64,000 bases of DNA, taken from NCBI RefSeq assembly GCF_001529295.1, contig NZ_LLWK01000038.1, positions 124,001 through 188,000 of the forward strand. Direction: 5' to 3'. Source of the DNA: Flavobacterium sp. TAB 87. Lineage in GTDB: Bacteria > Bacteroidota > Bacteroidia > Flavobacteriales > Flavobacteriaceae. The notes beneath the pieces were generated by a model that did not search any database, was not told where the DNA came from, and saw only the letters and a program-made list of their open reading frames with translations. This document shows positions 1 to 64,000 of the stretch, in pieces. The translations under genes and the position numbers were made by a program. How positions within the stretch are numbered: the stretch's first letter is position 1; every line of letters begins with the position of its first letter.

Positions 1-368
1 AATAATTTCATTGCTTCAATTACGCAGAGTACGTCACCAGTTCCAATTGAAGTTCCTACTTCAATAAAAGAAGGTTTATCTGGAGATGGTTTTCTATAAA
101 AAGTACCAATAATTGGAGATTTGATCGTGATGTATTTAGAATCTTCTGTTGGTGCTGCTGCTACTGGAGCCGCAACAACTGGCGCTGCCATTTGAGATGG
201 TGCAGCTTGCATTGGCAACTGCTGTACATACGTACTTTCTGTTGTTCCACCGCCGCCTTCAATAGTTGATCTAATGGTAATTTTCACATCATCCATTTCT
301 AACTTTACCTCAGCAACTCCCGAATTTGCTACAAATTTAATTAGGCTTTGAATTTCTTTTAAATCCAT
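1..368 (-). CDS. accB: Biotin carboxyl carrier protein of acetyl-CoA carboxylase (3' end cut by window)
   Basis: This is the carrier subunit of acetyl-CoA carboxylase. Its biotinylated lysine shuttles CO2 from biotin carboxylase to acetyl-CoA in the first step of fatty acid synthesis. The protein starts at the ATG ending at 368 (MDLKEIQSLIKFV). A Pro/Ala/Gln-rich linker follows at about residues 40-75, and then the biotinyl domain. The biotinylation motif EAMK is visible at the extreme left edge, with the lysine codon at 6-8, so only the last part of the domain lies outside the window. It sits just downstream of fabH on the same strand. The carboxylase gene accC would be expected next, beyond the edge. 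Confidence 0.95.
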   Translation of the reverse strand, partial: MDLKEIQSLIKFVANSGVAEVKLEMDDVKITIRSTIEGGGGTTESTYVQQLPMQAAPSQMAAPVVAAPVAAAPTEDSKYITIKSPIIGTFYRKPSPDKPSFIEVGTSIGTGDVLCVIEAMKL

Positions 369-392
369 AATGATTTCTTTTTAGTTTAATTT

Positions 393-1391
393 CTATTTTG
401 TGTCGTATGCCCATTTTAAGTAAATAGATCCCCAAGTGAATCCACCACCAAATGCAGCAAAAATAACATTATCTCCTTTTTTAAATAAATGTTCGAAATC
501 AGCCAAAACTAAAGGCAAAGTTGCCGATGTAGTATTACCGTATTTTTCGATATTCATTAAAACTTTTGAATCTTCTAAGTTCATTCGACTAGCAGTTGCA
601 TCAATGATGCGTTTATTAGCTTGATGTGGTACTAACCAATTTACGTCTTCATTGGTCAAATTATTTCTTTTCAAAATTAATTCGCTCGCGTCAGCCATAT
701 TTGTAACAGCAAATTTAAATACGGTTTTACCATCTTGCATAATGTTATGCTGATTGTTTTTAATCGTCTCTAGAGATGTTGGAACTAACGAGCCTCCTGC
801 TGGAATTTTTAAGAAGTCTCTACCAACAGCATCGCTTCTTAAGTACTCATCTTGCAAACCTAAGCCTTCATAATTGGGTTCAAACAATGCCGCTCCTGCA
901 CCATCTCCAAAAATAATACAAGTAGAACGGTCGGTATAATCAACAATGGAAGACATTTTATCTGCTCCAATTACTAATATTTTTTTGTATCTCCCTGATT
1001 GAATGTAGGCTGCCGCTGTAGACATTCCGTATAAAAAACTAGAACAAGCAGCTTGTAAATCGTAAGCGAAAGCATTAGTTGCTCCAATTGCAGACGCTAC
1101 GTAAACGCCTGTTGCAGCTACCGGCATATCTGCTGTCGCAGTAGCCATAATAACCATATCGATTTCTAGTGGATCGATGTTGCCTTTTCTCATTAAGTCT
1201 TCCGCAGCTTTTATAGCAAGGTATGAGGTCCCTTTATCGGCGTCCTTAAGAATTCTTCTTTCTTTAATTCCCGTACGAGAGGTAATCCACTCGTCATTGG
1301 TATCTACCATGGCTTCGAGAGCTTTGTTGGTAAGAACAAAGTCTGGAACATATGATCCAACAGCGGTTATTGCGGCTGTGATTGTGTTCAT
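393..1391 (-). CDS. fabH: Beta-ketoacyl-ACP synthase III
   Basis: FabH condenses acetyl-CoA (or branched acyl-CoA primers in this phylum) with malonyl-ACP to start fatty acid synthesis in the cytoplasm. At 332 residues it has the usual family length. The Cys-His-Asn triad is complete: C116 in QAACSSFLYG, H256 in VPHQANKR and N286 in EKYGNTTSA. The glycine-rich C-terminal end (AAFGGGFTWGS) is also typical. It lies 24 bp upstream of accB, so the two probably share a transcript. An intrinsic terminator at about 1516-1544 separates it from rpmF, and a possible -7 box (TACGTTTG on the minus strand, 1470-1477) suggests fabH-accB has its own promoter. Confidence 0.97.
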   Translation of the reverse strand: MNTITAAITAVGSYVPDFVLTNKALEAMVDTNDEWITSRTGIKERRILKDADKGTSYLAIKAAEDLMRKGNIDPLEIDMVIMATATADMPVAATGVYVASAIGATNAFAYDLQAACSSFLYGMSTAAAYIQSGRYKKILVIGADKMSSIVDYTDRSTCIIFGDGAGAALFEPNYEGLGLQDEYLRSDAVGRDFLKIPAGGSLVPTSLETIKNNQHNIMQDGKTVFKFAVTNMADASELILKRNNLTNEDVNWLVPHQANKRIIDATASRMNLEDSKVLMNIEKYGNTTSATLPLVLADFEHLFKKGDNVIFAAFGGGFTWGSIYLKWAYDTK

Positions 1392-1469
1392 TATATTCTA
1401 TTATTTCTCTTCAAATAAAGCGCTATTTGAAAAATTTTTCAAAGACTTGAAAATTACAAAAAAAAATCC

Positions 1470-1477
1470 AAACGTAT
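1470..1477 (-). promoter_or_regulatory. Candidate -7 box for fabH-accB
   Basis: On the minus strand this reads TACGTTTG, matching the Bacteroidota consensus TAnnTTTG. It lies about 80 bp before the fabH start and just downstream of the rpmF terminator, where a new promoter would be needed. I found no TTG at the right distance for a -33 box, so the call is tentative. Confidence 0.35.
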
Positions 1478-1515
1478 TGTCAGCTATTTCCTTAAAAAAG
1501 GAAAGTTATACGAAA

Positions 1516-1544
1516 CAAAAAAAACTCTCACATAGTGAGAGTTC
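1516..1544 (-). terminator. Intrinsic terminator after rpmF
   Basis: The plus strand holds AACTCTCAC-ATA-GTGAGAGTT, a perfect 9-bp stem with a 3-nt loop. Read on the minus strand it is followed by a run of eight T. It sits 23 bp past the rpmF stop and would end the DUF177-rpmF transcript before fabH. Confidence 0.85.
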
Positions 1545-1566
1545 TAATATCATTCGCTAAAATGTA

Positions 1567-1761
1567 TTAAGCAACCGCTTGTGATTTATCAATCACAACT
1601 TGCCCTCTGTAGTACATTTTACCTTCATGCCAGTAAGCTCTATGGTATAAATGCGCTTCTCCAGTAATAGGACATGTAGCGATTTGAGCTACAGTAGCTT
1701 TATAATGTGTTCTTCTCTTATCTCTTCTTGTTTTCGAGATTTTTCTCTTTGGATGTGCCAT
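1567..1761 (-). CDS. rpmF: 50S ribosomal protein L32
   Basis: L32 is a small basic protein of the large ribosomal subunit. The 64-residue product begins [19 protein letters not shown], the typical basic L32 start. The central [14 protein letters not shown] region corresponds to the zinc-ribbon area, but only one cysteine (C30) remains, so this is a non-zinc (C-minus) form. The gene lies 9 bp downstream of the DUF177 gene, the usual yceD-rpmF pairing, and is followed by an intrinsic terminator. Confidence 0.97.
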
Positions 1762-1770
1762 TTTACTATA

Positions 1771-2313
1771 TTATTTATCCGTTAATAGTTTCTTTAATTT
1801 GTCCCAACGTGGGTCAATATCTTCTTCGTTTGTACTCTCTTCTTTTTGTTCTTTTACTGTTAATTCAGCTAGCTTATCGAGTACGTCGCTTTGCAATGTA
1901 CCATCTTTAATACCAGTATGAATTCGTTTCTGAGGAACCGACAATACAATCATTTCATAAATGTATTGCATAACATCCAGTTCAAATTCGCCATGAGGTA
2001 AAATCAACAACTCTTCGTTGTCATTATTAAACTCATCTCCAAAACGAACAATTAAGTTCATTTTTCCTTTAATGGGCAAATCAAAATCTTCTCCTGTTAG
2101 ATCACAAGGCACATTTACAGTTCCCTTATGCTTAAAACTCAACTCTAACATAGAGCTCTTTTTATCAAAAACCAAACTAACCTTGACGTCTGCGTCTTGA
2201 AACTCGTTGAAATCAAAGCTCTCAAAGAACTTGTTATTTATCTGATACTCAAAATTGTGTTTTCCTAACTTTAATCCCGCGAACGGAATTAAAAATTCTT
2301 TTATCTTACTCAT
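1771..2313 (-). CDS. DUF177 (YceD-family) protein
   Basis: This is a 180-residue member of the DUF177/YceD family, which is almost always encoded directly upstream of rpmF and is linked to 23S rRNA or large-subunit biogenesis. A conserved core with cysteine, CDLTGEDFDLPIKG, is visible around residues 75-88, followed by an acidic C-terminal tail (STNEEDIDPRWDKLKKLL). Zinc-type members have further cysteines; here only one is seen. A -7 box TATCTTTG (minus strand, 2369-2376) lies about 55 bp upstream. The function is assigned from family and context. Confidence 0.85.
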   Translation of the reverse strand: MSKIKEFLIPFAGLKLGKHNFEYQINNKFFESFDFNEFQDADVKVSLVFDKKSSMLELSFKHKGTVNVPCDLTGEDFDLPIKGKMNLIVRFGDEFNNDNEELLILPHGEFELDVMQYIYEMIVLSVPQKRIHTGIKDGTLQSDVLDKLAELTVKEQKEESTNEEDIDPRWDKLKKLLTDK

Positions 2314-2368
2314 GCTAACATCAATTTGAACAATTTTGAACTTCTAAACGAAGGTCAGAATTGGGGTG

Positions 2369-2396
2369 CAAAGATATAAAATTATTGTAAAACAAA
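2369..2396 (-). promoter_or_regulatory. Putative promoter of the DUF177-rpmF operon
   Basis: The minus strand reads TTTG (2396-2393), 16 bp, then TATCTTTG (2376-2369), matching the -33 TTTG and -7 TAnnTTTG elements of Bacteroidota. The 16-bp spacer is shorter than the usual 19-21. It lies in the pdxA to DUF177 gap, in front of a translation-related operon. Confidence 0.45.
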
Positions 2397-2419
2397 TAAT
2401 CTTATTCACCTTTTTTTGT

Positions 2420-3469
2420 TTATAACTGTTTTTCTTTTATTTTAAGAGGTTTTGCACTTATTTCGACATACAGATTTCGCGAACGATAAATGTCAATTGC
2501 CAAATAAACTGCTTCCTTAAACGAACCAAAATCAGCCTCATCTTTTCCAGCAATATCGTAAGCTGTTCCGTGATCTGGCGATGTTCTAATCTTATCCAAA
2601 CCGGCTGTATAATTCACTCCTTTACCGAAAGACAAAGTTTTAAAAGGAATCAATCCTTGGTCGTGATAGGTTGCGATAACTGCATCGTACTTATCGTACT
2701 GGTTACTTCCGAAAAAGCCATCTGCGGCAAATGGACCAAAAACCAAAGTTCCTTTTTCGAACAACTTTTTAATAACTGGTTTTAAGATCTCATCGTCTTC
2801 TTTTCCAATCACTCCACCATCTCCACAATGCGGATTCAATCCTAAAACGGCAATTCTCGGTTTGTTTATGCTAAAGTCTTGAATTAAAGACTTTCTAACA
2901 GTTTCTATTTTTTTCTTAATTAAATCCTCTGTTAAATGAGAAGCAACTTCACTTAATGGAATATGATCGGTCAATAGACCAACCCGCAAATTATCTTGTA
3001 CCATCATCATTAACGCATTTCCTTCCAACTCCTGATCTAAATAATCAGTATGCCCAGGGAATTTAAAATCTTCTGATTGAATGTTGTACTTGTTTATCGG
3101 CGCGGTAACCAAAACATCAATCACGCCTTCTTTTAAGGCGGCTGTGGCAGCAACAAATGACTTGATTGCATATTCTCCAATCTTAGCATCATTTACGCCT
3201 GCATTTACATCAAGTCCTTCCTTCCATAAATTAAAAACGTTTACTTTTCCGGGAGTAATTTGATCCAATCGATCTATGCCGTGCATCAATACAGTCGACG
3301 TAAAGTTTTTCTTTAAAAAAGAAAGAATTTTTACATTAGCAAAAATAACTGGCGTACACAATTCAAGCATTCTAGAATCTTCGAATGTTTTTAGAACAAC
3401 TTCGCTTCCAATACCGTTTAAATCTCCAATTGAAATTCCGACGATTATATTTTCTGCACTTTTTATCAT
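2420..3469 (-). CDS. pdxA: 4-hydroxythreonine-4-phosphate dehydrogenase
   Basis: PdxA oxidises 4-phosphohydroxy-L-threonine in the DXP-dependent pathway to pyridoxal phosphate. The 349-residue protein shows the glycine-rich N-terminal motif GISIGDLNGIGSE and the three metal-binding histidine motifs: PGHTDYLDQ (H140), LNPHCGDGG and TYHDQGLIPFK. The C-terminal TSPDHGTAYDIAG block is also diagnostic. It is divergent from ribE, and the short shared intergenic region carries back-to-back -7 boxes. The position upstream of DUF177-rpmF-fabH is typical of flavobacteria. Confidence 0.96.
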   Translation of the reverse strand: MIKSAENIIVGISIGDLNGIGSEVVLKTFEDSRMLELCTPVIFANVKILSFLKKNFTSTVLMHGIDRLDQITPGKVNVFNLWKEGLDVNAGVNDAKIGEYAIKSFVAATAALKEGVIDVLVTAPINKYNIQSEDFKFPGHTDYLDQELEGNALMMMVQDNLRVGLLTDHIPLSEVASHLTEDLIKKKIETVRKSLIQDFSINKPRIAVLGLNPHCGDGGVIGKEDDEILKPVIKKLFEKGTLVFGPFAADGFFGSNQYDKYDAVIATYHDQGLIPFKTLSFGKGVNYTAGLDKIRTSPDHGTAYDIAGKDEADFGSFKEAVYLAIDIYRSRNLYVEISAKPLKIKEKQL

Positions 3470-3489
3470 GACCTGAGGTTATTTATTAC

Positions 3490-3511
3490 TAATTTTGATG
3501 TTGCAAATTTA
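3490..3511. promoter_or_regulatory. Divergent -7 boxes for ribE and pdxA
   Basis: The plus strand carries TAATTTTG at 3490-3497, pointing to ribE, and the minus strand carries TAAATTTG at 3511-3504, pointing to pdxA. Both match TAnnTTTG. They are only 6 bp apart, so two polymerases could not occupy them at once. I see no clear -33 TTG for either. Confidence 0.5.
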
Positions 3512-3528
3512 GTAAAATAAAACAAGAA

Positions 3529-4113
3529 ATGTTTACAGGAATCATAGAAACCCTTGGCACAATCAGCGAAATACAAAAAGAAAAAGGCAATCTTCACATT
3601 ACAATAGGCTCTAGCATCACGACCGAACTTAAAATTGACCAAAGTGTTGCTCATAATGGCATATGCCTTACGGTAGTCGCGATTAAAGATTCACTATATA
3701 CAGTTACTGCAATTGAAGAGACTATTAAAAAGACCAATATTGGTTCGTGGCAACAAGGAGACATTGTAAATTTGGAAAGAGCGATGAAGCTTGGAGATCG
3801 TTTAGATGGCCACATTGTACAAGGACACGTAGACCAAACAGGAACCTGCATAGCAATAGAAGAAGCCAACGGAAGCTGGAACTATACTTTTGAATACGAC
3901 TCAACTTTAAGTAACATCACTATCGAAAAAGGATCTATAACAGTAAATGGAGTAAGTTTAACGGTAGTAAATTCGAAAGAAAATCAGTTTAGCGTATCGA
4001 TAATTCCATATACTTACGAACATACTAATTTTAAGGATTTCAAAGTAGGATCAGTTATTAATTTAGAATTCGATGTTATTGGAAAATATGTTTCTCGATT
4101 ATATAAGAAATAA
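3529..4113 (+). CDS. ribE: Riboflavin synthase, alpha subunit
   Basis: This enzyme dismutates two 6,7-dimethyl-8-ribityllumazine molecules to riboflavin and a pyrimidinedione. The 194-residue protein has the classic start MFTGIIETLGTI and two homologous lumazine-binding barrels, roughly residues 1-95 and 96-190. The repeated motifs HNGICLTVV and VNGVSLTVV mark the equivalent positions in each half. GHIVQGHVDQTG is also typical. It is transcribed alone, away from pdxA, and ends just before a bidirectional terminator. Confidence 0.97.
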   Translation: MFTGIIETLGTISEIQKEKGNLHITIGSSITTELKIDQSVAHNGICLTVVAIKDSLYTVTAIEETIKKTNIGSWQQGDIVNLERAMKLGDRLDGHIVQGHVDQTGTCIAIEEANGSWNYTFEYDSTLSNITIEKGSITVNGVSLTVVNSKENQFSVSIIPYTYEHTNFKDFKVGSVINLEFDVIGKYVSRLYKK

Positions 4114-4130
4114 AAAGCTAGTCTAAAAAC

Positions 4131-4161
4131 AAAAAAATCCAGTTTCAAACTGGATTTTTTT
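4131..4161. terminator. Bidirectional terminator between ribE and a small membrane-protein gene
   Basis: The sequence is AAAAAAATCCAGTTT-C-AAACTGGATTTTTTT, a near-perfect inverted repeat with T-runs on both strands. It ends ribE on the plus strand. On the minus strand the stop codon of the facing small gene (4145-4147) lies in the hairpin loop itself. Confidence 0.88.
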
Positions 4162-4378
4162 GTTTTTGATTGTATCTGTAAATCATGTAGGATCCGAAAA
4201 TTAAAGCGAATACGAAAACTGCAATAATATAGTCGTCTATAGGAAGCCCCGGGAGAACTGGCGGCCCACCACCACCTGGCGGACCACTTGGCGGAGACGG
4301 CGGCACTTGCGCAAGAGTCATCGTAGTACTCAGTAAACACAAAAGGTTTGCTACATATCGATAAATATTTTTTTTCAT
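4145..4378 (-). CDS. Small Pro/Gly-rich single-pass membrane protein
   Basis: This is an unrecognised 77-residue protein. I start it at the ATG ending at 4378 because that gives a clean signal peptide (MKKNIYRYVANLLCLLSTT, cleavage near TLAQ). A short linker of prolines and glycines follows (PPSPPSGPPGGGGPP), then PIDDY, one hydrophobic segment (about residues 50-68) and a basic tail. Small proteins of this layout are common in flavobacteria, with no function known to me. Longer in-frame starts at 4387 and 4447 exist but would spoil the signal peptide. Confidence 0.7.
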   Translation of the reverse strand: MKKNIYRYVANLLCLLSTTMTLAQVPPSPPSGPPGGGGPPVLPGLPIDDYIIAVFVFALIFGSYMIYRYNQKQKNPV

Positions 4379-4456
4379 AAGAAGCATTCCCTCTCTATTA
4401 TTTGAATCATTCAAACGTGGCTTTTGAATGGTGTAAATATATAACAATTCATTTAT

Positions 4457-4490
4457 ATAAAAAAGCCTCTACATCGCTGTAAAGGCTTGA
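4457..4490 (-). terminator. Terminator of the tRNA gene
   Basis: On the minus strand, just past the tRNA 3' end, AAGCCT-TTACA pairs with TGTAG-AGGCTT around a short GCGA loop and is followed by TTTTTTAT. This is a standard intrinsic terminator. Confidence 0.8.
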
Positions 4491-4499
4491 TTTTACTAG

Positions 4500-4573
4500 T
4501 GGTCCCACCTGGGCTCGAACCAGGGACCACCTGATTATGAGTCAGGTGCTCTAACCAGCTGAGCTATAGGACC
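4500..4573 (-). tRNA. tRNA with CAT anticodon (Met elongator or Ile2)
   Basis: The minus strand folds into a full cloverleaf. The acceptor stem GGTCCTA pairs with TGGGACC (one G-T pair). The D arm is GCTC...GAGC, the anticodon stem is CCTGA/TCAGG with loop CTCATAA, and the T arm is CCTGG-TTCGAGC-CCAGG. The discriminator base is A and the CCA end is not encoded. The anticodon CAT fits either elongator methionine tRNA or the lysidine-modified Ile2 tRNA. The sequence alone does not separate these for me. An initiator tRNA is unlikely because position 1 pairs normally. Confidence 0.93.
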
Positions 4574-4718
4574 GGTTTTGAGAATGCAATATTACTACTA
4601 TTTTTTATGTACTGCAACTATTTTTATCATTGATTTCTATCTCTATAAGAGATTTATATTCCATTAAATAAAATGTACTGACTATCAAAGCACTAAATAG
4701 TAATTAAATTACTTTTTT

Positions 4719-5123
4719 TTAATTTATTTCTTCGCAAAGCTCGATTAAAACACCATTGGTGCTTTTGGGATGTAAAAAAACAATACGTTTATTATCAGCA
4801 CCAAGTTTAGGTTGGTCATTTAAAACAACAAAACCTTCCTTCTGCAGCCGAGCAGTTTCGGCTTCGATATCACTTACATCAAATGCAATGTGATGAATTC
4901 CTTCTCCCTTTTTTTCTAAAAATCTTGCAATCGGACTGTCAGGATTTGTAGCTGCTAAAAGTTCAATTTTATTCGGTCCACTCTTAAAAAAAGAAGTAAG
5001 TACACCTTCACTCTGCACTTCTTCGGATTTGTAAGGAGCAGTACCCATTAATTTTTCAAATAAAAGATTCGAAGTTTCTAGATCCTTTACCGCAATTCCG
5101 ATATGTTCAATTTTATTAATCAT
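4719..5123 (-). CDS. mce: Methylmalonyl-CoA epimerase
   Basis: A small VOC/glyoxalase-fold enzyme that interconverts the 2R and 2S forms of methylmalonyl-CoA, linking propionyl-CoA and succinyl-CoA metabolism. The 134-residue length is typical. The metal ligands can be followed: H7 in KIEHIGIAV, the glutamate in KIELL, the histidine in GIHHIAFDV and the last glutamate in LIELCEE. The two VOC modules are about residues 3-60 and 72-132. No mutase subunit gene lies nearby in the window, so it appears to stand alone. Confidence 0.93.
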   Translation of the reverse strand: MINKIEHIGIAVKDLETSNLLFEKLMGTAPYKSEEVQSEGVLTSFFKSGPNKIELLAATNPDSPIARFLEKKGEGIHHIAFDVSDIEAETARLQKEGFVVLNDQPKLGADNKRIVFLHPKSTNGVLIELCEEIN

Positions 5124-5153
5124 TCTTTTACCTTTAAATTTACAAAAATCGTA

Positions 5154-7451
5154 CTATAACTGATTAACATAAGTTGCAAAATAACCACATTCACGAATTA
5201 CATCCTTGTAATAATGGGTGTCCGAGTAGTCGTTTTGCAGTGATTTAAATCCGCTCCAAGCTTTGAAATTTATTTCATCACCGTAAACATCCCAATAATC
5301 TTTATTGAGAGCGTAATACCTTTTATTATAAAAATCATTGCGCTCGCATTTGGCTAATAAGTACATGCATTTGGCTTTTTGTTCTTTTGTCGTAGCTGCT
5401 GCTAGCGCCATTTGATAGTACATTTTTGAAACGGAACAATCGACAATCATCTTTTTCATCGGTTCTCTAAAATAAGTCGGATTAGAGCCATAACCGACTA
5501 TACTTTTCTCATAAAAAGTTCTCGCATTGCCAAAGTGAGATATATTATAAAACGCATTTCCTAATAATAAGCTGTTGTTATACACATCTTCGTTTTGAAT
5601 TACCTTAGTTTGCATCTCACTCAGCAAAGTAAGAAAATCAATTTCTGTAAACTTCCTTTTTTGATTCGCCGAATGGTCACAATCATGACAGTCTTTAATT
5701 GTACCGTTGAATGGGTTTCCTAAAAGTGTACTACTTCCTAAACTATCTCCTTCATTCATAAATGCAATCGCTTCTGGTATTTTATTTTGGAATGTTGCTT
5801 TTATTGCTTGAAAATTAGAAATATCGCTCACATCCAATGTATAAATAGCAGCGCCAATTTCTTCTATTTGTGTTTTGTTCTTTTTAGATAGAAAAGCTTT
5901 CATCGCTAACAAATCTTTCTCATTATCATAAAAAGCATTACCGGTATTTCCCCAATAATCATCTTGAGATTGACCAAAAATTTCTGCCATTACTTTATTT
6001 CCTTGATCTTTATAAAGCGCTGCTAAATACATTTTACTCCAACTTGAAGCATTTTGATATCTAAAAACACTTTCTTCATTTTCAGTTTTGGGCAATTCTT
6101 GGTACAACCAATTTAAATCTTTCAGAATTATTTTTTCGTTTTTAGCGTTCAACTTTTCAATTGCACTTAAATTATTCACAAATCGAAGCAATCGCAATTG
6201 GTTTGTAGCCAGCGCTGTTTCAGGAAGTTCTTTTGCCGCTTTAATAAAACTTTCGTTTGCCTTTTTATAATCGCCACTTAAAGTTTGCAAATAACCCGCC
6301 GCCATATTCCACATAAAAGGCTGGTTTGTTTTTCCAGACGCTGCAATTTTTGTAACCAATGCCAAAGTTGTTTTGCTAATTTTAAGTTGTTCCTTTTTCT
6401 TATTGGCAGCAAGCGAATTGTCCTTAAAAGAATTGTCTGCTTTATTTTCCTGATTGTTTACCAATCGGGTCAATAAATAATTAAGATGCTCGCTTGAAGG
6501 TTGTAAATCAAAAATTTTAGAAATTGCCTCTTCCTCGTCGTTATAATATGCTCGAATCGCCCAAAGTGCTACTTGCTCGTCGGTGTTTTTGGCCATTTGC
6601 AACGATTGATTCCAGTCTGCATCTTCTTCTGGATGAAAACTATAAGCCGCTACAATTCTCATTTCGGGACATTTATCAAATACTCGACTGTACAAATAAT
6701 TAGAAGTTGCATAATTGCCTTGCTTGTAATTGATACCCGCTAAATAACCAATTGCACGATAATACAAACTGTTTTTAGGAACCAAAGCCTCGGTTTTATT
6801 AAAAAATGTAATCGCATTTTCTTTAGAACTGCTATAAAAATAAGCCTTGATCGTTTGAAACCAATACCTGTTTTTAAGAAATTCATCTTTAGTGGTATTG
6901 TATTTATTCTCAATTTCTTTAATCAACTTTAAGTCATCAAAGCTTTTAGTAACGACAGGCTCATAACTCCATCTTTCGTCAGAAATTGAAGCCGTTTCAA
7001 TTTGTTGCGCTAGGTATAAAAACGCTATAAATTCTTTAGTCTTTGTATCTTTTAAATCAATTTTAGAAGCATAGCCAACCGAAGATTCATTTTTGTTCTT
7101 TGTTTTATAAAAGGAATACAATTCTTGAACCGCAATTTTTCGATCGCCATTTAATAAAAAAGCATTCACTTCCTCTGGCTTCATTTTTCCTTTTAAGAAC
7201 GATTGCCAGTCAGATGTAATTTGATCGTTAAAACGTGAATTGTGTTCGGTATCAAATCCAATTCGGTAAAAAACATCTCCCGATAAGAATAAAGGCGCAT
7301 ACGATGGATCTACAAATGTCTCGGGCGTAAAATTAGAGTTAGTGCCAAAATAGTTCCAATCGCCATCTGCGCAAGCGTAAATTATACCACCTACAAAAAG
7401 TCCGAGTACACTAAAAGCGAGTACTAACTTGTTTAAAAATACTTTTTTCAT
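5154..7451 (-). CDS. Uncharacterised 765-residue envelope protein with TPR-like helical repeats
   Basis: I do not recognise a named family. The N-terminus has a hydrophobic signal (residues 8-27, LNKLVLAFSVLGLFVGGIIY) followed by AC, which could be a weak lipobox. After that come many helical, Tyr/Asn/Lys-rich repeats of the tetratricopeptide kind, for instance the blocks around TNYLYSRVF and GDYKKANESFIKAAKELP. A CHDCDHSANQ segment sits near residue 590. The gene overlaps the 3' end of the upstream lipoprotein gene by 41 bp in another frame, so the two are probably translationally coupled and act together at the cell envelope. Confidence 0.75.
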   Translation of the reverse strand: MKKVFLNKLVLAFSVLGLFVGGIIYACADGDWNYFGTNSNFTPETFVDPSYAPLFLSGDVFYRIGFDTEHNSRFNDQITSDWQSFLKGKMKPEEVNAFLLNGDRKIAVQELYSFYKTKNKNESSVGYASKIDLKDTKTKEFIAFLYLAQQIETASISDERWSYEPVVTKSFDDLKLIKEIENKYNTTKDEFLKNRYWFQTIKAYFYSSSKENAITFFNKTEALVPKNSLYYRAIGYLAGINYKQGNYATSNYLYSRVFDKCPEMRIVAAYSFHPEEDADWNQSLQMAKNTDEQVALWAIRAYYNDEEEAISKIFDLQPSSEHLNYLLTRLVNNQENKADNSFKDNSLAANKKKEQLKISKTTLALVTKIAASGKTNQPFMWNMAAGYLQTLSGDYKKANESFIKAAKELPETALATNQLRLLRFVNNLSAIEKLNAKNEKIILKDLNWLYQELPKTENEESVFRYQNASSWSKMYLAALYKDQGNKVMAEIFGQSQDDYWGNTGNAFYDNEKDLLAMKAFLSKKNKTQIEEIGAAIYTLDVSDISNFQAIKATFQNKIPEAIAFMNEGDSLGSSTLLGNPFNGTIKDCHDCDHSANQKRKFTEIDFLTLLSEMQTKVIQNEDVYNNSLLLGNAFYNISHFGNARTFYEKSIVGYGSNPTYFREPMKKMIVDCSVSKMYYQMALAAATTKEQKAKCMYLLAKCERNDFYNKRYYALNKDYWDVYGDEINFKAWSGFKSLQNDYSDTHYYKDVIRECGYFATYVNQL

Positions 7452-8415
7452 AATTCTTTAAATTCAATTCGTCTAAGTCGTAAAAAATAATTTCTTTAGG
7501 TTGTTGATTTAAATTTTCTTGCAAATCACTAGCCATTTCTTTTAAATCAGCCGCACTTATAGCTTCGATTTTTACAATATCTTCTCTTTGATAAAAAACT
7601 CCTTTTCGATAATTAGACTTGTTCACTCTAAAAGTTATTTCATCAATTTCAGTAAAATTTTTATCTGATTGCAAATCTTCGACCGTTAATTTACTTCTTA
7701 AACCCACAATAGCATTATCTCTAATATGAATTCCCCAAGCATAAATTGGTAACGCTATATTTAGAGGTAACGGATATTTTTTTAAACTAGATACATACCG
7801 CTTCGCAATTCCTCTATCATAGATTGAGTTCAACGATTCTACTGCAATAGTTCCCATATTATAATACATTAAAACACCCGAATCCACATTTGGAATTTTA
7901 GTTTTTTCGAAATATTTAACCTGATGCAATCGAATCGTTGCCGATAATTTTTTGTTCGAAATACGCTTGAAACTTTCTATAAACGCCAAATAATTAGACT
8001 TGCTTTTTAACGTCCAGTCACAATCAATTTGAATTTCATTACAAGAAAGTTTATTCTTTAAATTGATTAGTTCCACATAATCAAACGTTTTTTGCGCTAA
8101 TTCTTCCACATTCAAATTATCCTGCAGCATGACATTGTTTTTAATGTAAATGACAGGAACAATGTTTTTAATTTGTGGTTTATGAAGGAAATGGATTGGA
8201 CTTCTTGGAAATGCTTCTTTAGTTTTGATATCTAAATCAACATCAAAATAGCGAACGTACAACTTCTGAACGTTATTTCCGTCTAGCGTCTCCTGTTCAA
8301 GCGGAGTCAATTGGTAATTGGTTTTCCAATAATAAAACGAGATTACGGGGCTCTCTTTTTTATCACAAGAAATAAGTATAAAAAATAAAAAAATATATAG
8401 AAATTGCTTTTTCAA
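7411..8415 (-). CDS. Uncharacterised lipoprotein, partner of the 765-residue protein
   Basis: This is a 334-residue protein without a recognised function. I place the start at a TTG ending at 8415, because it gives a perfect lipoprotein signal (MKKQFLYIFLFFILISC, cysteine 17). No ATG is available, and another TTG lies at 8439. The mature part has features of a TIM-barrel-like polysaccharide-binding or hydrolase-related fold (VDLDIKT, IQIDCDWTLKSK, LPIYAWGIHI), but this is only an impression. It is transcribed first and its last 41 bp overlap the start of the 765-residue gene, a strong sign of coupling. Confidence 0.7.
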   Translation of the reverse strand: MKKQFLYIFLFFILISCDKKESPVISFYYWKTNYQLTPLEQETLDGNNVQKLYVRYFDVDLDIKTKEAFPRSPIHFLHKPQIKNIVPVIYIKNNVMLQDNLNVEELAQKTFDYVELINLKNKLSCNEIQIDCDWTLKSKSNYLAFIESFKRISNKKLSATIRLHQVKYFEKTKIPNVDSGVLMYYNMGTIAVESLNSIYDRGIAKRYVSSLKKYPLPLNIALPIYAWGIHIRDNAIVGLRSKLTVEDLQSDKNFTEIDEITFRVNKSNYRKGVFYQREDIVKIEAISAADLKEMASDLQENLNQQPKEIIFYDLDELNLKNYEKSIFKQVSTRF

Positions 8416-8596
8416 AAAAAATAGATTTAATACTAACAAAAGTAAGAAATCACTTGATGAGAAACCAATTATTCACGATTTTTAAAATGAACAAAAGACT
8501 TCTTATTTAATTCTATATTCCTTAATAATTCATTAAAAAATTTCAATTACAGTAAATATAATCGTTATTTTGTGCTACTAATTTTCAATAGAAATC

Positions 8597-10300
8597 ATGT
8601 TGCAAAAATCTGCAAAATACATACTTTTTTTATCGGTCTTGTTTTTGGCAAGTTGTGCTAAACGCGGCAGCATTACTGGCGGATTAAAAGATACTTTAGC
8701 TCCTGTTTTAAAAAATAGCCTCCCAAAAAACTTTAGTACTCAATTTAAAGGTAACGAAATTAAGTTGACCTTTGATGAATACATCAAACTAAAAAACATA
8801 AACAAACAGCTGGTTGTTTCGCCCCCTATGAAAAATGAGCCGATCATCACTCCAACTACTGCAAGCAAATATATTAGCATAAAAATTAAGGATACGTTAC
8901 TGCCTAACACAACGTACAGCTTTAATTTTGGTCAAAGTATTGCTGATAATAATGAAGGAAATCCATACAATCAGTTCAAGTATGTTTTCTCTACGGGAGA
9001 ATATATCGATTCGTTAACGATCGGCGGAAGAATTAAAGATGCGTACGACAAAGAGGTTACCAATTTCGTTTCGATAATGCTGTATGAAGTGAACGAAAAT
9101 TATACTGATTCTATCATTTATAAAGAAGCTCCGCGTTACATTACCAACACCTTAGACAGTTTAAAAACGTTTCGATTGGAAAATTTAAAAGCAGGTAAAT
9201 ATCTTTTGGTTGCTTTAAAGGATCTCAATAACAACAATAAATTCAATCCAAAAGAAGAAAAAATTGGCTTTATCAAACAGCCTATCACTATTCCGAATGA
9301 TACTGTTTTTGAACTCGAACTATTTCAAGAAAAATTACCTTTAAAAGCATACAAACCAGTACAGGTTTCAGGAAACAGAATTTTAGTTGGTTATGATGGC
9401 ACCCAAGATTTTAAAAAGAATCGACCTAAAATTGTATTAAAAAACAACGACGAAATACTAGAGACAATTGTAACGCAGTTTCCTAAAAAAGATTCTTTGC
9501 AAGTTTGGTACAAGTCTGTAAAAGCAGATTCGCTGCAAATGGAAATTAGCACTGCAGATTATCAGAAAAATTATTCGTTCAAAATTAAAAATCAGAAAAA
9601 AGATTCATTAAACGTTCGAGCACTCCAAAGTGGTGGACTGAATTTTAGAGACCGTTTTACATTAGAAAGCGAAACGCCTTTGGTGAAATTTGATTCTACT
9701 AAAATTAAAATCATCAATAAAGATTCTGTTTCTGTTAAATACACTACAGAATACGATGCTTTTAATCAGCGTTTGTATTTTGATTTTAAGAAAGAACCTT
9801 TAGAAAAGTATTCGGTTACACTTTTACCGAATGCACTAACTGATTTTTATGAAAAACAAAACGATACTTTATTGTATCAGTTGACTACAAAAGAATTGGC
9901 TGACTACAGTAATTTGACAGTTACGCTGCAAAATGTAAAACGTTTTCCCCTTATTATTGAACTAACGAATGCAAAAGGAGATGTTATTGCCTCCGAATAT
10001 TCTGAAGGAAAAACCTCTGTTGAATTCGGCTTATTGCAGCCTGACCTTTTATGGCTTCGAGCGATCTACGACGACAACAAGAATGGCGTTTGGGATTCAG
10101 GAAATTTCATGGAAAAGCGTCAAGCCGAAGAAGTCATTTATTCTTCTAAAGGTTTAGAAAGCATACGAGCAAATTGGGATCCGATAGAAAATTTTGACCT
10201 AAGCATGCCTTATGTTCCAGAGACAAAAAAGAAAGTAGAAAAGAAAAAACAAGATCCAGCAAAGAAAAAGAAACGTAGTAGCCGTAGCAGTATTTTTTAA
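8597..10300 (+). CDS. Ig-like (Big_5 type) domain lipoprotein
   Basis: This is a 567-residue surface or periplasmic lipoprotein. The signal peptide ends in LFLASC with the lipid-modified cysteine at residue 20. An N-terminal bacterial Ig-like domain (about residues 35-130) shows the usual pattern: NSLPKNFSTQF, then LTFDEYIKLKN and LPNTTYSFNFGQSIADNNEGN. Beta-rich repeats follow, including ALKDLNNNNKFNPKEEKIGF, which resembles a Ca-binding loop. The C-terminus is strongly basic (KKKVEKKKQDPAKKKKRSS). Its role is unknown; homologues are common single-copy genes in flavobacteria. Confidence 0.85.
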   Translation: MLQKSAKYILFLSVLFLASCAKRGSITGGLKDTLAPVLKNSLPKNFSTQFKGNEIKLTFDEYIKLKNINKQLVVSPPMKNEPIITPTTASKYISIKIKDTLLPNTTYSFNFGQSIADNNEGNPYNQFKYVFSTGEYIDSLTIGGRIKDAYDKEVTNFVSIMLYEVNENYTDSIIYKEAPRYITNTLDSLKTFRLENLKAGKYLLVALKDLNNNNKFNPKEEKIGFIKQPITIPNDTVFELELFQEKLPLKAYKPVQVSGNRILVGYDGTQDFKKNRPKIVLKNNDEILETIVTQFPKKDSLQVWYKSVKADSLQMEISTADYQKNYSFKIKNQKKDSLNVRALQSGGLNFRDRFTLESETPLVKFDSTKIKIINKDSVSVKYTTEYDAFNQRLYFDFKKEPLEKYSVTLLPNALTDFYEKQNDTLLYQLTTKELADYSNLTVTLQNVKRFPLIIELTNAKGDVIASEYSEGKTSVEFGLLQPDLLWLRAIYDDNKNGVWDSGNFMEKRQAEEVIYSSKGLESIRANWDPIENFDLSMPYVPETKKKVEKKKQDPAKKKKRSSRSSIF

Positions 10301-10302
10301 AT

Positions 10303-11070
10303 CTAATACCGAATCGTAAATTCATCTTGGTCTTCTAAAAACGCCAACTTTTTGCGTGTTTTTACCAGTTCCGTTTTATCAATATTCACAATAAAAATAC
10401 CTTCGTTTTCTTGTGGAGATAAAATGGAATTGCCTAAATAATCATTGACTTGTGAGTGACCGACATGTTCAAAATTATGCGCATCCATACCCACCCGATT
10501 TACACCTATTGAGTAACAAACGTTTTCGATCGCGCGCGCTTTTAACAAAGCATTCCACGCTTGAGTTCTTATTTTTGGCCAGTTGGCGACGTAAATCAAA
10601 ACATCGTAGTTTTCAGTATTTCTAGAAAAAACAGGAAAACGCAAATCATAACAAATCAACGGACAAATTTTAAAACCCAAATAATCTACTATTAATTTAG
10701 ACGTTCCTTTGGTATAACACTGATCTTCATTTGCCAACGTAAATAAATGTCGCTTGTCGTAAAACTGAACTTCACCAGAGGGAAACACAAAGACCAAACG
10801 GTTGTAAAAGTTGCCGTTGTCTGTGATAATTAAACTTCCTGTTAGTGCAAGATTTCGATGTTTTGCCAAATTCTTCATCCAATTTATTGTTTCTCCTCGC
10901 ATGGTTTCTGCTTGAGATGTTGCATGCATCGAAAAACCAGTAGTAAACATTTCGGGCAAAATGATCAACTGAACTTCCTCAACAATTGAATTGATTTTTG
11001 CCTCGAAACTAGTTCGATTTTTTTCTACATTTTCCCAAACCAAGTCCGATTGAATTAAGGCGATTTTCAT
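10303..11070 (-). CDS. Nitrilase-superfamily amidohydrolase, omega-amidase type
   Basis: This is a cytoplasmic carbon-nitrogen hydrolase of 255 residues. The Glu-Lys-Cys triad is complete: E40 in ILPEMFTTGF, K106 in YDKRHLF and C140 in LICYDLRFP. The MFTTGFSM and YDKRHLF motifs are those of the YafV/omega-amidase group, which deamidates 2-oxoglutaramate or 2-oxosuccinamate. The gene ends only 2 bp from the convergent lipoprotein gene. The substrate assignment is from family similarity only. Confidence 0.88.
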   Translation of the reverse strand: MKIALIQSDLVWENVEKNRTSFEAKINSIVEEVQLIILPEMFTTGFSMHATSQAETMRGETINWMKNLAKHRNLALTGSLIITDNGNFYNRLVFVFPSGEVQFYDKRHLFTLANEDQCYTKGTSKLIVDYLGFKICPLICYDLRFPVFSRNTENYDVLIYVANWPKIRTQAWNALLKARAIENVCYSIGVNRVGMDAHNFEHVGHSQVNDYLGNSILSPQENEGIFIVNIDKTELVKTRKKLAFLEDQDEFTIRY

Positions 11071-11127
11071 TCTATAAAACTAAGAAATTCATATTAATTC
11101 CACAAACGATAACAAAGTAGCACTATT

Positions 11128-11142
11128 TGCAAATATTTTGCG
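11128..11142. promoter_or_regulatory. Upstream TGCA/TGCG repeat pair before susC
   Basis: TGCA at 11128 and TGCG at 11139 are spaced 11 bp apart, like the four-copy array that starts at 11194. The distance from 11128 to 11194 is 66 bp, six times 11, so both groups lie on the same face of the helix. It may be a distal operator allowing DNA looping. This is inference from spacing. Confidence 0.4.
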
Positions 11143-11193
11143 AAAAAAAATAATTATCACTATAAAAATATATTATATGATTCTTTCTTTTTT

Positions 11194-11230
11194 TGCAAAA
11201 AAAATGCATTTGTTTTGCAAATAAATTGCA
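11194..11230. promoter_or_regulatory. Array of four TGCA repeats with 11-bp period upstream of susC
   Basis: TGCA occurs at 11194, 11205, 11216 and 11227, each exactly 11 bp from the next, with A/T-rich spacers (AAAAAAA, TTTGTTT, AATAAAT). Because TGCA is self-complementary, each pair is both a direct and an inverted repeat. The last copy overlaps the TTG (11226-11228) of the putative -33 box. This looks like a multi-site operator for the locus regulator, most simply the DeoR-type protein encoded at 20047-20820. Confidence 0.65.
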
Positions 11231-11257
11231 TTGTTATTAAATTAATATATATATTTG
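11226..11257 (+). promoter_or_regulatory. Promoter of the susC operon
   Basis: TTG at 11226-11228, 21 bp, then TATATTTG at 11250-11257, a full match to the Bacteroidota -7 consensus TAnnTTTG. Transcription should start near 11263, which leaves a leader of about 38 nt containing a short ORF. The -33 TTG is shared with the fourth TGCA repeat. Confidence 0.7.
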
Positions 11258-11274
11258 GATCAGTAATCAAAAAC

Positions 11275-11304
11275 ATGGTAAACATGAAAACCAACCACTT
11301 ATGA
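11275..11304 (+). CDS. Nine-codon leader ORF overlapping the susC start
   Basis: ATG at 11275 opens a short frame (MVNMKTNHL) that stops at TGA 11302-11304. That stop overlaps the susC ATG as ATGA. A second in-frame ATG lies at 11284. It starts about 12 nt after the predicted transcription start. This could be a translational-coupling leader for susC, or it could be chance; no ribosome-binding site is obvious for either frame. Confidence 0.35.
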   Translation: MVNMKTNHL

Positions 11305-14300
11305 AAAAAAAGCTATTTTCATTACTGTTTATTGGGGGGATGATCCTCTCGGCAAACGCCCACGAACCTGCGATCACAACAAATCTTTTTGACCAACAAG
11401 CCAGTCAGATTGAACTTTCAGGCCAAGTCATTGGACAAGATGATGGAATACCAATTGCCGGAGCAACTGTTTATGCCAAAGGCAACAATAGAGTGGCAAC
11501 CATAACCGATGAATCAGGAAGATTTAAACTTAATGTTCCCGAAGGCGAAACCCACATTTTGATAACGTATATGGGTTATGAAACAAGCGAATATAAAATC
11601 GATAGAACAACTGATTTTATAGTAAGTTTAAAACCAGCCGAAAATGCACTTGATCAAGTAATCGTAACTGCATTAGGAGTTAAAAAAAGCAGCAAATCTA
11701 TTTCTTATGCGGTAACAGAACTTAAAGGAACTGAATTTACCAAAGCAAAAGAAACAAACTTTGCAAATGCGCTCGTTGGAAAAATTGCAGGTGTGAATGT
11801 AAATAGCACCTCAACAGGACCTAGCGGTTCTACTAGAGTTGTAATTCGTGGAAATGGTTCATTAAACGGAAACAATCAGCCAATGTATGTGGTAAATGAT
11901 TTGCCAATAGACAATACACAACTTAATTTACCAGGTATTGGAAACGGACCTGGCTCAACCAGAATAAATGTTGATAGAGGAGATGGAACTTCGGTTATTA
12001 ATCCAGATGACATACAAAGTATTACAGTTTTAAAAGGAGGAACTGCTGCGGCTTTGTACGGCGCAAATGCTGCGAATGGTGTGATTTTAATTCAAACCAA
12101 GCGAGGAGCAATACAAAAAGGAATTGGCATAGAATACAACTCTTCTTTTACTTTTGAAACGCCATCGATTGTTCCAGATTGGCAATATGAATATGGAGCG
12201 GGATCGTTAGGCAAAAAACCAACTACTCAAGCTGGGGCGGTATCAGATGGCCGATGGTCTTGGGGAGCAAAAATAGATGGCTCAAACGTGATACAATTTG
12301 ATGGAGTAGAAAGACCATATGTTGCACAAAAGGACAATATTAGAAACTTTTACAGAACAGGAACCACCTTTATAAACTCGATTGCCTTATCTGGCGGTAG
12401 TGAAAAAGCTACAGGACGGATCTCTTTTTTGAACATGGACAACGAGGGCGTTGTTCCTAATAATGATTTCAATAGAAAAAGTGTAAATATGGCAAGCAAT
12501 GTCAAAGTTACCGACTGGTTGAAATTTGATGTTGTAGCGCAATATAATACTGAGAAATCTAACAATAGAGTAACTGTTTCTGATGCTGAAGCAAACCCGA
12601 ACTGGGGAACTTATATGCTAGCTAACACGGTTGATATTAGAAATTTGAACCCAGGTTATGGTGAAGACGGAATTGAAGAAGCTTGGAATCCTGTGGCAGT
12701 GGCTACAAATCCTTACTTTGCTGTTAATAAAATCAAAAATGAAGATACCAAAAATCGTTTTATCGGAATGTTAAATGTGAAGTTAAATTTCACTCCACAG
12801 TTATTCTTACAAGGAAGAATTGGGCAAGATTTTACCGATTATGATTTCTTTGGTTACATTCCCAAAACGACTTTAAACAATCCTGTTGGTTATGCACAAG
12901 GTTCAAATATGAAATTGACCAATTTGAACTCTGAAGCAATTTTAAATTACACGAAGAAAAATTTCTATAAAGATTTCTCATTGAATGCTTTAATCGGTGT
13001 AAATTCTAGAACAACCTTAAGAGATGAAATTAGAGTAGAAGGATCCAATTTTGTTTTGGACGATTTTTATGCTTTAACCAATTTGTCTACATTGGCCTAT
13101 AGTTATCCCTACGGAAAAACAAAAACTAATTCAGTTTACGCTGCTGCAGATTTTGATTTCAAGAACATTGTTTTCTTAAACTTCACTGGGCGTCAAGATT
13201 GGTTTTCTACGCTTGCAGCAGAGAACAACACAGTGTTTTATCCATCTGTGGGAACGAGTATTATATTATCTGACATCGTTAATATGCCAGAATGGGTTTC
13301 ATTTGCCAAAGTAAGAACATCATGGGCTGAAGTTGGTGGAGCCACTCCAGATCCATACGCTTTAAAGCAATCTTATTCTATGATTCAAGGCGGGCACAAT
13401 GGACAACAACTGCAAGGTCTAACTAGTTCTAGAGTTCCAAATTCGACTTTGAGTCCTTTAACTTCTACCACATTTGAAATTGGTGCAGATTTAGGATTTT
13501 TCAATAATCGTTTAAACTTTGATTTTGCTTGGTACAACCGTGCAACTACAAATGACATTGTTGAAACTACAATTTCTAATGGTTCAGGCGCAAGCACCGC
13601 TTTGCTAAATCTTGGAAAAATGAGAAACAAAGGAATTGAGTTTTTGCTTAGCGGAAAGATCATCAATTCGGACAATTTTTCATGGGAGTCTAGCTTCAAC
13701 GGTTCATACAATCAAAACACTGTAGAGGCACTTACAGATCAATTGAACTCTATAACTATGGCTACTTCTGTAAACGGTTATGCTACAATTACTAGTGATG
13801 TTGGTCGTCCATACAGTACTATAAAAGGGTATAAACCACTTAAAGACGCAAACGGAAATACAGTTTATAATGTAAGTGGAGCATCCGCCTCTATTGCTCA
13901 AGGGCCTTTAGAAGAATTAGGTGAAGGAGTTCATCCGTGGTCTGCTGGTTTTAGCAACGAATTCAAATACAAATCTTTGTCTTTCAGTTTTTTAATCGAT
14001 GGTAAATTTGGCGGAAGCTTATATTCTGGAACTGATTTATATGGAACGCGTATGGGGTTGACAAAGTTAACTTTGGAAGGTCGCGATGGCGGCTTACCAA
14101 TTAAAGGAGTAGATACTAAAGGCAACGCAGTTGATATGGTGATCGCTCCAGAAAACTTAAGAACCTATTACGACGGCTTAAGAAATATATCTTCGACGTT
14201 TGTCTATGATGCAAGTTTTATAAAATTAAGACAAGTGATTATTGGTTATGAACTTCCAATTGACAAGATTCAAGGTTTGTCTAAACTTCAGGGCGCTTCT

Positions 14301-14456
14301 GTTTCATTTGTTGCAAGAAATTTATTTATTCTCTACAAGAAAACAGAGAACGTAGATCCAGAATCTGTATTTAGTGCAGGAAATGCGCAAGGTGTAGAGC
14401 AATTTGGAGTTCCAAAAACAAGAAGTTTCGGTTTAAGTCTAAACGTTAAATTCTAA
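11301..14456 (+). CDS. SusC/RagA-family TonB-dependent outer-membrane transporter
   Basis: A TonB-dependent channel for oligomeric nutrients. At 1051 residues it has the family's usual size. In order: signal peptide (residues 1-20, ending SANA), a carboxypeptidase-D-like regulatory domain (about 37-112, with GQVIGQDDGIPIAGATVYAKG), the TonB-box area and plug (115-260, with RGNGSLNGNNQPMYVVND and the ITVLKGGTAAALYGANAANG block), and a 22-strand barrel ending in phenylalanine (SLNVKF). It is the first gene of a plus-strand operon and is followed after 11 bp by susD. The operator-like TGCA array and promoter lie just upstream. The substrate is not readable from the sequence; the neighbours suggest a D-amino-acid-containing compound. 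Confidence 0.96.
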   Translation: MKKKLFSLLFIGGMILSANAHEPAITTNLFDQQASQIELSGQVIGQDDGIPIAGATVYAKGNNRVATITDESGRFKLNVPEGETHILITYMGYETSEYKIDRTTDFIVSLKPAENALDQVIVTALGVKKSSKSISYAVTELKGTEFTKAKETNFANALVGKIAGVNVNSTSTGPSGSTRVVIRGNGSLNGNNQPMYVVNDLPIDNTQLNLPGIGNGPGSTRINVDRGDGTSVINPDDIQSITVLKGGTAAALYGANAANGVILIQTKRGAIQKGIGIEYNSSFTFETPSIVPDWQYEYGAGSLGKKPTTQAGAVSDGRWSWGAKIDGSNVIQFDGVERPYVAQKDNIRNFYRTGTTFINSIALSGGSEKATGRISFLNMDNEGVVPNNDFNRKSVNMASNVKVTDWLKFDVVAQYNTEKSNNRVTVSDAEANPNWGTYMLANTVDIRNLNPGYGEDGIEEAWNPVAVATNPYFAVNKIKNEDTKNRFIGMLNVKLNFTPQLFLQGRIGQDFTDYDFFGYIPKTTLNNPVGYAQGSNMKLTNLNSEAILNYTKKNFYKDFSLNALIGVNSRTTLRDEIRVEGSNFVLDDFYALTNLSTLAYSYPYGKTKTNSVYAAADFDFKNIVFLNFTGRQDWFSTLAAENNTVFYPSVGTSIILSDIVNMPEWVSFAKVRTSWAEVGGATPDPYALKQSYSMIQGGHNGQQLQGLTSSRVPNSTLSPLTSTTFEIGADLGFFNNRLNFDFAWYNRATTNDIVETTISNGSGASTALLNLGKMRNKGIEFLLSGKIINSDNFSWESSFNGSYNQNTVEALTDQLNSITMATSVNGYATITSDVGRPYSTIKGYKPLKDANGNTVYNVSGASASIAQGPLEELGEGVHPWSAGFSNEFKYKSLSFSFLIDGKFGGSLYSGTDLYGTRMGLTKLTLEGRDGGLPIKGVDTKGNAVDMVIAPENLRTYYDGLRNISSTFVYDASFIKLRQVIIGYELPIDKIQGLSKLQGASVSFVARNLFILYKKTENVDPESVFSAGNAQGVEQFGVPKTRSFGLSLNVKF

Positions 14457-14467
14457 ATTACACAAAA

Positions 14468-15997
14468 ATGAAAAAGATAACAATTTTATATATGGCAGGT
14501 ATACTTTTAGGAAGTATGAGTGCTTGTACCCAGGATTTCGAAGATATAAATACGAATCCAAATGTCGTTGAAAAACCAAATGCAAATTACGTATTTAGTA
14601 AATCGCAGCTCGATGGTTTAAACAATAATTATTTTTTTACCAATGTCTTGGAATGTGGTGGCATGTTGCAACATTATGCAACGTACAAAGAAGCATCTGG
14701 AGTTGGGGACAAATACTTAAGCAACGAAGTATATTTTTCAGCTTATTTCAATCAGGTTTATCCAACGGCAATAAACGAAATTGAAATCGTAATTGATGCT
14801 GTTAAAAACAATCCTGAGGACAGCAACAAATTGAATATTGCAAGAATCTGGAAGGCTTATTTATATCATAGAGTCACAGATTTGTACGGCGACATTCCAT
14901 ATACTGAAGCGGCGAAAGCGAATACATCGCAAATATTTCTTCCAAAATATGACAAACAAGAATTCATTTATAAAGATTTATTAAAAGAACTAGATGAAGC
15001 TGCTTTAGCTTTGGATCCTGCAAAACCAACTTTTGGTAAAGCGGATTTAATCTATGATGGAGACGTAGCAAAGTGGAAAAAGTTTTCTTATTCTTTAATG
15101 CTTCGCCTTGGCTTAAGATTATCTAAAGTAGATGGAAATCTTGCAAAAACTTGGGTAACAAAAGCGATTGCTGGTGGTGTCATTTTAAATGGAAATGACA
15201 ATGCCATCATGAAATATACAGATGGACCAAATGACTTTAATAAAAATCCAGCTGGATTTGATGCAAGAAAACAAGATTTTACACAAGGATCTTTTGGGAA
15301 AACAAATGTTGAAGGCGGGAAATTATCTAAAACATTTATTGACTTTTTACAAACTACCGCTGATCCTAGAATTAATGTTTATTCTGGAGTTTGGGAAGGA
15401 ACAGTTCAAAATAATAATGCTGCTATACAAAAAGGTTTTCCTAATGGACTTAAAATTGCTCCTACGCCAGTAGAACAGGCCACATTTTCAGAGCCTAACC
15501 AAGCGACTGTCTTTAAGTTTGACGCGCCTCTTGTAATTATAAGCAATGTGGAGACACATCTTTATTTAGCCGAAGCCGCTGCTCGAGGCTGGTATACAGG
15601 TGAAACTGCACAAAATTTATATGAAAATGGTGTAAAAGCCTCGTTTTTAAACATGGGTATTTACGGTAGTAGTTATGCAATTGCTGATGCAACACCATAC
15701 TTAACTGCAAATCCATTTAATGCCGCTGGATCATTAGAAGATAAATTAAACCAAATTAATACCCAGATTTGGGTAGCATTATTTGTAGACGAACAAGAAG
15801 TTTATGCCAACTGGAGACGAACGGGATATCCTGTATTAACGCCAGTGAATTTTCCTGGCAATGTTACAAACGGAACGATCCCAAGACGTTTGAAATACCC
15901 AACAAGTGAATATTCAGTAAATTCTGTTAAATTAGCTGCTGCCATAGAGCAACAAGGAGAAGATAATTTCACTACTAAAATGTGGTGGGATAAATAA
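14468..15997 (+). CDS. SusD/RagB-family nutrient-binding outer-membrane lipoprotein
   Basis: This is the surface lid of the SusC channel, which captures the ligand before transport. It is a 509-residue lipoprotein with signal peptide and lipobox (SMSAC, cysteine 20), followed by the SusD hallmark DFEDINTNPN. The helical TPR-like part shows RIWKAYLYHRVTDLYGDIPYTEA, and the C-terminal region has LFVDEQEVYANWRRTGYP. This last motif places it in the SusD-like_2 group, members of which often sit with peptide- or amino-acid-related genes rather than glycan utilisation loci. It is in the operon between susC and the GntP permease. Confidence 0.95.
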   Translation: MKKITILYMAGILLGSMSACTQDFEDINTNPNVVEKPNANYVFSKSQLDGLNNNYFFTNVLECGGMLQHYATYKEASGVGDKYLSNEVYFSAYFNQVYPTAINEIEIVIDAVKNNPEDSNKLNIARIWKAYLYHRVTDLYGDIPYTEAAKANTSQIFLPKYDKQEFIYKDLLKELDEAALALDPAKPTFGKADLIYDGDVAKWKKFSYSLMLRLGLRLSKVDGNLAKTWVTKAIAGGVILNGNDNAIMKYTDGPNDFNKNPAGFDARKQDFTQGSFGKTNVEGGKLSKTFIDFLQTTADPRINVYSGVWEGTVQNNNAAIQKGFPNGLKIAPTPVEQATFSEPNQATVFKFDAPLVIISNVETHLYLAEAAARGWYTGETAQNLYENGVKASFLNMGIYGSSYAIADATPYLTANPFNAAGSLEDKLNQINTQIWVALFVDEQEVYANWRRTGYPVLTPVNFPGNVTNGTIPRRLKYPTSEYSVNSVKLAAAIEQQGEDNFTTKMWWDK

Positions 15998-16011
15998 TAA
16001 TAGTGATATTT

Positions 16012-17331
16012 ATGAGTATTTTAATTCTTACCGCATGTATTGTTTTTTTAATTCTGCAAATAACGTGGTTTAAAATTAATCCTTTCCTTGCCTTTGTTTT
16101 TACCTCCTTACTAGCTGGCTTCTGTTTAGGACTACCTATTGATAGTTTGGCACCATCCATCGAAAAAGGTCTGGGCGAAATGTTAGGTGCTGTCGCACTG
16201 ATTATTATATTTGGAACTTGCATTGGTAAACTAACTGTAACTTCGGGTGCAGCAACTAGTATTGCACAAGCTGTAATGCAATTTACCGGTGAAAAATACA
16301 TTCGCTTAGGTTTAATGATTACAGGCTTTATTGTTGGCATTCCACTTTTTTACAGCGTGGGTTTTGTTTTATTAGTTCCGCTTATTTTTTCCGTCGCACA
16401 TCAATTTAAATTACCAAAAGTATATTTAGGAATTCCGATGCTAGCCTCTCTTTCTGTAGCTCACGGCTTCTTGCCTCCTCACCCGTCCCCAATGGCGTTG
16501 AGTCAAGTACTTAATGCAGATCTTGGGCTAGTTTTGGTTTACGGTATCATCATTGCAATTCCAACTATTTTAATCGCGGGCTTGTATTTTTCTAATTTTC
16601 TTAAAAACATAAAAAGTGAACCAACCGACGGGATTTTAAAAATCAACGAACTAAAATTACCTGCCAAACTTCCTGGATTTGGTATCAGTTTATTTTCGTC
16701 TCTTTTTCCTGTTTTTGGTTTAACACTTACCACACTCTTACCTTTAGTTTTCAAGAATGAGCAACTTGAACTAATCTGTAAAACAATTGGTCAGCCGACC
16801 ATAATAATGTTAATATCTGTTATCCTTTGTACCTATACATTGGGTTTACGAGTGGGACGTTCTATAAAATCAATAATGGACGATTATAGCGAGGCGATAA
16901 AAGATGTTGCACTAATTATCTTTATTTTAGGTGGCGCAGGTTGTTTAAAAGAAATTATGGTTGCAAGCGGAGTGGATCAATCTATTGTAGCATTGCTAAA
17001 CCAAGTAAATATTCATCCCTATTTATTAGCATGGATGATGGCAGCGATTCTTCGCATTTGCGTTGGTTCTGCTACTGCTGCGGGTTTAATGACGGCCAGC
17101 GTTTTACTGCCTTTATTACAACTGAGCGGCTTAGACTCTAATTTGTTAGTATTATCCATCGGTGCCGGAAGCTTAATGTGTTCGCATGTTAACGATCCTG
17201 GTTTTTGGATGTTCAAAGAATATTTTAATATCAGCTTAAAAGACACTTTTAAATCATGGACCGTAATGGAATCTTTGGTGTCTGTTTTAGGAATTGTTTT
17301 CGTTTTTATATTAAACTCAATTATACATTAA
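16012..17331 (+). CDS. GntP-family permease (gluconate / D-serine DsdX type)
   Basis: An inner-membrane proton symporter of the GntP family, which includes gluconate carriers and the D-serine carrier DsdX. The 439-residue protein is almost entirely hydrophobic, with about 12-14 membrane spans. Family motifs are clear: GIPLFYSVGFVLLVPL, AHGFLPPHPSPMALS and the C-terminal SHVNDPGFWMFKEYF. I prefer the ATG at 16012; a GTG three codons earlier (16003) is possible. It lies 14 bp after susD and 3 bp before ridA. Next to a D-amino-acid PLP enzyme and a dipeptidase, a D-serine-like substrate is more plausible than gluconate, but this is inference. Confidence 0.9.
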   Translation: MSILILTACIVFLILQITWFKINPFLAFVFTSLLAGFCLGLPIDSLAPSIEKGLGEMLGAVALIIIFGTCIGKLTVTSGAATSIAQAVMQFTGEKYIRLGLMITGFIVGIPLFYSVGFVLLVPLIFSVAHQFKLPKVYLGIPMLASLSVAHGFLPPHPSPMALSQVLNADLGLVLVYGIIIAIPTILIAGLYFSNFLKNIKSEPTDGILKINELKLPAKLPGFGISLFSSLFPVFGLTLTTLLPLVFKNEQLELICKTIGQPTIIMLISVILCTYTLGLRVGRSIKSIMDDYSEAIKDVALIIFILGGAGCLKEIMVASGVDQSIVALLNQVNIHPYLLAWMMAAILRICVGSATAAGLMTASVLLPLLQLSGLDSNLLVLSIGAGSLMCSHVNDPGFWMFKEYFNISLKDTFKSWTVMESLVSVLGIVFVFILNSIIH

Positions 17332-17334
17332 ATC

Positions 17335-17799
17335 ATGAATTCTGCACAAGAAAAATTTGAATCATTAGGATTGTCATTGCCACCAGCACCACAACCATTA
17401 GGAATTTATAAACCATTTTTAGTTGATGGGAAGTACTTATATCTATCTGGACATGGTCCGGTACAAGATGATAAGTCTTTAATTATCGGAAGAATTGGCG
17501 ATGATATGGATATCGAACAAGGGAAATTAGCGGCAAGACAAGTGGGCTTGACCATGTTATCGACCATTGTGAGCAACTTTGGAAGTTTAGACAAAATAAA
17601 AAGAGTCGTTAAAGTACTCGGAATGGTGAATTGCAACAGTTCTTTTGAGCGCCATCCGTATGTGATTAATGGTTGCAGCGAATTATTTGCTGAAATATGG
17701 GGACAAGAAAATGGAATTGGGGTTAGAAGTGCTGTCGGAATGGGCTCATTGCCCGATAATATTCCAGTTGAAGTAGAAGCTTTATTCGAATTATATTAA
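17335..17799 (+). CDS. RidA/YjgF-family enamine/imine deaminase
   Basis: RidA proteins hydrolyse reactive 2-aminoacrylate and related imines made by PLP-dependent dehydratases. This 154-residue member belongs to the longer RidA-like subgroup. The family arginine is present in GVRSAVGMGSLPDNIPVEVEALFEL, and SGHGPVQDD and NCNSSFERHPYVINGCSEL are typical of the subgroup. It starts 3 bp after the permease and is 45 bp from the PLP enzyme gene, the expected source of its substrate. This supports a dehydratase or deaminating step in the pathway. Confidence 0.92.
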   Translation: MNSAQEKFESLGLSLPPAPQPLGIYKPFLVDGKYLYLSGHGPVQDDKSLIIGRIGDDMDIEQGKLAARQVGLTMLSTIVSNFGSLDKIKRVVKVLGMVNCNSSFERHPYVINGCSELFAEIWGQENGIGVRSAVGMGSLPDNIPVEVEALFELY

Positions 17800-17844
17800 A
17801 AATCTCTTTTTAATCATTTTATCTAATTTAGAAATAAGAAAAAG

Positions 17845-18960
17845 ATGCAAAATAATTGGTGGAAAATAAATCGCGACACACAAATAGACACTCCTTTCTT
17901 GGCTGTCTACGAAGATCGCATGCAATCGAATATAGACAGTTTGATTGCAGCGGTTCAAGGTGATCTTTCGAAATTAAGACCGCATATAAAAACGCATAAA
18001 ATTGGTGAAGTTTTAGAATTGTTCAAGAAAAACAACATAGACAAGATAAAGTGCGCTACGATTGCTGAAGCAGAATTGGCGGCAATGTACCAAGTTTCTG
18101 ATATTTTATTAGCGTATCAACCTGTCGGATTAAAAAAGCAGCGATGGATAACGCTTATCGAGAAATATCGTGATGCCACATTTTCGACCATTGTTGACAA
18201 TTTAAAATCTGCCAAAGAACTGAATACTATTGCTAAAAAAAATAACCTTCAGCTGACCGTTTATTTAGATTTGAATACTGGAATGAATCGAACGGGAGTT
18301 GCACTTTCTGAAGATTGGATTTACCTTGCTAGATCAATTATGAAATTGAAGCATTTACACTTCGTCGGATTTCATATTTATGACGGTCACGTAAAGGGAG
18401 CAATTGAAAATCGTACTGTCGAAGTTGCCGAATCTTTTCAAAACATAATCGCGAATATTAATCAATTGCAAGAAGAGACCAATCAAAAATTTTTGGTTGT
18501 TGCCGGTGGCTCTAATACTTTTCCGTTTTATGCGACGCAAGAAAATGTAGAATGCAGTCCCGGAACTTTTATTTTCTGGGATTTAAATTATTCGACTAAT
18601 TTACCCGAACAAGATTTTAAAACCGCAGCTGTACTTGTAGGTACTATAATTTCTCAACCTACTCCAACTACGTTTTGCATCGATATTGGCTACAAATCTG
18701 TTGCATCAGAAAACACTTTAGACAAACGATTGGTTATTATAAATGATGAAAATTTAATTCCAATTTCACATTCCGAAGAGCATTTGGTTTTAGAGAATCA
18801 CGGTAATTATAACTACAAAGTAGGCAATACCATTTATGCGCTGCCGTATCACGTGTGCCCTACTTGCAATTTATATGAGACGGTTCAAGTTGTAAATAAC
18901 CAGAAAGACATCTACACGAACTGGAAAGTTCTTGCCCGAAATAAAAAAATAAGTATCTAA
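17845..18960 (+). CDS. D-threonine aldolase / D-serine dehydratase-like PLP enzyme
   Basis: A fold-type III (alanine-racemase-like) PLP enzyme of the D-TA/DSD1 family, 371 residues. The PLP lysine is K49 in LRPHIKTHK. Zn or Mn ligands of the family are present as H336 and C338 in PYHVCPTCNLYETV. Other signatures are YLDLNTGMNRTG and VAGGSNTFPFY. Family members cleave D-threonine or other beta-hydroxy-D-amino acids to glycine plus an aldehyde, or dehydrate D-serine to pyruvate and ammonia. The adjacent RidA gene favours a reaction through an enamine. The exact substrate cannot be told from sequence. Confidence 0.9.
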   Translation: MQNNWWKINRDTQIDTPFLAVYEDRMQSNIDSLIAAVQGDLSKLRPHIKTHKIGEVLELFKKNNIDKIKCATIAEAELAAMYQVSDILLAYQPVGLKKQRWITLIEKYRDATFSTIVDNLKSAKELNTIAKKNNLQLTVYLDLNTGMNRTGVALSEDWIYLARSIMKLKHLHFVGFHIYDGHVKGAIENRTVEVAESFQNIIANINQLQEETNQKFLVVAGGSNTFPFYATQENVECSPGTFIFWDLNYSTNLPEQDFKTAAVLVGTIISQPTPTTFCIDIGYKSVASENTLDKRLVIINDENLIPISHSEEHLVLENHGNYNYKVGNTIYALPYHVCPTCNLYETVQVVNNQKDIYTNWKVLARNKKISI

Positions 18961-18979
18961 TAAGTAAAACCAAAAATGT

Positions 18980-20050
18980 ATGTTTATAATTGATGCCCAT
19001 CTGGACCTTAGCATGAATGCGATGGAATGGAATAGAGATTTAAGAAATGAAGTTCCTGTTCTACGAAATTTAGAGAAAGGAATGACCGACAAACCAGATC
19101 GCGAACGCGCGACTGTTTCTTTACCTGATCTACGAAGAGGAAATATTGGAATTGTTGTAGCTACGCAAATTGCGCGCTTTGTAAAACCCGAGAGTAAAAT
19201 ACCTGGTTGGAATTCTCCTGAGCAAGCTTGGGCGCAAACGCAAGGACAATTGCAATGGTACAAAGCGATGGAAGAAGCGGGAGAAATGACTGCTATCACT
19301 GATAAAAAATCGCTCCAAAAGCAATTGGATTTGTGGAATGACGGAACTGCTAATGAGAAAAAGCCAATCGGTTATATTTTGAGTTTAGAAGGAGCCGATT
19401 CTATAGTTGATCTCTCTTATCTCGAAAAAGCATACAATTATGGACTTCGTGCTATCGGTCCCGCACATTACGGACCAGGTAGATATGCCAATGGAACCGA
19501 TGCGACTGGAAAAATGAATCAAAACGGTTTAGATTTACTAACAGAGATGCAACGCTTGAATATTATTCTCGATGCGACTCATCTATGCGATGATGCATTT
19601 TGGCAAGCGCTAGATCATTTTAATGGACCAATTTGGGCGAGTCATAATATGTGTAGAAGTTTAGTTAATCATAACCGACAGTACAGTGATGAGCAACTTA
19701 AAGCATTGGTAGAAAGAGGCGCCGTAATTGGTGGCGCATTAGATGCTTGGATGTTAGTACCTAATTGGGTACGTGGCGTTTCGACTCCAACTAGCACAAA
19801 TTGCAACTTAGAAACGGTTTTTAAGCACATGGATCATATTTGCCAATTGGCTGGAAATGCTAATCACGTTGGAATTGGGTCAGATTTGGATGGTGCTTTT
19901 GGAACCGAGCAATGCCCATCTGACTTAGACACAATTGCTGACCTTCAAAAATTAGTAACCATTTTTAGAACTCAAGGATACGCTGAAGATGATTTAAATA
20001 AAATTTTCCATCAAAACTGGATTAACTTTTTAATGAAAAACTGGGATTAA
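18980..20050 (+). CDS. Membrane-dipeptidase-family (M19) dipeptidase
   Basis: A zinc dipeptidase of peptidase family M19, 356 residues. The HxD metal motif is H7-D9 (IDAHLDL), followed by the bridging glutamate (LSLEGAD), ILDATHLCDDAFWQAL, WASHNMCRSL and the late VGIGSDLDGAFG motif. There is no signal peptide, so it should be cytoplasmic. Known M19 enzymes such as renal dipeptidase accept dipeptides with a D-residue at the C-terminus. That fits a pathway feeding the neighbouring D-amino-acid PLP enzyme. An out-of-frame ATG lies 4 bp upstream (18976). Its stop codon shares bases with the stop of the convergent regulator gene. Confidence 0.9.
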   Translation: MFIIDAHLDLSMNAMEWNRDLRNEVPVLRNLEKGMTDKPDRERATVSLPDLRRGNIGIVVATQIARFVKPESKIPGWNSPEQAWAQTQGQLQWYKAMEEAGEMTAITDKKSLQKQLDLWNDGTANEKKPIGYILSLEGADSIVDLSYLEKAYNYGLRAIGPAHYGPGRYANGTDATGKMNQNGLDLLTEMQRLNIILDATHLCDDAFWQALDHFNGPIWASHNMCRSLVNHNRQYSDEQLKALVERGAVIGGALDAWMLVPNWVRGVSTPTSTNCNLETVFKHMDHICQLAGNANHVGIGSDLDGAFGTEQCPSDLDTIADLQKLVTIFRTQGYAEDDLNKIFHQNWINFLMKNWD

Positions 20051-20820
20051 AGAAATTTTAACGTGGGAACTTTTAGTTTGTATCGCTTTAATTTCTCGTG
20101 GTTTGGTTCTACATCAGTGATAATGTAATCGACCTCTGATAATTTAGCAATTCTCATTTTCTGAACGGTGTCTAACTTTTCAGAAATAGTTAATATAGCT
20201 GTTTTTTGAGAGGCTTTTATCATAGCTTTTTTAACCTGAACAGTATCCCAGTCAGAATCTGAGAATCCGCCTTTAACGTCTAGAGCATTCGTGCCAAGTA
20301 TTAGTAGATCAGCACTAATTGTACTTAATTGGTTGTACACATCACCGCTTACGCACATCTGACTGTAAGGAGAAATACTACCGCCAATCATGATTACCTT
20401 GACATTGGGTTTGTCTAAAAGTTCTACAGCAGAGAGAGCCGTCACTGTAAAAACAGTCAAGTTCATATCATTTGGAATCATTCGTATAAATTCACGAATT
20501 GTGGTACCGCCACCTAATAATAAAACCATTCCATCATGAAGTAAGGTAACCGTTTTTTGAGCTATAATTTGTTTTGCTTCGCTAGCATACGTTTGAGAAG
20601 AAGACGAATGATGATAGGCCTTAGTCATAGCACCGCCTTTCACTTTGATCAACATCGACTCGACTTCTAATTCATTAATGTCACGTCTAACAGTGTCTTC
20701 TGACACAGACAATTGATCTGACAGTGTAGCAAAGTTTACGCGCGTATGCAAATTGATTTCTTTAAGAATATGATTTTTTCGTTCTTCTTTAGAGAAATTT
20801 ACGATTTCGTTAGCATCCAT
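20047..20820 (-). CDS. DeoR/GlpR-family transcriptional regulator
   Basis: This is a 257-residue repressor-type regulator. An N-terminal winged helix-turn-helix (about residues 12-65) carries the DeoR signature, with LSVSEDTVRRDINELE as the recognition part. A C-terminal sensor domain follows, with LLGGGTTIREF and MIGGSISPYS, of the kind that usually binds a phosphorylated small molecule. It is convergent with the dipeptidase gene and shares a TTAA stop overlap with it. It is divergent from the GH20 gene. TGCA-type repeats in both flanking promoters make it the obvious candidate to control the locus and itself. Confidence 0.93.
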   Translation of the reverse strand: MDANEIVNFSKEERKNHILKEINLHTRVNFATLSDQLSVSEDTVRRDINELEVESMLIKVKGGAMTKAYHHSSSSQTYASEAKQIIAQKTVTLLHDGMVLLLGGGTTIREFIRMIPNDMNLTVFTVTALSAVELLDKPNVKVIMIGGSISPYSQMCVSGDVYNQLSTISADLLILGTNALDVKGGFSDSDWDTVQVKKAMIKASQKTAILTISEKLDTVQKMRIAKLSEVDYIITDVEPNHEKLKRYKLKVPTLKFL

Positions 20821-20856
20821 TTAAAATAATTAGGTAAAACAAAAGTAATTAATAAT

Positions 20857-20883
20857 TGCAATAATATTGCTAAATTTCTTGCA
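20857..20883. promoter_or_regulatory. Imperfect TGCA-type repeats before the DeoR-type gene
   Basis: TGCA at 20857 and TGCT at 20868 are 11 bp apart with an A/T-rich spacer, as in the susC and GH20 promoters. A further TGCA follows at 20880. It lies 37-63 bp upstream of the regulator start and may be an autoregulatory site, though the match is weaker than at the other two promoters. Confidence 0.4.
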
Positions 20884-20941
20884 AGCAGCAAATAGAGTTA
20901 CAAAGCAAGTACTGCTATATTAACAAAATAAAGGCTTAAAA

Positions 20942-20983
20942 TGCAAAAAAATTGCACTCCACATCATTAAATATATAAATTCA
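20942..20983 (+). promoter_or_regulatory. Operator-like TGCA pair and promoter of the GH20 gene
   Basis: TGCA at 20942 and 20953 are 11 bp apart (TGCAAAAAAATTGCA). The second copy contains TTG at 20952-20954, which is followed after 21 bp by TAAATTCA at 20976-20983, a weaker -7 box. The layout (TGCA pair, TTG inside the last copy, 21-bp spacer) is the same as at the susC promoter, which strongly suggests co-regulation. Confidence 0.6.
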
Positions 20984-21004
20984 ATTCATTCTCAACATCC
21001 AATC

Positions 21005-23308
21005 ATGAAAAAAATTGCTGTATTTCTCCTATTCTTAAGTAGTATAATTGCTACCTCTCAAGAACATTTTGTAAATCGCACGATTATTCCCATGCCTAAT
21101 TTATACAAAACAACTGGTGATAGCTTGACTATTTCTGGTAATATAAAAATTATTTTTGAGGGAAATAAATTTAGCGCCAAAGAAGTACAATCAGCTATGT
21201 TATTTCAAGAAGCTGTAAATTCAAATTTCGACAAACAAAAGGCTGCTATAAAAGTTATTTTCAAATCTGAAAGAATAAGTTCCGCAAAACAAACTTCTGA
21301 AGCCTACAAAATAGAAATTTCCCCTAAAGAAATTAGAGTGACCGGACAAGAAATTGGTCTTTTTTATGCCGTCCAAAGCTTATTACAACTATTACCGAAT
21401 GAACCCAAGAACAACGCTGTAAAAATACCCTGTGTAACCATAAATGATGAACCTCGTTATTCGTATCGTGGTTTGCATTTGGATGTAAGTCGTCATTTCT
21501 TTTCGACAGCAGTTATCAAGGATTTCATCGATCAAATGGCTTATTACAAATTAAATAACTTTCACTGGCACTTAACAGACGATCAGGGTTGGCGTATCGA
21601 AATTAAAAAATATCCAAAACTAACTGAGATAGGTTCGAAAAGAGACCAAACCTTAGTAGGAAATAAATTTGAACGTTTTCCGAGATTTTTTGATAATACT
21701 CCTTACGGCGGTTTCTACACGCAAGAAGAAGTTAAGGAAATAGTAAAATATGCCGAATCAAGATACGTTAACATAATTCCTGAAATCGAAATGCCTGGAC
21801 ACGCTTCGGCTGCTGTAGCTGCGTATCCCAACTTAGCTTGTTTTCCTTCTAACGATTTTAAAGTTATCGAATCTTGGGGTATTTTCGAGGATGTATTCTG
21901 CGCTGGAAAAGAAGAAACTTTTACTTTTTTAGAAGATGTTTTAGAGGAAGTTATGATGCTTTTTCCGAGTACCTATATTCATATTGGCGGAGACGAATGC
22001 CCAAAAACAAGATGGGAAAAATGTCCAAATTGCCAAAATAGAATTAAAAAAGAAGGATTAAAAAACGAGCATGAATTGCAAAGTTATTTTATTAAACGAA
22101 TTGAAAAATATCTAAATGCCAATGGAAGACAAATTTTTGGCTGGGATGAAATTCTTGAAGGCGGGTTGGCGCCAAATGCAGCAGTGATGTCTTGGCGCGG
22201 AGAATCTGGTGGAATTGCAGCAGCAAGAGACAAACATGATGTTATTATGACTCCAGAAGAGTATGTTTATTTTGATCACAATCAAGGCTATTCTTTAGAA
22301 GAACCGCTAACTGTTGGCCGCTTGACAACGGTCGAAGAAGTGTATCGATACAACCCAACTCCAGCAGACAGTTTAACTAGTGATCAACAAAAATACATCA
22401 AAGGAGTTCAAGGTAATCTTTGGTCGGAATATTTAACGAGCCCTGCCAAACTAAACTATATGTTGTATCCTAGAATATTTGCTTTAGCAGAAATTGCTTG
22501 GACTGAAACTTCTCAAAAAAATTACACCAATTTTGTTTTAGATCGAATTCCATTTCATTTAGGAAAGTTAGATATGGTAAAACGATTGTATAAAGTACCA
22601 ACTCCTTTCGGAATAAAAGATACTGCAATTGTTGCTTCAAAATATGAATTAAACCTAAAACCAACCGTCAAAAATGGGCAAATATTCTATACAATTGACG
22701 GATATAATCCTGATGAAACTGCCAACTTATACAAAAGTCAAGTTACAATTACAGTTCCCGAAGGAGAACACCGAATAATAAAGGTAGTTCAAATTAGCGA
22801 GAGCGGTAGAAGAAGTTCCATTACCAAAATTGCCGTTACCAATTCAAAAACACTCCCTGCATTAGTTGTTAAACCAAAGAAGAAAGGTCTGAAATACAAA
22901 ATGTACCATAATTTATTTCAACAAACAATCGAAATGAATTTGTTAAAACCTGCCAAAAGTGGTATCCACGAAGGTGCAATCGAAATCGAAAAATACAAAT
23001 CAAAAGAAAATCGCTATTTAGGTCTACAGTTTGAAGGATACATTTACATCTCAGAAACCGATACCTACACTTTTTCAACCATTGCAGACGACGGTGCAAC
23101 AGTAGTAATAGACAATCAATTGATTGTCGATAATGATGGTAGACATTGGATCAATGAAGCTTTTGGTGCATCCAAACTAGAAAAAGGCTTTCACAAAATA
23201 AACATCAATTATTTCAATGCCGATGGAAGTTCAGCGCTACAGTGTTTCATTCAACAACAAGGAAAAGAAAAACAAGAAATTAGCGCTTCGCAATTATTTT
23301 ACGAATAG
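21005..23308 (+). CDS. Secreted beta-N-acetylhexosaminidase (GH20) with PA14-like domain
   Basis: A 767-residue glycoside hydrolase that removes terminal GlcNAc or GalNAc by substrate-assisted catalysis. In order: signal peptide (1-18), GH20b-like N-terminal domain (about 25-148), catalytic barrel (about 150-500) with HWHLTDDQGWRIEI and the catalytic pair D330-E331 in HIGGDECPKTRWE, a chitobiase C-terminal-like segment (about 540-615, with IDGYNPDETANLYK), and a PA14-like carbohydrate-binding domain (about 625-767, with TFSTIADDGATVVIDNQL). It is outside the susC operon but shares its operator-promoter layout. A role in trimming amino-sugar-containing ligands is plausible. Confidence 0.94.
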   Translation: MKKIAVFLLFLSSIIATSQEHFVNRTIIPMPNLYKTTGDSLTISGNIKIIFEGNKFSAKEVQSAMLFQEAVNSNFDKQKAAIKVIFKSERISSAKQTSEAYKIEISPKEIRVTGQEIGLFYAVQSLLQLLPNEPKNNAVKIPCVTINDEPRYSYRGLHLDVSRHFFSTAVIKDFIDQMAYYKLNNFHWHLTDDQGWRIEIKKYPKLTEIGSKRDQTLVGNKFERFPRFFDNTPYGGFYTQEEVKEIVKYAESRYVNIIPEIEMPGHASAAVAAYPNLACFPSNDFKVIESWGIFEDVFCAGKEETFTFLEDVLEEVMMLFPSTYIHIGGDECPKTRWEKCPNCQNRIKKEGLKNEHELQSYFIKRIEKYLNANGRQIFGWDEILEGGLAPNAAVMSWRGESGGIAAARDKHDVIMTPEEYVYFDHNQGYSLEEPLTVGRLTTVEEVYRYNPTPADSLTSDQQKYIKGVQGNLWSEYLTSPAKLNYMLYPRIFALAEIAWTETSQKNYTNFVLDRIPFHLGKLDMVKRLYKVPTPFGIKDTAIVASKYELNLKPTVKNGQIFYTIDGYNPDETANLYKSQVTITVPEGEHRIIKVVQISESGRRSSITKIAVTNSKTLPALVVKPKKKGLKYKMYHNLFQQTIEMNLLKPAKSGIHEGAIEIEKYKSKENRYLGLQFEGYIYISETDTYTFSTIADDGATVVIDNQLIVDNDGRHWINEAFGASKLEKGFHKININYFNADGSSALQCFIQQQGKEKQEISASQLFYE

Positions 23309-23312
23309 AAAA

Positions 23313-23350
23313 CAAAAAAACGCATTCAAATTAATGAATGCGTTTTTTAT
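23313..23350. terminator. Bidirectional terminator between GH20 gene and sdhB
   Basis: CGCATTCA (23321-23328) pairs with TGAATGCG (23335-23342) around a 6-nt loop. It is flanked by an A-run on the left and a T-run on the right, so it can stop transcription from either side. Confidence 0.88.
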
Positions 23351-23369
23351 TTATAAACAGTAGTCTAAT

Positions 23370-24116
23370 TTATGACGTCAAACTTGCAGATAAATATTCA
23401 CGGTTCATACGTGCTATATTTTCTAAAGAAATTCCTTTCGGACATTCTACTTCACAAGCTCCAGTATTAGTACAGTTACCAAAACCTTCTTGATCCATTT
23501 GGTGAACCATGTTCATAACACGGTCGTGTGCTTCAATTTTTCCTTGTGGCAACAATGCATATTGCGATACTTTGGCCGAAACAAAAAGCATTGCAGATGA
23601 GTTTTTACAACTCGCTACACAAGCACCGCAACCAATACAAGTAGCAGCATCAAATGATTTATCTGCATCGTCTTTATTGATTGGAATCGTGTTGGCGTCA
23701 ATTGTGTTTCCAGAAGTATTTACCGAGATAAATCCTCCCGCATGCTGAATTCTGTCAAAAGCACTTCTATCCACAACTAAATCTTTAATTACCGGAAATG
23801 CTTTTGCTCTAAATGGCTCAATAAAAATTGTATCACCATCGTTAAACATACGCATGTGCAATTGACAAGTGGTTACTCCTCTGTCTGGTCCGTGCGCTTC
23901 TCCGTTAATATATAAAGAACACATTCCGCAAATTCCTTCGCGACAATCGTGATCAAAAGATACTGGATCTCCTCCTGTGTTAATTTGTTGGTCGTTAAAT
24001 ACGTCAAGCATCTCTAAGAATGACATATCAGGTTCGATCCCGTCGATTTTATATTCGACTAACGCTCCTTTATCTTGGGCGTTTTTCTGACGCCATATTT
24101 TTAATGTAAGTTTCAT
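23370..24116 (-). CDS. sdhB: Succinate dehydrogenase/fumarate reductase iron-sulfur subunit
   Basis: This subunit passes electrons from the flavoprotein to quinone through three FeS clusters. The 248-residue protein shows the [2Fe-2S] cysteines (CREGICGMC and a later C in TTCQLH), then [12 protein letters not shown] and [14 protein letters not shown] for the [4Fe-4S] and [3Fe-4S] clusters. It is the last gene of sdhCAB on the minus strand. A 76-bp gap with repeated short motifs separates it from sdhA, unusual for an otherwise tight operon. Confidence 0.97.
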
Positions 24117-24192
24117 ACTCTTTTAGTTTGAAAATCATAAAGTCTAAAGTAGAAAGTCAAAGGACTACAAACTTTTGGCTTTTGACTAATTG

Positions 24193-26193
24193 CTATTTGT
24201 AATTTCTTTGAACTAGTTTAATCGCCTCAAATTCTAAAGGTTCTTTATGCAAAACGGCATCACTAGGTTTTCCTTTGTATTCCCAAGCAGCAACGTACGC
24301 AAAGTTTTCGTCATCACGAAGTGCTTCTCCATCTTCAGTTTGGTATTCTTCACGGAAGTGTCCACCACACGATTCGTTTCGGTGCAAAGCATCTTTTGCA
24401 AACAATTCACCCAATTCTAAGAAATCGGCAACACGAGTCGCTTTTTCTAATTCTTGATTAAATCCTTTATCTGTTCCTGGAACTTTCACTTCGTTATAAA
24501 ACTGTTCTCTTAACGCAGCAATTTCTTCGATAGCCTCATTTAAACCTTGAGCATTTCTAGCCATTCCTACTTTGTCCCACATGATTTTTCCTAATTTTTT
24601 GTGGAAATAATCAACAGAATGTGTTCCGTTATTATTCATAAACTTCGCAATTTGATCGGCAACTCCTTTTTCGGCAGCATCAAATTCTGGAGTGTTTGTT
24701 GGAATTGCACCTAACTTAATATCTGGAGCCAAGTAAGCACCGATAGTGTAAGGAAGAACAAAGTATCCATCAGCTAAACCTTGCATTAAAGCAGAAGCTC
24801 CTAAACGGTTTGCACCGTGATCAGAGAAATTAGATTCACCAATAGAGAAACACCCTGGAATAGTTGTCATCAAATTGTAGTCAACCCAAGTTCCACCCAT
24901 TGTGTAGTGAACAGCTGGATAAATCATCATCGGATGCGTGTACGGATCTTCATCGATAATTTTAAAATACATTTGGAATAAATTCCCGTATTTACTGCGA
25001 ATGATGTCTGTTCCTAACTTGGTAGTTAATTCAGTATCATTTTCATTTAATCCTTTAATGTGCGCTTGTTCTTTTCCGTAACGTTGAATCGCTGAAGCAA
25101 AATCCAAGAAAACTGCTTCACCTGTTTTGTTTACACCAAAGCCAGCATCACATCTTTCTTTAGCCGCACGAGACGCAACATCACGTGGCACCAAATTACC
25201 AAAAGCAGGATACCTTCTTTCTAAGAAATAATCTCTATCTGCTTCTGTTAAATCAATTGCTTTCTTTTTACCTTCTCTAATAGCTAGTGCATCTTCTAAC
25301 TTTGCTGGAACCCAAATACGACCGTCATTGCGCAACGATTCTGACATCAAAGTCAATTTTGACTGATGATCTCCCGAAACAGGAATACAAGTTGGGTGAA
25401 TTTGTGTGTAACAAGGATTAGCAAAAAATGCGCCTTTTTTATGAATCTTCCATGCTGCAGTAGCATTAGAACCCATTGCATTTGTACTTAAGAAAAATAC
25501 GTTTCCGTAACCTCCTGAACCCACAACAACTGCATGAGCTGAATGTCTTTCTATTTCTCCTGTAACTAAATTACGAGCGATAATACCTCTTGCTTTACCA
25601 TCTACAATAACGATATCAAGCATCTCGTGACGATTATACATTTTGATCTTTCCACGACCGATCTGACGATTCATTGCAGAATACGCTCCTAACAACAATT
25701 GTTGTCCAGTTTGTCCTTGTGCATAAAACGTACGCGAAACCAATGCTCCACCAAAAGATCGGTTGTCTAATAACCCACCATATTCGCGAGCCAACGGAAC
25801 TCCTTGAGCCACACATTGGTCAATAATATTAGATGAAACTTCAGCCAAACGGTAAACGTTTGCTTCACGAGCGCGGTAATCTCCTCCTTTTACAGTGTCG
25901 TAAAACAATCTGTACACAGAGTCACCATCCCCTTTATAATTTTTTGCTGCATTGATACCTCCTTGTGCTGCAATTGAGTGCGCGCGACGTGGAGAATCTT
26001 GAAAACAAAATGCTTTTACATTATATCCTAACTCAGCTAAAGTAGCAGCAGCAGAACCTCCTGCCAATCCTGTACCAACAACTATAATGTCTAAATTACG
26101 CTTGTTTGCAGGGTTTACTAAGTTGATGTGGTCTTTATAGTCGGTCCACTTGTCCGCCATTGCGCCTTGTGGAATTTTTGAATCTAAGCTCAT
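24193..26193 (-). CDS. sdhA: Succinate dehydrogenase/fumarate reductase flavoprotein subunit
   Basis: The catalytic subunit of complex II, oxidising succinate to fumarate with covalent FAD. At 666 residues it matches the longer non-classical (type B) form found in Bacteroidota. The FAD-binding GxGxxG motif is at [19 protein letters not shown] (about residues 37-55), the flavinylation region is [15 protein letters not shown], and the substrate loop shows MGGTWVDYN. The C-terminal [17 protein letters not shown] is characteristic. It lies 4 bp after sdhC and makes one complex with sdhC and sdhB. Confidence 0.97.
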
Positions 26194-26197
26194 ATAT

Positions 26198-27031
26198 TTA
26201 TGCTTTTAAAAAGAAATGAATATAAATTGGAATAATTGCAAAAAGTAAAGGAACAATTATCGCAAATCCTTTTCCAAATCCTTTAATAATTGGATTGTAT
26301 TTTGGGTAGTTCACACCCAGAGATTGAAATGCGCTAGCAAGACCGTGCATTAAGTGAAAAGATAAAACGATCATCGCTATAACATATAAAATGGTAGCAA
26401 TAAGACCTGTTTGAGCATCTTGAAAAAAGGCAACTGTAATTTTATGCAAATCTTTGTAACCTTCTTTTACTTTAATATTAGCCGTAGCATCAAAAAATTC
26501 AGTTCTGTTTTTAATCACTAAGCCGCTTTCATTAACTTGATCAACAGGAATATAACCCCCATCTGTAGTAACATAAAAGTCTTGCTTCTGTCCCTGCATG
26601 TCAATACTAATGGTTTGCAAAGGCATTTTATCATCAAAATGCATTACTGCCCAAAAGCTTACCATGTGCGTTACAATAAATACTAAAATCAATGTACCTA
26701 GCAATGCCATGTTTCTTGAAGCCCATGAGCTATTAGCCGCCGGATTGTTTTTTGCGTAACCTACCGGGCGAGCTGCTCTGTTCTGAATCGTTAACAGAAT
26801 TCCATCAACCGCATGAAAAAGGATTGAAATGTACGTTACGTACGAAAGTAATTTTACTGCCGGATTGGTGGTCATGAACACTGCATACTGATTAAATTGT
26901 AATGCATCACTGAAAATTAATTGTAAATTTCCTGCTAAGTGACCCGCCAAAAACAAGCATAAAAATAACCCCGTTAGAGCCATCCAGTATTTTTTAGCTA
27001 ATGATGACTTTAAAAGTGCCGATTTTGCCAT
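26198..27031 (-). CDS. sdhC: Succinate dehydrogenase cytochrome b subunit
   Basis: The membrane anchor of complex II, 277 residues, with five predicted helices and heme-ligand histidines in them (for example [27 protein letters not shown] and [15 protein letters not shown]). This is the single-anchor, di-heme type that pairs with a type B SdhA. A hydrophilic insert of about 60 residues (roughly 145-205) lies between helices. It is the first gene of sdhCAB; a good promoter lies upstream on the minus strand. Confidence 0.95.
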
Positions 27032-27065
27032 AAGAATTAGAATAATTTGTTTTATTTAATTCCAC

Positions 27066-27096
27066 AAAAATAAACCAATTCAGATACAACTACAAC
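27066..27096 (-). promoter_or_regulatory. Promoter of sdhCAB
   Basis: On the minus strand TTG (27096-27094) is followed after 20 bp by TATTTTTG (27073-27066), a full match to TAnnTTTG with standard spacing. The sdhC start is 35 bp downstream of the -7 box. Confidence 0.7.
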
Positions 27097-27385
27097 CATT
27101 TCGCCGTTATTTATAATCATTTTAAAAAGAATGGAGTTCTAAATATTCAATATGTAAAATAGCTAAAATCGAGACATTTTTAGTAACAAAATAAGCAACA
27201 ACATTATAATATTCTTTAAAATTCATTCCAGCTTTACATTTTCATCAAAACTTTATGATATTACTATTTTATCTTAACTTTTAATTTGTTTTCCCTAAAA
27301 GTGACAACTCCATAAAGCTTTGCTAGTTTAAAAACCGATATATCACGGCCATAGCTTTATCTTTGCGAGCTTAAAATTTGTGATA
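27097..27385. other. Intergenic region between sdhC and HMG-CoA synthase
   Basis: The gap between the divergent sdhC and HMG-CoA synthase genes is about 355 bp in all. Besides the sdhC promoter it contains a -7 box TATCTTTG at 27358-27365 facing the synthase gene. I see no hairpin, RNA gene or open frame in the A/T-rich remainder. Confidence 0.5.
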
Positions 27386-28747
27386 ATGAAAACCGGAATT
27401 GAAGCTATTGCTTTTGATGTAGCAAAAATACATTTACCCATACAAACCTTAGCTAATGCTAGAAACATTGAAGCCGAAAAGCTTGAAAAAGGTCTTGGAT
27501 TATTACGAATGACTTTGCCTGATTTGCATCAAGATGTAGTTGTATTTGGTGCCAACGCACTAACTAAATTAATAGACGAACACAATATAGACTTAAATGA
27601 AATTAGTCGCATTTACGTTGGAACCGAAAGCGCCGTAGACAGCTCCAAGCCTATAGGTTCTTATTTAATCACTTTGATGGAACAAAAATATGGTGCAGGA
27701 GTTTTGGAAACCTGTGATGTGGTCGATTTTACTTTTGCGTGTATTGCCGGGGTCGATGCATTGCAAAATTGCTTGGATTTTATACAACTGCATCCAACAA
27801 AAAAAGCAATCGTGGTTACTACTGATTTTGCTAAATACGATTTAAATTCTACTGGAGAATATACGCAAGGCGCGGGAGCTTTAGCGATATTAGTTAGTGC
27901 CAATCCTAAAATAATTGCTATTAACAACGTTTGGGTAACAAGTACGAAAGGCGTTTTTGACTTCTTTAAACCGCACCGAACCATTACTAAAGAGCAAATT
28001 TTATTAAATAACGTAAACGAGCCTTGGTTTGACATCTTAGAAGCTGAGATCACAATTCACAAAGACCAGCCAGTTTTTGACGGACAATATTCGAACCAAT
28101 GTTACATGGACCGAACTCGAAATGCGTATTTCAACTTTAAAAAACAAAAAAATACGACCGAAACAATTTACAATAACTGGAGAAGTATCGTGATGCACTT
28201 GCCGTATTCTTTTCAAGGACGCCGCATGCTATCTGAAATATACACATTAGACCATCAGCAAAAAACAATTTCTGGAGAAGAAACTCCGGCTGAATATCAA
28301 ACAAAGTTAAAAGAAATTGCAAAATCTAGCGAATACCGAGAATTCGTATCTGAGAAATTACAGGCGGCAGAATTAGCCTCTTCCTTAATTGGGAACCTGT
28401 ATACCGGTTCCATTTTTATGGGATTACTTTCGACCCTATCACATTTCTACAATTCTAAGGTAGAGATTAGCAATTCAAAATTCGGATTTCTTGCTTATGG
28501 AAGTGGATCCAAGTCAAAAGTTTTCGAAGGAACTATTCAACCCGAATGGAAATCGGCTATTTCAAAAGTACAGCTTTTTGAAACTTTAGAAAAAAGCACC
28601 GAAATAGATTTTGAAACCTACGAAAGACTGCACCGTAAAGAACAAAAAGAAAGCATCAGAATGGCAAAAAAAGAATGGATTTTAGATCGAATTGAAAATA
28701 AAATTCCAACTTTAATCGGCGCCCGTTATTACAAATGGATCGATTAA
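27386..28747 (+). CDS. mvaS: Hydroxymethylglutaryl-CoA synthase
   Basis: This enzyme condenses acetyl-CoA with acetoacetyl-CoA to HMG-CoA, the committed entry to the mevalonate route of isoprenoid synthesis used by flavobacteria. The 453-residue protein has the catalytic glutamate E81 (GTESAVDSSKP), the nucleophile C119 (DFTFACIAGVDAL) and a histidine in VMHLPYSFQGRRM. The ATG at 27386 is chosen over an in-frame GTG at 27380. A -7 box lies about 20 bp upstream and a terminator at 28810-28844. It is monocistronic. Confidence 0.93.
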   Translation: MKTGIEAIAFDVAKIHLPIQTLANARNIEAEKLEKGLGLLRMTLPDLHQDVVVFGANALTKLIDEHNIDLNEISRIYVGTESAVDSSKPIGSYLITLMEQKYGAGVLETCDVVDFTFACIAGVDALQNCLDFIQLHPTKKAIVVTTDFAKYDLNSTGEYTQGAGALAILVSANPKIIAINNVWVTSTKGVFDFFKPHRTITKEQILLNNVNEPWFDILEAEITIHKDQPVFDGQYSNQCYMDRTRNAYFNFKKQKNTTETIYNNWRSIVMHLPYSFQGRRMLSEIYTLDHQQKTISGEETPAEYQTKLKEIAKSSEYREFVSEKLQAAELASSLIGNLYTGSIFMGLLSTLSHFYNSKVEISNSKFGFLAYGSGSKSKVFEGTIQPEWKSAISKVQLFETLEKSTEIDFETYERLHRKEQKESIRMAKKEWILDRIENKIPTLIGARYYKWID

Positions 28748-28809
28748 TTTAAGCGCTAATCATAATTGCACAAAGGATAACTTCATAAATATATTTTACA
28801 TTATTTCCT

Positions 28810-28844
28810 AAAAGCCAAACCACCTAAAATTGTTTTGGCTTTTT
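28810..28844 (+). terminator. Terminator after HMG-CoA synthase
   Basis: AAAAGCCAAAC pairs with GTTTTGGCTTTTT (one bulged base) about 63 bp past the stop, and ends in a T-run on the plus strand. Confidence 0.75.
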
Positions 28845-28932
28845 GACTTATGGCAAAACTTTAATACTCTAAAACTCTTCATTGTTTTAAAAATTATTAA
28901 TTTTGAGTATTCTTAAACAAATCCAAATAATT

Positions 28933-30225
28933 ATGAAATATCATCAAATAAACAATTCTCTTTTCATTAAAAATCGCGAAAAATTTGCTACACAGATGAA
29001 ACCTAATGCTATTGCAGTATTTAATTCAAATGATATTTACCCCATTAGTGCCGATAGCACGATGCCATTTGCGCAACACCGCGATATTTTTTATTTAAGT
29101 GGTGTCGATCAAGAAGAAAGCATCTTATTGTTATTTCCTGACGCTCCTTACGAAAATCAAAGAGAAATTCTTTTCTTAAAAGAAACCAACGATCATATCG
29201 CTGTTTGGGAAGGAGAAAAGCTAACCAAAGAACGTGCTTTGCAGGTTTCAGGAATACGAACTGTTTATTGGTTGCAGGATTTTCATAAGATTTTAAAAGA
29301 ATTAATGAGTTACGCTGATACAATTTACATCAACACCAACGAACATTACCGCGCTTCTGTTGAAACACAAACGCGTGAAGATCGTTTCATTAAATGGTGG
29401 AAAGAAACATATCCAGCACACCAAGTTGCCAAAAGTAATCCGATTTTACAGCGTTTGCGCTCTGTAAAAGAATCAGAAGAAATTGATTTGATTCAGCACG
29501 CGTGTAACATTACCGAAAAAGGATTTCGACGTTTGTTAAGCTTCGTAGAACCAAATGTTACTGAATATGAAATTGAAGCAGAATTAATTCACGAATTTGT
29601 TCGCAATCGCTCTAAAGGTTTTGCTTACACACCGATTATCGCTTCTGGAAACAATGCCAATGTTTTACATTATATTGAAAACAACCAACAATGTAAAGCT
29701 GGCGATTTAATTTTATTAGATGTTGCTGCAGAATATGCTAACTATTCCAGCGATATGTCCCGCACTATCCCTGCTTCAGGAAAATATACTGAAAGACAAA
29801 AACAAGTTTACAATGCAGTATTGCGCGTAAAAAACGAAGCTACAAAGATGCTCATGCCTGGAACACTTTGGAAACAATATCATATTGAAGTTGGAAAAAT
29901 TATGACATCAGAATTACTTGGTTTAGGTTTACTAGACAAAGCTGATGTTCAAAATGAAGATCCAGAATGGCCGGCTTACAAAAAATACTACATGCACGGA
30001 ACATCACACCACATGGGCTTAGACACGCATGATTATGGTTTATTACACGAACCAATGCAAGCAAATATGGTATTTACTGTAGAGCCTGGAATATACATCC
30101 CTGCAGAAGGTTTCGGAATTCGCTTGGAAGATAATGTAGTAGTTCAAAAAAGCGGAGAACCGTTTAATTTAATGAAAAACATTCCGATCGAAGTGGAAGA
30201 AATCGAATCGATAATGAATACGTAA
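28933..30225 (+). CDS. Aminopeptidase P (Xaa-Pro aminopeptidase), M24B
   Basis: A metallopeptidase that removes an N-terminal residue before proline. From the ATG at 28933 the product has 430 residues (an upstream TTG at 28903 is rejected). An N-terminal AMP_N domain (about 1-140) precedes the pita-bread catalytic domain. The five metal ligands are visible: LLDVAAEYANYSSDMSRT (two Asp), HGTSHHMGLDTHDYG (His), VEPGIY (Glu) and GIRLEDNVVV (Glu). The protein has no signal peptide, so it is cytoplasmic. Confidence 0.95.
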   Translation: MKYHQINNSLFIKNREKFATQMKPNAIAVFNSNDIYPISADSTMPFAQHRDIFYLSGVDQEESILLLFPDAPYENQREILFLKETNDHIAVWEGEKLTKERALQVSGIRTVYWLQDFHKILKELMSYADTIYINTNEHYRASVETQTREDRFIKWWKETYPAHQVAKSNPILQRLRSVKESEEIDLIQHACNITEKGFRRLLSFVEPNVTEYEIEAELIHEFVRNRSKGFAYTPIIASGNNANVLHYIENNQQCKAGDLILLDVAAEYANYSSDMSRTIPASGKYTERQKQVYNAVLRVKNEATKMLMPGTLWKQYHIEVGKIMTSELLGLGLLDKADVQNEDPEWPAYKKYYMHGTSHHMGLDTHDYGLLHEPMQANMVFTVEPGIYIPAEGFGIRLEDNVVVQKSGEPFNLMKNIPIEVEEIESIMNT

Positions 30226-30319
30226 CAGAGAATTTCGATTGGATGAAAACGAAAACGCAATTAGTAATTATTAACTGCTTTTTTTACATAATAGTGTAAT
30301 GCATCATTCGTAATAACAA

Positions 30320-30358
30320 AAAAATCCCTTACTACTTTTAAGCAGTAAGGGATTTCTA
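30320..30358 (-). terminator. Terminator of the ferritin gene
   Basis: AAATCCCTTACTAC pairs with GCAGTAAGGGATTT (one mismatch at the stem end) around a short A/T loop. The minus strand runs on into seven T, so it mainly serves the ferritin gene ending at 30374. Confidence 0.85.
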
Positions 30359-30373
30359 TTTATCGTTAATCGA

Positions 30374-30898
30374 TTATTCTATTTTTGCGATTTGTACGTC
30401 TAATTCAAATTTTCCAGCAGCTTCGTTTTCATTGATTAATTCAAAAAGCTCCAATGCTCTTCTTGCATTTTTTTCCTCTTCTCTTTGCTCTGTCACGTAC
30501 CACATCATAAAATCTTCTGTAGCGTAATCATTTTCGGCTCTACATTTTGCAATAACTCTGTTTACGGCTTTAGTAACCGCAATTTCGCTTTGCAATGCAA
30601 TTTCAAAAACTTCTCTAAAAGATCCAAATTCTTGCTGAACCTCAGGAATGCTTGGTGTAATTGCAATTCCACCAACATCACTTATGTATTTAAATATTTT
30701 AAGAAAATGCTCTCTTTCTTCTTCAGCTTGCTTATACATGTAACCGGCTGTATTTTCAAAACCGTTTCTATCCAACCATGAAGCCATAGCCAAATATTTG
30801 TTAGAAGCATCACTCTCTATTTTTGATTGCAAGTTTAGTATTTGCTCAACAGCTTGAGTTAACGATGTGTTTGTTCTTAATAAATCTTTCATGACCAT
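30374..30898 (-). CDS. Ferritin
   Basis: An iron-storage four-helix-bundle protein. With the ATG ending at 30898 it has 174 residues; a TTG at 30913 would add five. Ferroxidase-type residues can be followed: the glutamate in QSKIESDASNKYLAMASW, EEEREHFLKIFKYI (Glu and His), the glutamate in LQSEIAVTKAVN, and WYVTEQREEEKNAR. The Tyr-to-His change in the first helix region and overall length fit the bacterial non-heme ferritin (Ftn) group. It is transcribed alone with its own terminator. Confidence 0.93.
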   Translation of the reverse strand: MVMKDLLRTNTSLTQAVEQILNLQSKIESDASNKYLAMASWLDRNGFENTAGYMYKQAEEEREHFLKIFKYISDVGGIAITPSIPEVQQEFGSFREVFEIALQSEIAVTKAVNRVIAKCRAENDYATEDFMMWYVTEQREEEKNARRALELFELINENEAAGKFELDVQIAKIE

Positions 30899-30981
30899 TT
30901 TGTTTTTAGACAAGTAAAGTTACAAAAATTTACGCCAACCACTGCAAACACTAAAATATTTGTATTTAATCTAAGTAAGCA

Positions 30982-31338
30982 TCAAACCAAGTCAGCCAAC
31001 AATACATTACATAACATGGAGTGCAAACTTAAAGTGAATTTGGTCCCATTTAATAGTTCTCGAAGTTGAACAATTTCACAAATACTAAGCGTACGAGAAA
31101 AATTACGTTTGGTAGTTTCAATAAGCTGAGCGTCGGATTGATCTGATAAATCATATAACATATTCAGAATATCAACGCTATTTACTTTTCTCTGAAAAAT
31201 TAAAAAATCTTGAATTTTATACGTTGAAACGGTATTCACAAAACTGATAATTATACTGTTCGTTAGATCACACTGATAACTGTATCCTTTTTCAGTTTCA
31301 AACAATATGTTGCTGGTCAAAGTACTAATTTGTGGCAT
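30982..31338 (-). CDS. Unrecognised 118-residue protein
   Basis: I do not recognise this protein. It starts MPQISTLTSNILFETE and has no signal peptide or membrane span. It contains a beta-rich first half (GYSYQCDLTNSIIISFVN) and helical second half (SICEIVQLRELLNGTKFTLSLHSMLCNVLLADLV). A -7 box TAAATTTG (minus strand, 31368-31361) lies 23 bp upstream, which supports it being a real gene. It lies 83 bp upstream of ferritin on the same strand, so the two could be co-transcribed. Confidence 0.6.
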   Translation of the reverse strand: MPQISTLTSNILFETEKGYSYQCDLTNSIIISFVNTVSTYKIQDFLIFQRKVNSVDILNMLYDLSDQSDAQLIETTKRNFSRTLSICEIVQLRELLNGTKFTLSLHSMLCNVLLADLV

Positions 31339-31564
31339 TCTTATTAATTTTTTGCTGTTGCAAATTTATAAAATTTAAACCAAATAAACGCGTAATTAAG
31401 ACTAATTTAAAATAACGAATTGTTTTCTTTGTGTTAAAAATTAAAAAATAGAATCATTTTCATGACGATACAGCATTTCTTACTATAAGAATCAATCGGA
31501 GTTAAATTCTTATGAAGTCCGTTGACATTATTGTAATTTTACAAGTCATTAATTGACTTCAAAA

Positions 31565-32347
31565 TTGAAAAAAACAACATTTAAAAATACTATCGTTTCG
31601 TATACTGATGATGGTCAAGGAACTACCATTGTTGCGCTTCATGGTTTTCTAGAAAACAAAGCTATGTTTGATCGTTTCATACCATTATTAAACAAAGGTC
31701 ATAGAATCATTACAATTGATTTATTGGGTCACGGAAAAACAGACTGCATGGGTTATGTGCATACTATGGAGGAAAATGCAGCAATTGTAACTCATATTTT
31801 AAATGAATTAAAAATTACAAAATGCTGTCTAATCGGTCACTCAATGGGTGGTTATGTTGCTTTGGCTTTCGCCGATTTATATCCAGAAAAAACAATTGGT
31901 TTGGTACTTTTAAACTCAACTGCCTATGAAGATAATGCTGAACGCAAGCTCAACCGAACTCGCGCTATAAAAGCAGTAAAGCAAAACTTCTCTGTGTTTG
32001 TCAACATGGCAATTGCCAATTTATTCAGTGAAGAAAACAGAACGCGCTTAAGTAGAGAAATAGAATGGGTAAAAAAAGAAGCTTTAAAAACGCCCCTACA
32101 AGGCGTAGTTGCTTCGCTGGAAGGAATGAAAATTAGGAAAGAACGCGCATACATTTTGGAAAAAGCCATTTATCCTATTTTGTTTGTTTTAGGAAAAAAA
32201 GATCCTGTTTTGCTCTATGATGAAACAATTGTACAAATTAAAAACACGACCGTCCAGCTGCATACTTTTGCTGACGGACACATGAGTACGATTGAAAGCA
32301 GAGACGAGCTGAGCCAACTTTTATTACAGTTCTTAAAGCAAATTTAA
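31565..32347 (+). CDS. Alpha/beta-fold hydrolase
   Basis: A 260-residue cytoplasmic hydrolase. The nucleophile elbow is IGHSMGGYVAL, the oxyanion part is ALHGFLENKAMFD, the acid is probably in VLGKKDPVLLYD, and the catalytic histidine is in FADGHMSTIES, giving a complete Ser-Asp-His triad. The substrate is unknown; MenH-like and other esterase subgroups look similar. No ATG is available: the start is a TTG at 31565 (or 31553). Its last 15 bp overlap the end of the convergent ABC ATPase gene. Confidence 0.85.
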   Translation: MKKTTFKNTIVSYTDDGQGTTIVALHGFLENKAMFDRFIPLLNKGHRIITIDLLGHGKTDCMGYVHTMEENAAIVTHILNELKITKCCLIGHSMGGYVALAFADLYPEKTIGLVLLNSTAYEDNAERKLNRTRAIKAVKQNFSVFVNMAIANLFSEENRTRLSREIEWVKKEALKTPLQGVVASLEGMKIRKERAYILEKAIYPILFVLGKKDPVLLYDETIVQIKNTTVQLHTFADGHMSTIESRDELSQLLLQFLKQI

Positions 32348-33007
32348 TCCCGCTTCGCTAACGTAACCTAGTTCTAATAATCGCTTCTTATCTGTAATTA
32401 AATGTGTCTTTCCATTTTTAAGTAAAACAACCTTAGAGCTAATTTTTACCACACTTCTGTAATTATGATCCGAAACAATAATTCCTTTCGTTTCTGAAGC
32501 TTTTGAAATTAGAACATTTACTCTCTCAATCATTATAGGTGATAGTCCCGTATAAGGCTCGTCCAATAAAACAAATTTAGAGTTGTTTGAAAGTACTAAA
32601 AGAATTTCTAAATACCGTAATTCCCCCCCTGACAACTCCTTTACATATTTATTCTTAATTAAGTCGATAAATTCATCTGCATAAAAAGAATCGAATTTCA
32701 CTTTTTCAATGGACAAACGAATAGCTTTTTGTACCGAAAATGATCGCGGTATAAAGGAGTCTTGACTCAAGTAACTAATTTCTTTAAACAAATCCGTCGG
32801 CTCTTTCTTTACGACATTATCAATTCTAACAAACTTATATTCTGCCGAAATTAGTCCGAAAACAATTTTAAGTAAGGTGGATTTACCCGAACCATTACTC
32901 CCTAACAAACCAATTACCTCTCCCGTGTGGCAGGCAACATAAACATCGGAAAGAATCGGTTTAAGGTCGAAACTTTTCTGAATACTATCAATTTCTAAAA
33001 TAGCCAT
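32333..33007 (-). CDS. ABC transporter ATP-binding protein
   Basis: This is a 224-residue ABC ATPase with all core motifs in order: Walker A LLGSNGSGKSTLL (about residues 33-45), Q-loop SYLSQDSFIP, signature LSGGELRYLE, Walker B FVLLDEPYTGLSP and the H-loop IVSDHNYRSV. The gene follows a 99-residue membrane protein by 2 bp, so that protein may be its only dedicated partner. What it transports is unknown. LptB-like sequences look similar, but no Lpt genes are adjacent. Confidence 0.92.
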   Translation of the reverse strand: MAILEIDSIQKSFDLKPILSDVYVACHTGEVIGLLGSNGSGKSTLLKIVFGLISAEYKFVRIDNVVKKEPTDLFKEISYLSQDSFIPRSFSVQKAIRLSIEKVKFDSFYADEFIDLIKNKYVKELSGGELRYLEILLVLSNNSKFVLLDEPYTGLSPIMIERVNVLISKASETKGIIVSDHNYRSVVKISSKVVLLKNGKTHLITDKKRLLELGYVSEAGLNLL

Positions 33008-33009
33008 AA

Positions 33010-33309
33010 TTAAACTAATTGTTGAAGTACATTAAAAATCAAACGACTAATAACTAAAAGGACAAAGGTAAAAAGCCAAGAAAAAAGCCAAAGTTGTATT
33101 TTTGAAATCTGATTGTTATAATAAAACAAATATTCGTTTTTTGCATTAATTTCCTTTAGCAAAAGACTAATCAAAAAACCAAAACTAATGAATGAGTAAC
33201 TAAAAGCAATAACTCCGCCAAAAAAGAAAGGTAAAATACTGACCGCAAAATTAACAGCAACCGTACTCTTAAAGAAATTAAAAACAGACTCTAGTTTGAT
33301 TAAATTCAT
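33010..33309 (-). CDS. Small membrane protein paired with ABC ATPase
   Basis: An unrecognised 99-residue protein with about three hydrophobic segments (roughly residues 17-35, 37-52 and 72-93) separated by a charged loop KEINAKNEYLFYYNNQISK. It lies 9 bp after the AddB-like gene and 2 bp before the ABC ATPase gene, so all three are probably on one transcript. It may anchor the ATPase, but it is much shorter than a normal ABC permease. Confidence 0.65.
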   Translation of the reverse strand: MNLIKLESVFNFFKSTVAVNFAVSILPFFFGGVIAFSYSFISFGFLISLLLKEINAKNEYLFYYNNQISKIQLWLFSWLFTFVLLVISRLIFNVLQQLV

Positions 33310-33318
33310 GATCGGTAC

Positions 33319-36081
33319 TTAAATTTTCTCCTCAAAAGAAATTGTAACATCTAAGACTTCACGCAATAACACTACAATTTGTTCTAAATAATCGCTTAAC
33401 AGTCCTTCAGAAACAATTGATTCAGACTCTTTACCGGATTTAAATTCAAATGGCAAAAACCCTGACTTTAAGTTCTTAAATGAAATAATTCCAGCTTCTA
33501 TTGGAAGTCCTTTACTGTTGTTCTCATACATAAAAGCATAAGCCAAAACCTGAATTATCTTGTCATTCTTAATGTCTAAGGACAACCCTTCCCAAGATTT
33601 TAAAACCATATTTCGTTTTTCAACTTTCCCGGTTTTATAATCTATAATTCTTATTTTTCCATTACGCTCTTCAATTCGATCCACATTCCCTCTTATCAAA
33701 ACTGGAAAAGGCAGATCATCATGAGTTAATGTTCTCTCGAATGTTTCCTCTAAATGTAAAATTTTAATGGCGTCACCTTGCTTAATATTTTCTAGTTCAA
33801 CTTTTAGAAAGTTAGAAACATTCCGTTTTGCAACTTCAAAAGCCAGTAAGTTTTTCCCTTTGTTTATTTCACCTTCTTTATAAACCAGCTTAAACTGATT
33901 TAATACTTCTTTTTCTAATAGAGAAAAGCAGATTTTAATCGATTCTTCAGAAAGAAATTTTCCAATAAAAGGCTCGTATAACACTTTTAATGTTTCATGG
34001 ATAATGGTACCCAAAGTATTCAGCGCAATATTTTCCTCTACTTCTTCTACTTCACGAATGCGCAATATTTTCTGAAGATAAAACTGAATCGGATTTCGAA
34101 TGTAGCTGGTAAGCGCAGAAGGAGAAAAGCCAATTTTGGCAATTTCAGCCAAACGTTCCATTACTGCTTCCGATTTAGGAATTGAGATTGGAACCGCAGC
34201 TACATCTGGCAAAATTGGATTATAAATATCAAATGTCAACGTATGATTGGGTTGCTTCTCGACTTCCAACTGTGTTATAAAACGGCTGCGTTCGCCAGCA
34301 TCTAGCCCGTCACTTTCAGTATTATATAATAAGTAAATATTTTTTGCTCTCTGTAATAAATGATAAAAATGATAGGTATAAATGGCGTCTTTTTCCTTAA
34401 AAGTTGGCAGTCCTAATTCCCGCTTTACATCATACGGAATAAAGGAATTTTGTGATTTCCCTGCAGGGAATTTACCTTCATTCATAGAAGTAACAATAAC
34501 TGTATCAAAATCTAATACTCGACTTTCTAATACACCCATCACTTGCAAACCGTTTAAAGGTTCTCCTTCAAACGACACTTCAGCCAAATCTATAACTTGC
34601 TTATAAATGGCGTACAATGTTTCTATTTTATCAATGTGCTGGTGCTTAGCGTAATAATTAGTCAGCTTATTAATAACTTTAAAAATTGCGTACACAAATG
34701 TTTTCGCAATTTTATCCTCTTGAGTGTCTGTACTTAAATTAGCTTTTATAACCAATAACAAACTAGAAATTGAATTTAGAACCGAGATCGTGCCGTTTTC
34801 CCATTTCTGAAATAGGAGCGTAAATAATTCCGAAGCATTTGGATGTAACTCACTAATTTTTTTATGAGTTATAAATGTATAATTGTTTTTATTTATAAGC
34901 TTAACTAAATCATTTCCTTTTGCGTAGGGTTCAACCAATGGATGTGTCAAAATATCCAACACATCTTTATAATAAAACACATAAGAACTGCTACTTCTTG
35001 CAATTGCATTAGTATGCATTTTAAACAACTTATTTATTAAAATTTGTGTCGGATTGTTTTTACTAGAGTATCCCATTGTAATATTTAGCGCACCGACACT
35101 TTCGGGAAGCGAATACAATAAAGGAATCAATAAGTTTTCTTCACCAAGGACAACTGCTACTTTATTGAGAGAAGTATTTGGAGCATGCATGATTTTATTC
35201 TCAATTATACTTCCAACCATTTTAGCTTGCCCAATCATTTTTGGTGTACCAATAACTTGGATGTTTTTGACTCCCGAAAAATCTTCTACAATCCATTCAA
35301 ATGGATTTGATTTATAATGTTTCCAATTCTCTTTAAAACGGCGTACAAAAAGTCCCGCATCGTGAAATGGATCATTTATAAAAACCTGATCAATATCCCA
35401 GTAAATTTTAGCTTGATCATTTGCTATTAAATGCTGAATAATTTTTTCCTCGGCAGCATTCAGCGCATTGAAACCTGCAAAAATAAAATATTCATTAGCA
35501 GCACTCTTAGAAAATTGTTGTAAGTTACCTACCGCTTCTCGATAAATTAATCCTTGATAACCTACTCTTTTATTTGACAAGTGGCTGTACAACACTTGAT
35601 AATATTTGGGAAGCAATTTCCAAAAATCAATGTAGTTTTCAAGCAATTGTGTTTTACTTTCCACTTCTATTCCCCATTTTTTAATATCTTCTATATCTTT
35701 TAAATAGGTCAGAACATGATTTGGCTCTAAAAGATAGCGATCTATTTCATTAAAATCTTGCAATAATGTTTTTGCCCAGTTGGCAAACAATTCAAAAGAC
35801 TGTTGATTCTTTTTATCGGTAATTGAAAGATAGACTTCATAAAACTCAAACAATAACTCAATCGAGTCTATCGATCTAACTTTAGCTACATCTTGAATAA
35901 AGTCTTCCACACTGATAATAGTGGGGCTTAATATGGTTGTATTAATTTGCTGCGCCAGCGACTCTATCAAAAAGACCTTTGCTCGCTTATTTGGTAATAT
36001 TATAGTAATATCAGAAAGTCTATTAGAATAGTCTTCTATAATTTTCGCTGCAATTTTATTTAAGAATGAATTTTCTATCAT
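33319..36081 (-). CDS. AddB-like PD-(D/E)XK nuclease/inactivated helicase
   Basis: This is a 920-residue protein of the AddB/RexB type, the second subunit of the recombination helicase-nuclease that resects double-strand breaks. The N-terminal part shows a degenerate helicase fold (DITIILPNKRAKVFL). The middle keeps helicase-like blocks such as VIVTSMNEGKFP. The C-terminal nuclease core is LIRGNVDRIEERNGKIRIIDYKTGKVE (PD-(D/E)XK), ahead of a region beginning ILHLEETF. I start at the ATG ending at 36081; a longer frame begins at 36108. Its likely partner is encoded at 39005-42166. Confidence 0.85.
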   Translation of the reverse strand: MIENSFLNKIAAKIIEDYSNRLSDITIILPNKRAKVFLIESLAQQINTTILSPTIISVEDFIQDVAKVRSIDSIELLFEFYEVYLSITDKKNQQSFELFANWAKTLLQDFNEIDRYLLEPNHVLTYLKDIEDIKKWGIEVESKTQLLENYIDFWKLLPKYYQVLYSHLSNKRVGYQGLIYREAVGNLQQFSKSAANEYFIFAGFNALNAAEEKIIQHLIANDQAKIYWDIDQVFINDPFHDAGLFVRRFKENWKHYKSNPFEWIVEDFSGVKNIQVIGTPKMIGQAKMVGSIIENKIMHAPNTSLNKVAVVLGEENLLIPLLYSLPESVGALNITMGYSSKNNPTQILINKLFKMHTNAIARSSSSYVFYYKDVLDILTHPLVEPYAKGNDLVKLINKNNYTFITHKKISELHPNASELFTLLFQKWENGTISVLNSISSLLLVIKANLSTDTQEDKIAKTFVYAIFKVINKLTNYYAKHQHIDKIETLYAIYKQVIDLAEVSFEGEPLNGLQVMGVLESRVLDFDTVIVTSMNEGKFPAGKSQNSFIPYDVKRELGLPTFKEKDAIYTYHFYHLLQRAKNIYLLYNTESDGLDAGERSRFITQLEVEKQPNHTLTFDIYNPILPDVAAVPISIPKSEAVMERLAEIAKIGFSPSALTSYIRNPIQFYLQKILRIREVEEVEENIALNTLGTIIHETLKVLYEPFIGKFLSEESIKICFSLLEKEVLNQFKLVYKEGEINKGKNLLAFEVAKRNVSNFLKVELENIKQGDAIKILHLEETFERTLTHDDLPFPVLIRGNVDRIEERNGKIRIIDYKTGKVEKRNMVLKSWEGLSLDIKNDKIIQVLAYAFMYENNSKGLPIEAGIISFKNLKSGFLPFEFKSGKESESIVSEGLLSDYLEQIVVLLREVLDVTISFEEKI

Positions 36082-36092
36082 GGTATAAAAAT

Positions 36093-36126
36093 AAAAAAAG
36101 CCATTCAATTAAGAATGGCTTTTTAA
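36093..36126 (-). terminator. Terminator after the OmpA gene
   Basis: AAAAAGCCATTC (36095-36106) pairs with GAATGGCTTTTT (36113-36124) around a 6-nt loop. It lies between the OmpA stop and the AddB-like start, both on the minus strand, and ends the abundant OmpA transcript. Confidence 0.85.
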
Positions 36127-36145
36127 AATTATTTGAAATTGTAGC

Positions 36146-37627
36146 TTACAATTTACCGTCGTATTTTGAACCAATATGTTTGATTTCAGTTCTTCTGTTT
36201 TGAGCTTTACCTGCTGCAGTTTTGTTAGTTGCAACTGGTTGAGTTTCTCCATAACCTTTAGAAACTAAATTATCAACATTAACTCCTCTTTCGATTAAAG
36301 CATTCATAACTGCTGCTGCTCTATCTTCAGAAAGTTTTTGGTTTAATTCATTTGAACCATCACTATCAGTGTGTCCTTCAACGCTAAATTTAGCAGTTGG
36401 GTAGTTTTTAAGAATATTGTTTATTGCATCTATTCTTGCTAAAGTTTCTTTGTCTCCAGATTTGAAAGTAGCTTTACCTGAGTTAAAGTATACTGCTCTA
36501 GCTTGAACTTTAAGATCTTCTAAAACTTCAGTTGTAACTTCAGGACATCCTCTATTACTAGCTGGACCAGCTACAGTAGGACAATCATCATCTTTATCAG
36601 CAACACCATCTTTGTCAGCGTCTAAGAAAGGACAACCGCCATTTTCTTTTGGACCTGCAACAGTAGGACATTTGTCATCTTTATCAGCAACACCATCTCC
36701 GTCAGAATCTGGACATCCGTTTAATGCAGCTAAACCAAAAACATCTGGACAAGCATCTGAAGCATCAGCAATTCCGTCTCCGTCAGTATCAGGACAACCG
36801 TTTAATGCAGCTAAACCAAAAACATCTGGACAAGCATCTGAAGCATCAACAATTCCGTCTCCATCAGTATCAGGACATCCGTTGAATTGTTTTAAACCAG
36901 CAACATCTGGACAAGCATCATCTTTGTCATAAATTCCGTCTCCGTCAGTATCTTTACCTCCAAATTGGAATACGATACCTAAAGTGTGTTGGAAATGAGA
37001 AGGAGTATCAATTTCTCCAAAATTATCTTCTCTTCCAACATTACCATTTTTACCAGCACCTACAGCCCATTTGTATTTTGTAGCAAGTTCTAAACCTACT
37101 GCATCAGAGAACCAAAATGTAACTCCAGCACCTGGATTAACAGTTCCGAAAGAATCTTTTCCTAAGAAAACATAACCACCACCCAAAGTTAACGAAGGAT
37201 CGATCACTTTAGATTTGATTAATTCTTTAAAGCTGTATTTAGCATTTAAGTCAATACCGTAGTACATCAAATCACCAGGATTAGTTACAATCATTCCACG
37301 TCCATCATGACCTGGAGCAGATGGTCTAAAGTATACTGCTTTATCAATTTTATTTACAGAACCAATAAGTCCTACAGAAAAACCACTACCAACGTATTTA
37401 GATACACTTAGGTAAGATAGAGAAGGAAGGATGTTCCAGTTGTCATCAACTGCGAATGGCTGTGAGAAGTGTTGGTTGAACCAACCGTCTCCACCACCAG
37501 CACTAGTTCTAGTGTCAACGGCATTAACTCCAAAAGAGATAGCCCATGGATTGTTACTGTCTTGCGCGTGAGAAGTTAAACCCATCACCATCATCACAGC
37601 AACTAAAATTTTGTTAAGATGTTTCAT
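36146..37627 (-). CDS. OmpA-family outer-membrane protein with thrombospondin type 3 repeats
   Basis: A 493-residue major outer-membrane protein tethering the membrane to peptidoglycan. In order: signal peptide (1-21, ending SHAQ), an eight-strand-type beta-barrel (about 22-225), a calcium-binding stalk of thrombospondin type 3 repeats (about 228-370, with repeated DxDGDGIxDxxDACPDV and CPD/CPT blocks), and an OmpA C-terminal domain (about 375-485, with the motif FSVEGHTDSDGSNELNQKLSEDRAAAV and GYGETQPVATN). Two adjacent repeats are near-identical at the DNA level. It has a strong consensus promoter. Confidence 0.96.
   Translation of the reverse strand: MKHLNKILVAVMMVMGLTSHAQDSNNPWAISFGVNAVDTRTSAGGGDGWFNQHFSQPFAVDDNWNILPSLSYLSVSKYVGSGFSVGLIGSVNKIDKAVYFRPSAPGHDGRGMIVTNPGDLMYYGIDLNAKYSFKELIKSKVIDPSLTLGGGYVFLGKDSFGTVNPGAGVTFWFSDAVGLELATKYKWAVGAGKNGNVGREDNFGEIDTPSHFQHTLGIVFQFGGKDTDGDGIYDKDDACPDVAGLKQFNGCPDTDGDGIVDASDACPDVFGLAALNGCPDTDGDGIADASDACPDVFGLAALNGCPDSDGDGVADKDDKCPTVAGPKENGGCPFLDADKDGVADKDDDCPTVAGPASNRGCPEVTTEVLEDLKVQARAVYFNSGKATFKSGDKETLARIDAINNILKNYPTAKFSVEGHTDSDGSNELNQKLSEDRAAAVMNALIERGVNVDNLVSKGYGETQPVATNKTAAGKAQNRRTEIKHIGSKYDGKL
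36720..36881. repeat. Tandem 81-bp duplication in the OmpA stalk
   Basis: Positions 36720-36800 and 36801-36881 differ at only three of 81 bases. Each copy encodes 27 residues (part of the DACPDVFGLAALNGCPDTDGDG repeat), so gain or loss of a unit stays in frame. It is a recent duplication or a site of slippage. Confidence 0.9.
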
Positions 37628-37664
37628 ACTTAATTTTTTTAATTACAATTTAGTTAATTATACA

Positions 37665-37695
37665 CAAAAGTAACACCTAATTTTTTAAATACAAA
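37665..37695 (-). promoter_or_regulatory. Strong promoter of the OmpA gene
   Basis: On the minus strand TTTG (37695-37692), 19 bp, then TACTTTTG (37672-37665). This is a full match to the Bacteroidota consensus in both boxes and spacing, as expected for an abundant outer-membrane protein. Confidence 0.8.
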
Positions 37696-37737
37696 ACTAA
37701 ATGTTAAAAAAAACCTACAAAAATTTTATTGCTCAAT

Positions 37738-38934
37738 TTATTCGATCACTTTTAAGTGCTTTCCAGCTGTAATAAAGGCGTTTATAGCCGTATCTAGATG
37801 TTCTTTTGTATGCGCAGCGGATAACTGAACTCTTATTCTTGCCTTATCTTTTGGAACCACTGGAAAAAAGAATCCAATTACATAAATACCCAACTTTAAA
37901 AGTTCATCTGCCATTACTTGCGATAATTTAGCATCGTATAGCATAACTGGAACAATTGCAGAATCACCCTCAACAATATCAAATCCGGCCTTTTTCAAAC
38001 CTTCTTTAAAATAATTGGTATTCCATTCTAACTTATCTCTTAATGTGGTATCGTTCTCCAATAGCTCAAATACTTTTATAGAAGCTCCAACTATTGCAGG
38101 TGCCAAAGAGTTTGAAAATAAGTAGGGTCTAGAACGCTGACGCAACAATTCGATAATTTCTTTTTTAGCAGTAGTATAGCCTCCCATTGCACCACCTAAT
38201 GCTTTTCCTAAAGTTCCAGTAATAATATCGACTCTGCCCATTACTCCTTTTGCCTCGAGAGTTCCTTTTCCTGTTGCTCCAATAAAACCAGCGGCGTGAC
38301 ATTCATCTACCATAACCATTGCATCGTACTTATCTGCTAAATCGCAAATCTTATCTAGTGGAGCTACAATTCCATCCATTGAAAACACTCCATCTGTAAC
38401 AATAATTTTAAAACGAGCTCCAGTAGCATTTGCTTTAATTAACTGCTGCTCCAGATCTTCCATATTGCTATTCTCGTATCGGTATCGAGCAGCTTTGCAC
38501 AAGCGTACTCCATCTATAATTGAAGCGTGATTTAGACTATCTGAAATAATAGCATCTTCGGCTCCTAATAAAGGCTCGAAAACTCCGCCATTAGCATCAA
38601 AAGCTGCAGCATACAAAATAGTGTCTTCTGTACCGTAAAATTCTGCTATCTTTTTTTCTAATGTCTTGTGAATATCTTGTGTACCACATATAAATCGTAC
38701 CGAAGACATTCCGAATCCGTGTGAATCCATTGCGTCTTTCGCTGCTTGTATCACTTCAGGATGCGAAGAAAGTCCCAAATAATTATTAGCACAAAAATTT
38801 AAAACTTTTTCACCTGTAGAAATTGTAATTTCAGCATCTTGTGGAGACGTAATTATTCTTTCTTTTTTAAAAATCCCATTGTCTTCAATTGCTTGCAATT
38901 CATTTTGCAAATGCTCTTTAATTTTTCCGTACAT
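37738..38934 (-). CDS. kbl: Glycine C-acetyltransferase (2-amino-3-ketobutyrate CoA ligase)
   Basis: A PLP enzyme of the alpha-oxoamine synthase family that splits 2-amino-3-oxobutyrate with CoA to glycine and acetyl-CoA, in threonine degradation. The 398-residue length is exact for Kbl. Motifs include [37 protein letters not shown] and the PLP lysine in [15 protein letters not shown]. The start [10 protein letters not shown] is typical. No threonine dehydrogenase gene is next to it. It lies between the ompA and AddA-like genes on the same strand. Confidence 0.95.
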
Positions 38935-39004
38935 TATTATAAATTTAAAATGTTAATTTTTAACACCTTGCGGTTGAAAAATCATTAACATCTGATTAAT
39001 TATT

Positions 39005-42000
39005 TCACAAATTTACCACATCGATTTTGGCTCCTATATAAACCAACGCTTTTTTTAACACTTTAAAACCCATAGACTCAATTGCATGTTGATATTCTTC
39101 AATCTGAGTTTTGTATTTAGGATTATGCAACCCCGTTTTATAATCGAGCAAATACGCTTCGTTTTTTGAATTAATAACAATTCGATCAGGCTTCAAAATT
39201 TTACTTTTTCGTTGCAAAATGGTTTGTTCATTTAAAACTCGATTACCTGTCTCGAAACAAATCGAAATTTCAGGATGACTAACAATTGCCTCAATAGCAG
39301 CCCTAACCGTTTCCACTTGATCCATTATTAGTAAACCATCGTCAATTCCTTTACTAATAGCCTCTTCGACATCATTCTTATCTTTAACAAAGGAGAGGAT
39401 TTCGTGAACAACATTACCGTAAGCAATTGCTTCTTGCTGGTGCGTTCCCCACATTAATGCATCACGTTGTGCAATTTTAATATTTTGCGTCTGCAAAACT
39501 TTAGCAACAAAAGGAATGTTTTTTATAGAAGATTCTATATTGCTGTTTATTGATAGTCGTTTTGGATCTCCAAAGGTGTACTGTAATACACTCTCTTCAA
39601 AATTAGAGTTCTTTTCTAAAAATTGAATAAAAAAAGACGCCATATTATTGGGCCAATCCCCAGATGATTTACTGGGCTGTTGCATTTGAGATAACACATA
39701 CAACTGCTCTTCAGCTCTCGTTAGCGCAACATACAACACATTAACGTTATCCAATAATTCTTCTTGCTTTTTTATACTAAAAACTGCTGCTGCTGATTCT
39801 CCAAAGCCAGCTACAGCTGAAGTATTATCAATTAATACTTTGGCAAGACCAAAATCGCCATCGTCGGCATCTAACCACAATTTATCTTTTGGCTTTCTAT
39901 TGTAATCTTCGTCAGCAAAAGGCATAATTACTACTGGAAACTCCAAACCTTTAGATTTATGAATCGTCATTATTCGAACAGCGTTATTTCCTTCGGGAGA
40001 TGGAATGCTAAACTTATGTCCGTTTTTATCCCAATACACCAAAAAATCAGCAATACCTGCCTGATTTCGAATATCACGCTCTAACACAATATCCAAGAAA
40101 TATTGTACGTACGCATTATTAAAGGACGGTTTTATAAAGGCATGAATAATGGTTTCTACTGCTTCATAAAGTGATTTCTTTCGAACAGCGTCAAAAGAAA
40201 GCGAAATATCGTATTGCAACAGCCATTGCTCAAAATCAACTTCATTAATAAAACTCATACCTGTAGCAATAAAATCTGCGACAGCACTACGCTCTTTTTC
40301 CTTTTGAGAAATAAAATACAAGATGTGCGCCTTCGCTTCTAAATTTCCATTATTATTTAAATAATGCAAAAGATTGACGATCACATTTACTTCGGTTGCG
40401 TTCTGAATCAATAATGTTTCGGACGACAAAAGCGGAATTTTTTGCTCTGTTAGATAATTGGCAACTGCAACACCTTGATCTCTCTTACGGGTAAGAACGA
40501 CAATGTCTTTGTATTCGAAGCCGTCGCTAAGTACTTTTTTAATTGTATTTAAAGTAGCCAGTACATACAATTCATTTTTACTTAAAACATCATCCTCTTC
40601 GGTATTGTCGTTCTTATCAGCAACAGGTAAAAAAGAAATATTTACATAACCTCCTTTTTTCGAGTTGCTCTTTTGATGGCTGTGATTTTCATATAAATCT
40701 TTGTAATCTTCGTGCTCAAATTGACTCGAAATAGTTTTGAAAAATGAATTATTAAAATCAATTACCTCACTATAACTTCGATAATTAGTGTCAAGATGCT
40801 CAATGTTTTTATCCTTATTACTAAACGGATTTTTATCTTTACTCAACTCAATAAACTGCTCTGCCTTTCCGCCTCTCCAACGATAGATGGATTGTTTGGG
40901 ATCTCCAACAATCATTAAAGTTCCTTTTACTCCCGCTTCATCTTGACCCGCCAAAGCATTATCAATAAGAGGAATTAAATTCTCCCATTGCATCTCTGAA
41001 GTATCCTGAAATTCATCAATAAAAAAATGACGGTAGCGCTCACCCAAACGCTCGTAAATAAATGGCGCTGGTTGATTTTGAATTTCACGATGAATGATGG
41101 CATTAAATTCTGAAATCGAAAGCACATTTTGTTCCGTCTGAATTTTATTCAATTCATTACTAACAGTATTTAATAAAGAGAGTGGCGTAATATTTTTAAG
41201 AAAGGCTTTGTAGAAATAAATTTTTTCGAAAATCTCATAAACTGAGCGTAACTTCTGCAACAATTCTGGAAGTAAAGCTTCAATTAAAGTTCTGTCTCTT
41301 GCCGTTTTATTAATCTTTATATCTTCAAACTCGTGGTATGTTTTATTACTTGGATTGAATTTACCTTCGCTAATACTAACTAAATGTTTAGGAAAATGAC
41401 CTGCTGAAAAAGATTTTAAATCGATACCTCTGTTTTCAATCAACTGTAGTGCTTCTTGAGCCATAGCAGCAGTTTGCTTTTCCAAATCTGTAGCTAATTG
41501 AAATAACTTATCTTTAATACCAACAAATTCTTCAATAGATTTTTCTTTAAAATGCGAAATCTCGTTGCGGTTGTTTTCATTTAAAATCAACCTTCCTGCA
41601 TCTAAAATCTCTCGAGAAACATCCCAAGATTTATCATCGTCGGTTTTCTCCATCGTAAAATCGATTAACAATTTGGTCAATATGTCATCTTGGCCTGCTT
41701 GTGCGATAATTGCATCAACAGCTTCTGTCAATAAGCTTTCTGTATCTAACGTAACTTCAAAAGTCATTGGCAAATTTAAATCGTGTGCGAAAGCACGAAT
41801 AACTTTATGCGTGAATTTATCAATTGTAGAAATATCAAAGGCAGCATAATTATGAATAATATGCTTTATAATTTGTTTTGATTTGGTTTTGATTTGAATA
41901 ACTGAAAGATTCGTCTCTGAAGCGAGATGCTCCATCAAGTCGAACGCTTTTTTTGAAGGTTCCTCTTTCGCAAATTCAGTCAAACTACCCACAATACGCG

Positions 42001-42166
42001 TTTTCATTTCGTGAACCGCTTTGTTGGTAAATGTGATGGCCAAGATATTGCGATATGCATCATTTTTCTTAGCAGAAAGAATAATTTTAAGGTACTCTTT
42101 TACTAACGTATACGTTTTGCCCGATCCAGCCGAAGCATCGTAAATAGAAAATGATGGTCTTTGCAT
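39005..42166 (-). CDS. AddA-like UvrD-family helicase-nuclease
   Basis: A 1053-residue superfamily 1 helicase with a C-terminal nuclease, the AddA/RexA/RecB type, for double-strand-break resection. Walker A is ASAGSGKTYTL (K17). Further helicase motifs are AITFTNKAVHEMK (Ia), FIDEFQDTSEMQW (II), IVGDPKQSIYRWRGG (III), NYRSYSEVI (IV), IMTIHKSKGLEFPVVI (V) and YVALTRAEEQLYV (VI). The nuclease core is EAYLLDYKTGLHNPKYK near residue 1015. With the AddB-like protein at 33319 it should form an AddAB-type complex, though kbl and ompA lie between the two genes. Confidence 0.92.
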   Translation of the reverse strand: MQRPSFSIYDASAGSGKTYTLVKEYLKIILSAKKNDAYRNILAITFTNKAVHEMKTRIVGSLTEFAKEEPSKKAFDLMEHLASETNLSVIQIKTKSKQIIKHIIHNYAAFDISTIDKFTHKVIRAFAHDLNLPMTFEVTLDTESLLTEAVDAIIAQAGQDDILTKLLIDFTMEKTDDDKSWDVSREILDAGRLILNENNRNEISHFKEKSIEEFVGIKDKLFQLATDLEKQTAAMAQEALQLIENRGIDLKSFSAGHFPKHLVSISEGKFNPSNKTYHEFEDIKINKTARDRTLIEALLPELLQKLRSVYEIFEKIYFYKAFLKNITPLSLLNTVSNELNKIQTEQNVLSISEFNAIIHREIQNQPAPFIYERLGERYRHFFIDEFQDTSEMQWENLIPLIDNALAGQDEAGVKGTLMIVGDPKQSIYRWRGGKAEQFIELSKDKNPFSNKDKNIEHLDTNYRSYSEVIDFNNSFFKTISSQFEHEDYKDLYENHSHQKSNSKKGGYVNISFLPVADKNDNTEEDDVLSKNELYVLATLNTIKKVLSDGFEYKDIVVLTRKRDQGVAVANYLTEQKIPLLSSETLLIQNATEVNVIVNLLHYLNNNGNLEAKAHILYFISQKEKERSAVADFIATGMSFINEVDFEQWLLQYDISLSFDAVRKKSLYEAVETIIHAFIKPSFNNAYVQYFLDIVLERDIRNQAGIADFLVYWDKNGHKFSIPSPEGNNAVRIMTIHKSKGLEFPVVIMPFADEDYNRKPKDKLWLDADDGDFGLAKVLIDNTSAVAGFGESAAAVFSIKKQEELLDNVNVLYVALTRAEEQLYVLSQMQQPSKSSGDWPNNMASFFIQFLEKNSNFEESVLQYTFGDPKRLSINSNIESSIKNIPFVAKVLQTQNIKIAQRDALMWGTHQQEAIAYGNVVHEILSFVKDKNDVEEAISKGIDDGLLIMDQVETVRAAIEAIVSHPEISICFETGNRVLNEQTILQRKSKILKPDRIVINSKNEAYLLDYKTGLHNPKYKTQIEEYQHAIESMGFKVLKKALVYIGAKIDVVNL

Positions 42167-42253
42167 TATTAGTACGTTTAATATCGTAAAAATAAGATTT
42201 CATAAAGACTAAAGACAACAAAAAGCTATTTATTTCAGTATCCTCAAGAGAAT

Positions 42254-42847
42254 TTATTTATTGAAAGCTTTTTTATTAAAAACAATCAAAATGCCTACTC
42301 CAGTAGAAATGGCTACATCGGCAACATTAAAAATTGCATTAAAAAATTTAAATTCGTTTCCTCCCCAAAAAGGAAACCAAGACGGAAAATGACCGTCAAT
42401 TATTGGAAAGTATAACATATCCACCACTTTTCCATGAAACCAACTTCCGTAAGGTTCTGGCGCAAACAACGTCGCTAAATTGTGGCTACTGTCGTCAAAA
42501 ACAACTCCGTAAAAAATAGAGTCAATAATATTACCTGTTGCTCCAGCAAAAATTAAAGCAATTGCAGTAATTAAATACGTAGATTCTCTTTTGTTGGACG
42601 CATCGTACAACCAATAGGCAATACCGAATACGGCAAAAATTCTAAAAACCGTCAAAATCAATTTACCATATTCCCCAGGAATTGTAGTTCCCCAAGCCAT
42701 TCCTTCATTTTCTATGAATAGAATTTTAAACCAACTTAGAACGTTTACTTCTTCTCCTAAAACAAAGTTAGTTTTAATGTAAATTTTAGAAACTTGATCA
42801 ACCAATAATATGATAAAAATAAGCAAGTATGCTTTTCGTAATGACAT
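42254..42847 (-). CDS. lspA: Lipoprotein signal peptidase (signal peptidase II)
   Basis: An inner-membrane aspartyl protease that removes signal peptides from prolipoproteins. From the ATG ending at 42847 it has 197 residues and four membrane helices. The catalytic aspartates are in GNIIDSIFYG and in FNVADVAISTG, with ENEGMAWG as the other conserved block. An extra stretch of about 30 residues (FAPEPYGSWFHGKVVDMLYFPIIDG) is usual in Bacteroidota. An upstream start at 42886 is rejected. It lies next to the DksA-like and ileS genes, the common arrangement. Confidence 0.95.
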   Translation of the reverse strand: MSLRKAYLLIFIILLVDQVSKIYIKTNFVLGEEVNVLSWFKILFIENEGMAWGTTIPGEYGKLILTVFRIFAVFGIAYWLYDASNKRESTYLITAIALIFAGATGNIIDSIFYGVVFDDSSHNLATLFAPEPYGSWFHGKVVDMLYFPIIDGHFPSWFPFWGGNEFKFFNAIFNVADVAISTGVGILIVFNKKAFNK

Positions 42848-42882
42848 TTGAGATAATTTTGATGGCAAAAGTAACAATTTAA

Positions 42883-42911
42883 TCAAAAAAAACGCCCCAT
42901 GAGGAGCGTTA
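42883..42911 (-). terminator. Terminator after the DksA-like gene
   Basis: Minus strand: AACGCTCC-TCAT-GGGGCGTT with one mismatch, then a run of eight T. It overlaps the 5' leader of lspA, so lspA transcription may depend partly on readthrough. Confidence 0.7.
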
Positions 42912-42931
42912 ATTATTTTGTAATAAAAATA

Positions 42932-43312
42932 TTATCGTTGCAAGTTTTTTGCCTCGATACTCATTGTTGCATGCGGAACGATTTTTAATCTCTCTTTTGA
43001 GATTAATTTACCCGTTACTTTACATACACCGTACGTTTTATTCTCCACACGGAAAAGTGCGTTTTTTAAGTCACGGATAAACTTTTCCTGACGAATCGCT
43101 AATTGCGAATTCGCTTCTTTAGACATCGTTTCACTTCCTTCTTCGAATGCTTTAAAAGTTGGCGATGTATCATCAGTTCCATTATTTAAATCATTCATAT
43201 AAGCACTTTTTATCAAATCTAAATCTGATTGTGACTTTTGAATCTTATTTTGAATTATCTCTTTGAACTCGGCTAAATCAGCGTCTGAGTATCGTGTAAT
43301 TTCATCTACCAT
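42932..43312 (-). CDS. DksA/TraR-family protein lacking most zinc-finger cysteines
   Basis: This is a 126-residue RNA-polymerase-secondary-channel type protein. A coiled-coil (about residues 15-85) precedes a C-terminal DksA-like knob (YGVCKVTGKLISKERLKIVPHAT). The C4 zinc site is degenerate: only one of the four cysteines is kept, and the second pair is replaced by SIEAKN. This zinc-less form is, as far as I know, usual in flavobacteria. It lies 6 bp after ileS and may be co-transcribed with it. Confidence 0.88.
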   Translation of the reverse strand: MVDEITRYSDADLAEFKEIIQNKIQKSQSDLDLIKSAYMNDLNNGTDDTSPTFKAFEEGSETMSKEANSQLAIRQEKFIRDLKNALFRVENKTYGVCKVTGKLISKERLKIVPHATMSIEAKNLQR

Positions 43313-43318
43313 GGTTTA

Positions 43319-46300
43319 TTATTTTGAAATTAATAACTTTGTTTTGATCTCGTCAAACTCAACTTCTGTACCGTTTTCTACTTGATCTAAGAAAACCAAA
43401 TCTTCTGTTAGGGTTTCCGATTTTATGTAGGCTACATTTTTAAGAATTGCTTCTTCTAAATTGCCATCTCTTTGTATTTGTACCTTAATTTTATCAGTTA
43501 CATCAAAACCAGAATCTTTACGGATATTCTGAATTCTATTTACCAATTCTCTTGCGATACCTTCATTTTTCAACTCTTCGCTGATGGTGATATCCAATGC
43601 GACCGTTATTCCATTTGAATTAGCCACCAACCAACCTTCAATATCTTGCGATGTAATTTCAACATCTTGTATCGATAAAGTTACGATATTTCCTGCAATA
43701 ACAATATCGAGCGCTCCTTGCTTGTCCAATTGACTAATTTGTTCTGCAGAAAAAGACTGTATCTCCTTGGCTATCAGGCCCATATCCTTTCCAAATCGTG
43801 GACCTAGAGCTTTAAAATTAGGTTTAATTTGCTTTACTAAAACACCAGACGCATCATCTAAAAGCACAATTTCTTTCACATTTACCTCCGCTTTTACAAG
43901 CTCAGAAATAGCTTCAATTTGACTGCGTTGCTCGTCGTCAAGTACTGGTATCATTACCTTTTGCAAGGGCTGACGTACCTTTATCATTTCCTTTTTACGA
44001 AGCGACAAAACCAACGACGAAATCGTTTGCGCCTTCTGCATTTTACTCTCTAACGTTTTATTAACAAAGTTGTCAACGTATTTTGGAAACTCAGCCAAAT
44101 GTACACTACTGTATTTTTCTGACTGTGTGGTTGCTGTTAAATCTATGTAAAGTTTGTCCATAAAAAATGGAGCAATTGGCGCACTTAATTTACTTACTGT
44201 TAACAAACACGTATAAAGTGTTTGGTACGCAGCAATTTTATCTTGTCCATACTCTCCTTTCCAAAAACGACGGCGACACAAGCGAACGTACCAGTTACTT
44301 AAATTCTCTTGCACAAATTCTGAAATTGCTCTCGCTGCTTTTGTTGGTTCGTACTCTTCATAGAAACCATCAACTTCTTTTATCAATGTATTCAGCTCTG
44401 AAATAATCCACTGATCAATTTCAGGTCTTTCGTTCATCGCAATTTCTGCTTCTTCAAACTTAAATTTATCGATGTTCGCATACAATGAAAAGAATGAATA
44501 CGTATTGTATAATGTTCCGAAGAATTTACGACGTACCTCAGCAATTCCTTCGATATCAAACTTCAAGTTATCCCAGGGATTGGCGTTCGAAATCATGTAC
44601 CAACGCGTTGCATCTGGTCCATATTCTTTAATGGTTTCAAAAGGATCTGTCGCGTTTCCTAAACGTTTGGACATTTTTTGTCCGTTTTTATCTAGAACTA
44701 AACCGTTTGAAACGACATTTTTATAGGCTACTTTATCAAAAACTAAAGTTGCAATAGCGTGTAAAGTGTAAAACCAACCGCGTGTTTGATCGACTCCTTC
44801 TGCAATAAAATCAGCTGGAAAATCTTTATTTCCATCAATTTTATCTTTGTTTTCGAAAGGATAATGCCATTGTGCGTATGGCATGGCACCTGAATCAAAC
44901 CAAACATCTATCAAATCAGCTTCGCGCTGCATGGGTTTTCCTGATGGGGAAACCAGTACAATTTCATCAACTACATTTTTGTGCAAATCGACTAAATCGT
45001 AATTCGACTCCGCCATATTTCCAATCTCAAAATCTTTAAACGGATTCTCTTTTTGAATTCCCGCTGCAATAGATTTTTCAATTTCATTATATAATTCCTC
45101 AATAGAACCTATCAGTATTTCTTCTGTACCGTCTTCGTTTCTCCAAATTGGTAACGGAATTCCCCAATAACGAGAGCGAGACAAGTTCCAGTCATTGGCA
45201 TTTTTTAACCAATTTCCAAAACGTCCTTCGCCAGTTGCTTTTGGCTTCCAATTGATAGTTTCGTTCAAATCGAACATTCTATCCTTTACTTCTGTTACTT
45301 TAATAAACCAAGAATCTAATGGATAATATAAAATAGGCTTATCCGTTCTCCAACAATGCGGATAACTGTGCACGTATTTCTCAACTTTAAACGCTTTATT
45401 TTCTTCTTTTAAACGAATGGCAATTTCAACATCAACAGAGCGTTCTGGCGCTTCGCCGTCATTATAATATTCGTTTTTAACGTACTTACCAGCAAATTCT
45501 CCCATGTTAGAAGTGAATTTTCCTTGTAAATCTACTAAAGGAACCGGAGTTCCATTGGCGTCTAAAACCAACATTGGCGGGATTTCAGGCGATGCTTCTT
45601 TAGCAACTTTAGCATCATCTGCTCCAAAAGTTGGCGCTGTATGCACAATTCCCGTACCGTCTTCTGTAGTTACAAAATCTCCAGAAATTACTCTAAATGC
45701 ATTTTCTGGATTTTGGTACGGCAAGGCATACGGCAATAATTGTTCGTAACGAATTCCGACTAAATCTGCTCCTTTGGCTTCCGCCAAAATTTGATATGGT
45801 ATTCTTTTGTCTCCTTCTTTGAAGTTTTCAAAATCAGCTGGCTCAGTACTTGCAAAAAATCCTTTACCGAATTGTTTGCCAACTAAATTTTTAGCTAAAA
45901 TTACTTTTGTTGGACGAAAGGTATATTGATTGAAGGTTTCAACCAAAACATAATCTATTTTTGGACCAACAGTTAAAGCAGTATTAGATGGTAAAGTCCA
46001 TGGAGTTGTGGTCCAAGCTAAAATATGAATCTCGTCAAACTCTTTTAAAAACCCTGGTAGCGACTCATTCACTACTTTAAACTGGGCAACAATAGTAGTA
46101 TCCGTCACATCACGGTAGGAACCTGGTTGATTGACTTCATGCGAAGACAAACCCGTTCCTGCTTTTGGCGAATACGGCTGAATGGTGTATCCTTTGTACA
46201 TCAAATCTTTGTTATAGATTTGTTTCAACAACCACCAAACCGATTCCATATATTTGGATTTGTAGGTAATATATGGATCTTCCATATCTACCCAATAGCC

Positions 46301-46720
46301 CATTTTTTCGGTCAAATCGTTCCACACATCTGTATAACGCATTACTGTTTTCTTACACGCTTCGTTGTATTCTTCGACAGTAATTGACTTTCCAATATCT
46401 TCTTTGGTAATTCCTAATTCTTTCTCAGTACCTAATTCTACCGGTAAACCGTGCGTGTCCCAGCCCGCTTTACGCTTCACTTGAAAGCCTTTTTGTGTTT
46501 TATATCGGCAAAAAATATCTTTTATCGCACGAGCCATCACATGGTGAATTCCAGGCAATCCATTGGCCGAAGGTGGCCCTTCAAAAAAGACAAATGGTTC
46601 GTTACCTTCTCTCGTAGTAACACTCTTTTCAAATATATTTTCTTCTTTCCAAAAATCAAGTACTTCAGACGCTACTTTAGGCAAGTCAAGTCCTTTGTAT
46701 TCAGTAAATTTTGTGCTCAT
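43319..46720 (-). CDS. ileS: Isoleucyl-tRNA synthetase
   Basis: A class Ia aminoacyl-tRNA synthetase that charges tRNA-Ile and edits valine. The 1133-residue size and sequence fit the long (eukaryote-like) IleRS type. The HIGH-type motif is GLPGIHHVMAR (about residues 54-64) and the KMSKS-type motif is GQKMSKRLGN (about residue 680). The editing domain with TWTTTPWTLPSNTAL and TGIVHTAPTFGADD is present. The C-terminal anticodon-binding part is full length. The downstream 6-bp gap to the DksA-like gene suggests co-transcription. Confidence 0.97.
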   Translation of the reverse strand: MSTKFTEYKGLDLPKVASEVLDFWKEENIFEKSVTTREGNEPFVFFEGPPSANGLPGIHHVMARAIKDIFCRYKTQKGFQVKRKAGWDTHGLPVELGTEKELGITKEDIGKSITVEEYNEACKKTVMRYTDVWNDLTEKMGYWVDMEDPYITYKSKYMESVWWLLKQIYNKDLMYKGYTIQPYSPKAGTGLSSHEVNQPGSYRDVTDTTIVAQFKVVNESLPGFLKEFDEIHILAWTTTPWTLPSNTALTVGPKIDYVLVETFNQYTFRPTKVILAKNLVGKQFGKGFFASTEPADFENFKEGDKRIPYQILAEAKGADLVGIRYEQLLPYALPYQNPENAFRVISGDFVTTEDGTGIVHTAPTFGADDAKVAKEASPEIPPMLVLDANGTPVPLVDLQGKFTSNMGEFAGKYVKNEYYNDGEAPERSVDVEIAIRLKEENKAFKVEKYVHSYPHCWRTDKPILYYPLDSWFIKVTEVKDRMFDLNETINWKPKATGEGRFGNWLKNANDWNLSRSRYWGIPLPIWRNEDGTEEILIGSIEELYNEIEKSIAAGIQKENPFKDFEIGNMAESNYDLVDLHKNVVDEIVLVSPSGKPMQREADLIDVWFDSGAMPYAQWHYPFENKDKIDGNKDFPADFIAEGVDQTRGWFYTLHAIATLVFDKVAYKNVVSNGLVLDKNGQKMSKRLGNATDPFETIKEYGPDATRWYMISNANPWDNLKFDIEGIAEVRRKFFGTLYNTYSFFSLYANIDKFKFEEAEIAMNERPEIDQWIISELNTLIKEVDGFYEEYEPTKAARAISEFVQENLSNWYVRLCRRRFWKGEYGQDKIAAYQTLYTCLLTVSKLSAPIAPFFMDKLYIDLTATTQSEKYSSVHLAEFPKYVDNFVNKTLESKMQKAQTISSLVLSLRKKEMIKVRQPLQKVMIPVLDDEQRSQIEAISELVKAEVNVKEIVLLDDASGVLVKQIKPNFKALGPRFGKDMGLIAKEIQSFSAEQISQLDKQGALDIVIAGNIVTLSIQDVEITSQDIEGWLVANSNGITVALDITISEELKNEGIARELVNRIQNIRKDSGFDVTDKIKVQIQRDGNLEEAILKNVAYIKSETLTEDLVFLDQVENGTEVEFDEIKTKLLISK

Positions 46721-46800
46721 TTTATCCTTTTCTTAAATCGTCGTGCGAAAGTAAGGATTTTTAAATAAATGTTGAAAGTTGAACGTCGAAAGTTTTGATA

Positions 46801-47514
46801 CTACGAAAATATTTCCTTCAAAACATCCAAAGATTTGGGTTTTTTAAAACCATCCAAATGATAGCTGTAATAATCAATTAAAATTTTAAGTACAATTTGT
46901 CTTTCAATAACATGAAATACTTTTTGCTGGTTGTCAAATTTCAAATTAATTAATTTCTTAAATAGGCTCGTTTCATGTTCAGACAAAGCTCTTAAGCCAT
47001 GAAAAGGAGTAAAAACCCCTTCAACCATTTCGAAAAAAGACAAATCGGCATCAGATACATCAGGATAGAAACCCAAGTATTTGGTGGTTTCTAGCATTAG
47101 AATTAAATGAAAGTTCGCAATTTCATCATGAGTATCAAGCCAAAGTAATGCGGTTTCTAAAAATACAAACAGCGACTCATTGTGTTCTTCTTCTTGAATA
47201 GAATGGTGCAGAATTTCAGAAATAAACATTACAATAGTACTTTTTACAATGTCGGTATGAATAGTTTGAAACGGTATTGCTGTTTTTATTTCTTTGAAAT
47301 TTTCTAAAGTTCCTTTATTCTTGTGAACCGCTTCTATTTCTAGAATAGATAAGGGTTGGAAATAAGCAATTTTTTGACTTGATTTTCTTCCTGAAAAAGC
47401 ATCTCTTACAAAGTATGTTTTTAGTCCGTGCGAAAGCGTAAAACATTTGACAATCAAACTTTTTTCTTGAAATTTTAAAGCCGAAATTACGATTGCCTTG
47501 GTTTTTACGTTCAT
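46801..47514 (-). CDS. recO: DNA repair protein RecO
   Basis: RecO helps load RecA at gaps and anneals single strands in the RecFOR pathway. The 237-residue protein starts with the OB-fold (KAIVISALKFQEKSLIVKCFT, ending near residue 80) and continues with the helical C-terminal domain. The family's zinc cysteines are absent, as is frequent in this phylum. It lies 47 bp downstream of porZ on the same strand. Confidence 0.9.
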   Translation of the reverse strand: MNVKTKAIVISALKFQEKSLIVKCFTLSHGLKTYFVRDAFSGRKSSQKIAYFQPLSILEIEAVHKNKGTLENFKEIKTAIPFQTIHTDIVKSTIVMFISEILHHSIQEEEHNESLFVFLETALLWLDTHDEIANFHLILMLETTKYLGFYPDVSDADLSFFEMVEGVFTPFHGLRALSEHETSLFKKLINLKFDNQQKVFHVIERQIVLKILIDYYSYHLDGFKKPKSLDVLKEIFS

Positions 47515-47561
47515 TTTTTTGGAAGATTGAAAAATTAAAGACTAATAAAGTCTTCACTTAT

Positions 47562-49844
47562 TTACCTAATAATCATCAGTTTTTTAACTTTAGTTTCTCC
47601 TCCCTCTTTAGCGGCAATAAAAACCATGTACACGCCCGAAGCTACTTTGTGTTTCCCTATAGCTGTGGTATCCCATTCTATTGTCCCTCCTTGAGCTGTT
47701 GTTTCATAGACCAAATTCCCTTCAATGTCAGTTATTTTGACATTAGCTTTATCAATTAGACCCGCAATTTTTACGGTTCCTGAGTAATTAGGTCGCACTG
47801 GATTTGGATAAATATAAACTGCATTTAAATCGTCATTGGAACTCGTTGAAACTCCTTTGAAAGATACCAATCCTTTTTGTGTAGCGATAAAAACTTCGCC
47901 AGTAGCAGTATTAATTTTAATATCATTGATTGTATTACTAGGCAGAGGTGAATTATCAATTGTAAAATGATATTTGGTCACTTGCCCATTTGATGACACC
48001 ATAAAAACTCCAGAATCTGCCGTACCAATCCATTTATTGTTCGCGCCATCAACAACGATTGAGCTGATAACTTGTTCGTATAGTAATTCTTGTGCTAAAC
48101 CATCGTCTTCAATAATAATGGCATTTGCAGTCATTTGGTTTTCCGACTGAAAATTATTTATTGAATTTAAAACTCGCAATCCTTTAGTTGTTCCTATCCA
48201 CAACTGACTATTTGTATCAATTGCTAACGCTCGAACATCTTTTGATGGCAGGTTTCCAGCTTCTTGTCCGATGGTCATTTTTTTAAACAGATTTCCATTT
48301 TCATTAAAAGCAACTACACCATCTCGATTTGTTACCATCCACTTCGTGCTATTTTTATCGATAATCATGCTACCAAAGCTGGCGTCTTCGGCTTTATCCA
48401 AAATCGATGTCATCAAATAACTTTGCCATTGCCCATTGGTTTTTAAAACTTTTAAGCCGCTATTTATTAAACTATTAGTAACCCACAAATTTCCAAGTTT
48501 ATCAAAGGCAGTTCCGTTAATTCGAATATCAATGTAATTAGGTCCGAGAAAAGTTAAGGTCTCCAAGCCACTATTTTTTTGATTGAATAATATAGAAGGC
48601 TCGTCGTTTTCTATCTTTAATAATCCCGAAAAAAAAGAACTAGCATACACTTCTTTTTCATTTTTCGGATTGACCACAATTCGAGTTATAGATTTAGCGC
48701 CAAAAACGTCTTGATAGGGAATATGAAACCAATTAGAATTGCTAAATTTACTCAAACCGTAACTGTCCAACCCGTACGGATTGTAATATTGATCATAATC
48801 TCCATACACTGCCCAGACCGAAGTTGGAGTGACATCCATAGAAAAAATAGTATTGCGTAAAGGTCCCGTAGGCGTTTCGTTTGTAAATCCAGAAACAGTT
48901 GTAAAATGAGACGAATAGAGTCCGTTGTTTTGCGTTCCTACATAAATAATATTGTTTATTATTGTTGCACATGTAAAATTTACAGGCGTTTTGTCTACTT
49001 CAGTTGCGCTTACTGTTCGCACTAAAGCCAGTTGCTTATCATAAACCAACACAGTAGTTCCATTTGTAACAAGAAAAAAATTATCGATAGCTCTCAAATC
49101 AGTAGCAGCACGCGTCGACGGTTGAAAAAGTTTAAAATTATCTGAATCAAAACGGTACAGATTTCCTGTACTTTCAATAGCAATTAATTGCGAGTCGTTC
49201 GATGTAATGGCATTCCAGTTTCCAGTATTTACTACAATCCATTGCTTGAAATCGATTAGGTTTGAATTGGTGATTTTAGCAACGCGGATACCATTTTGTG
49301 TAGCCGCATAAATAAAACCTTGATACAATGTCGTTTGTTTCACACTTACTTCTGCACCATTATTACCAATGAAGTAAGTATCTCCAAACTGAAGTGTTTT
49401 TAAATTAAATTGTACAATTCCAAAATCACATGAAATGTAAAGAAATCCTTCATATTCTATGAAATGATTGATTCTTTTAATTTTAGCCGACAATTGCTTA
49501 CTTATAATGTCGACCAACTTGCGTATTGAGCCATCTTTTTCATCGACAACAATTAAGAGCCCATTTTCATAACCAACGACTGTTTTAGAATATGATTCGC
49601 TGTAATAAAGCGCAGAAATAGTTTGTCCTGAAAGTCCGTCAATCGTTGTTGTAGTTTTCACGATATTGGTCGCGCTGTTTTTCGAAAAAATAGCATTCTC
49701 TGAAGCGGCGAAAACACCTTTAGAAGATTGTGATATGTCTTTTATTTCATTGAACGAAAAATAACCTTGCCATTGCAATTTATTTTGCGCAAAATTTACT
49801 TGGGTAAGTAACAGCGACAACCAGAAACAAAGATTTTTATTCAT
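47562..49844 (-). CDS. porZ: PorZ-like type IX secretion component (beta-propeller, C-terminal sorting domain)
   Basis: PorZ is the surface protein of the type IX secretion attachment complex that delivers anionic LPS to cargo. This 760-residue protein has a signal peptide (1-19, ending NFAQ), an N-terminal two-component-regulator-type propeller with recurring repeats (for instance LWIGTTKGLRVLN, KWIGTADSGVFMVS, VFIATQKGLVSF), and a C-terminal type A sorting-like domain (about 680-760, VYIYPNPVRPNYSG ... GVYMVFIAAKEGGETKVKKLMI). Its position next to recO is the usual one for flavobacterial porZ. The rest of the secretion machinery lies elsewhere. Confidence 0.85.
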   Translation of the reverse strand: MNKNLCFWLSLLLTQVNFAQNKLQWQGYFSFNEIKDISQSSKGVFAASENAIFSKNSATNIVKTTTTIDGLSGQTISALYYSESYSKTVVGYENGLLIVVDEKDGSIRKLVDIISKQLSAKIKRINHFIEYEGFLYISCDFGIVQFNLKTLQFGDTYFIGNNGAEVSVKQTTLYQGFIYAATQNGIRVAKITNSNLIDFKQWIVVNTGNWNAITSNDSQLIAIESTGNLYRFDSDNFKLFQPSTRAATDLRAIDNFFLVTNGTTVLVYDKQLALVRTVSATEVDKTPVNFTCATIINNIIYVGTQNNGLYSSHFTTVSGFTNETPTGPLRNTIFSMDVTPTSVWAVYGDYDQYYNPYGLDSYGLSKFSNSNWFHIPYQDVFGAKSITRIVVNPKNEKEVYASSFFSGLLKIENDEPSILFNQKNSGLETLTFLGPNYIDIRINGTAFDKLGNLWVTNSLINSGLKVLKTNGQWQSYLMTSILDKAEDASFGSMIIDKNSTKWMVTNRDGVVAFNENGNLFKKMTIGQEAGNLPSKDVRALAIDTNSQLWIGTTKGLRVLNSINNFQSENQMTANAIIIEDDGLAQELLYEQVISSIVVDGANNKWIGTADSGVFMVSSNGQVTKYHFTIDNSPLPSNTINDIKINTATGEVFIATQKGLVSFKGVSTSSNDDLNAVYIYPNPVRPNYSGTVKIAGLIDKANVKITDIEGNLVYETTAQGGTIEWDTTAIGKHKVASGVYMVFIAAKEGGETKVKKLMIIR

Positions 49845-49916
49845 GAACTACATCGTATTTATTGTGCAAATATACTATAAAGCGAGTAATACGAAATTTG
49901 ATGGTTATTTAAAATA

Positions 49917-49950
49917 AAAAAGCCTTCCGACTAAAATAGAAGGAAGGCAA
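49917..49950 (-). terminator. Terminator after glutamate dehydrogenase gene
   Basis: GCCTTCC (49922-49928) pairs with GGAAGGC (49942-49948) and is followed on the minus strand by TTTTTTATTTT. It is placed 22 bp past the gdhA stop. Confidence 0.8.
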
Positions 49951-49971
49951 TTGTATTAAGTGCGATTAAAA

Positions 49972-51315
49972 CTACACTACACCTTGCGCTAACATTGCAT
50001 CTGCTACTTTAACAAATCCAGCTATGTTGGCTCCCTTTACGTAATCTACGTGTCCGTTTTCATCTGAACCATATTTTACGCACGCCGTGTGCACGTTTAA
50101 CATTATAGTTTTAAGCTTTTCGTCAACTTCTTCGCTGCTCCAGCTCAAACGCAATGCATTTTGAGACATTTCTAAACCAGAAGTCGCAACTCCTCCCGCA
50201 TTTGATGCTTTCCCAGGTCCGAATAAGATTTTCGCATTTTGAAACACTTCTACTGCACTTGGTGTACATGGCATATTCGCTCCTTCAGCAACCACGTTAC
50301 AACCATTAGCAACTAACATTTTAGCTTCTTCGGCTTCTAGTTCATTTTGTGTTGCACACGGCAACGCCACATCACATTTTACTTCCCAAGGACGTTTTCC
50401 TTCCACAAATTTTGCGTTTGGATATTGCGTTACATACTCACTAATCCTTCCTCTCTTTTCATTTTTCAACTCCATTACAAAAGCTAATTTCTCAGCACAA
50501 ATTCCATCAGCATCATAAATGTAACCGGTAGAATCTGATAATGTAACTGCTTTTCCTCCTAATTCTGTAACTTTCTCAACCGCATATTGCGCTACATTTC
50601 CTGAACCAGATACAGTTACAATTTTACCTTGAAGAGTTTGGCCAATTGTTCCTAGCATACTTTGGGTAAAATAAACCGTACCATAACCTGTAGCTTCTGG
50701 ACGAATTAATGATCCTCCGTATGTGATCCCTTTTCCGGTAAGCACTCCAGTAAACTCATTTCTTAATTTCTTGTACTGTCCAAATAAATATCCTACTTCG
50801 CGCGCTCCAACACCGATATCTCCAGCAGGTACATCTGTATCTGCCCCGATGTGTCTTTGCAATTCGGTCATAAAACTTTGACAAAATTTCATTGCTTCGT
50901 TATCCGACTTCCCTTTCGGATCAAAATCAGAACCTCCTTTACCTCCACCCATTGGTAAAGTTGTTAAACTATTTTTGAATGTTTGTTCGAAAGCCAAAAA
51001 CTTTAAAATACTTAAATTTACAGAAGGATGAAATCGCAAACCTCCTTTATAAGGACCAATCGCCGAGTTCATCTGAATACGATACCCACGATTTACTTGT
51101 ATTTCTCCTTTATCATCCAACCATGGCACTCTAAACATCACTACACGTTCTGGCTCTACCATCCGCTCTAAAAGCATCTTGTTCTGGTATTTTTTATTCT
51201 TCTCAATAAAAGGAATAACTGTCTCAGCAACTTCTAAAACAGCTTGTAAAAATTCTACTTCATTTGGGTTTTTAGCTCTGACCGATTCGATAAAAGTAGT
51301 AACACTATGTGACAT
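49972..51315 (-). CDS. gdhA: NADP-specific glutamate dehydrogenase
   Basis: This enzyme forms glutamate from 2-oxoglutarate and ammonia with NADPH. The 447-residue hexameric type is recognised by YKGGLRFHPSVNLSILKFLAFEQ and PMGGGKGGSDFDPKGKSD with the catalytic lysine in GGGKGG. The dinucleotide-binding motif is VSGSGNVAQYAVEK, and SDSTGYIYD is typical for the NADP form. It is a single gene. A -7 box TATCTTTG (minus strand, 51368-51361) lies about 45 bp upstream but lacks a clear -33. Confidence 0.97.
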   Translation of the reverse strand: MSHSVTTFIESVRAKNPNEVEFLQAVLEVAETVIPFIEKNKKYQNKMLLERMVEPERVVMFRVPWLDDKGEIQVNRGYRIQMNSAIGPYKGGLRFHPSVNLSILKFLAFEQTFKNSLTTLPMGGGKGGSDFDPKGKSDNEAMKFCQSFMTELQRHIGADTDVPAGDIGVGAREVGYLFGQYKKLRNEFTGVLTGKGITYGGSLIRPEATGYGTVYFTQSMLGTIGQTLQGKIVTVSGSGNVAQYAVEKVTELGGKAVTLSDSTGYIYDADGICAEKLAFVMELKNEKRGRISEYVTQYPNAKFVEGKRPWEVKCDVALPCATQNELEAEEAKMLVANGCNVVAEGANMPCTPSAVEVFQNAKILFGPGKASNAGGVATSGLEMSQNALRLSWSSEEVDEKLKTIMLNVHTACVKYGSDENGHVDYVKGANIAGFVKVADAMLAQGVV

Positions 51316-51539
51316 GATATTGGTTTATTTAAATTTGAAATTAGAATTCCGGTTTGTTGCCAAAGATACGGGAAATTGTTAATTTCTTTCGTTTTTCTGA
51401 ACCTTAAACCGCCGAATTATGCATTTAAAACAAAAGCATAGGTCAGTTTTTTGATTTATCATTTTAGGAATACTCTTGCTGACGATTATTGATTTTTTGC
51501 CCCTTTTAATCGTTATTTTTTAATCTGCTCCTCTTTTAG

Positions 51540-51569
51540 TTTGAATAGAAATGCTTTTTTATATATTTG
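51540..51569 (+). promoter_or_regulatory. Promoter of the beta-barrel protein gene at 51595
   Basis: TTTG at 51540-51543, 18 bp, then TATATTTG at 51562-51569, a full -7 consensus. The start codon is 25 bp downstream. Confidence 0.65.
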
Positions 51570-51594
51570 TCAGAGTTTTGAGACCACAATAAAT

Positions 51595-52386
51595 ATGATC
51601 AAGCACCTAACCATTGTTACACTACTCTTCTTCAGCTTTTCGGTTATTGTAAAAGCGCAGTCTACTTTGGCGCATGAAGTAGGAGTGATTTTTGGTCCCG
51701 TGGCCTTTCAATCTGACTTCGGTCAACGACACGATTTTTCGACCAATATCAACAATACTGGATTTGGAATCGGAATCGTACACTTTCTTAATTTCTCATA
51801 CAATTCAAATCACGAAACTTATTTCAACGAGCATTTTAAAGTCCGTTCGGAGTTGTCTTATAACAGAACGCAATTGAATCATTTTGGAGAATGGGCAGAA
51901 AAAAAACCTGCAACGGTAGGTTCTGAACAACTTCGTTTAATGGAAGGAAAATCTTCATTGGTAAATCTAGGCCTACAATTAGAATATTCTCCGTTCATGA
52001 AAATTCATGATTTTGAAAATACCGATCATAGTTTTAGTCCTTATATTAGTTTAGGAACTCAAGTAAGTTTTTATGCTACAAACATCAGCTCTTCCTTAGG
52101 TCAAATAGGAACGACAGAAGCTACTTTTCCTAAATATTTAGTCCCTTCAGACGGTCATAAATATGGTTTTTCAAATGAAAATGGCGCTGTCTGGTCTGTA
52201 ACTTCTGGAATTGGAACTCATTTTAAATTGTCTGAAATGCAAGATTTACTTGTAGAAGCCCGTTTTCAATTTTATAACTCAGATTGGATTGACGGTTTGA
52301 ATCCGAACAAAGATATTTTTCCTGAAAACAAAGCCAATGATTGGCAAGTTTGGCTGCACTTTGGATATGTCTTCTATTTAAACTAA
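51595..52386 (+). CDS. Outer-membrane beta-barrel protein (THC0290_0291-like)
   Basis: A 263-residue secreted or outer-membrane protein. A signal peptide (MIKHLTIVTLLFFSFSVIVKAQ) is followed by a barrel-like pattern of alternating strands with final aromatic residues (WLHFGYVFYLN). AHEVGVIFGPVAFQSDFGQR near the mature N-terminus resembles the THC0290_0291 family, to my recollection. Its function is not known. I use the ATG at 51595; a TTG frame extends to 51541 but would overlap the promoter. Confidence 0.75.
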   Translation: MIKHLTIVTLLFFSFSVIVKAQSTLAHEVGVIFGPVAFQSDFGQRHDFSTNINNTGFGIGIVHFLNFSYNSNHETYFNEHFKVRSELSYNRTQLNHFGEWAEKKPATVGSEQLRLMEGKSSLVNLGLQLEYSPFMKIHDFENTDHSFSPYISLGTQVSFYATNISSSLGQIGTTEATFPKYLVPSDGHKYGFSNENGAVWSVTSGIGTHFKLSEMQDLLVEARFQFYNSDWIDGLNPNKDIFPENKANDWQVWLHFGYVFYLN

Positions 52387-52407
52387 GAACTCTTTTTCAT
52401 TTTAATA

Positions 52408-52440
52408 CAAAAAACCCAAATCAGACTGATTTGGGTTTCT
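52408..52440. terminator. Bidirectional terminator between beta-barrel gene and metB
   Basis: AAACCCAAATCAG (52412-52424) and CTGATTTGGGTTT (52426-52438) form a perfect 13-bp inverted repeat, flanked by A-rich and T-rich ends. The convergent genes at 52386 and 52445 share it. Confidence 0.88.
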
Positions 52441-52444
52441 ATTT

Positions 52445-53587
52445 TTATGCTAATGCCTGTTCTAAATCGGCAATTAAATCTTCTATATCTTCTATTCCTA
52501 CACTTAACCGAACTAGGTCATCGGTTATACCCACTTCTTTTCGTTTTTCTGCCGGTATCGATGCGTGCGTCATTAAAGCAGGATGATTCGCCAATGACTC
52601 TACTCCTCCTAATGATTCTGCCAAAGTAAACACTTTTACCTTTTCTAGAAAAGTGATTGAATCTTCTTTTTTTCCAGATTCAAAGGAAAAAGAAACCATT
52701 CCTCCAAATCCTTTCATTTGCTTTTTAGCAATTTCATAATGTGGATGGCTTTTTAATCCTGGATAGAAAACTGTTTTAACTTTTGAATGATTGTTCAAAT
52801 ATTCAGCAATTTTTTCTCCGTTCTCACAATGTCTTTGCACCCGTAAATGCAACGTTTTTATGCCTCTTAAAACCAAAAAGCTATCCATTGGTCCTAAAGT
52901 TGCTCCAGTTGCAAATTGTTGAAAATGCAATTGTTCTCCCAGTTCTTTATCTTTTACAATTAAAGCGCCCGCAATAACATCAGAATGTCCGCCAAGATAT
53001 TTTGTTGCTGAATGCATCACAATATCAGCACCTAAATCCAAAGGTTTTTGCAAATAAGGTGTTGCAAACGTATTGTCTACAGCAAATAATATTTTATGTT
53101 TTTTGGTGATTTTTGCAATTTCTTGAATATCGGCCAACTTCATCAACGGATTAGTTGGAGTTTCTACCCAAATTAATTTAGTGTTTTCATTGATTAGAGA
53201 CTGAAATTTTTCCAAATCATTCATGTCTACAAAATGAAACTTGATCCCTGAATCTTTATAAATTTTAGTAAACATTCGGTACGTTCCTCCATACAGATCG
53301 TCCATAGCGATAATTTCGTCGCCTGCTTTAAACGATCGCAAAATACAATCTGTTGCTGCCAATCCAGAAGAGAACGCTAATCCACGTTCTCCATTTTCAA
53401 TACTTGCTAATGCATTTTCTAACGCAGATCGCGTAGGATTTGCCGCTCTACTATATTCATAATCACCCAAAGGTTGGCCTGGGCTCTTTTGTACAAATGT
53501 CGACGTTTGATAAACTGGTGGCATTACTGCTCCAGTGCTCGGGTCGTGATGCTGCCCTCCGTGTATTACTTTTGTATTGAATTTCAT
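52445..53587 (-). CDS. metB: Cystathionine gamma-synthase-like PLP enzyme
   Basis: A Cys/Met-metabolism PLP enzyme, 380 residues. It shows YEYSRAANPTRSALENALA, the AMDDLYGGTYRM block and the PLP lysine in HSATKYLGGHSDVIAG. The C-terminal SLGGVESLANHPALMTHASIP is typical. It most resembles cystathionine gamma-synthase, which joins O-acyl-homoserine and cysteine, but lyase (MetC/CGL-like) activity cannot be excluded from sequence. It is monocistronic. Confidence 0.88.
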   Translation of the reverse strand: MKFNTKVIHGGQHHDPSTGAVMPPVYQTSTFVQKSPGQPLGDYEYSRAANPTRSALENALASIENGERGLAFSSGLAATDCILRSFKAGDEIIAMDDLYGGTYRMFTKIYKDSGIKFHFVDMNDLEKFQSLINENTKLIWVETPTNPLMKLADIQEIAKITKKHKILFAVDNTFATPYLQKPLDLGADIVMHSATKYLGGHSDVIAGALIVKDKELGEQLHFQQFATGATLGPMDSFLVLRGIKTLHLRVQRHCENGEKIAEYLNNHSKVKTVFYPGLKSHPHYEIAKKQMKGFGGMVSFSFESGKKEDSITFLEKVKVFTLAESLGGVESLANHPALMTHASIPAEKRKEVGITDDLVRLSVGIEDIEDLIADLEQALA

Positions 53588-53783
53588 ATAGTTGCTATTT
53601 TTTTAAGAAATATTTAAAGTACAAATTTACCTTTTAATTTATTCTTATGCAGCCTCAACTCCTTACCTTTGTATATAATTAACACTTTTTTAGAAAACTT
53701 AGCAGCTGTCGTATGTTTATCATAAATAGCGCAAATCAATAAAAAGTAGTACCTTATCTTTTCTAATTAATAAATTAAACTCT

Positions 53784-54527
53784 ATGAAAAAATATTTCTA
53801 TTTCGTCTCCGTCCTTTTACTGTTTACAAGCTGCACTAAAGAGCTGACTTTCGAAACTCAAAGTTTTAATGAAAAGTCATCGGTGCCCTGCAAAAAGGAT
53901 TGTCCCGAAATAAAAATTATGGTTCCTATTGCCCAAAATATTGAAGTAGTTGCCGATAGCATTAACAATAAAGTACTTAATACCATCAGAGAAATCGTTT
54001 ATTTTGGAGAAAAACCATATGATGTATCTGATTACGATGGATTAGCCAAAGCATTTATGGGTTCTTATGAAGACATGAAAAAAACGTATCCCGAAGAAAC
54101 TCTAGGCTGGATGGCAGACATTAAAGGCGATATCGAACACCAGTCAGAACAAATTTTAAATATAAAAATAGAACACACAACTTATACTGGTGGGGCACAC
54201 GGTTATCATGGTTTTAGATCTTTATTGTTTGATCCAGAAACTGGAAAAACAATAGAAAATGACGCTTTATTTACCGACAAAGCGGCATTTACAGCTTTCG
54301 CTGAAAAGGAATTTCGCAAGAAATATCAAATTCCAGAAAATAGTGAGATCAATGCTTCTGGGTTAATGTTTGAAAGAGACAAATTTCAGTTGGCGCTCAA
54401 TATATTTTTTACTAAACAAGGATTGCTTTTATATTACAACTCCTACGAAGTTGCTTCTTATGCAGATGGCCCAAAAGAAATTGTTTTCCCGTATGAAACT
54501 GTCAAAAAATATTTAAAATACCAATAA
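53784..54527 (+). CDS. DUF3298/DUF4163-domain lipoprotein
   Basis: A 247-residue lipoprotein with lipobox LLFTSC (cysteine 17). DUF4163-like residues come first (about 35-120), followed by a DUF3298 domain (about 140-245) with YTGGAHGYHGFRSLLFDPETGKTIENDALF. Such domains occur in RsiV-type anti-sigma factors, where the extracytoplasmic part binds lysozyme. There is no anti-sigma part here. Its role is unknown. It ends 3 bp from the convergent AlbA_2-like gene. Confidence 0.85.
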   Translation: MKKYFYFVSVLLLFTSCTKELTFETQSFNEKSSVPCKKDCPEIKIMVPIAQNIEVVADSINNKVLNTIREIVYFGEKPYDVSDYDGLAKAFMGSYEDMKKTYPEETLGWMADIKGDIEHQSEQILNIKIEHTTYTGGAHGYHGFRSLLFDPETGKTIENDALFTDKAAFTAFAEKEFRKKYQIPENSEINASGLMFERDKFQLALNIFFTKQGLLLYYNSYEVASYADGPKEIVFPYETVKKYLKYQ

Positions 54528-54530
54528 TTT

Positions 54531-55670
54531 CTATTGTACATCATATTTCATTTTTCGTAAAATTCGCAACGCTTCTTTAAACGATAAATAAACTTGGGTA
54601 AATGGTTTCAATACTGCTTTTGCATCGATTAATTTTTGCCGCGCATCTTCGAAGCCATTTAAATAACAAATCATAAAGGTAGATGGTAAGTTGTCTAAAT
54701 CGACTAATTCTCGTTTAGACAACAACATTCCCTTCTCTAGTTTCTGCAACAACGCTAAATTTGAATTATAGATATGATGCAACATTTTGCGGTTGAATTC
54801 TGGCGGTTGAAACAACATTTTTCGATCAATTTTATAATAGCCATTCTCAAAGAAACGAATAGTTTGTTCTTCCAACGGATAATAGCTCGTTTTATCATTT
54901 AATCCCAGCGGGACATACTCGATAATAGTAAAACTATCGTCATCAAAAGTAATGGTGACAACATCTTGAGCGGAGTAAAAAAGTTTAATTTGCTCGTTGA
55001 TCAGTTCTATATCAACCCGTGATAAAAATGTTTTGTCTCTAGATTTACGAGCTACGCCTGCCCAGCAAATCACAAATAACTCTTTAAAAACTTTGTATTT
55101 TGGTGACATGTCTTTATGTCTAAAATTCATAAAATCAATCACGCCATCTAGTGTATGCTGAATACTATTTCGTGAATTATTTTCAATTCCGATAACCGTT
55201 TCTGTGTTTTGGTAGTTTTTTCTAACTTTCCCTTCAACTGGCGTTGAGTTACTCCCACGGCGTACAAAAATACTGTTGGCAGGAATAGTATGAATTCCTT
55301 TTTTAAAATGAGAGGTTTGACTTTTTGGTTTAATAGTTACTAAACCAATTACCTTATCTTTTGGCAAGTTAGGAAAAGGTACATTTTCATACTGAATTTT
55401 TGGAGGGTTTTCTAAATAGGCATTCACCAAATTTTGAATACGACTGTCGTCGAAAAAGTCATCACCCACGATTTCGTTGTCCTGGTCTTCAACGCCAACA
55501 ACGATATACGAGTTGTTGGCGGGATTAGAATTGGATAGCGCACAAATGTGTTTTAAGAACTTTGCTTTTCCCTCTCGAGAATGCAAATTCAACTGGCGCT
55601 TTTTATCATAAAAACTACTCTCGTCGTTGTGAGCCAGTAAGTTTTTAATTAAAAGACGCTTGTTTATCAT
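54531..55670 (-). CDS. AlbA_2/Schlafen-type ATP-binding-domain protein
   Basis: A 379-residue cytoplasmic protein. The N-terminal domain (about residues 15-140) matches the Schlafen AlbA_2 pattern: ESSFYDKKRQLNLHSREGKAKFLKHICALSNS and YIVVGVEDQDNEIVG, ending with SIFVRRGSNSTPVEG. The C-terminal 230 residues are helical and unrecognised. Schlafen-type domains are found in regulators and in some defence proteins; no such context is visible here. The gene starts 3 bp downstream of an SDR gene and could be in its operon. Confidence 0.78.
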   Translation of the reverse strand: MINKRLLIKNLLAHNDESSFYDKKRQLNLHSREGKAKFLKHICALSNSNPANNSYIVVGVEDQDNEIVGDDFFDDSRIQNLVNAYLENPPKIQYENVPFPNLPKDKVIGLVTIKPKSQTSHFKKGIHTIPANSIFVRRGSNSTPVEGKVRKNYQNTETVIGIENNSRNSIQHTLDGVIDFMNFRHKDMSPKYKVFKELFVICWAGVARKSRDKTFLSRVDIELINEQIKLFYSAQDVVTITFDDDSFTIIEYVPLGLNDKTSYYPLEEQTIRFFENGYYKIDRKMLFQPPEFNRKMLHHIYNSNLALLQKLEKGMLLSKRELVDLDNLPSTFMICYLNGFEDARQKLIDAKAVLKPFTQVYLSFKEALRILRKMKYDVQ

Positions 55671-55673
55671 GAA

Positions 55674-56429
55674 CTACAGTGTTTTATGAACAATTGTTGG
55701 CGAAGCTTGAGCAGTTGGCGTAATTACCAGATCGGCGATATTTACGTGATAGGGTCTCGTGATTACAAAATGAATAACATCGGCAATGTCTTGAGCCACT
55801 AAAGGATCAAATCCTTTGTAAACATTGGCGGCTTTTTCAGTATCTCCTTTAAAGCGAACTTCACTAAATTCGGTTGCCACCATTCCAGGATGGATGGCGC
55901 CGACTCGAATTCCGTGTGCATTCAAATCAATTTGCATTCCTTTCGTAATTGCATCAACCGCATGTTTGGTTCCGCAATAAACATTTCCATTTAAATATAC
56001 TTCTTTGGCAGCCGTCGATCCTATATTAATAATATGTCCCGATTTTTGAGCAATCATTTTCGGAATAATTGCTTTAGAAACATACAATAGTCCTTTTACA
56101 TTAATGTCAATCATTGCATCCCAATCGTCTAAATCTCCATTTTGTATTGGATCTAAACCATGGGCATTTCCTGCATTATTAATTAATATTTCAATTGTAG
56201 AAAAAGATTCCGGCAAGGATTCAATTGCATCAAAAACAGCTTTTTTATCGCGTACATCAAACTGCAAAGTGTGCACATTTGTGTGGGTCGAAAGTTCTTT
56301 TTGCAACAAATATAATCGCTCTTCTCGCCTTCCACAAAGAACAATATTAAAATTATTTTGCGCCAATAACTGCGCTGTTGCTTTACCAATTCCGCTTGTT
56401 GCTCCGGTAATTAAAACTGTTTTTTTCAT
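55674..56429 (-). CDS. SDR-family NAD(P)-dependent oxidoreductase
   Basis: A 251-residue short-chain dehydrogenase close to YdfG-type 3-hydroxy acid dehydrogenases. It shows the nucleotide motif TGATSGIGKAT (residues 9-19), NNAGNAHG, and the catalytic triad S138, Y151, K155 (YCGTKHAV). The PG motif IHPGMVATEFSEVRFKGD is also present. YdfG reduces serine-type beta-hydroxy compounds, but the substrate here is unknown. The gene lies between an aldo/keto reductase gene and the AlbA_2 gene, all on the minus strand with short gaps. Confidence 0.9.
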   Translation of the reverse strand: MKKTVLITGATSGIGKATAQLLAQNNFNIVLCGRREERLYLLQKELSTHTNVHTLQFDVRDKKAVFDAIESLPESFSTIEILINNAGNAHGLDPIQNGDLDDWDAMIDINVKGLLYVSKAIIPKMIAQKSGHIINIGSTAAKEVYLNGNVYCGTKHAVDAITKGMQIDLNAHGIRVGAIHPGMVATEFSEVRFKGDTEKAANVYKGFDPLVAQDIADVIHFVITRPYHVNIADLVITPTAQASPTIVHKTL

Positions 56430-56452
56430 TCGTAGTATTCTAATTTAATATC

Positions 56453-57325
56453 TTAAGCTACTTCAGAACCTCTGCTTTCTGTCCAAATGGCGAACCAATC
56501 CTCACGATCTAATTTCAAATCGACGGCCTTCATCAAATTTTGAATTCGAGCCACATTTACTGTTCCAGCAATAGGAATTATTTTTGCAGGATGTTGTAAA
56601 ATCCAACTCAACAAAATAGTATCTGCACCCACTCTATATTTTTCGACCATGGACGCCAATAAAACCTTCAATCTTCTGGTTTTCTTTTTATCTTCTCTAA
56701 ACACTATTCCCAGTGGATTTCCTGACAAAGGACGAATATTATTCAATTGCATATAATCCAGACGGCCGTCGATCATAGGCTCAAAATTGGTAGCCGAAAA
56801 TTGTATTTGATTGTAACTAACGTCTAATCTCTGGCGAATTAAATCAGTCTGTAAATTGCTGAAATTTGACAATCCAAGTTCGACTATTTTTCCTTCCGAT
56901 TTCAGTTTCTGAATGGCTTCGGCAATTTCATCCACCTGCATTAACGGACTTGGTCTGTGCAATAAAAGCACGTCTAAGTAATCTGTTTGTAAATTCTGTA
57001 ATGATTGCTCTACCGAATTAATAATATGTTGTTTGGAGTAGTCGTAATACCTAATTTTTGCTGGTCGATTGTGCGCCGGAATTTGAACGCCACATTTTGA
57101 AATTAATTGAATTTTTTCACGCTCAATATTGGTTGCCGCTAACCCCTTTCCGAACTCTGCTTCGGTGGTATATGAGCCGTAAACATCGGCATGGTCAAAA
57201 GTGGTTATTTTATTTTCAAAACAAACCTGAATTACGTTTGACATTTCCTTCGAAGTCAGATTTTTATCCCAGCTTCCCCAATTCATAGTGCCCGCAATTA
57301 TAGGCGATAGTGTTGTTTTATTCAT
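56453..57325 (-). CDS. Aldo/keto reductase
   Basis: A 290-residue NADPH-dependent reductase of the YdhF-like group. The catalytic tetrad is seen as D44, Y49 (TTFDHADVYGSY), K77 (LISKCG) and a histidine in LLHRPSPLMQ. The C-terminal cofactor region is PIAGTVNVARIQNLMKAV. The ATG ending at 57325 is chosen; a longer frame starts at 57337. It lies 23 bp before the SDR gene and may be co-transcribed with it. Confidence 0.9.
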   Translation of the reverse strand: MNKTTLSPIIAGTMNWGSWDKNLTSKEMSNVIQVCFENKITTFDHADVYGSYTTEAEFGKGLAATNIEREKIQLISKCGVQIPAHNRPAKIRYYDYSKQHIINSVEQSLQNLQTDYLDVLLLHRPSPLMQVDEIAEAIQKLKSEGKIVELGLSNFSNLQTDLIRQRLDVSYNQIQFSATNFEPMIDGRLDYMQLNNIRPLSGNPLGIVFREDKKKTRRLKVLLASMVEKYRVGADTILLSWILQHPAKIIPIAGTVNVARIQNLMKAVDLKLDREDWFAIWTESRGSEVA

Positions 57326-57538
57326 GATTTTTAACAATTTTCTGTAAAGGTATTTTAATGCTTTTGAAGTCTATTTAATAAAGTTCTTAAAAATAAGAAA
57401 ATAGAATCACAATTCGCCCTTAAAATTAGGTCATTCGTCGAAGTTTTAACCATTCTTTAACATCTTACTTCTTAAAAAATATTCAATTTGCACTCTCAAA
57501 AAGACGGCTTAAAATTTAAGGGTTTTAAAATAATTTAT

Positions 57539-58543
57539 ATGGAAGAGAATACCGCGACTTTAGACATTAGAGCAATTAATGAAAAGATTGAAAGAGAGAG
57601 TGCTTTTATAGACCTTCTTACCATGGAAATGAACAAAGTTATTGTAGGCCAAAAACACATGGTCGAGCGTTTGTTAATTGGTCTTTTAGGTCAAGGACAC
57701 ATCTTGTTAGAAGGAGTTCCTGGCTTAGCAAAAACGTTAGCCATTAATACTTTGGCGCAAGCGGTTCACGGTTCATTTAGCCGTATTCAATTTACACCCG
57801 ATTTATTACCAGCCGACGTTGTTGGTACGATGATTTACAACATCAAGGATAATGAATTCTCTATAAAAAAAGGACCAATTTTTGCTAATTTTGTTCTTGC
57901 CGATGAGATTAACCGTGCGCCAGCCAAAGTGCAATCGGCATTGTTAGAAGCGATGCAAGAAAAGCAAGTTACTATTGGCGACACGACTTTTAAATTAGAT
58001 CGCCCGTTCTTAGTTTTAGCTACTCAAAACCCAGTAGAGCAAGAAGGAACTTATCAATTGCCAGAAGCGCAAGTCGATCGTTTTATGCTAAAAACCGTAA
58101 TTGATTATCCAAAATTAGAAGACGAGCGCTTTATTATTCGTCAAAACCTAAAAGGAAGCTACGAGAAAGTAAATCAAGTGGTTTCTGTGGAGCAAATTTT
58201 ACGCGCGCAAGAAGCGGTTCGTGAAGTTTACATGGATGAAAAAATAGAGAAATACATCTTGGATATTGTCTTTGCAACGCGTTATCCAGAGAAATATAAA
58301 TTAGCAGACTTAAAACCGTTAATTAGTTTTGGAGCTTCACCCCGTGGAAGTATTAACTTGGCCAATGCAGCCAAATGTTATGCATTCATCAAGCGTCGTG
58401 GTTATGTAATTCCAGAAGATGTTCGTGCCGTTGTACATGATGTATTGCGCCACAGAATTGGAATCACTTACGAAGCAGAAGCAGAAAATGTAACTTCAGT
58501 TGACATTATTAATAAAATTGTAAACGAAATTGAAGTTCCATAA
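57539..58543 (+). CDS. MoxR-family AAA+ ATPase of the Bat operon
   Basis: A 334-residue chaperone-like ATPase that usually helps assemble partners with von Willebrand domains. Walker A is LLEGVPGLAKTLAIN, Walker B is FVLADEINRAPAKVQSALLEAMQEKQV, and there is a sensor FLVLATQNPVEQEGTYQLPEAQ. The start MEENTATLD is chosen over an upstream TTG at 57488. It opens the bat operon, followed by DUF58, BatD-like, BatA, BatB and BatC. Bat proteins are linked to aerotolerance and envelope stress in Bacteroidota. Confidence 0.95.
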   Translation: MEENTATLDIRAINEKIERESAFIDLLTMEMNKVIVGQKHMVERLLIGLLGQGHILLEGVPGLAKTLAINTLAQAVHGSFSRIQFTPDLLPADVVGTMIYNIKDNEFSIKKGPIFANFVLADEINRAPAKVQSALLEAMQEKQVTIGDTTFKLDRPFLVLATQNPVEQEGTYQLPEAQVDRFMLKTVIDYPKLEDERFIIRQNLKGSYEKVNQVVSVEQILRAQEAVREVYMDEKIEKYILDIVFATRYPEKYKLADLKPLISFGASPRGSINLANAAKCYAFIKRRGYVIPEDVRAVVHDVLRHRIGITYEAEAENVTSVDIINKIVNEIEVP

Positions 58544-58624
58544 ATAGTAATTAGTACCAGTGATTAGTTATGAGCCTTACGCTTTTTGCTATTCACTAAC
58601 CGCTATTCACTAATCACTAAAAAA
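58544..58624. repeat. Inverted/degenerate repeats in the MoxR-DUF58 spacer
   Basis: AGTGATTAGT (58559-58568) and ACTAATCACT (58609-58618) form perfect 10-bp inverted arms 40 bp apart. The stretch between contains CTATTCACTAAC and CTATTCACTAAT as direct repeats. It is an 81-bp repetitive spacer inside an operon whose neighbours otherwise overlap or nearly touch. Confidence 0.6.
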
Positions 58625-59488
58625 ATGGAAACAAAAGACTTACTCAAAAAAGTTCGTAAAATAGAAATTAAAACCCGAAGGTTGAGCGATCATATCTTTT
58701 CGGGAGAATACCATACTTCGTTTAAGGGTCGCGGAATGACTTTTAGCGAAGTGCGTCAGTATCAATTTGGCGATGATATTCGTTCTATCGACTGGAACGT
58801 AACTGCACGTTACAACGAGCCGTATGTAAAGGTTTTTGAAGAAGAACGCGAGTTAACCATGATGTTAATGGTTGATATCTCGGGTTCTGAAAGCTTTGGT
58901 TCTAAAAATCAATTTAAGAAAGACATTGTAACCGAAATTGCTGCCACTATGGCTTTTTCGGCGACAACTAATAATGATAAGATTGGTTTGATTTTATTTT
59001 CGGATGAAATTGAATTGTATATTCCGCCCAAAAAGGGACGTTCACATGTACTTCGTATCATTCGCGAACTAATCGAATTCAGTCCTAAAAGTCAAAAAAC
59101 AGACATCGCGCAAGCGTTGCGTTTCTTATCTGGAACACAGAAAAAGAAAGCTATTGTTTTTGTCATTTCCGATTTTATGTCAAGTGATTACGAGCAGACG
59201 TTAAAAATAGCGGCTAAAAAGCACGATATTACTGGAATCAGAGTGTATGACATTCGCGAAGAAAAAATTCCGAATATCGGAATGGTAGATATGGTCGATG
59301 CCGAAACAGGACAAACAAAGACTATTAATACGGGTTCTAAATCAGTTCGTATCAACTACGAAAAAAACTATGTGAATAGTGTCAGTTATTTCAAAGAAAC
59401 TTTTAGTAAATCGGGTGCTGGTGTAGTACATACAAGAGTAGACGAAAGTTATGTGACCAAATTGCTAGGCTATTTTAAATCGAGATAA
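58625..59488 (+). CDS. DUF58-domain protein
   Basis: A 287-residue protein with a von Willebrand A-like fold, typical of the bat operon. The DUF58 signature is GRGMTFSEVRQYQFGDDIRSIDW (from about residue 35), followed by MLMVDISGSESFG, a MIDAS motif, and the end RVYDIREEKIPN and LGYFKSR. It probably works with the MoxR ATPase. The ATG at 58625 fits the family start METKDLLKKVRKIE. An earlier TTG at 58586 lies in a repeat-rich spacer and is rejected. Confidence 0.93.
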   Translation: METKDLLKKVRKIEIKTRRLSDHIFSGEYHTSFKGRGMTFSEVRQYQFGDDIRSIDWNVTARYNEPYVKVFEEERELTMMLMVDISGSESFGSKNQFKKDIVTEIAATMAFSATTNNDKIGLILFSDEIELYIPPKKGRSHVLRIIRELIEFSPKSQKTDIAQALRFLSGTQKKKAIVFVISDFMSSDYEQTLKIAAKKHDITGIRVYDIREEKIPNIGMVDMVDAETGQTKTINTGSKSVRINYEKNYVNSVSYFKETFSKSGAGVVHTRVDESYVTKLLGYFKSR

Positions 59489-59500
59489 AATTTGAGTGTT

Positions 59501-59538
59501 TTGATTGACCAATCAACAAGCGTTAATCAACAAGCGTT
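59501..59538. repeat. Tandem 14-bp repeat before the BatD-like gene
   Basis: AATCAACAAGCGTT occurs twice head to tail (59511-59524, 59525-59538). A short inverted repeat TTGATT-GACC-AATCAA lies at 59501-59516. This region separates the DUF58 and BatD-like genes and may affect translation or transcript processing. Confidence 0.6.
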
Positions 59539-59544
59539 AATCCT

Positions 59545-61176
59545 ATGAAATTAAAACTTTACATATTTTTATTCTTAATGAATCTTGCTGCATTTGCCCA
59601 ACAAAAGCAAATTACAACAAGCATTGATACTACCAAAAACAAAATTGGAGCTGAGTTCAAACTAAGTGTTACAGCCGTTGTTAGTTCGTCTTCAAAAGTG
59701 GTGTTTCCAAAATTAAAAAATATCGGCGCTTTGGAAGTTATCGAATCGTACCCGATTGATACCATTAAGAAAAACGATCAATACCAATTAATTAAAAAAT
59801 ATGGTCTAACTCAATTTGATTCAGGAAAATACAGCATTCCAAGTATCAAAATTCTAATTGATAAAAAGCCATTTCTTACCGATTCCATTACTGTTGAAGT
59901 AGCTGCTGTAAAGGTCGATACCTTACAACAAAAAATGTACGACATTAAAGATATTACTCCTGTAAAAGATAAATTAGGCGATTGGTGGAAATATATTTTA
60001 GGATTAGTTCTTATTGCTCTAATTGCTGCAGCTATATATTGGTTGATTAGAAGAAAACAAAAGAAAGCGATCGAAGAGGAAGTTTATAAAACTCCGATCG
60101 AAAAAGCGACTAGTTTATTAAACAATTTAGAGAAAAAAGAGCTTTGGCAAAAAGGTGAGATTAAAGAATACTATAGTGAACTTACCGATATTGCTCGTAA
60201 TTATATTGAAGAAGCCATTGACGTTCCTGCCATGGAAAGCACTACTTCAGAACTGATTGTTGCACTACAAGCAGCTTCTATAAAAAAGAAAATGACCATT
60301 ACGCCCGAAACAGTAAGTAATTTAGAGCGTGTGTTGCGTCAAGCCGATTTGGTAAAATTTGCCAAATCAAAACCATTGGATTTTGAAATTACCGAAGACC
60401 GCAATAAAATTCAGAAAGCAATTTTAACCTTAGATAATGCGATTCCGCAAGATGTCGTTGATGAAGAAGAAAATGTACTGAATGAAGCACAGCGTCAAAA
60501 GCAAATTAAAGCACAATTACAGAAAAAGAGAAAGCAACGCATTCTTATTACTATTGTAAGTGTAGTGTCTTTAATTGTACTTGTCACTGGATTTTTTATC
60601 ATCACCAAAGGTTTCACTTATGTAAAAGACAATATCCTTGGCCATCCTTCTAAAGAATTATTGGAAGGCGAATGGGTAAAAAGCGGTTATGGAAATCCTA
60701 TTGTTTACATACAAACACCTAAAGTTTTAAAACGAGTAGACATTAGTAAAACAGTACCAAAAGAAGGATTAGCTTTAATCAAAGAAATGCAAAACTTTGG
60801 TTATGGAAGTATGTTTGATAACTTTTATTTGATGGTTTCGACAGCCAAGTACAAGCAAGAAACACAAATTGACCTCGCCAAAGCGCTGGAAGTGACTCTT
60901 AAGTATACCGAAGCACAAGGAGCAAAAAATATGATCATTAAACAAGAAGACTTTGATACTAAAGAAGGTATCCGCGGAATTAAAGGCTACGGTACTTTTA
61001 CGTTCTTAAACGGAGCAACAAAATCAAGTACCAAAATGTATTATGAAATTTTAATGTTCAGCCAGGAAGGCGGCTTGCAACAAATTGCTATCTACCACGA
61101 AGAAGGTGATACCTACGCAAACGAAATTTCGCAACGTATTTTAGAGTCGGTTGAACTTCAAAAAGCTAAAAATTAA
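59545..61176 (+). CDS. BatD-like membrane protein
   Basis: A 543-residue envelope protein of the bat operon. Signal peptide (1-18, ending AFAQ); N-terminal BatD/beta-sandwich part (about 20-140); membrane helix (about 148-168, WWKYILGLVLIALIAAAIYW); a helical cytoplasmic domain (170-320, with LTDIARNYIEEAIDVPAMESTTSELI); a second membrane helix near 333-353; and a C-terminal domain (about 365-543). The stop TAA overlaps the ATG of batA by one base, so the two are translationally coupled. The extra C-terminal domain after the second helix is unrecognised. Confidence 0.8.
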   Translation: MKLKLYIFLFLMNLAAFAQQKQITTSIDTTKNKIGAEFKLSVTAVVSSSSKVVFPKLKNIGALEVIESYPIDTIKKNDQYQLIKKYGLTQFDSGKYSIPSIKILIDKKPFLTDSITVEVAAVKVDTLQQKMYDIKDITPVKDKLGDWWKYILGLVLIALIAAAIYWLIRRKQKKAIEEEVYKTPIEKATSLLNNLEKKELWQKGEIKEYYSELTDIARNYIEEAIDVPAMESTTSELIVALQAASIKKKMTITPETVSNLERVLRQADLVKFAKSKPLDFEITEDRNKIQKAILTLDNAIPQDVVDEEENVLNEAQRQKQIKAQLQKKRKQRILITIVSVVSLIVLVTGFFIITKGFTYVKDNILGHPSKELLEGEWVKSGYGNPIVYIQTPKVLKRVDISKTVPKEGLALIKEMQNFGYGSMFDNFYLMVSTAKYKQETQIDLAKALEVTLKYTEAQGAKNMIIKQEDFDTKEGIRGIKGYGTFTFLNGATKSSTKMYYEILMFSQEGGLQQIAIYHEEGDTYANEISQRILESVELQKAKN

Positions 61177-62177
61177 TGGAAAAGATAACTTTTTTAAATC
61201 CAGAGTTTTTTTGGTTGTTTCTACTAGTTCCTGTTGCAATTGCATGGTTGTTTTGGAAAAAAAATCAACAATCACCGACCTTAAAAATGAGTTCGTTAAA
61301 AGGTTTTTCGGGCGCAGAATCATTAGCTGCAAAACTAAAACCCTTCTTAAGTGTTTTTAGAATTTTAGCACTCTGTTCTTTGATCATTGCATTGGCACGA
61401 CCAAGAACAGTGGATGTAAGTAACCAAACTAAAACGACTAAAGGAATTGATATTGTTATGGCAGTTGACATCTCCGGAAGTATGCTAGCAAAAGATTTAA
61501 AACCGAACCGTATTGAAGCGTTAAAAAGAGTTGCTGCAGACTTCGTGACTGAACGACCGAATGACAGAATTGGTTTGGTTTTATACGCCGCCGAAGCTTA
61601 CACTAAAACTCCCGTAACTAGCGATAAAGCAGTTGTATTAGAAGCTATTAAATCCATCAAATACGATACGCTTTTACAAGATGGAACAGCAATTGGAATG
61701 GGATTGGCTACCGCAGTTAACCGATTGAAAGACAGCAAAGCAAAAAGCAAGATTATTATTTTGCTAACAGATGGAGTAAATAACGCGGGTTTTATTGAGC
61801 CTGAAACAGCCTCTGATATTGCCAAACAATATGATATAAAAGTATACACAATCGGAATTGGAACTAACGGTATGGCAGAATCTCCATATGCGCTTTCTCC
61901 TACAGGTCAATTGCTATTTAGAAATGCTAAAGTTGAAATTGACGAACCCTTGATGAAAAGCATTGCTCGAAAAACCGATGGTAGATATTTTAGAGCAACG
62001 AGTAACAGCAAATTGGCTGAGATCTATGACGAAATTAATAAATTAGAAACGACAGAAATCGAGGAATTAAAGTTTTACGATTACGACGAAAAGTATAGAC
62101 CATTTGTTTTGTTAGCAGGAATTTTGCTGCTCTTAGAAATTGGTTTACGAAATACCGTTTATAGAAGTTTTATTTAA
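61176..62177 (+). CDS. batA: von Willebrand A domain protein BatA
   Basis: A 333-residue membrane protein with an N-terminal helix pair (about residues 8-25 and 58-75), then a VWA domain with a complete MIDAS motif (VMAVDISGSMLAKDL) and later ILLTDGVNNAGF, and a C-terminal membrane helix (LLAGILLLLEIGL). It is the typical BatA (aerotolerance) layout. Its start overlaps the stop of the BatD-like gene. Confidence 0.95.
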   Translation: MEKITFLNPEFFWLFLLVPVAIAWLFWKKNQQSPTLKMSSLKGFSGAESLAAKLKPFLSVFRILALCSLIIALARPRTVDVSNQTKTTKGIDIVMAVDISGSMLAKDLKPNRIEALKRVAADFVTERPNDRIGLVLYAAEAYTKTPVTSDKAVVLEAIKSIKYDTLLQDGTAIGMGLATAVNRLKDSKAKSKIIILLTDGVNNAGFIEPETASDIAKQYDIKVYTIGIGTNGMAESPYALSPTGQLLFRNAKVEIDEPLMKSIARKTDGRYFRATSNSKLAEIYDEINKLETTEIEELKFYDYDEKYRPFVLLAGILLLLEIGLRNTVYRSFI

Positions 62178-62279
62178 ATCTAAATTCATCAACGCAATGT
62201 AGTTGATAAGAGATTGGAATTTACAATTTTATTTTTGGACTTGAGTGTCGACGTAAAGACGACGCAATTTAAAAACACT

Positions 62280-63314
62280 ATGGAATTAGACGAAAAAAAA
62301 TATTTATATCTATTGCTAATCATCCCGATTGTGGTGTTGATTTACTTTTACAATTTATATTGGAAAAGAAAAAAACAACGTGAATTTGGTGATTTAGAAT
62401 TGGTAAAGCAACTGGCTCCAAATCGCTCTAGTTTTAAACCAGTTTTTAAATTGACACTAATGCTATTGGCTTTCACGGCTTTGATTGTCGGACTTATTAA
62501 TCCGAAGATTGGAACTAAAATGGAAACTGTAAAACGCGAAGGAATAGATATTGTTTTTGCAATGGACGTTTCTAAAAGTATGCTTGCCGAAGATGTTGCA
62601 CCAAACCGATTAGAAAAAAGCAAACAAATCATTTCGCAAATCATCAATCAATTGGGCAGTGATCGAATCGGAATTGTGGCTTACGCCGGAAGTGCTTTTC
62701 CACTGTTACCAATTACAAGTGATTATAGTGTTGCCAAAATGTTTTTACAAACGATGAGTCCAGACATTGTTTCATCTCAAGGAACTTCTTTGGATGAGGC
62801 GATTAAATTGTCTACCAATTATTTTGACGAAAAAAGTAAAACGAGTAAGTTATTGATATTGATTTCTGATGGAGAAGATCACTCAGATGGTGCAGAAGTT
62901 GCAGCGGAAGAAGCCAAAAAAATCGGAATGAAAATTATAACCATTGGTATTGGAACTGAAAAAGGAGCAACAATTCCACTGAAAGTAAACGGTGTCGTAC
63001 AAAGTTTTCAAAGAGACAATAATAATGAAATCGTTATTACTAAAATGAGTGAAGATGGCTTAAAAGCGATTGCAAAAGCTACGAATGGCGGTTATGTAAA
63101 TGGAAACAACACGAAAGTAGTCATTGATTACATAAAAAGTGCTTTAGATAATATTCAGAAAACAGAATTTGAATCGACACAAATGGCCGAGTTTCAATCG
63201 CAGTTTCAATGGTTCCTCGGATTTGCTTTCTTTTTACTATTATTAGATGTTTTTTTATTAGAAAGAAAAACTAAATGGGTTTCTTCTTTAAACTTATTCA
63301 ACGAAAAAAAATAA
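62280..63314 (+). CDS. batB: von Willebrand A domain protein BatB
   Basis: A 344-residue paralogue of BatA with the same layout: N-terminal helices (about 9-28, 58-76), VWA domain with MIDAS variant VFAMDVSKSMLAEDV and LILISDGEDHSDG, and a C-terminal helix (FLGFAFFLLLLDVFLLE). The ATG at 62280 is chosen; a longer frame reaches back to 62214 into the spacer. The 102-bp gap to batA is unusually long for this operon and contains the near-repeat ACGCAAT at 62192 and 62262. Confidence 0.94.
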   Translation: MELDEKKYLYLLLIIPIVVLIYFYNLYWKRKKQREFGDLELVKQLAPNRSSFKPVFKLTLMLLAFTALIVGLINPKIGTKMETVKREGIDIVFAMDVSKSMLAEDVAPNRLEKSKQIISQIINQLGSDRIGIVAYAGSAFPLLPITSDYSVAKMFLQTMSPDIVSSQGTSLDEAIKLSTNYFDEKSKTSKLLILISDGEDHSDGAEVAAEEAKKIGMKIITIGIGTEKGATIPLKVNGVVQSFQRDNNNEIVITKMSEDGLKAIAKATNGGYVNGNNTKVVIDYIKSALDNIQKTEFESTQMAEFQSQFQWFLGFAFFLLLLDVFLLERKTKWVSSLNLFNEKK

Positions 63315-63349
63315 ACTTATAGATCTAATTTATAAGCAAAAAATATATA

Positions 63350-64000
63350 ATGAGACATTTTATACTGACATTTCTACTTTGTGTTTCTGCCTTTCTTTCG
63401 GCTCAAGAAAAAGATAAAGCTTTGCCTACTGCCAACGAAGAATATGCGCAAAAAAACTACGTTGATGCCGAAGCCAACTACCGTATCTCACAATCAAGAT
63501 TTCCAAATCGCAGCGTTGCAGCTTACAATATGGGGAATACGATTTACAAACAAAAGCAGGCTGGCGAAGCGAAGTTTGCGTATGCAAATGCTATAAAAAA
63601 TGCGAAAACAAAGCCGCAAAAACATAAAGCTTTCCACAATTTAGGGAATGCCTTTATGTTAGAGAAAGATTATACACAAGCAGTGGAAGCCTATAAAAAT
63701 GCGCTGCGCAACAATCCTACTGATGATGAAACGCGGTATAATTATGCTTTGGCTAAAAAACTGCTAAAAGAAAATCCACCGAAAAAAGATCAAAACAAGG
63801 ATAAAGATAAAGATAAAGACAAAGACAAAAAAGACGATCAAAAAGACAAGGATAAAAAAGATCAAGATAAAAAAGACGGAAAAGACGACAAGGATAAGGA
63901 TAAAAAGGATAAAGATGATCCAAATAAAGAACCTAAAAAAGACGATCCTTCCGATAAAGACAAAGAGCCAAAACCACAACCTGGCGGGATTTCTAAGCAA
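63350..64000 (+). CDS. batC: Tetratricopeptide protein BatC (cut by the window end)
   Basis: The frame starts at ATG 63350 and is still open at the right edge (217 codons seen). Signal peptide MRHFILTFLLCVSAFLSAQE; TPR units (about residues 25-140, for example AAYNMGNTIYKQ and AFHNLGNAFMLEKDYTQAVEAY, NNPTDDETRYNYALA); then a very long Lys/Asp-rich linker (from about 145), low in complexity. It is the usual partner of BatA and BatB. The end of the linker and C-terminus are outside the window. Confidence 0.9.
   Translation, partial: MRHFILTFLLCVSAFLSAQEKDKALPTANEEYAQKNYVDAEANYRISQSRFPNRSVAAYNMGNTIYKQKQAGEAKFAYANAIKNAKTKPQKHKAFHNLGNAFMLEKDYTQAVEAYKNALRNNPTDDETRYNYALAKKLLKENPPKKDQNKDKDKDKDKDKKDDQKDKDKKDQDKKDGKDDKDKDKKDKDDPNKEPKKDDPSDKDKEPKPQPGGISKQ

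Follow-up and report, generated by a model that had tools for sequence, protein, structure and literature searches.

D-Serine use by DsdX and DsdA pairs a GntP-family permease with a PLP deaminase of a D-hydroxy-amino acid. For sugar acids, the closest described system is the ong cluster for oxidative chitin utilisation of Pseudoalteromonas prydzensis ACAM 620 (PMC9537276). According to that paper, OngC converts GlcN1A to 2-keto-3-deoxygluconate (KDG) by deamination and also accepts D-Ser and D-Thr, and growth on N-acetyl-D-glucosaminate (GlcNAc1A) is abolished by deletion of the RidA protein OngD, KdgK, OngB or OngC. The complete pathway is ascribed there to Gammaproteobacteria and one betaproteobacterium, and the Vibrio, Klebsiella and Serratia versions contain a KDG-6-P aldolase gene. 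The fate of LPMO-made sugar acids in chitin turnover is little known, and the pathway published is credited to gammaproteobacteria (PMC9537276). The gene set of a Flavobacterium described here probably serves to take up sugar acids of the oxidised-chitin type and to degrade them in the manner of D-amino acids, a role known mainly from gammaproteobacteria, where several of the parts are unrelated.

The operon, its neighbours and their conservation

The locus was analysed in a 64 kb stretch of DNA, here called the window. Six plus-strand ORFs form one run with intergenic gaps of 11, 5, 3, 45 and 19 bp. The first-pass annotation had described this run (11301-20050, gaps of 3-45 bp) as SusC, SusD, GntP, RidA, D-threonine aldolase (D-TA)/D-serine dehydratase-like and M19 genes; the coordinates were reproduced and all six families agree with HMM matches, each above its Pfam or NCBIfam cut-off. 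The features are as follows.

11194-11230, no strand assigned: three overlapping TGCA-N7-TGCA sites (11194-11208, 11205-11219, 11216-11230), predicted DeoR operators upstream of susC (motif count)
11250-11257, plus strand: TATATTTG, a -7-like promoter element beginning 20 bp past the end of the last operator (consensus match)
11301-14456, plus strand: SusC/RagA TonB-dependent outer-membrane transporter (TIGR04056, 608 bits, cut-off 368)
14468-15997, plus strand: SusD-like lipoprotein (SusD-like_2, PF12771)
16003-17331, plus strand: GntP-family permease (gntP subfamily model, over cut-off)
17335-17799, plus strand: RidA-type protein (YjgF/RidA, PF14588)
17845-18960, plus strand: fold-type III PLP enzyme, D-serine-dehydratase type by H336-x-C338 (D-ser_dehydrat with Ala_racemase_N)
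18980-20050, plus strand: M19 amidohydrolase, no evident signal peptide (Peptidase_M19)
20047-20820, minus strand: DeoR-family regulator, convergent with the operon and divergent from GH20 (HMM)
20942-20956, no strand assigned: TGCA-N7-TGCA site between deoR and GH20 (motif count)
21005-23308, plus strand: GH20 beta-N-acetylhexosaminidase with a PA14 domain and, by eye, a signal-like N-terminus (HMM)

The consensus of the -7 element is TAnnTTTG. The TGCA-N7-TGCA motif occurs four times in the whole window, and all four sites lie within the SusC and DeoR/GH20 promoters. In 31 sequences 71 of 83 sites fall into these two promoter regions, the motif having been spotted in the same regions where it was later counted; it is absent before the first gene in 5/31 sequences and between deoR and GH20 in 6/31. 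Since all sites of the window are found in these promoters, GH20 and the SusCD operon probably constitute one predicted regulon, to which DeoR would bind as a repressor. The earlier description of the locus ended before the DeoR and GH20 genes. Its statement that the operon contains no polysaccharide enzymes is correct for the six genes but misleading, as a GH20 gene with the same predicted operator follows 0.95 kb past the M19 gene. With a SusC/SusD pair, a GH20, a regulator and a common predicted operator, the locus appears to follow the PUL pattern.

Gene order at the locus is conserved in the genus. GH20 is present in all 30 named Flavobacterium loci and SusCD is absent from four of them. 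A KDG kinase and a KDPG aldolase are encoded inside the operon, immediately before the PLP gene, in 27/30 of these loci. The window's own operon is without the two genes; a kdgK-kdgA pair is present in the host, unlinked to it. A tree without outgroup left undecided whether the pair was lost or had never been there; after addition of deeper congeners and an outgroup, the rooted tree placed the layout with both genes as ancestral and the window nested inside, and loss from the operon in the window's lineage is favoured.

In a sample of 160 congeneric genomes, a D-TA ortholog (E <= 1e-40) and an M19 ortholog (E <= 1e-100) occur, adjacent to each other, in the same 23 genomes. The M19 ortholog is thus found in 23/23 carriers of the PLP gene and 0/137 non-carriers, a co-occurrence that exceeds chance. 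The KDPG aldolase gene precedes the PLP gene in 14 of the 23 carriers, and the remaining nine have a KDPG aldolase elsewhere. A GH20 ortholog (at least 67% identity) is present within 5 kb in all carriers and in 2/137 non-carriers; in two genomes deoR-GH20 is retained without the rest of the set. A GH18 gene was detected in 23/23 carriers and 26/137 others, with one GH18 match in the host. Most carriers have large genomes, and genome size is a confounding factor in the GH18 comparison. Gene order around the locus is conserved in the genus anyway, an sdhAB-sized flank included, so that GH20 adjacency by itself is not proof, and distribution and sites were therefore tested as well; the distribution tests in turn are weakened by the conserved flank and the large genomes of most carriers. 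The common predicted operator and the distribution of GH20, together with GH18 in every carrier, leave the earlier placement of the system outside glycan use without support.

The co-occurrence of permease, RidA and PLP enzyme in Bacteroidota was found to be conserved beyond the genus: together with M19, all four core genes are present in 13/30 loci, six of them non-Flavobacterium. These six, out of 23 non-congeneric loci, have neither KDG genes nor GH20 nearby, and Parabacteroides likewise has the core without them, so the role of the core outside the genus may lie with other N-acyl-beta-hydroxy-D-amino acids. The records examined annotate the set by family only, as gluconate:H+ symporter, RidA, D-TA family PLP enzyme and membrane dipeptidase. 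In Haladaptatus, a D-TA-like gene adjoins a D-aminoacylase and an SSS symporter; when this one archaeal D-aminoacylase was used as blastp query against the ORFs of 31 Bacteroidota loci, nothing matched at E <= 1e-4. The D-TA gene of Vibrio campbellii is of the Asp (aldolase) type, and visual inspection of the ORFs in that record revealed neither a D-aminoacylase nor a RidA or sugar-kinase gene.

The PLP enzyme, the permease and the M19 hydrolase

Alignment confirmed K49, H336 and C338 at the positions named in the first-pass annotation; from the family we take K49 to bind PLP and H336 and C338 to be metal ligands. C338 aligns with the Cys of the solved D-serine dehydratase 3anu, whereas Asp stands opposite it in four solved aldolases among the alignments listed. 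Cys occupies this position in 64/66 aligned rows, which take in the window's enzyme and count some strains twice. By score, the top PDB matches are aldolases (4v15 and 6qkb; D-threonine aldolase/BhcC). The matches to 3anu, 4v15 and 6qkb are full-length but low-scoring (49-84 bits), alike in PLP fold and Lys, with the Cys ligand as in 3anu; the NCBIfam BhcC model reached 122 bits (cut-off 690). With the PLP Lys and the His-x-Cys metal site the features of the D-serine-dehydratase type are present, and by its sequence the enzyme is of the dehydratase type. A D-threonine aldolase proper was rejected, as C338 takes the place of the Asp at the second metal-ligand position.

The dehydratase type makes a beta-hydroxy-D-amino acid a reasonable substrate class. 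The D-hydroxy-amino-acid chemistry suggested earlier was therefore right in kind, given the ligand and a RidA protein that suits an enamine product, but peptides as substrate are unsupported. Because the ancestral operon included KDG kinase and KDPG aldolase and the host keeps an unlinked pair, KDG is the most likely product and 2-amino-2-deoxy-D-gluconate the most likely substrate, which would make the protein a D-glucosaminate dehydratase/deaminase.

The permease scored 461 bits with the gntP subfamily model, above cut-off, and 408 bits with a gluconate transporter model compared to 238 bits with DsdX, both below cut-off. DsdX-like D-serine uptake was discarded on this score (238 of the 618 bits required) and the higher scores of gluconate-transporter models; we propose an inner-membrane carrier of (N-acetyl-)glucosaminate. 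The M19 protein matched its family HMM with 163.7 bits (cut-off 26) and aligned with the solved relatives 3fdg, 3ly0 and 3neh, with the conserved stretches present. These relatives carry dipeptidase names, and no sequence feature indicates deacetylase ability. In the context of the operon the protein is a putative N-acetyl-glucosaminate deacetylase.

Proposed route and alternatives

That the genes form an import-and-breakdown operon, as first suggested, is supported. We propose, with a probability of about 0.64, that the regulon uses 2-amino-2-deoxy-aldonates, most likely GlcNAc1A from C1-oxidised chito-oligosaccharides. SusCD would import oligomers through the outer membrane, GH20, as an exported enzyme, would trim off GlcNAc units and leave GlcNAc1A, and GntP would move the acid into the cytoplasm. 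The substrate is probably delivered N-acetylated, and M19 would remove the acetyl group. The PLP enzyme would then eliminate water from D-glucosaminate, and hydrolysis of the enamine/imine, with RidA helping, would release ammonia and leave KDG. A KDG kinase and a KDPG aldolase, encoded within the operon by most of the relatives examined and unlinked in the host, would lead to pyruvate and glyceraldehyde-3-phosphate, while DeoR would repress operon and GH20 via TGCA-N7-TGCA. An AA10 LPMO was not found in the host genome, and 1/160 congeners had a match over cut-off. The host thus cannot itself oxidise chitin that way and must scavenge or draw the acid from elsewhere.

The main substrate might instead be free D-glucosaminate (or its galacto or manno epimer), with M19 acting on another amide, e.g. 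an aminoacyl conjugate, or by a side activity. The KDG route evidence applies equally here, the dipeptidase names of the M19 relatives agree with it, glucosamine is oxidised to glucosaminate in other bacteria, and the rarity of LPMO in the genus speaks against host chitin oxidation as the source. We nevertheless consider it unlikely: a GH20 within the predicted regulon is a sign of N-acetylated chito-oligosaccharides, and M19 is coupled to the PLP gene as strictly as any part, suggesting that its step is obligatory.

Uptake and breakdown of peptides with beta-hydroxy-D-amino acids (D-Ser, D-Thr), in which M19 would cut L,D-dipeptides and the PLP enzyme deaminate the freed D-amino acid, is rather improbable. 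It agrees with the M19 and D-serine-dehydratase-type families, with the core having no KDG genes close by in any non-congeneric locus analysed and with the D-Ser and D-Thr deamination by OngC (PMC9537276), the nearest functional model. However, the ancestral KDG kinase and KDPG aldolase would not be needed for pyruvate or 2-oxobutyrate, to which D-Ser and D-Thr lead, GH20 has the common site and a matching distribution, and the permease is closer to gluconate carriers than to DsdX. The peptide diet of the first-pass annotation is therefore unsupported. Retro-aldol cleavage of a sugar-derived amino acid to glycine and an aldehyde is very improbable: the aldolases 4v15 and 6qkb score best, but the metal ligand is Cys as in 3anu, and RidA and the KDG kinase/aldolase pair suit elimination, not aldol cleavage.

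If the use of GlcNAc1A is correct, Flavobacterium would scavenge oxidised chitin that others leave behind, as a rule without its own LPMO, OngB-based genome surveys would overlook its pathway, and an M19 enzyme would have a carbohydrate role. The symporter/RidA/D-TA-family/dipeptidase set would gain a likely function. On a wider scale, and tentatively, at close to even odds, Bacteroidota may possess a complete oxidised-chitin route of their own (GlcNAc1A/glucosaminate), with parts largely from other families than those of the gammaproteobacterial route and an M19 'dipeptidase' as carbohydrate de-N-acetylase. The GntP-RidA-PLP-M19 core, found in several families of Bacteroidota and among others in gut Parabacteroides, would then be a general N-acyl-beta-hydroxy-D-amino acid module, which the Flavobacterium version specialised for sugar acids by capturing kdgK-kdgA and GH20.

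Comparison with known systems

Among titles and abstract openings, with subscription journals thinly covered, no description of the gene set in Bacteroidota was evident. HMM searches gave no OngB-type D-aminoacylase in the operon. The host has seven Amidohydro_3 matches, one of them full-length; the only models to match this protein, both far below cut-off, were those for hutI and Xaa-Pro dipeptidase among NCBIfam models at E <= 1e-10, where a D-aminoacylase model is not assured. As D-aminoacylase, SSS carrier and LPMO are lacking and the regulator is of another type, the locus was not assigned to the ong family as such.

Like DsdX-DsdA, the Flavobacterium set combines a permease of the GntP family with a PLP deaminase of the same kind, but its outer-membrane, M19, KDG and GH20 parts differ. 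M19 enzymes belong to the amidohydrolase superfamily, as do the PpOngB enzymes, and the reaction proposed for the M19 protein is like theirs. According to PMC12017989, PpOngB are GlcNAc1A deacetylases of the D-aminoacylase-like subtype V, whereas the window's protein is M19.

Compared to ong, OngOT receptors are replaced by SusCD, the SSS-family OngIT by GntP, the D-aminoacylase-like OngB by M19, the 127-aa OngD by a PF14588 protein of 154 aa and the MurR/RpiR regulator by DeoR. The AA10 LPMO, a feature of the ong pathway, has no counterpart in the Flavobacterium host, and the KDG kinase of the ong cluster is absent from the window's operon, though not from those of most named relatives. The first-pass annotation knew of no characterised system with this gene set; the sets are indeed not identical, but the ong cluster follows a closely similar logic (PMC9537276). 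A KDG kinase is common to the ong cluster and the operons of most named relatives. Both sets comprise TonB-dependent outer-membrane import, a beta-hexosaminidase, an inner-membrane carrier, a repressor and an amidohydrolase-type deacylase, the last two as proposed roles in Flavobacterium, together with a fold-type III PLP deaminase and a RidA protein that are alike by kind of enzyme.

The operon and its adjoining genes

The window contains six plus-strand genes at 11301-20050, separated by gaps of 3-45 bp. They encode SusC, SusD, a GntP permease, a RidA protein (PF14588), a PLP enzyme (D-ser_dehydrat/Ala_racemase_N) and an M19 protein, and in all these points the first-pass annotation was confirmed. 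Two genes that it left out belong to the operon's picture:

20047-20820, minus strand: DeoR-family regulator, overlapping the M19 gene end by 4 bp
21005-23308, divergent from the DeoR gene: GH20 beta-hexosaminidase that carries a PA14 domain and has a signal-like N-terminus

By eye, a signal-like N-terminus was not evident in M19, the PLP enzyme or RidA, and these are therefore read as cytoplasmic. Two minus-strand ORFs at 5154-8439 (765 and 342 aa) had no Pfam match at E ≤ 0.001; a pair of like size is found at the same place upstream in loci lacking SusCD (L114-L117). The host genome comprises 3.83 Mb in 38 contigs.

Distribution of the core genes

The PLP enzyme is encoded in 32 of 296 genomes drawn from the phylum, host counted (E ≤ 1e-20). 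Neighbourhoods were taken from the 31 non-host genomes; gene calling recovered the PLP gene in all but L058, leaving 30 loci. Counting from six genes before the PLP gene to five after, M19 was present in 19 of these 30 loci, PF14588-type RidA in 17 and GntP in 13. All four core genes occurred together in 13 loci (seven congeners, six others), so that permease, RidA and PLP enzyme do co-occur, as the first-pass annotation required. A large plasmid of Parabacteroides distasonis carries GntP, DUF4833, RidA, the D-threonine aldolase-like (D-TA) gene and M19, and Hymenobacter volaticus has RidA, D-TA and M19 together. The core is thus wider in occurrence than its SusCD version. On the Parabacteroides plasmid (NZ_OY725779.1, 375 kb, from a gut bacterium), genes for a sigma factor, FecR, a TonB receptor and SusD lie downstream of the set.

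Other settings of the PLP gene were also seen. In L042, and in L041 as judged from the sizes and starts of its genes, the PLP enzyme and M19 share a cluster with a class III aminotransferase, a 3-hydroxyacyl-CoA-dehydrogenase-like and a ceramidase-like protein; the substrate there may be of N-acyl or sphingolipid type. In L039, L040 and L046 RidA-PLP-M19 is followed in each case by a protein of ~866 aa, which in L039 matches an MGH1/GH63-like hydrolase.

Within the genus, a PLP ortholog was found in 23 of 160 genomes (carriers). An M19 ortholog, 81-89% identical to that of the window, is present in exactly these 23 and adjoins the PLP gene, which makes M19 a fixed pathway part in the genus. 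In 30 close relatives (29 recorded as Flavobacterium, one as [Flexibacter] sp.; some strains are common to both samples, which are not independent), GntP, RidA, PLP enzyme, M19, DeoR and GH20 were each present in 30 of 30 loci and SusCD in 26.

Proposed chemistry of the pathway

In four of the seven congeners of the phylum draw, two extra genes separate RidA from the PLP gene. They encode a PfkB kinase (PF00294) and a KDPG/KHG-type aldolase (PF01081), both above the Pfam cut-offs, and no other of the 30 loci has the two near its PLP gene; the names 2-keto-3-deoxygluconate (KDG) kinase and KDPG aldolase come from NCBIfam models scoring under cut-off and rest on family and pairing. Both are in the operon in 27 of the 30 close relatives. 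The aldolase directly precedes the PLP gene in 14 of the 23 carriers and is elsewhere in the genome in the other nine. In the host, a single kdgK-kdgA pair lies apart from the operon, adjoining a gene whose N-terminus looks LacI-like by eye. In a tree of GntP, RidA, PLP enzyme and M19 (38 congeneric and six non-congeneric rows), L131 branched first, then L036 with L132, all with the pair and SusCD, then the window, with SusCD and without the pair, and then the rest, with the pair-bearing L117 at the base of the remaining congeners. FastTree supports were 0.998 for all but L131, 0.984 when L036/L132 were also left out and 0.997 when the window was too. It is simpler to assume that the pair was lost in the window's lineage, and independently in other lineages without it, than that it was gained repeatedly at the same place.

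The two enzymes would serve a route via KDG. If the PLP enzyme forms KDG by removing water and ammonia from its substrate, that substrate must be 2-amino-2-deoxy-D-gluconate or an epimer, itself a beta-hydroxy-D-amino acid. The breakdown of D-hydroxy-amino acids proposed in the first-pass annotation was right in kind, while an amino sugar acid is a likelier diet than peptides. H336 and C338 of the PLP enzyme correspond to the metal ligands of its family. In alignments to solved structures, H336-x-C338 is matched by H-x-C in the D-serine dehydratase 3anu and by H-x-D in the four aldolases for which an alignment was shown; the alignment to the dehydratases 3wqc/4pb3 does not cover this part. Of 66 aligned rows (the window among them, some strains twice), 64 have cysteine at the C338 position; L062 and the Vibrio gene L088 have aspartate. 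The window's enzyme thus has the dehydratase-type ligand. RidA fits a role on the enamine/imine intermediate. Scores of the permease fell from 461 bits for the gluconate:H+ symporter subfamily (above cut-off) through 408 and 334 for two gluconate permease models to 238 for DsdX.

Link to GH20 and comparison with the ong pathway

The motif TGCA-N7-TGCA, derived from words common to the susC and deoR/GH20 promoters, has four sites in 64,000 bases, three before susC and one between deoR and GH20. Shuffles gave 1.45 expected sites and reached four in 5 of 100, and it is the placing that is unusual, not the number. Across 31 sequences (window and 30 close relatives), 71 of 83 sites lie within the two promoter regions, which make up 2.3% of bases; among spacings of 0-15 the next best was 5, with 19 of 66. 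Of the 31 sequences, 26 have a site near the first gene and 25 have one between deoR and GH20; in three of the 26 the site falls within the called ORF, which may have been given too early a start. The test is partly circular, the motif having been found in the regions where it was counted; agreement among genomes and the lack of sites in the rest of the window support a predicted operator. The window's sites end 20 bp upstream of the TATATTTG element.

All 23 carriers have a GH20 ortholog (at least 67% identity), its start coordinate 3.1-4.7 kb from that of the PLP gene; among the 137 non-carriers two have one, and 35 more genomes had a lower-identity match under the same limit. The two non-carriers, L120 (G350) and L121 (G382), keep deoR-GH20 and lack the GntP-RidA-PLP-M19 operon, so this pair can stand alone. 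Both also keep a NITR (carbon-nitrogen hydrolase) gene at the same place. GH18 was found in 23 of 23 carriers versus 26 of 137 others, with genome size as a confounder. LPMO_10 matched in 2 of 160 congeners, above cut-off in one (G299, a carrier), and was absent from the host genome. The system sits within glycan use, not outside it as first proposed.

The oxidative-chitin (ong) pathway of Pseudoalteromonas, as described in the available passages of PMC9537276, comprises two TonB receptors, a beta-hexosaminidase, an SSS carrier, a D-aminoacylase-like deacetylase, a PLP deaminase (OngC), KDG kinase, a MurR/RpiR regulator and an essential RidA protein whose role is given as not known. OngC converts D-glucosaminate to KDG and also accepts D-Ser and D-Thr; the full pathway is reported there in Gammaproteobacteria and one betaproteobacterium. 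The main text of PMC12017989 contains neither 'Bacteroid' nor 'Flavobacter'. In the passages available, PMC11653859 sought the pathway in Aeromonas and did not confirm it, PMC10535946 mentions it only in the introduction and reports an LPMO in the flavobacterium Aquimarina, and PMC12343721 puts forward another glucosaminate route, a phosphorylated one, for archaea. An ong-like combination is seen on a plasmid of the archaeon Haladaptatus salinisoli (L089), where a D-TA-like gene ('alanine racemase') adjoins a D-aminoacylase and an SSS symporter.

The ong step matching M19 is deacetylation of N-acetyl-D-glucosaminate by OngB, a D-aminoacylase-like amidohydrolase (available parts of PMC9537276; PMC12017989). 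No D-aminoacylase is encoded in the operon, and the host's one full-length Amidohydro_3 protein did not match a D-aminoacylase-type model (NCBIfam, E ≤ 1e-10). The window's M19 is alignable to solved M19 proteins, and the natural reading would be that it deacetylates N-acetyl-D-glucosaminate. By its parts the window's system is not a member of ong; judged from its genes, with OngC likened by enzyme kind, it would work alike at each step and appears to be a variant of known amino-sugar-acid use built largely from other parts.
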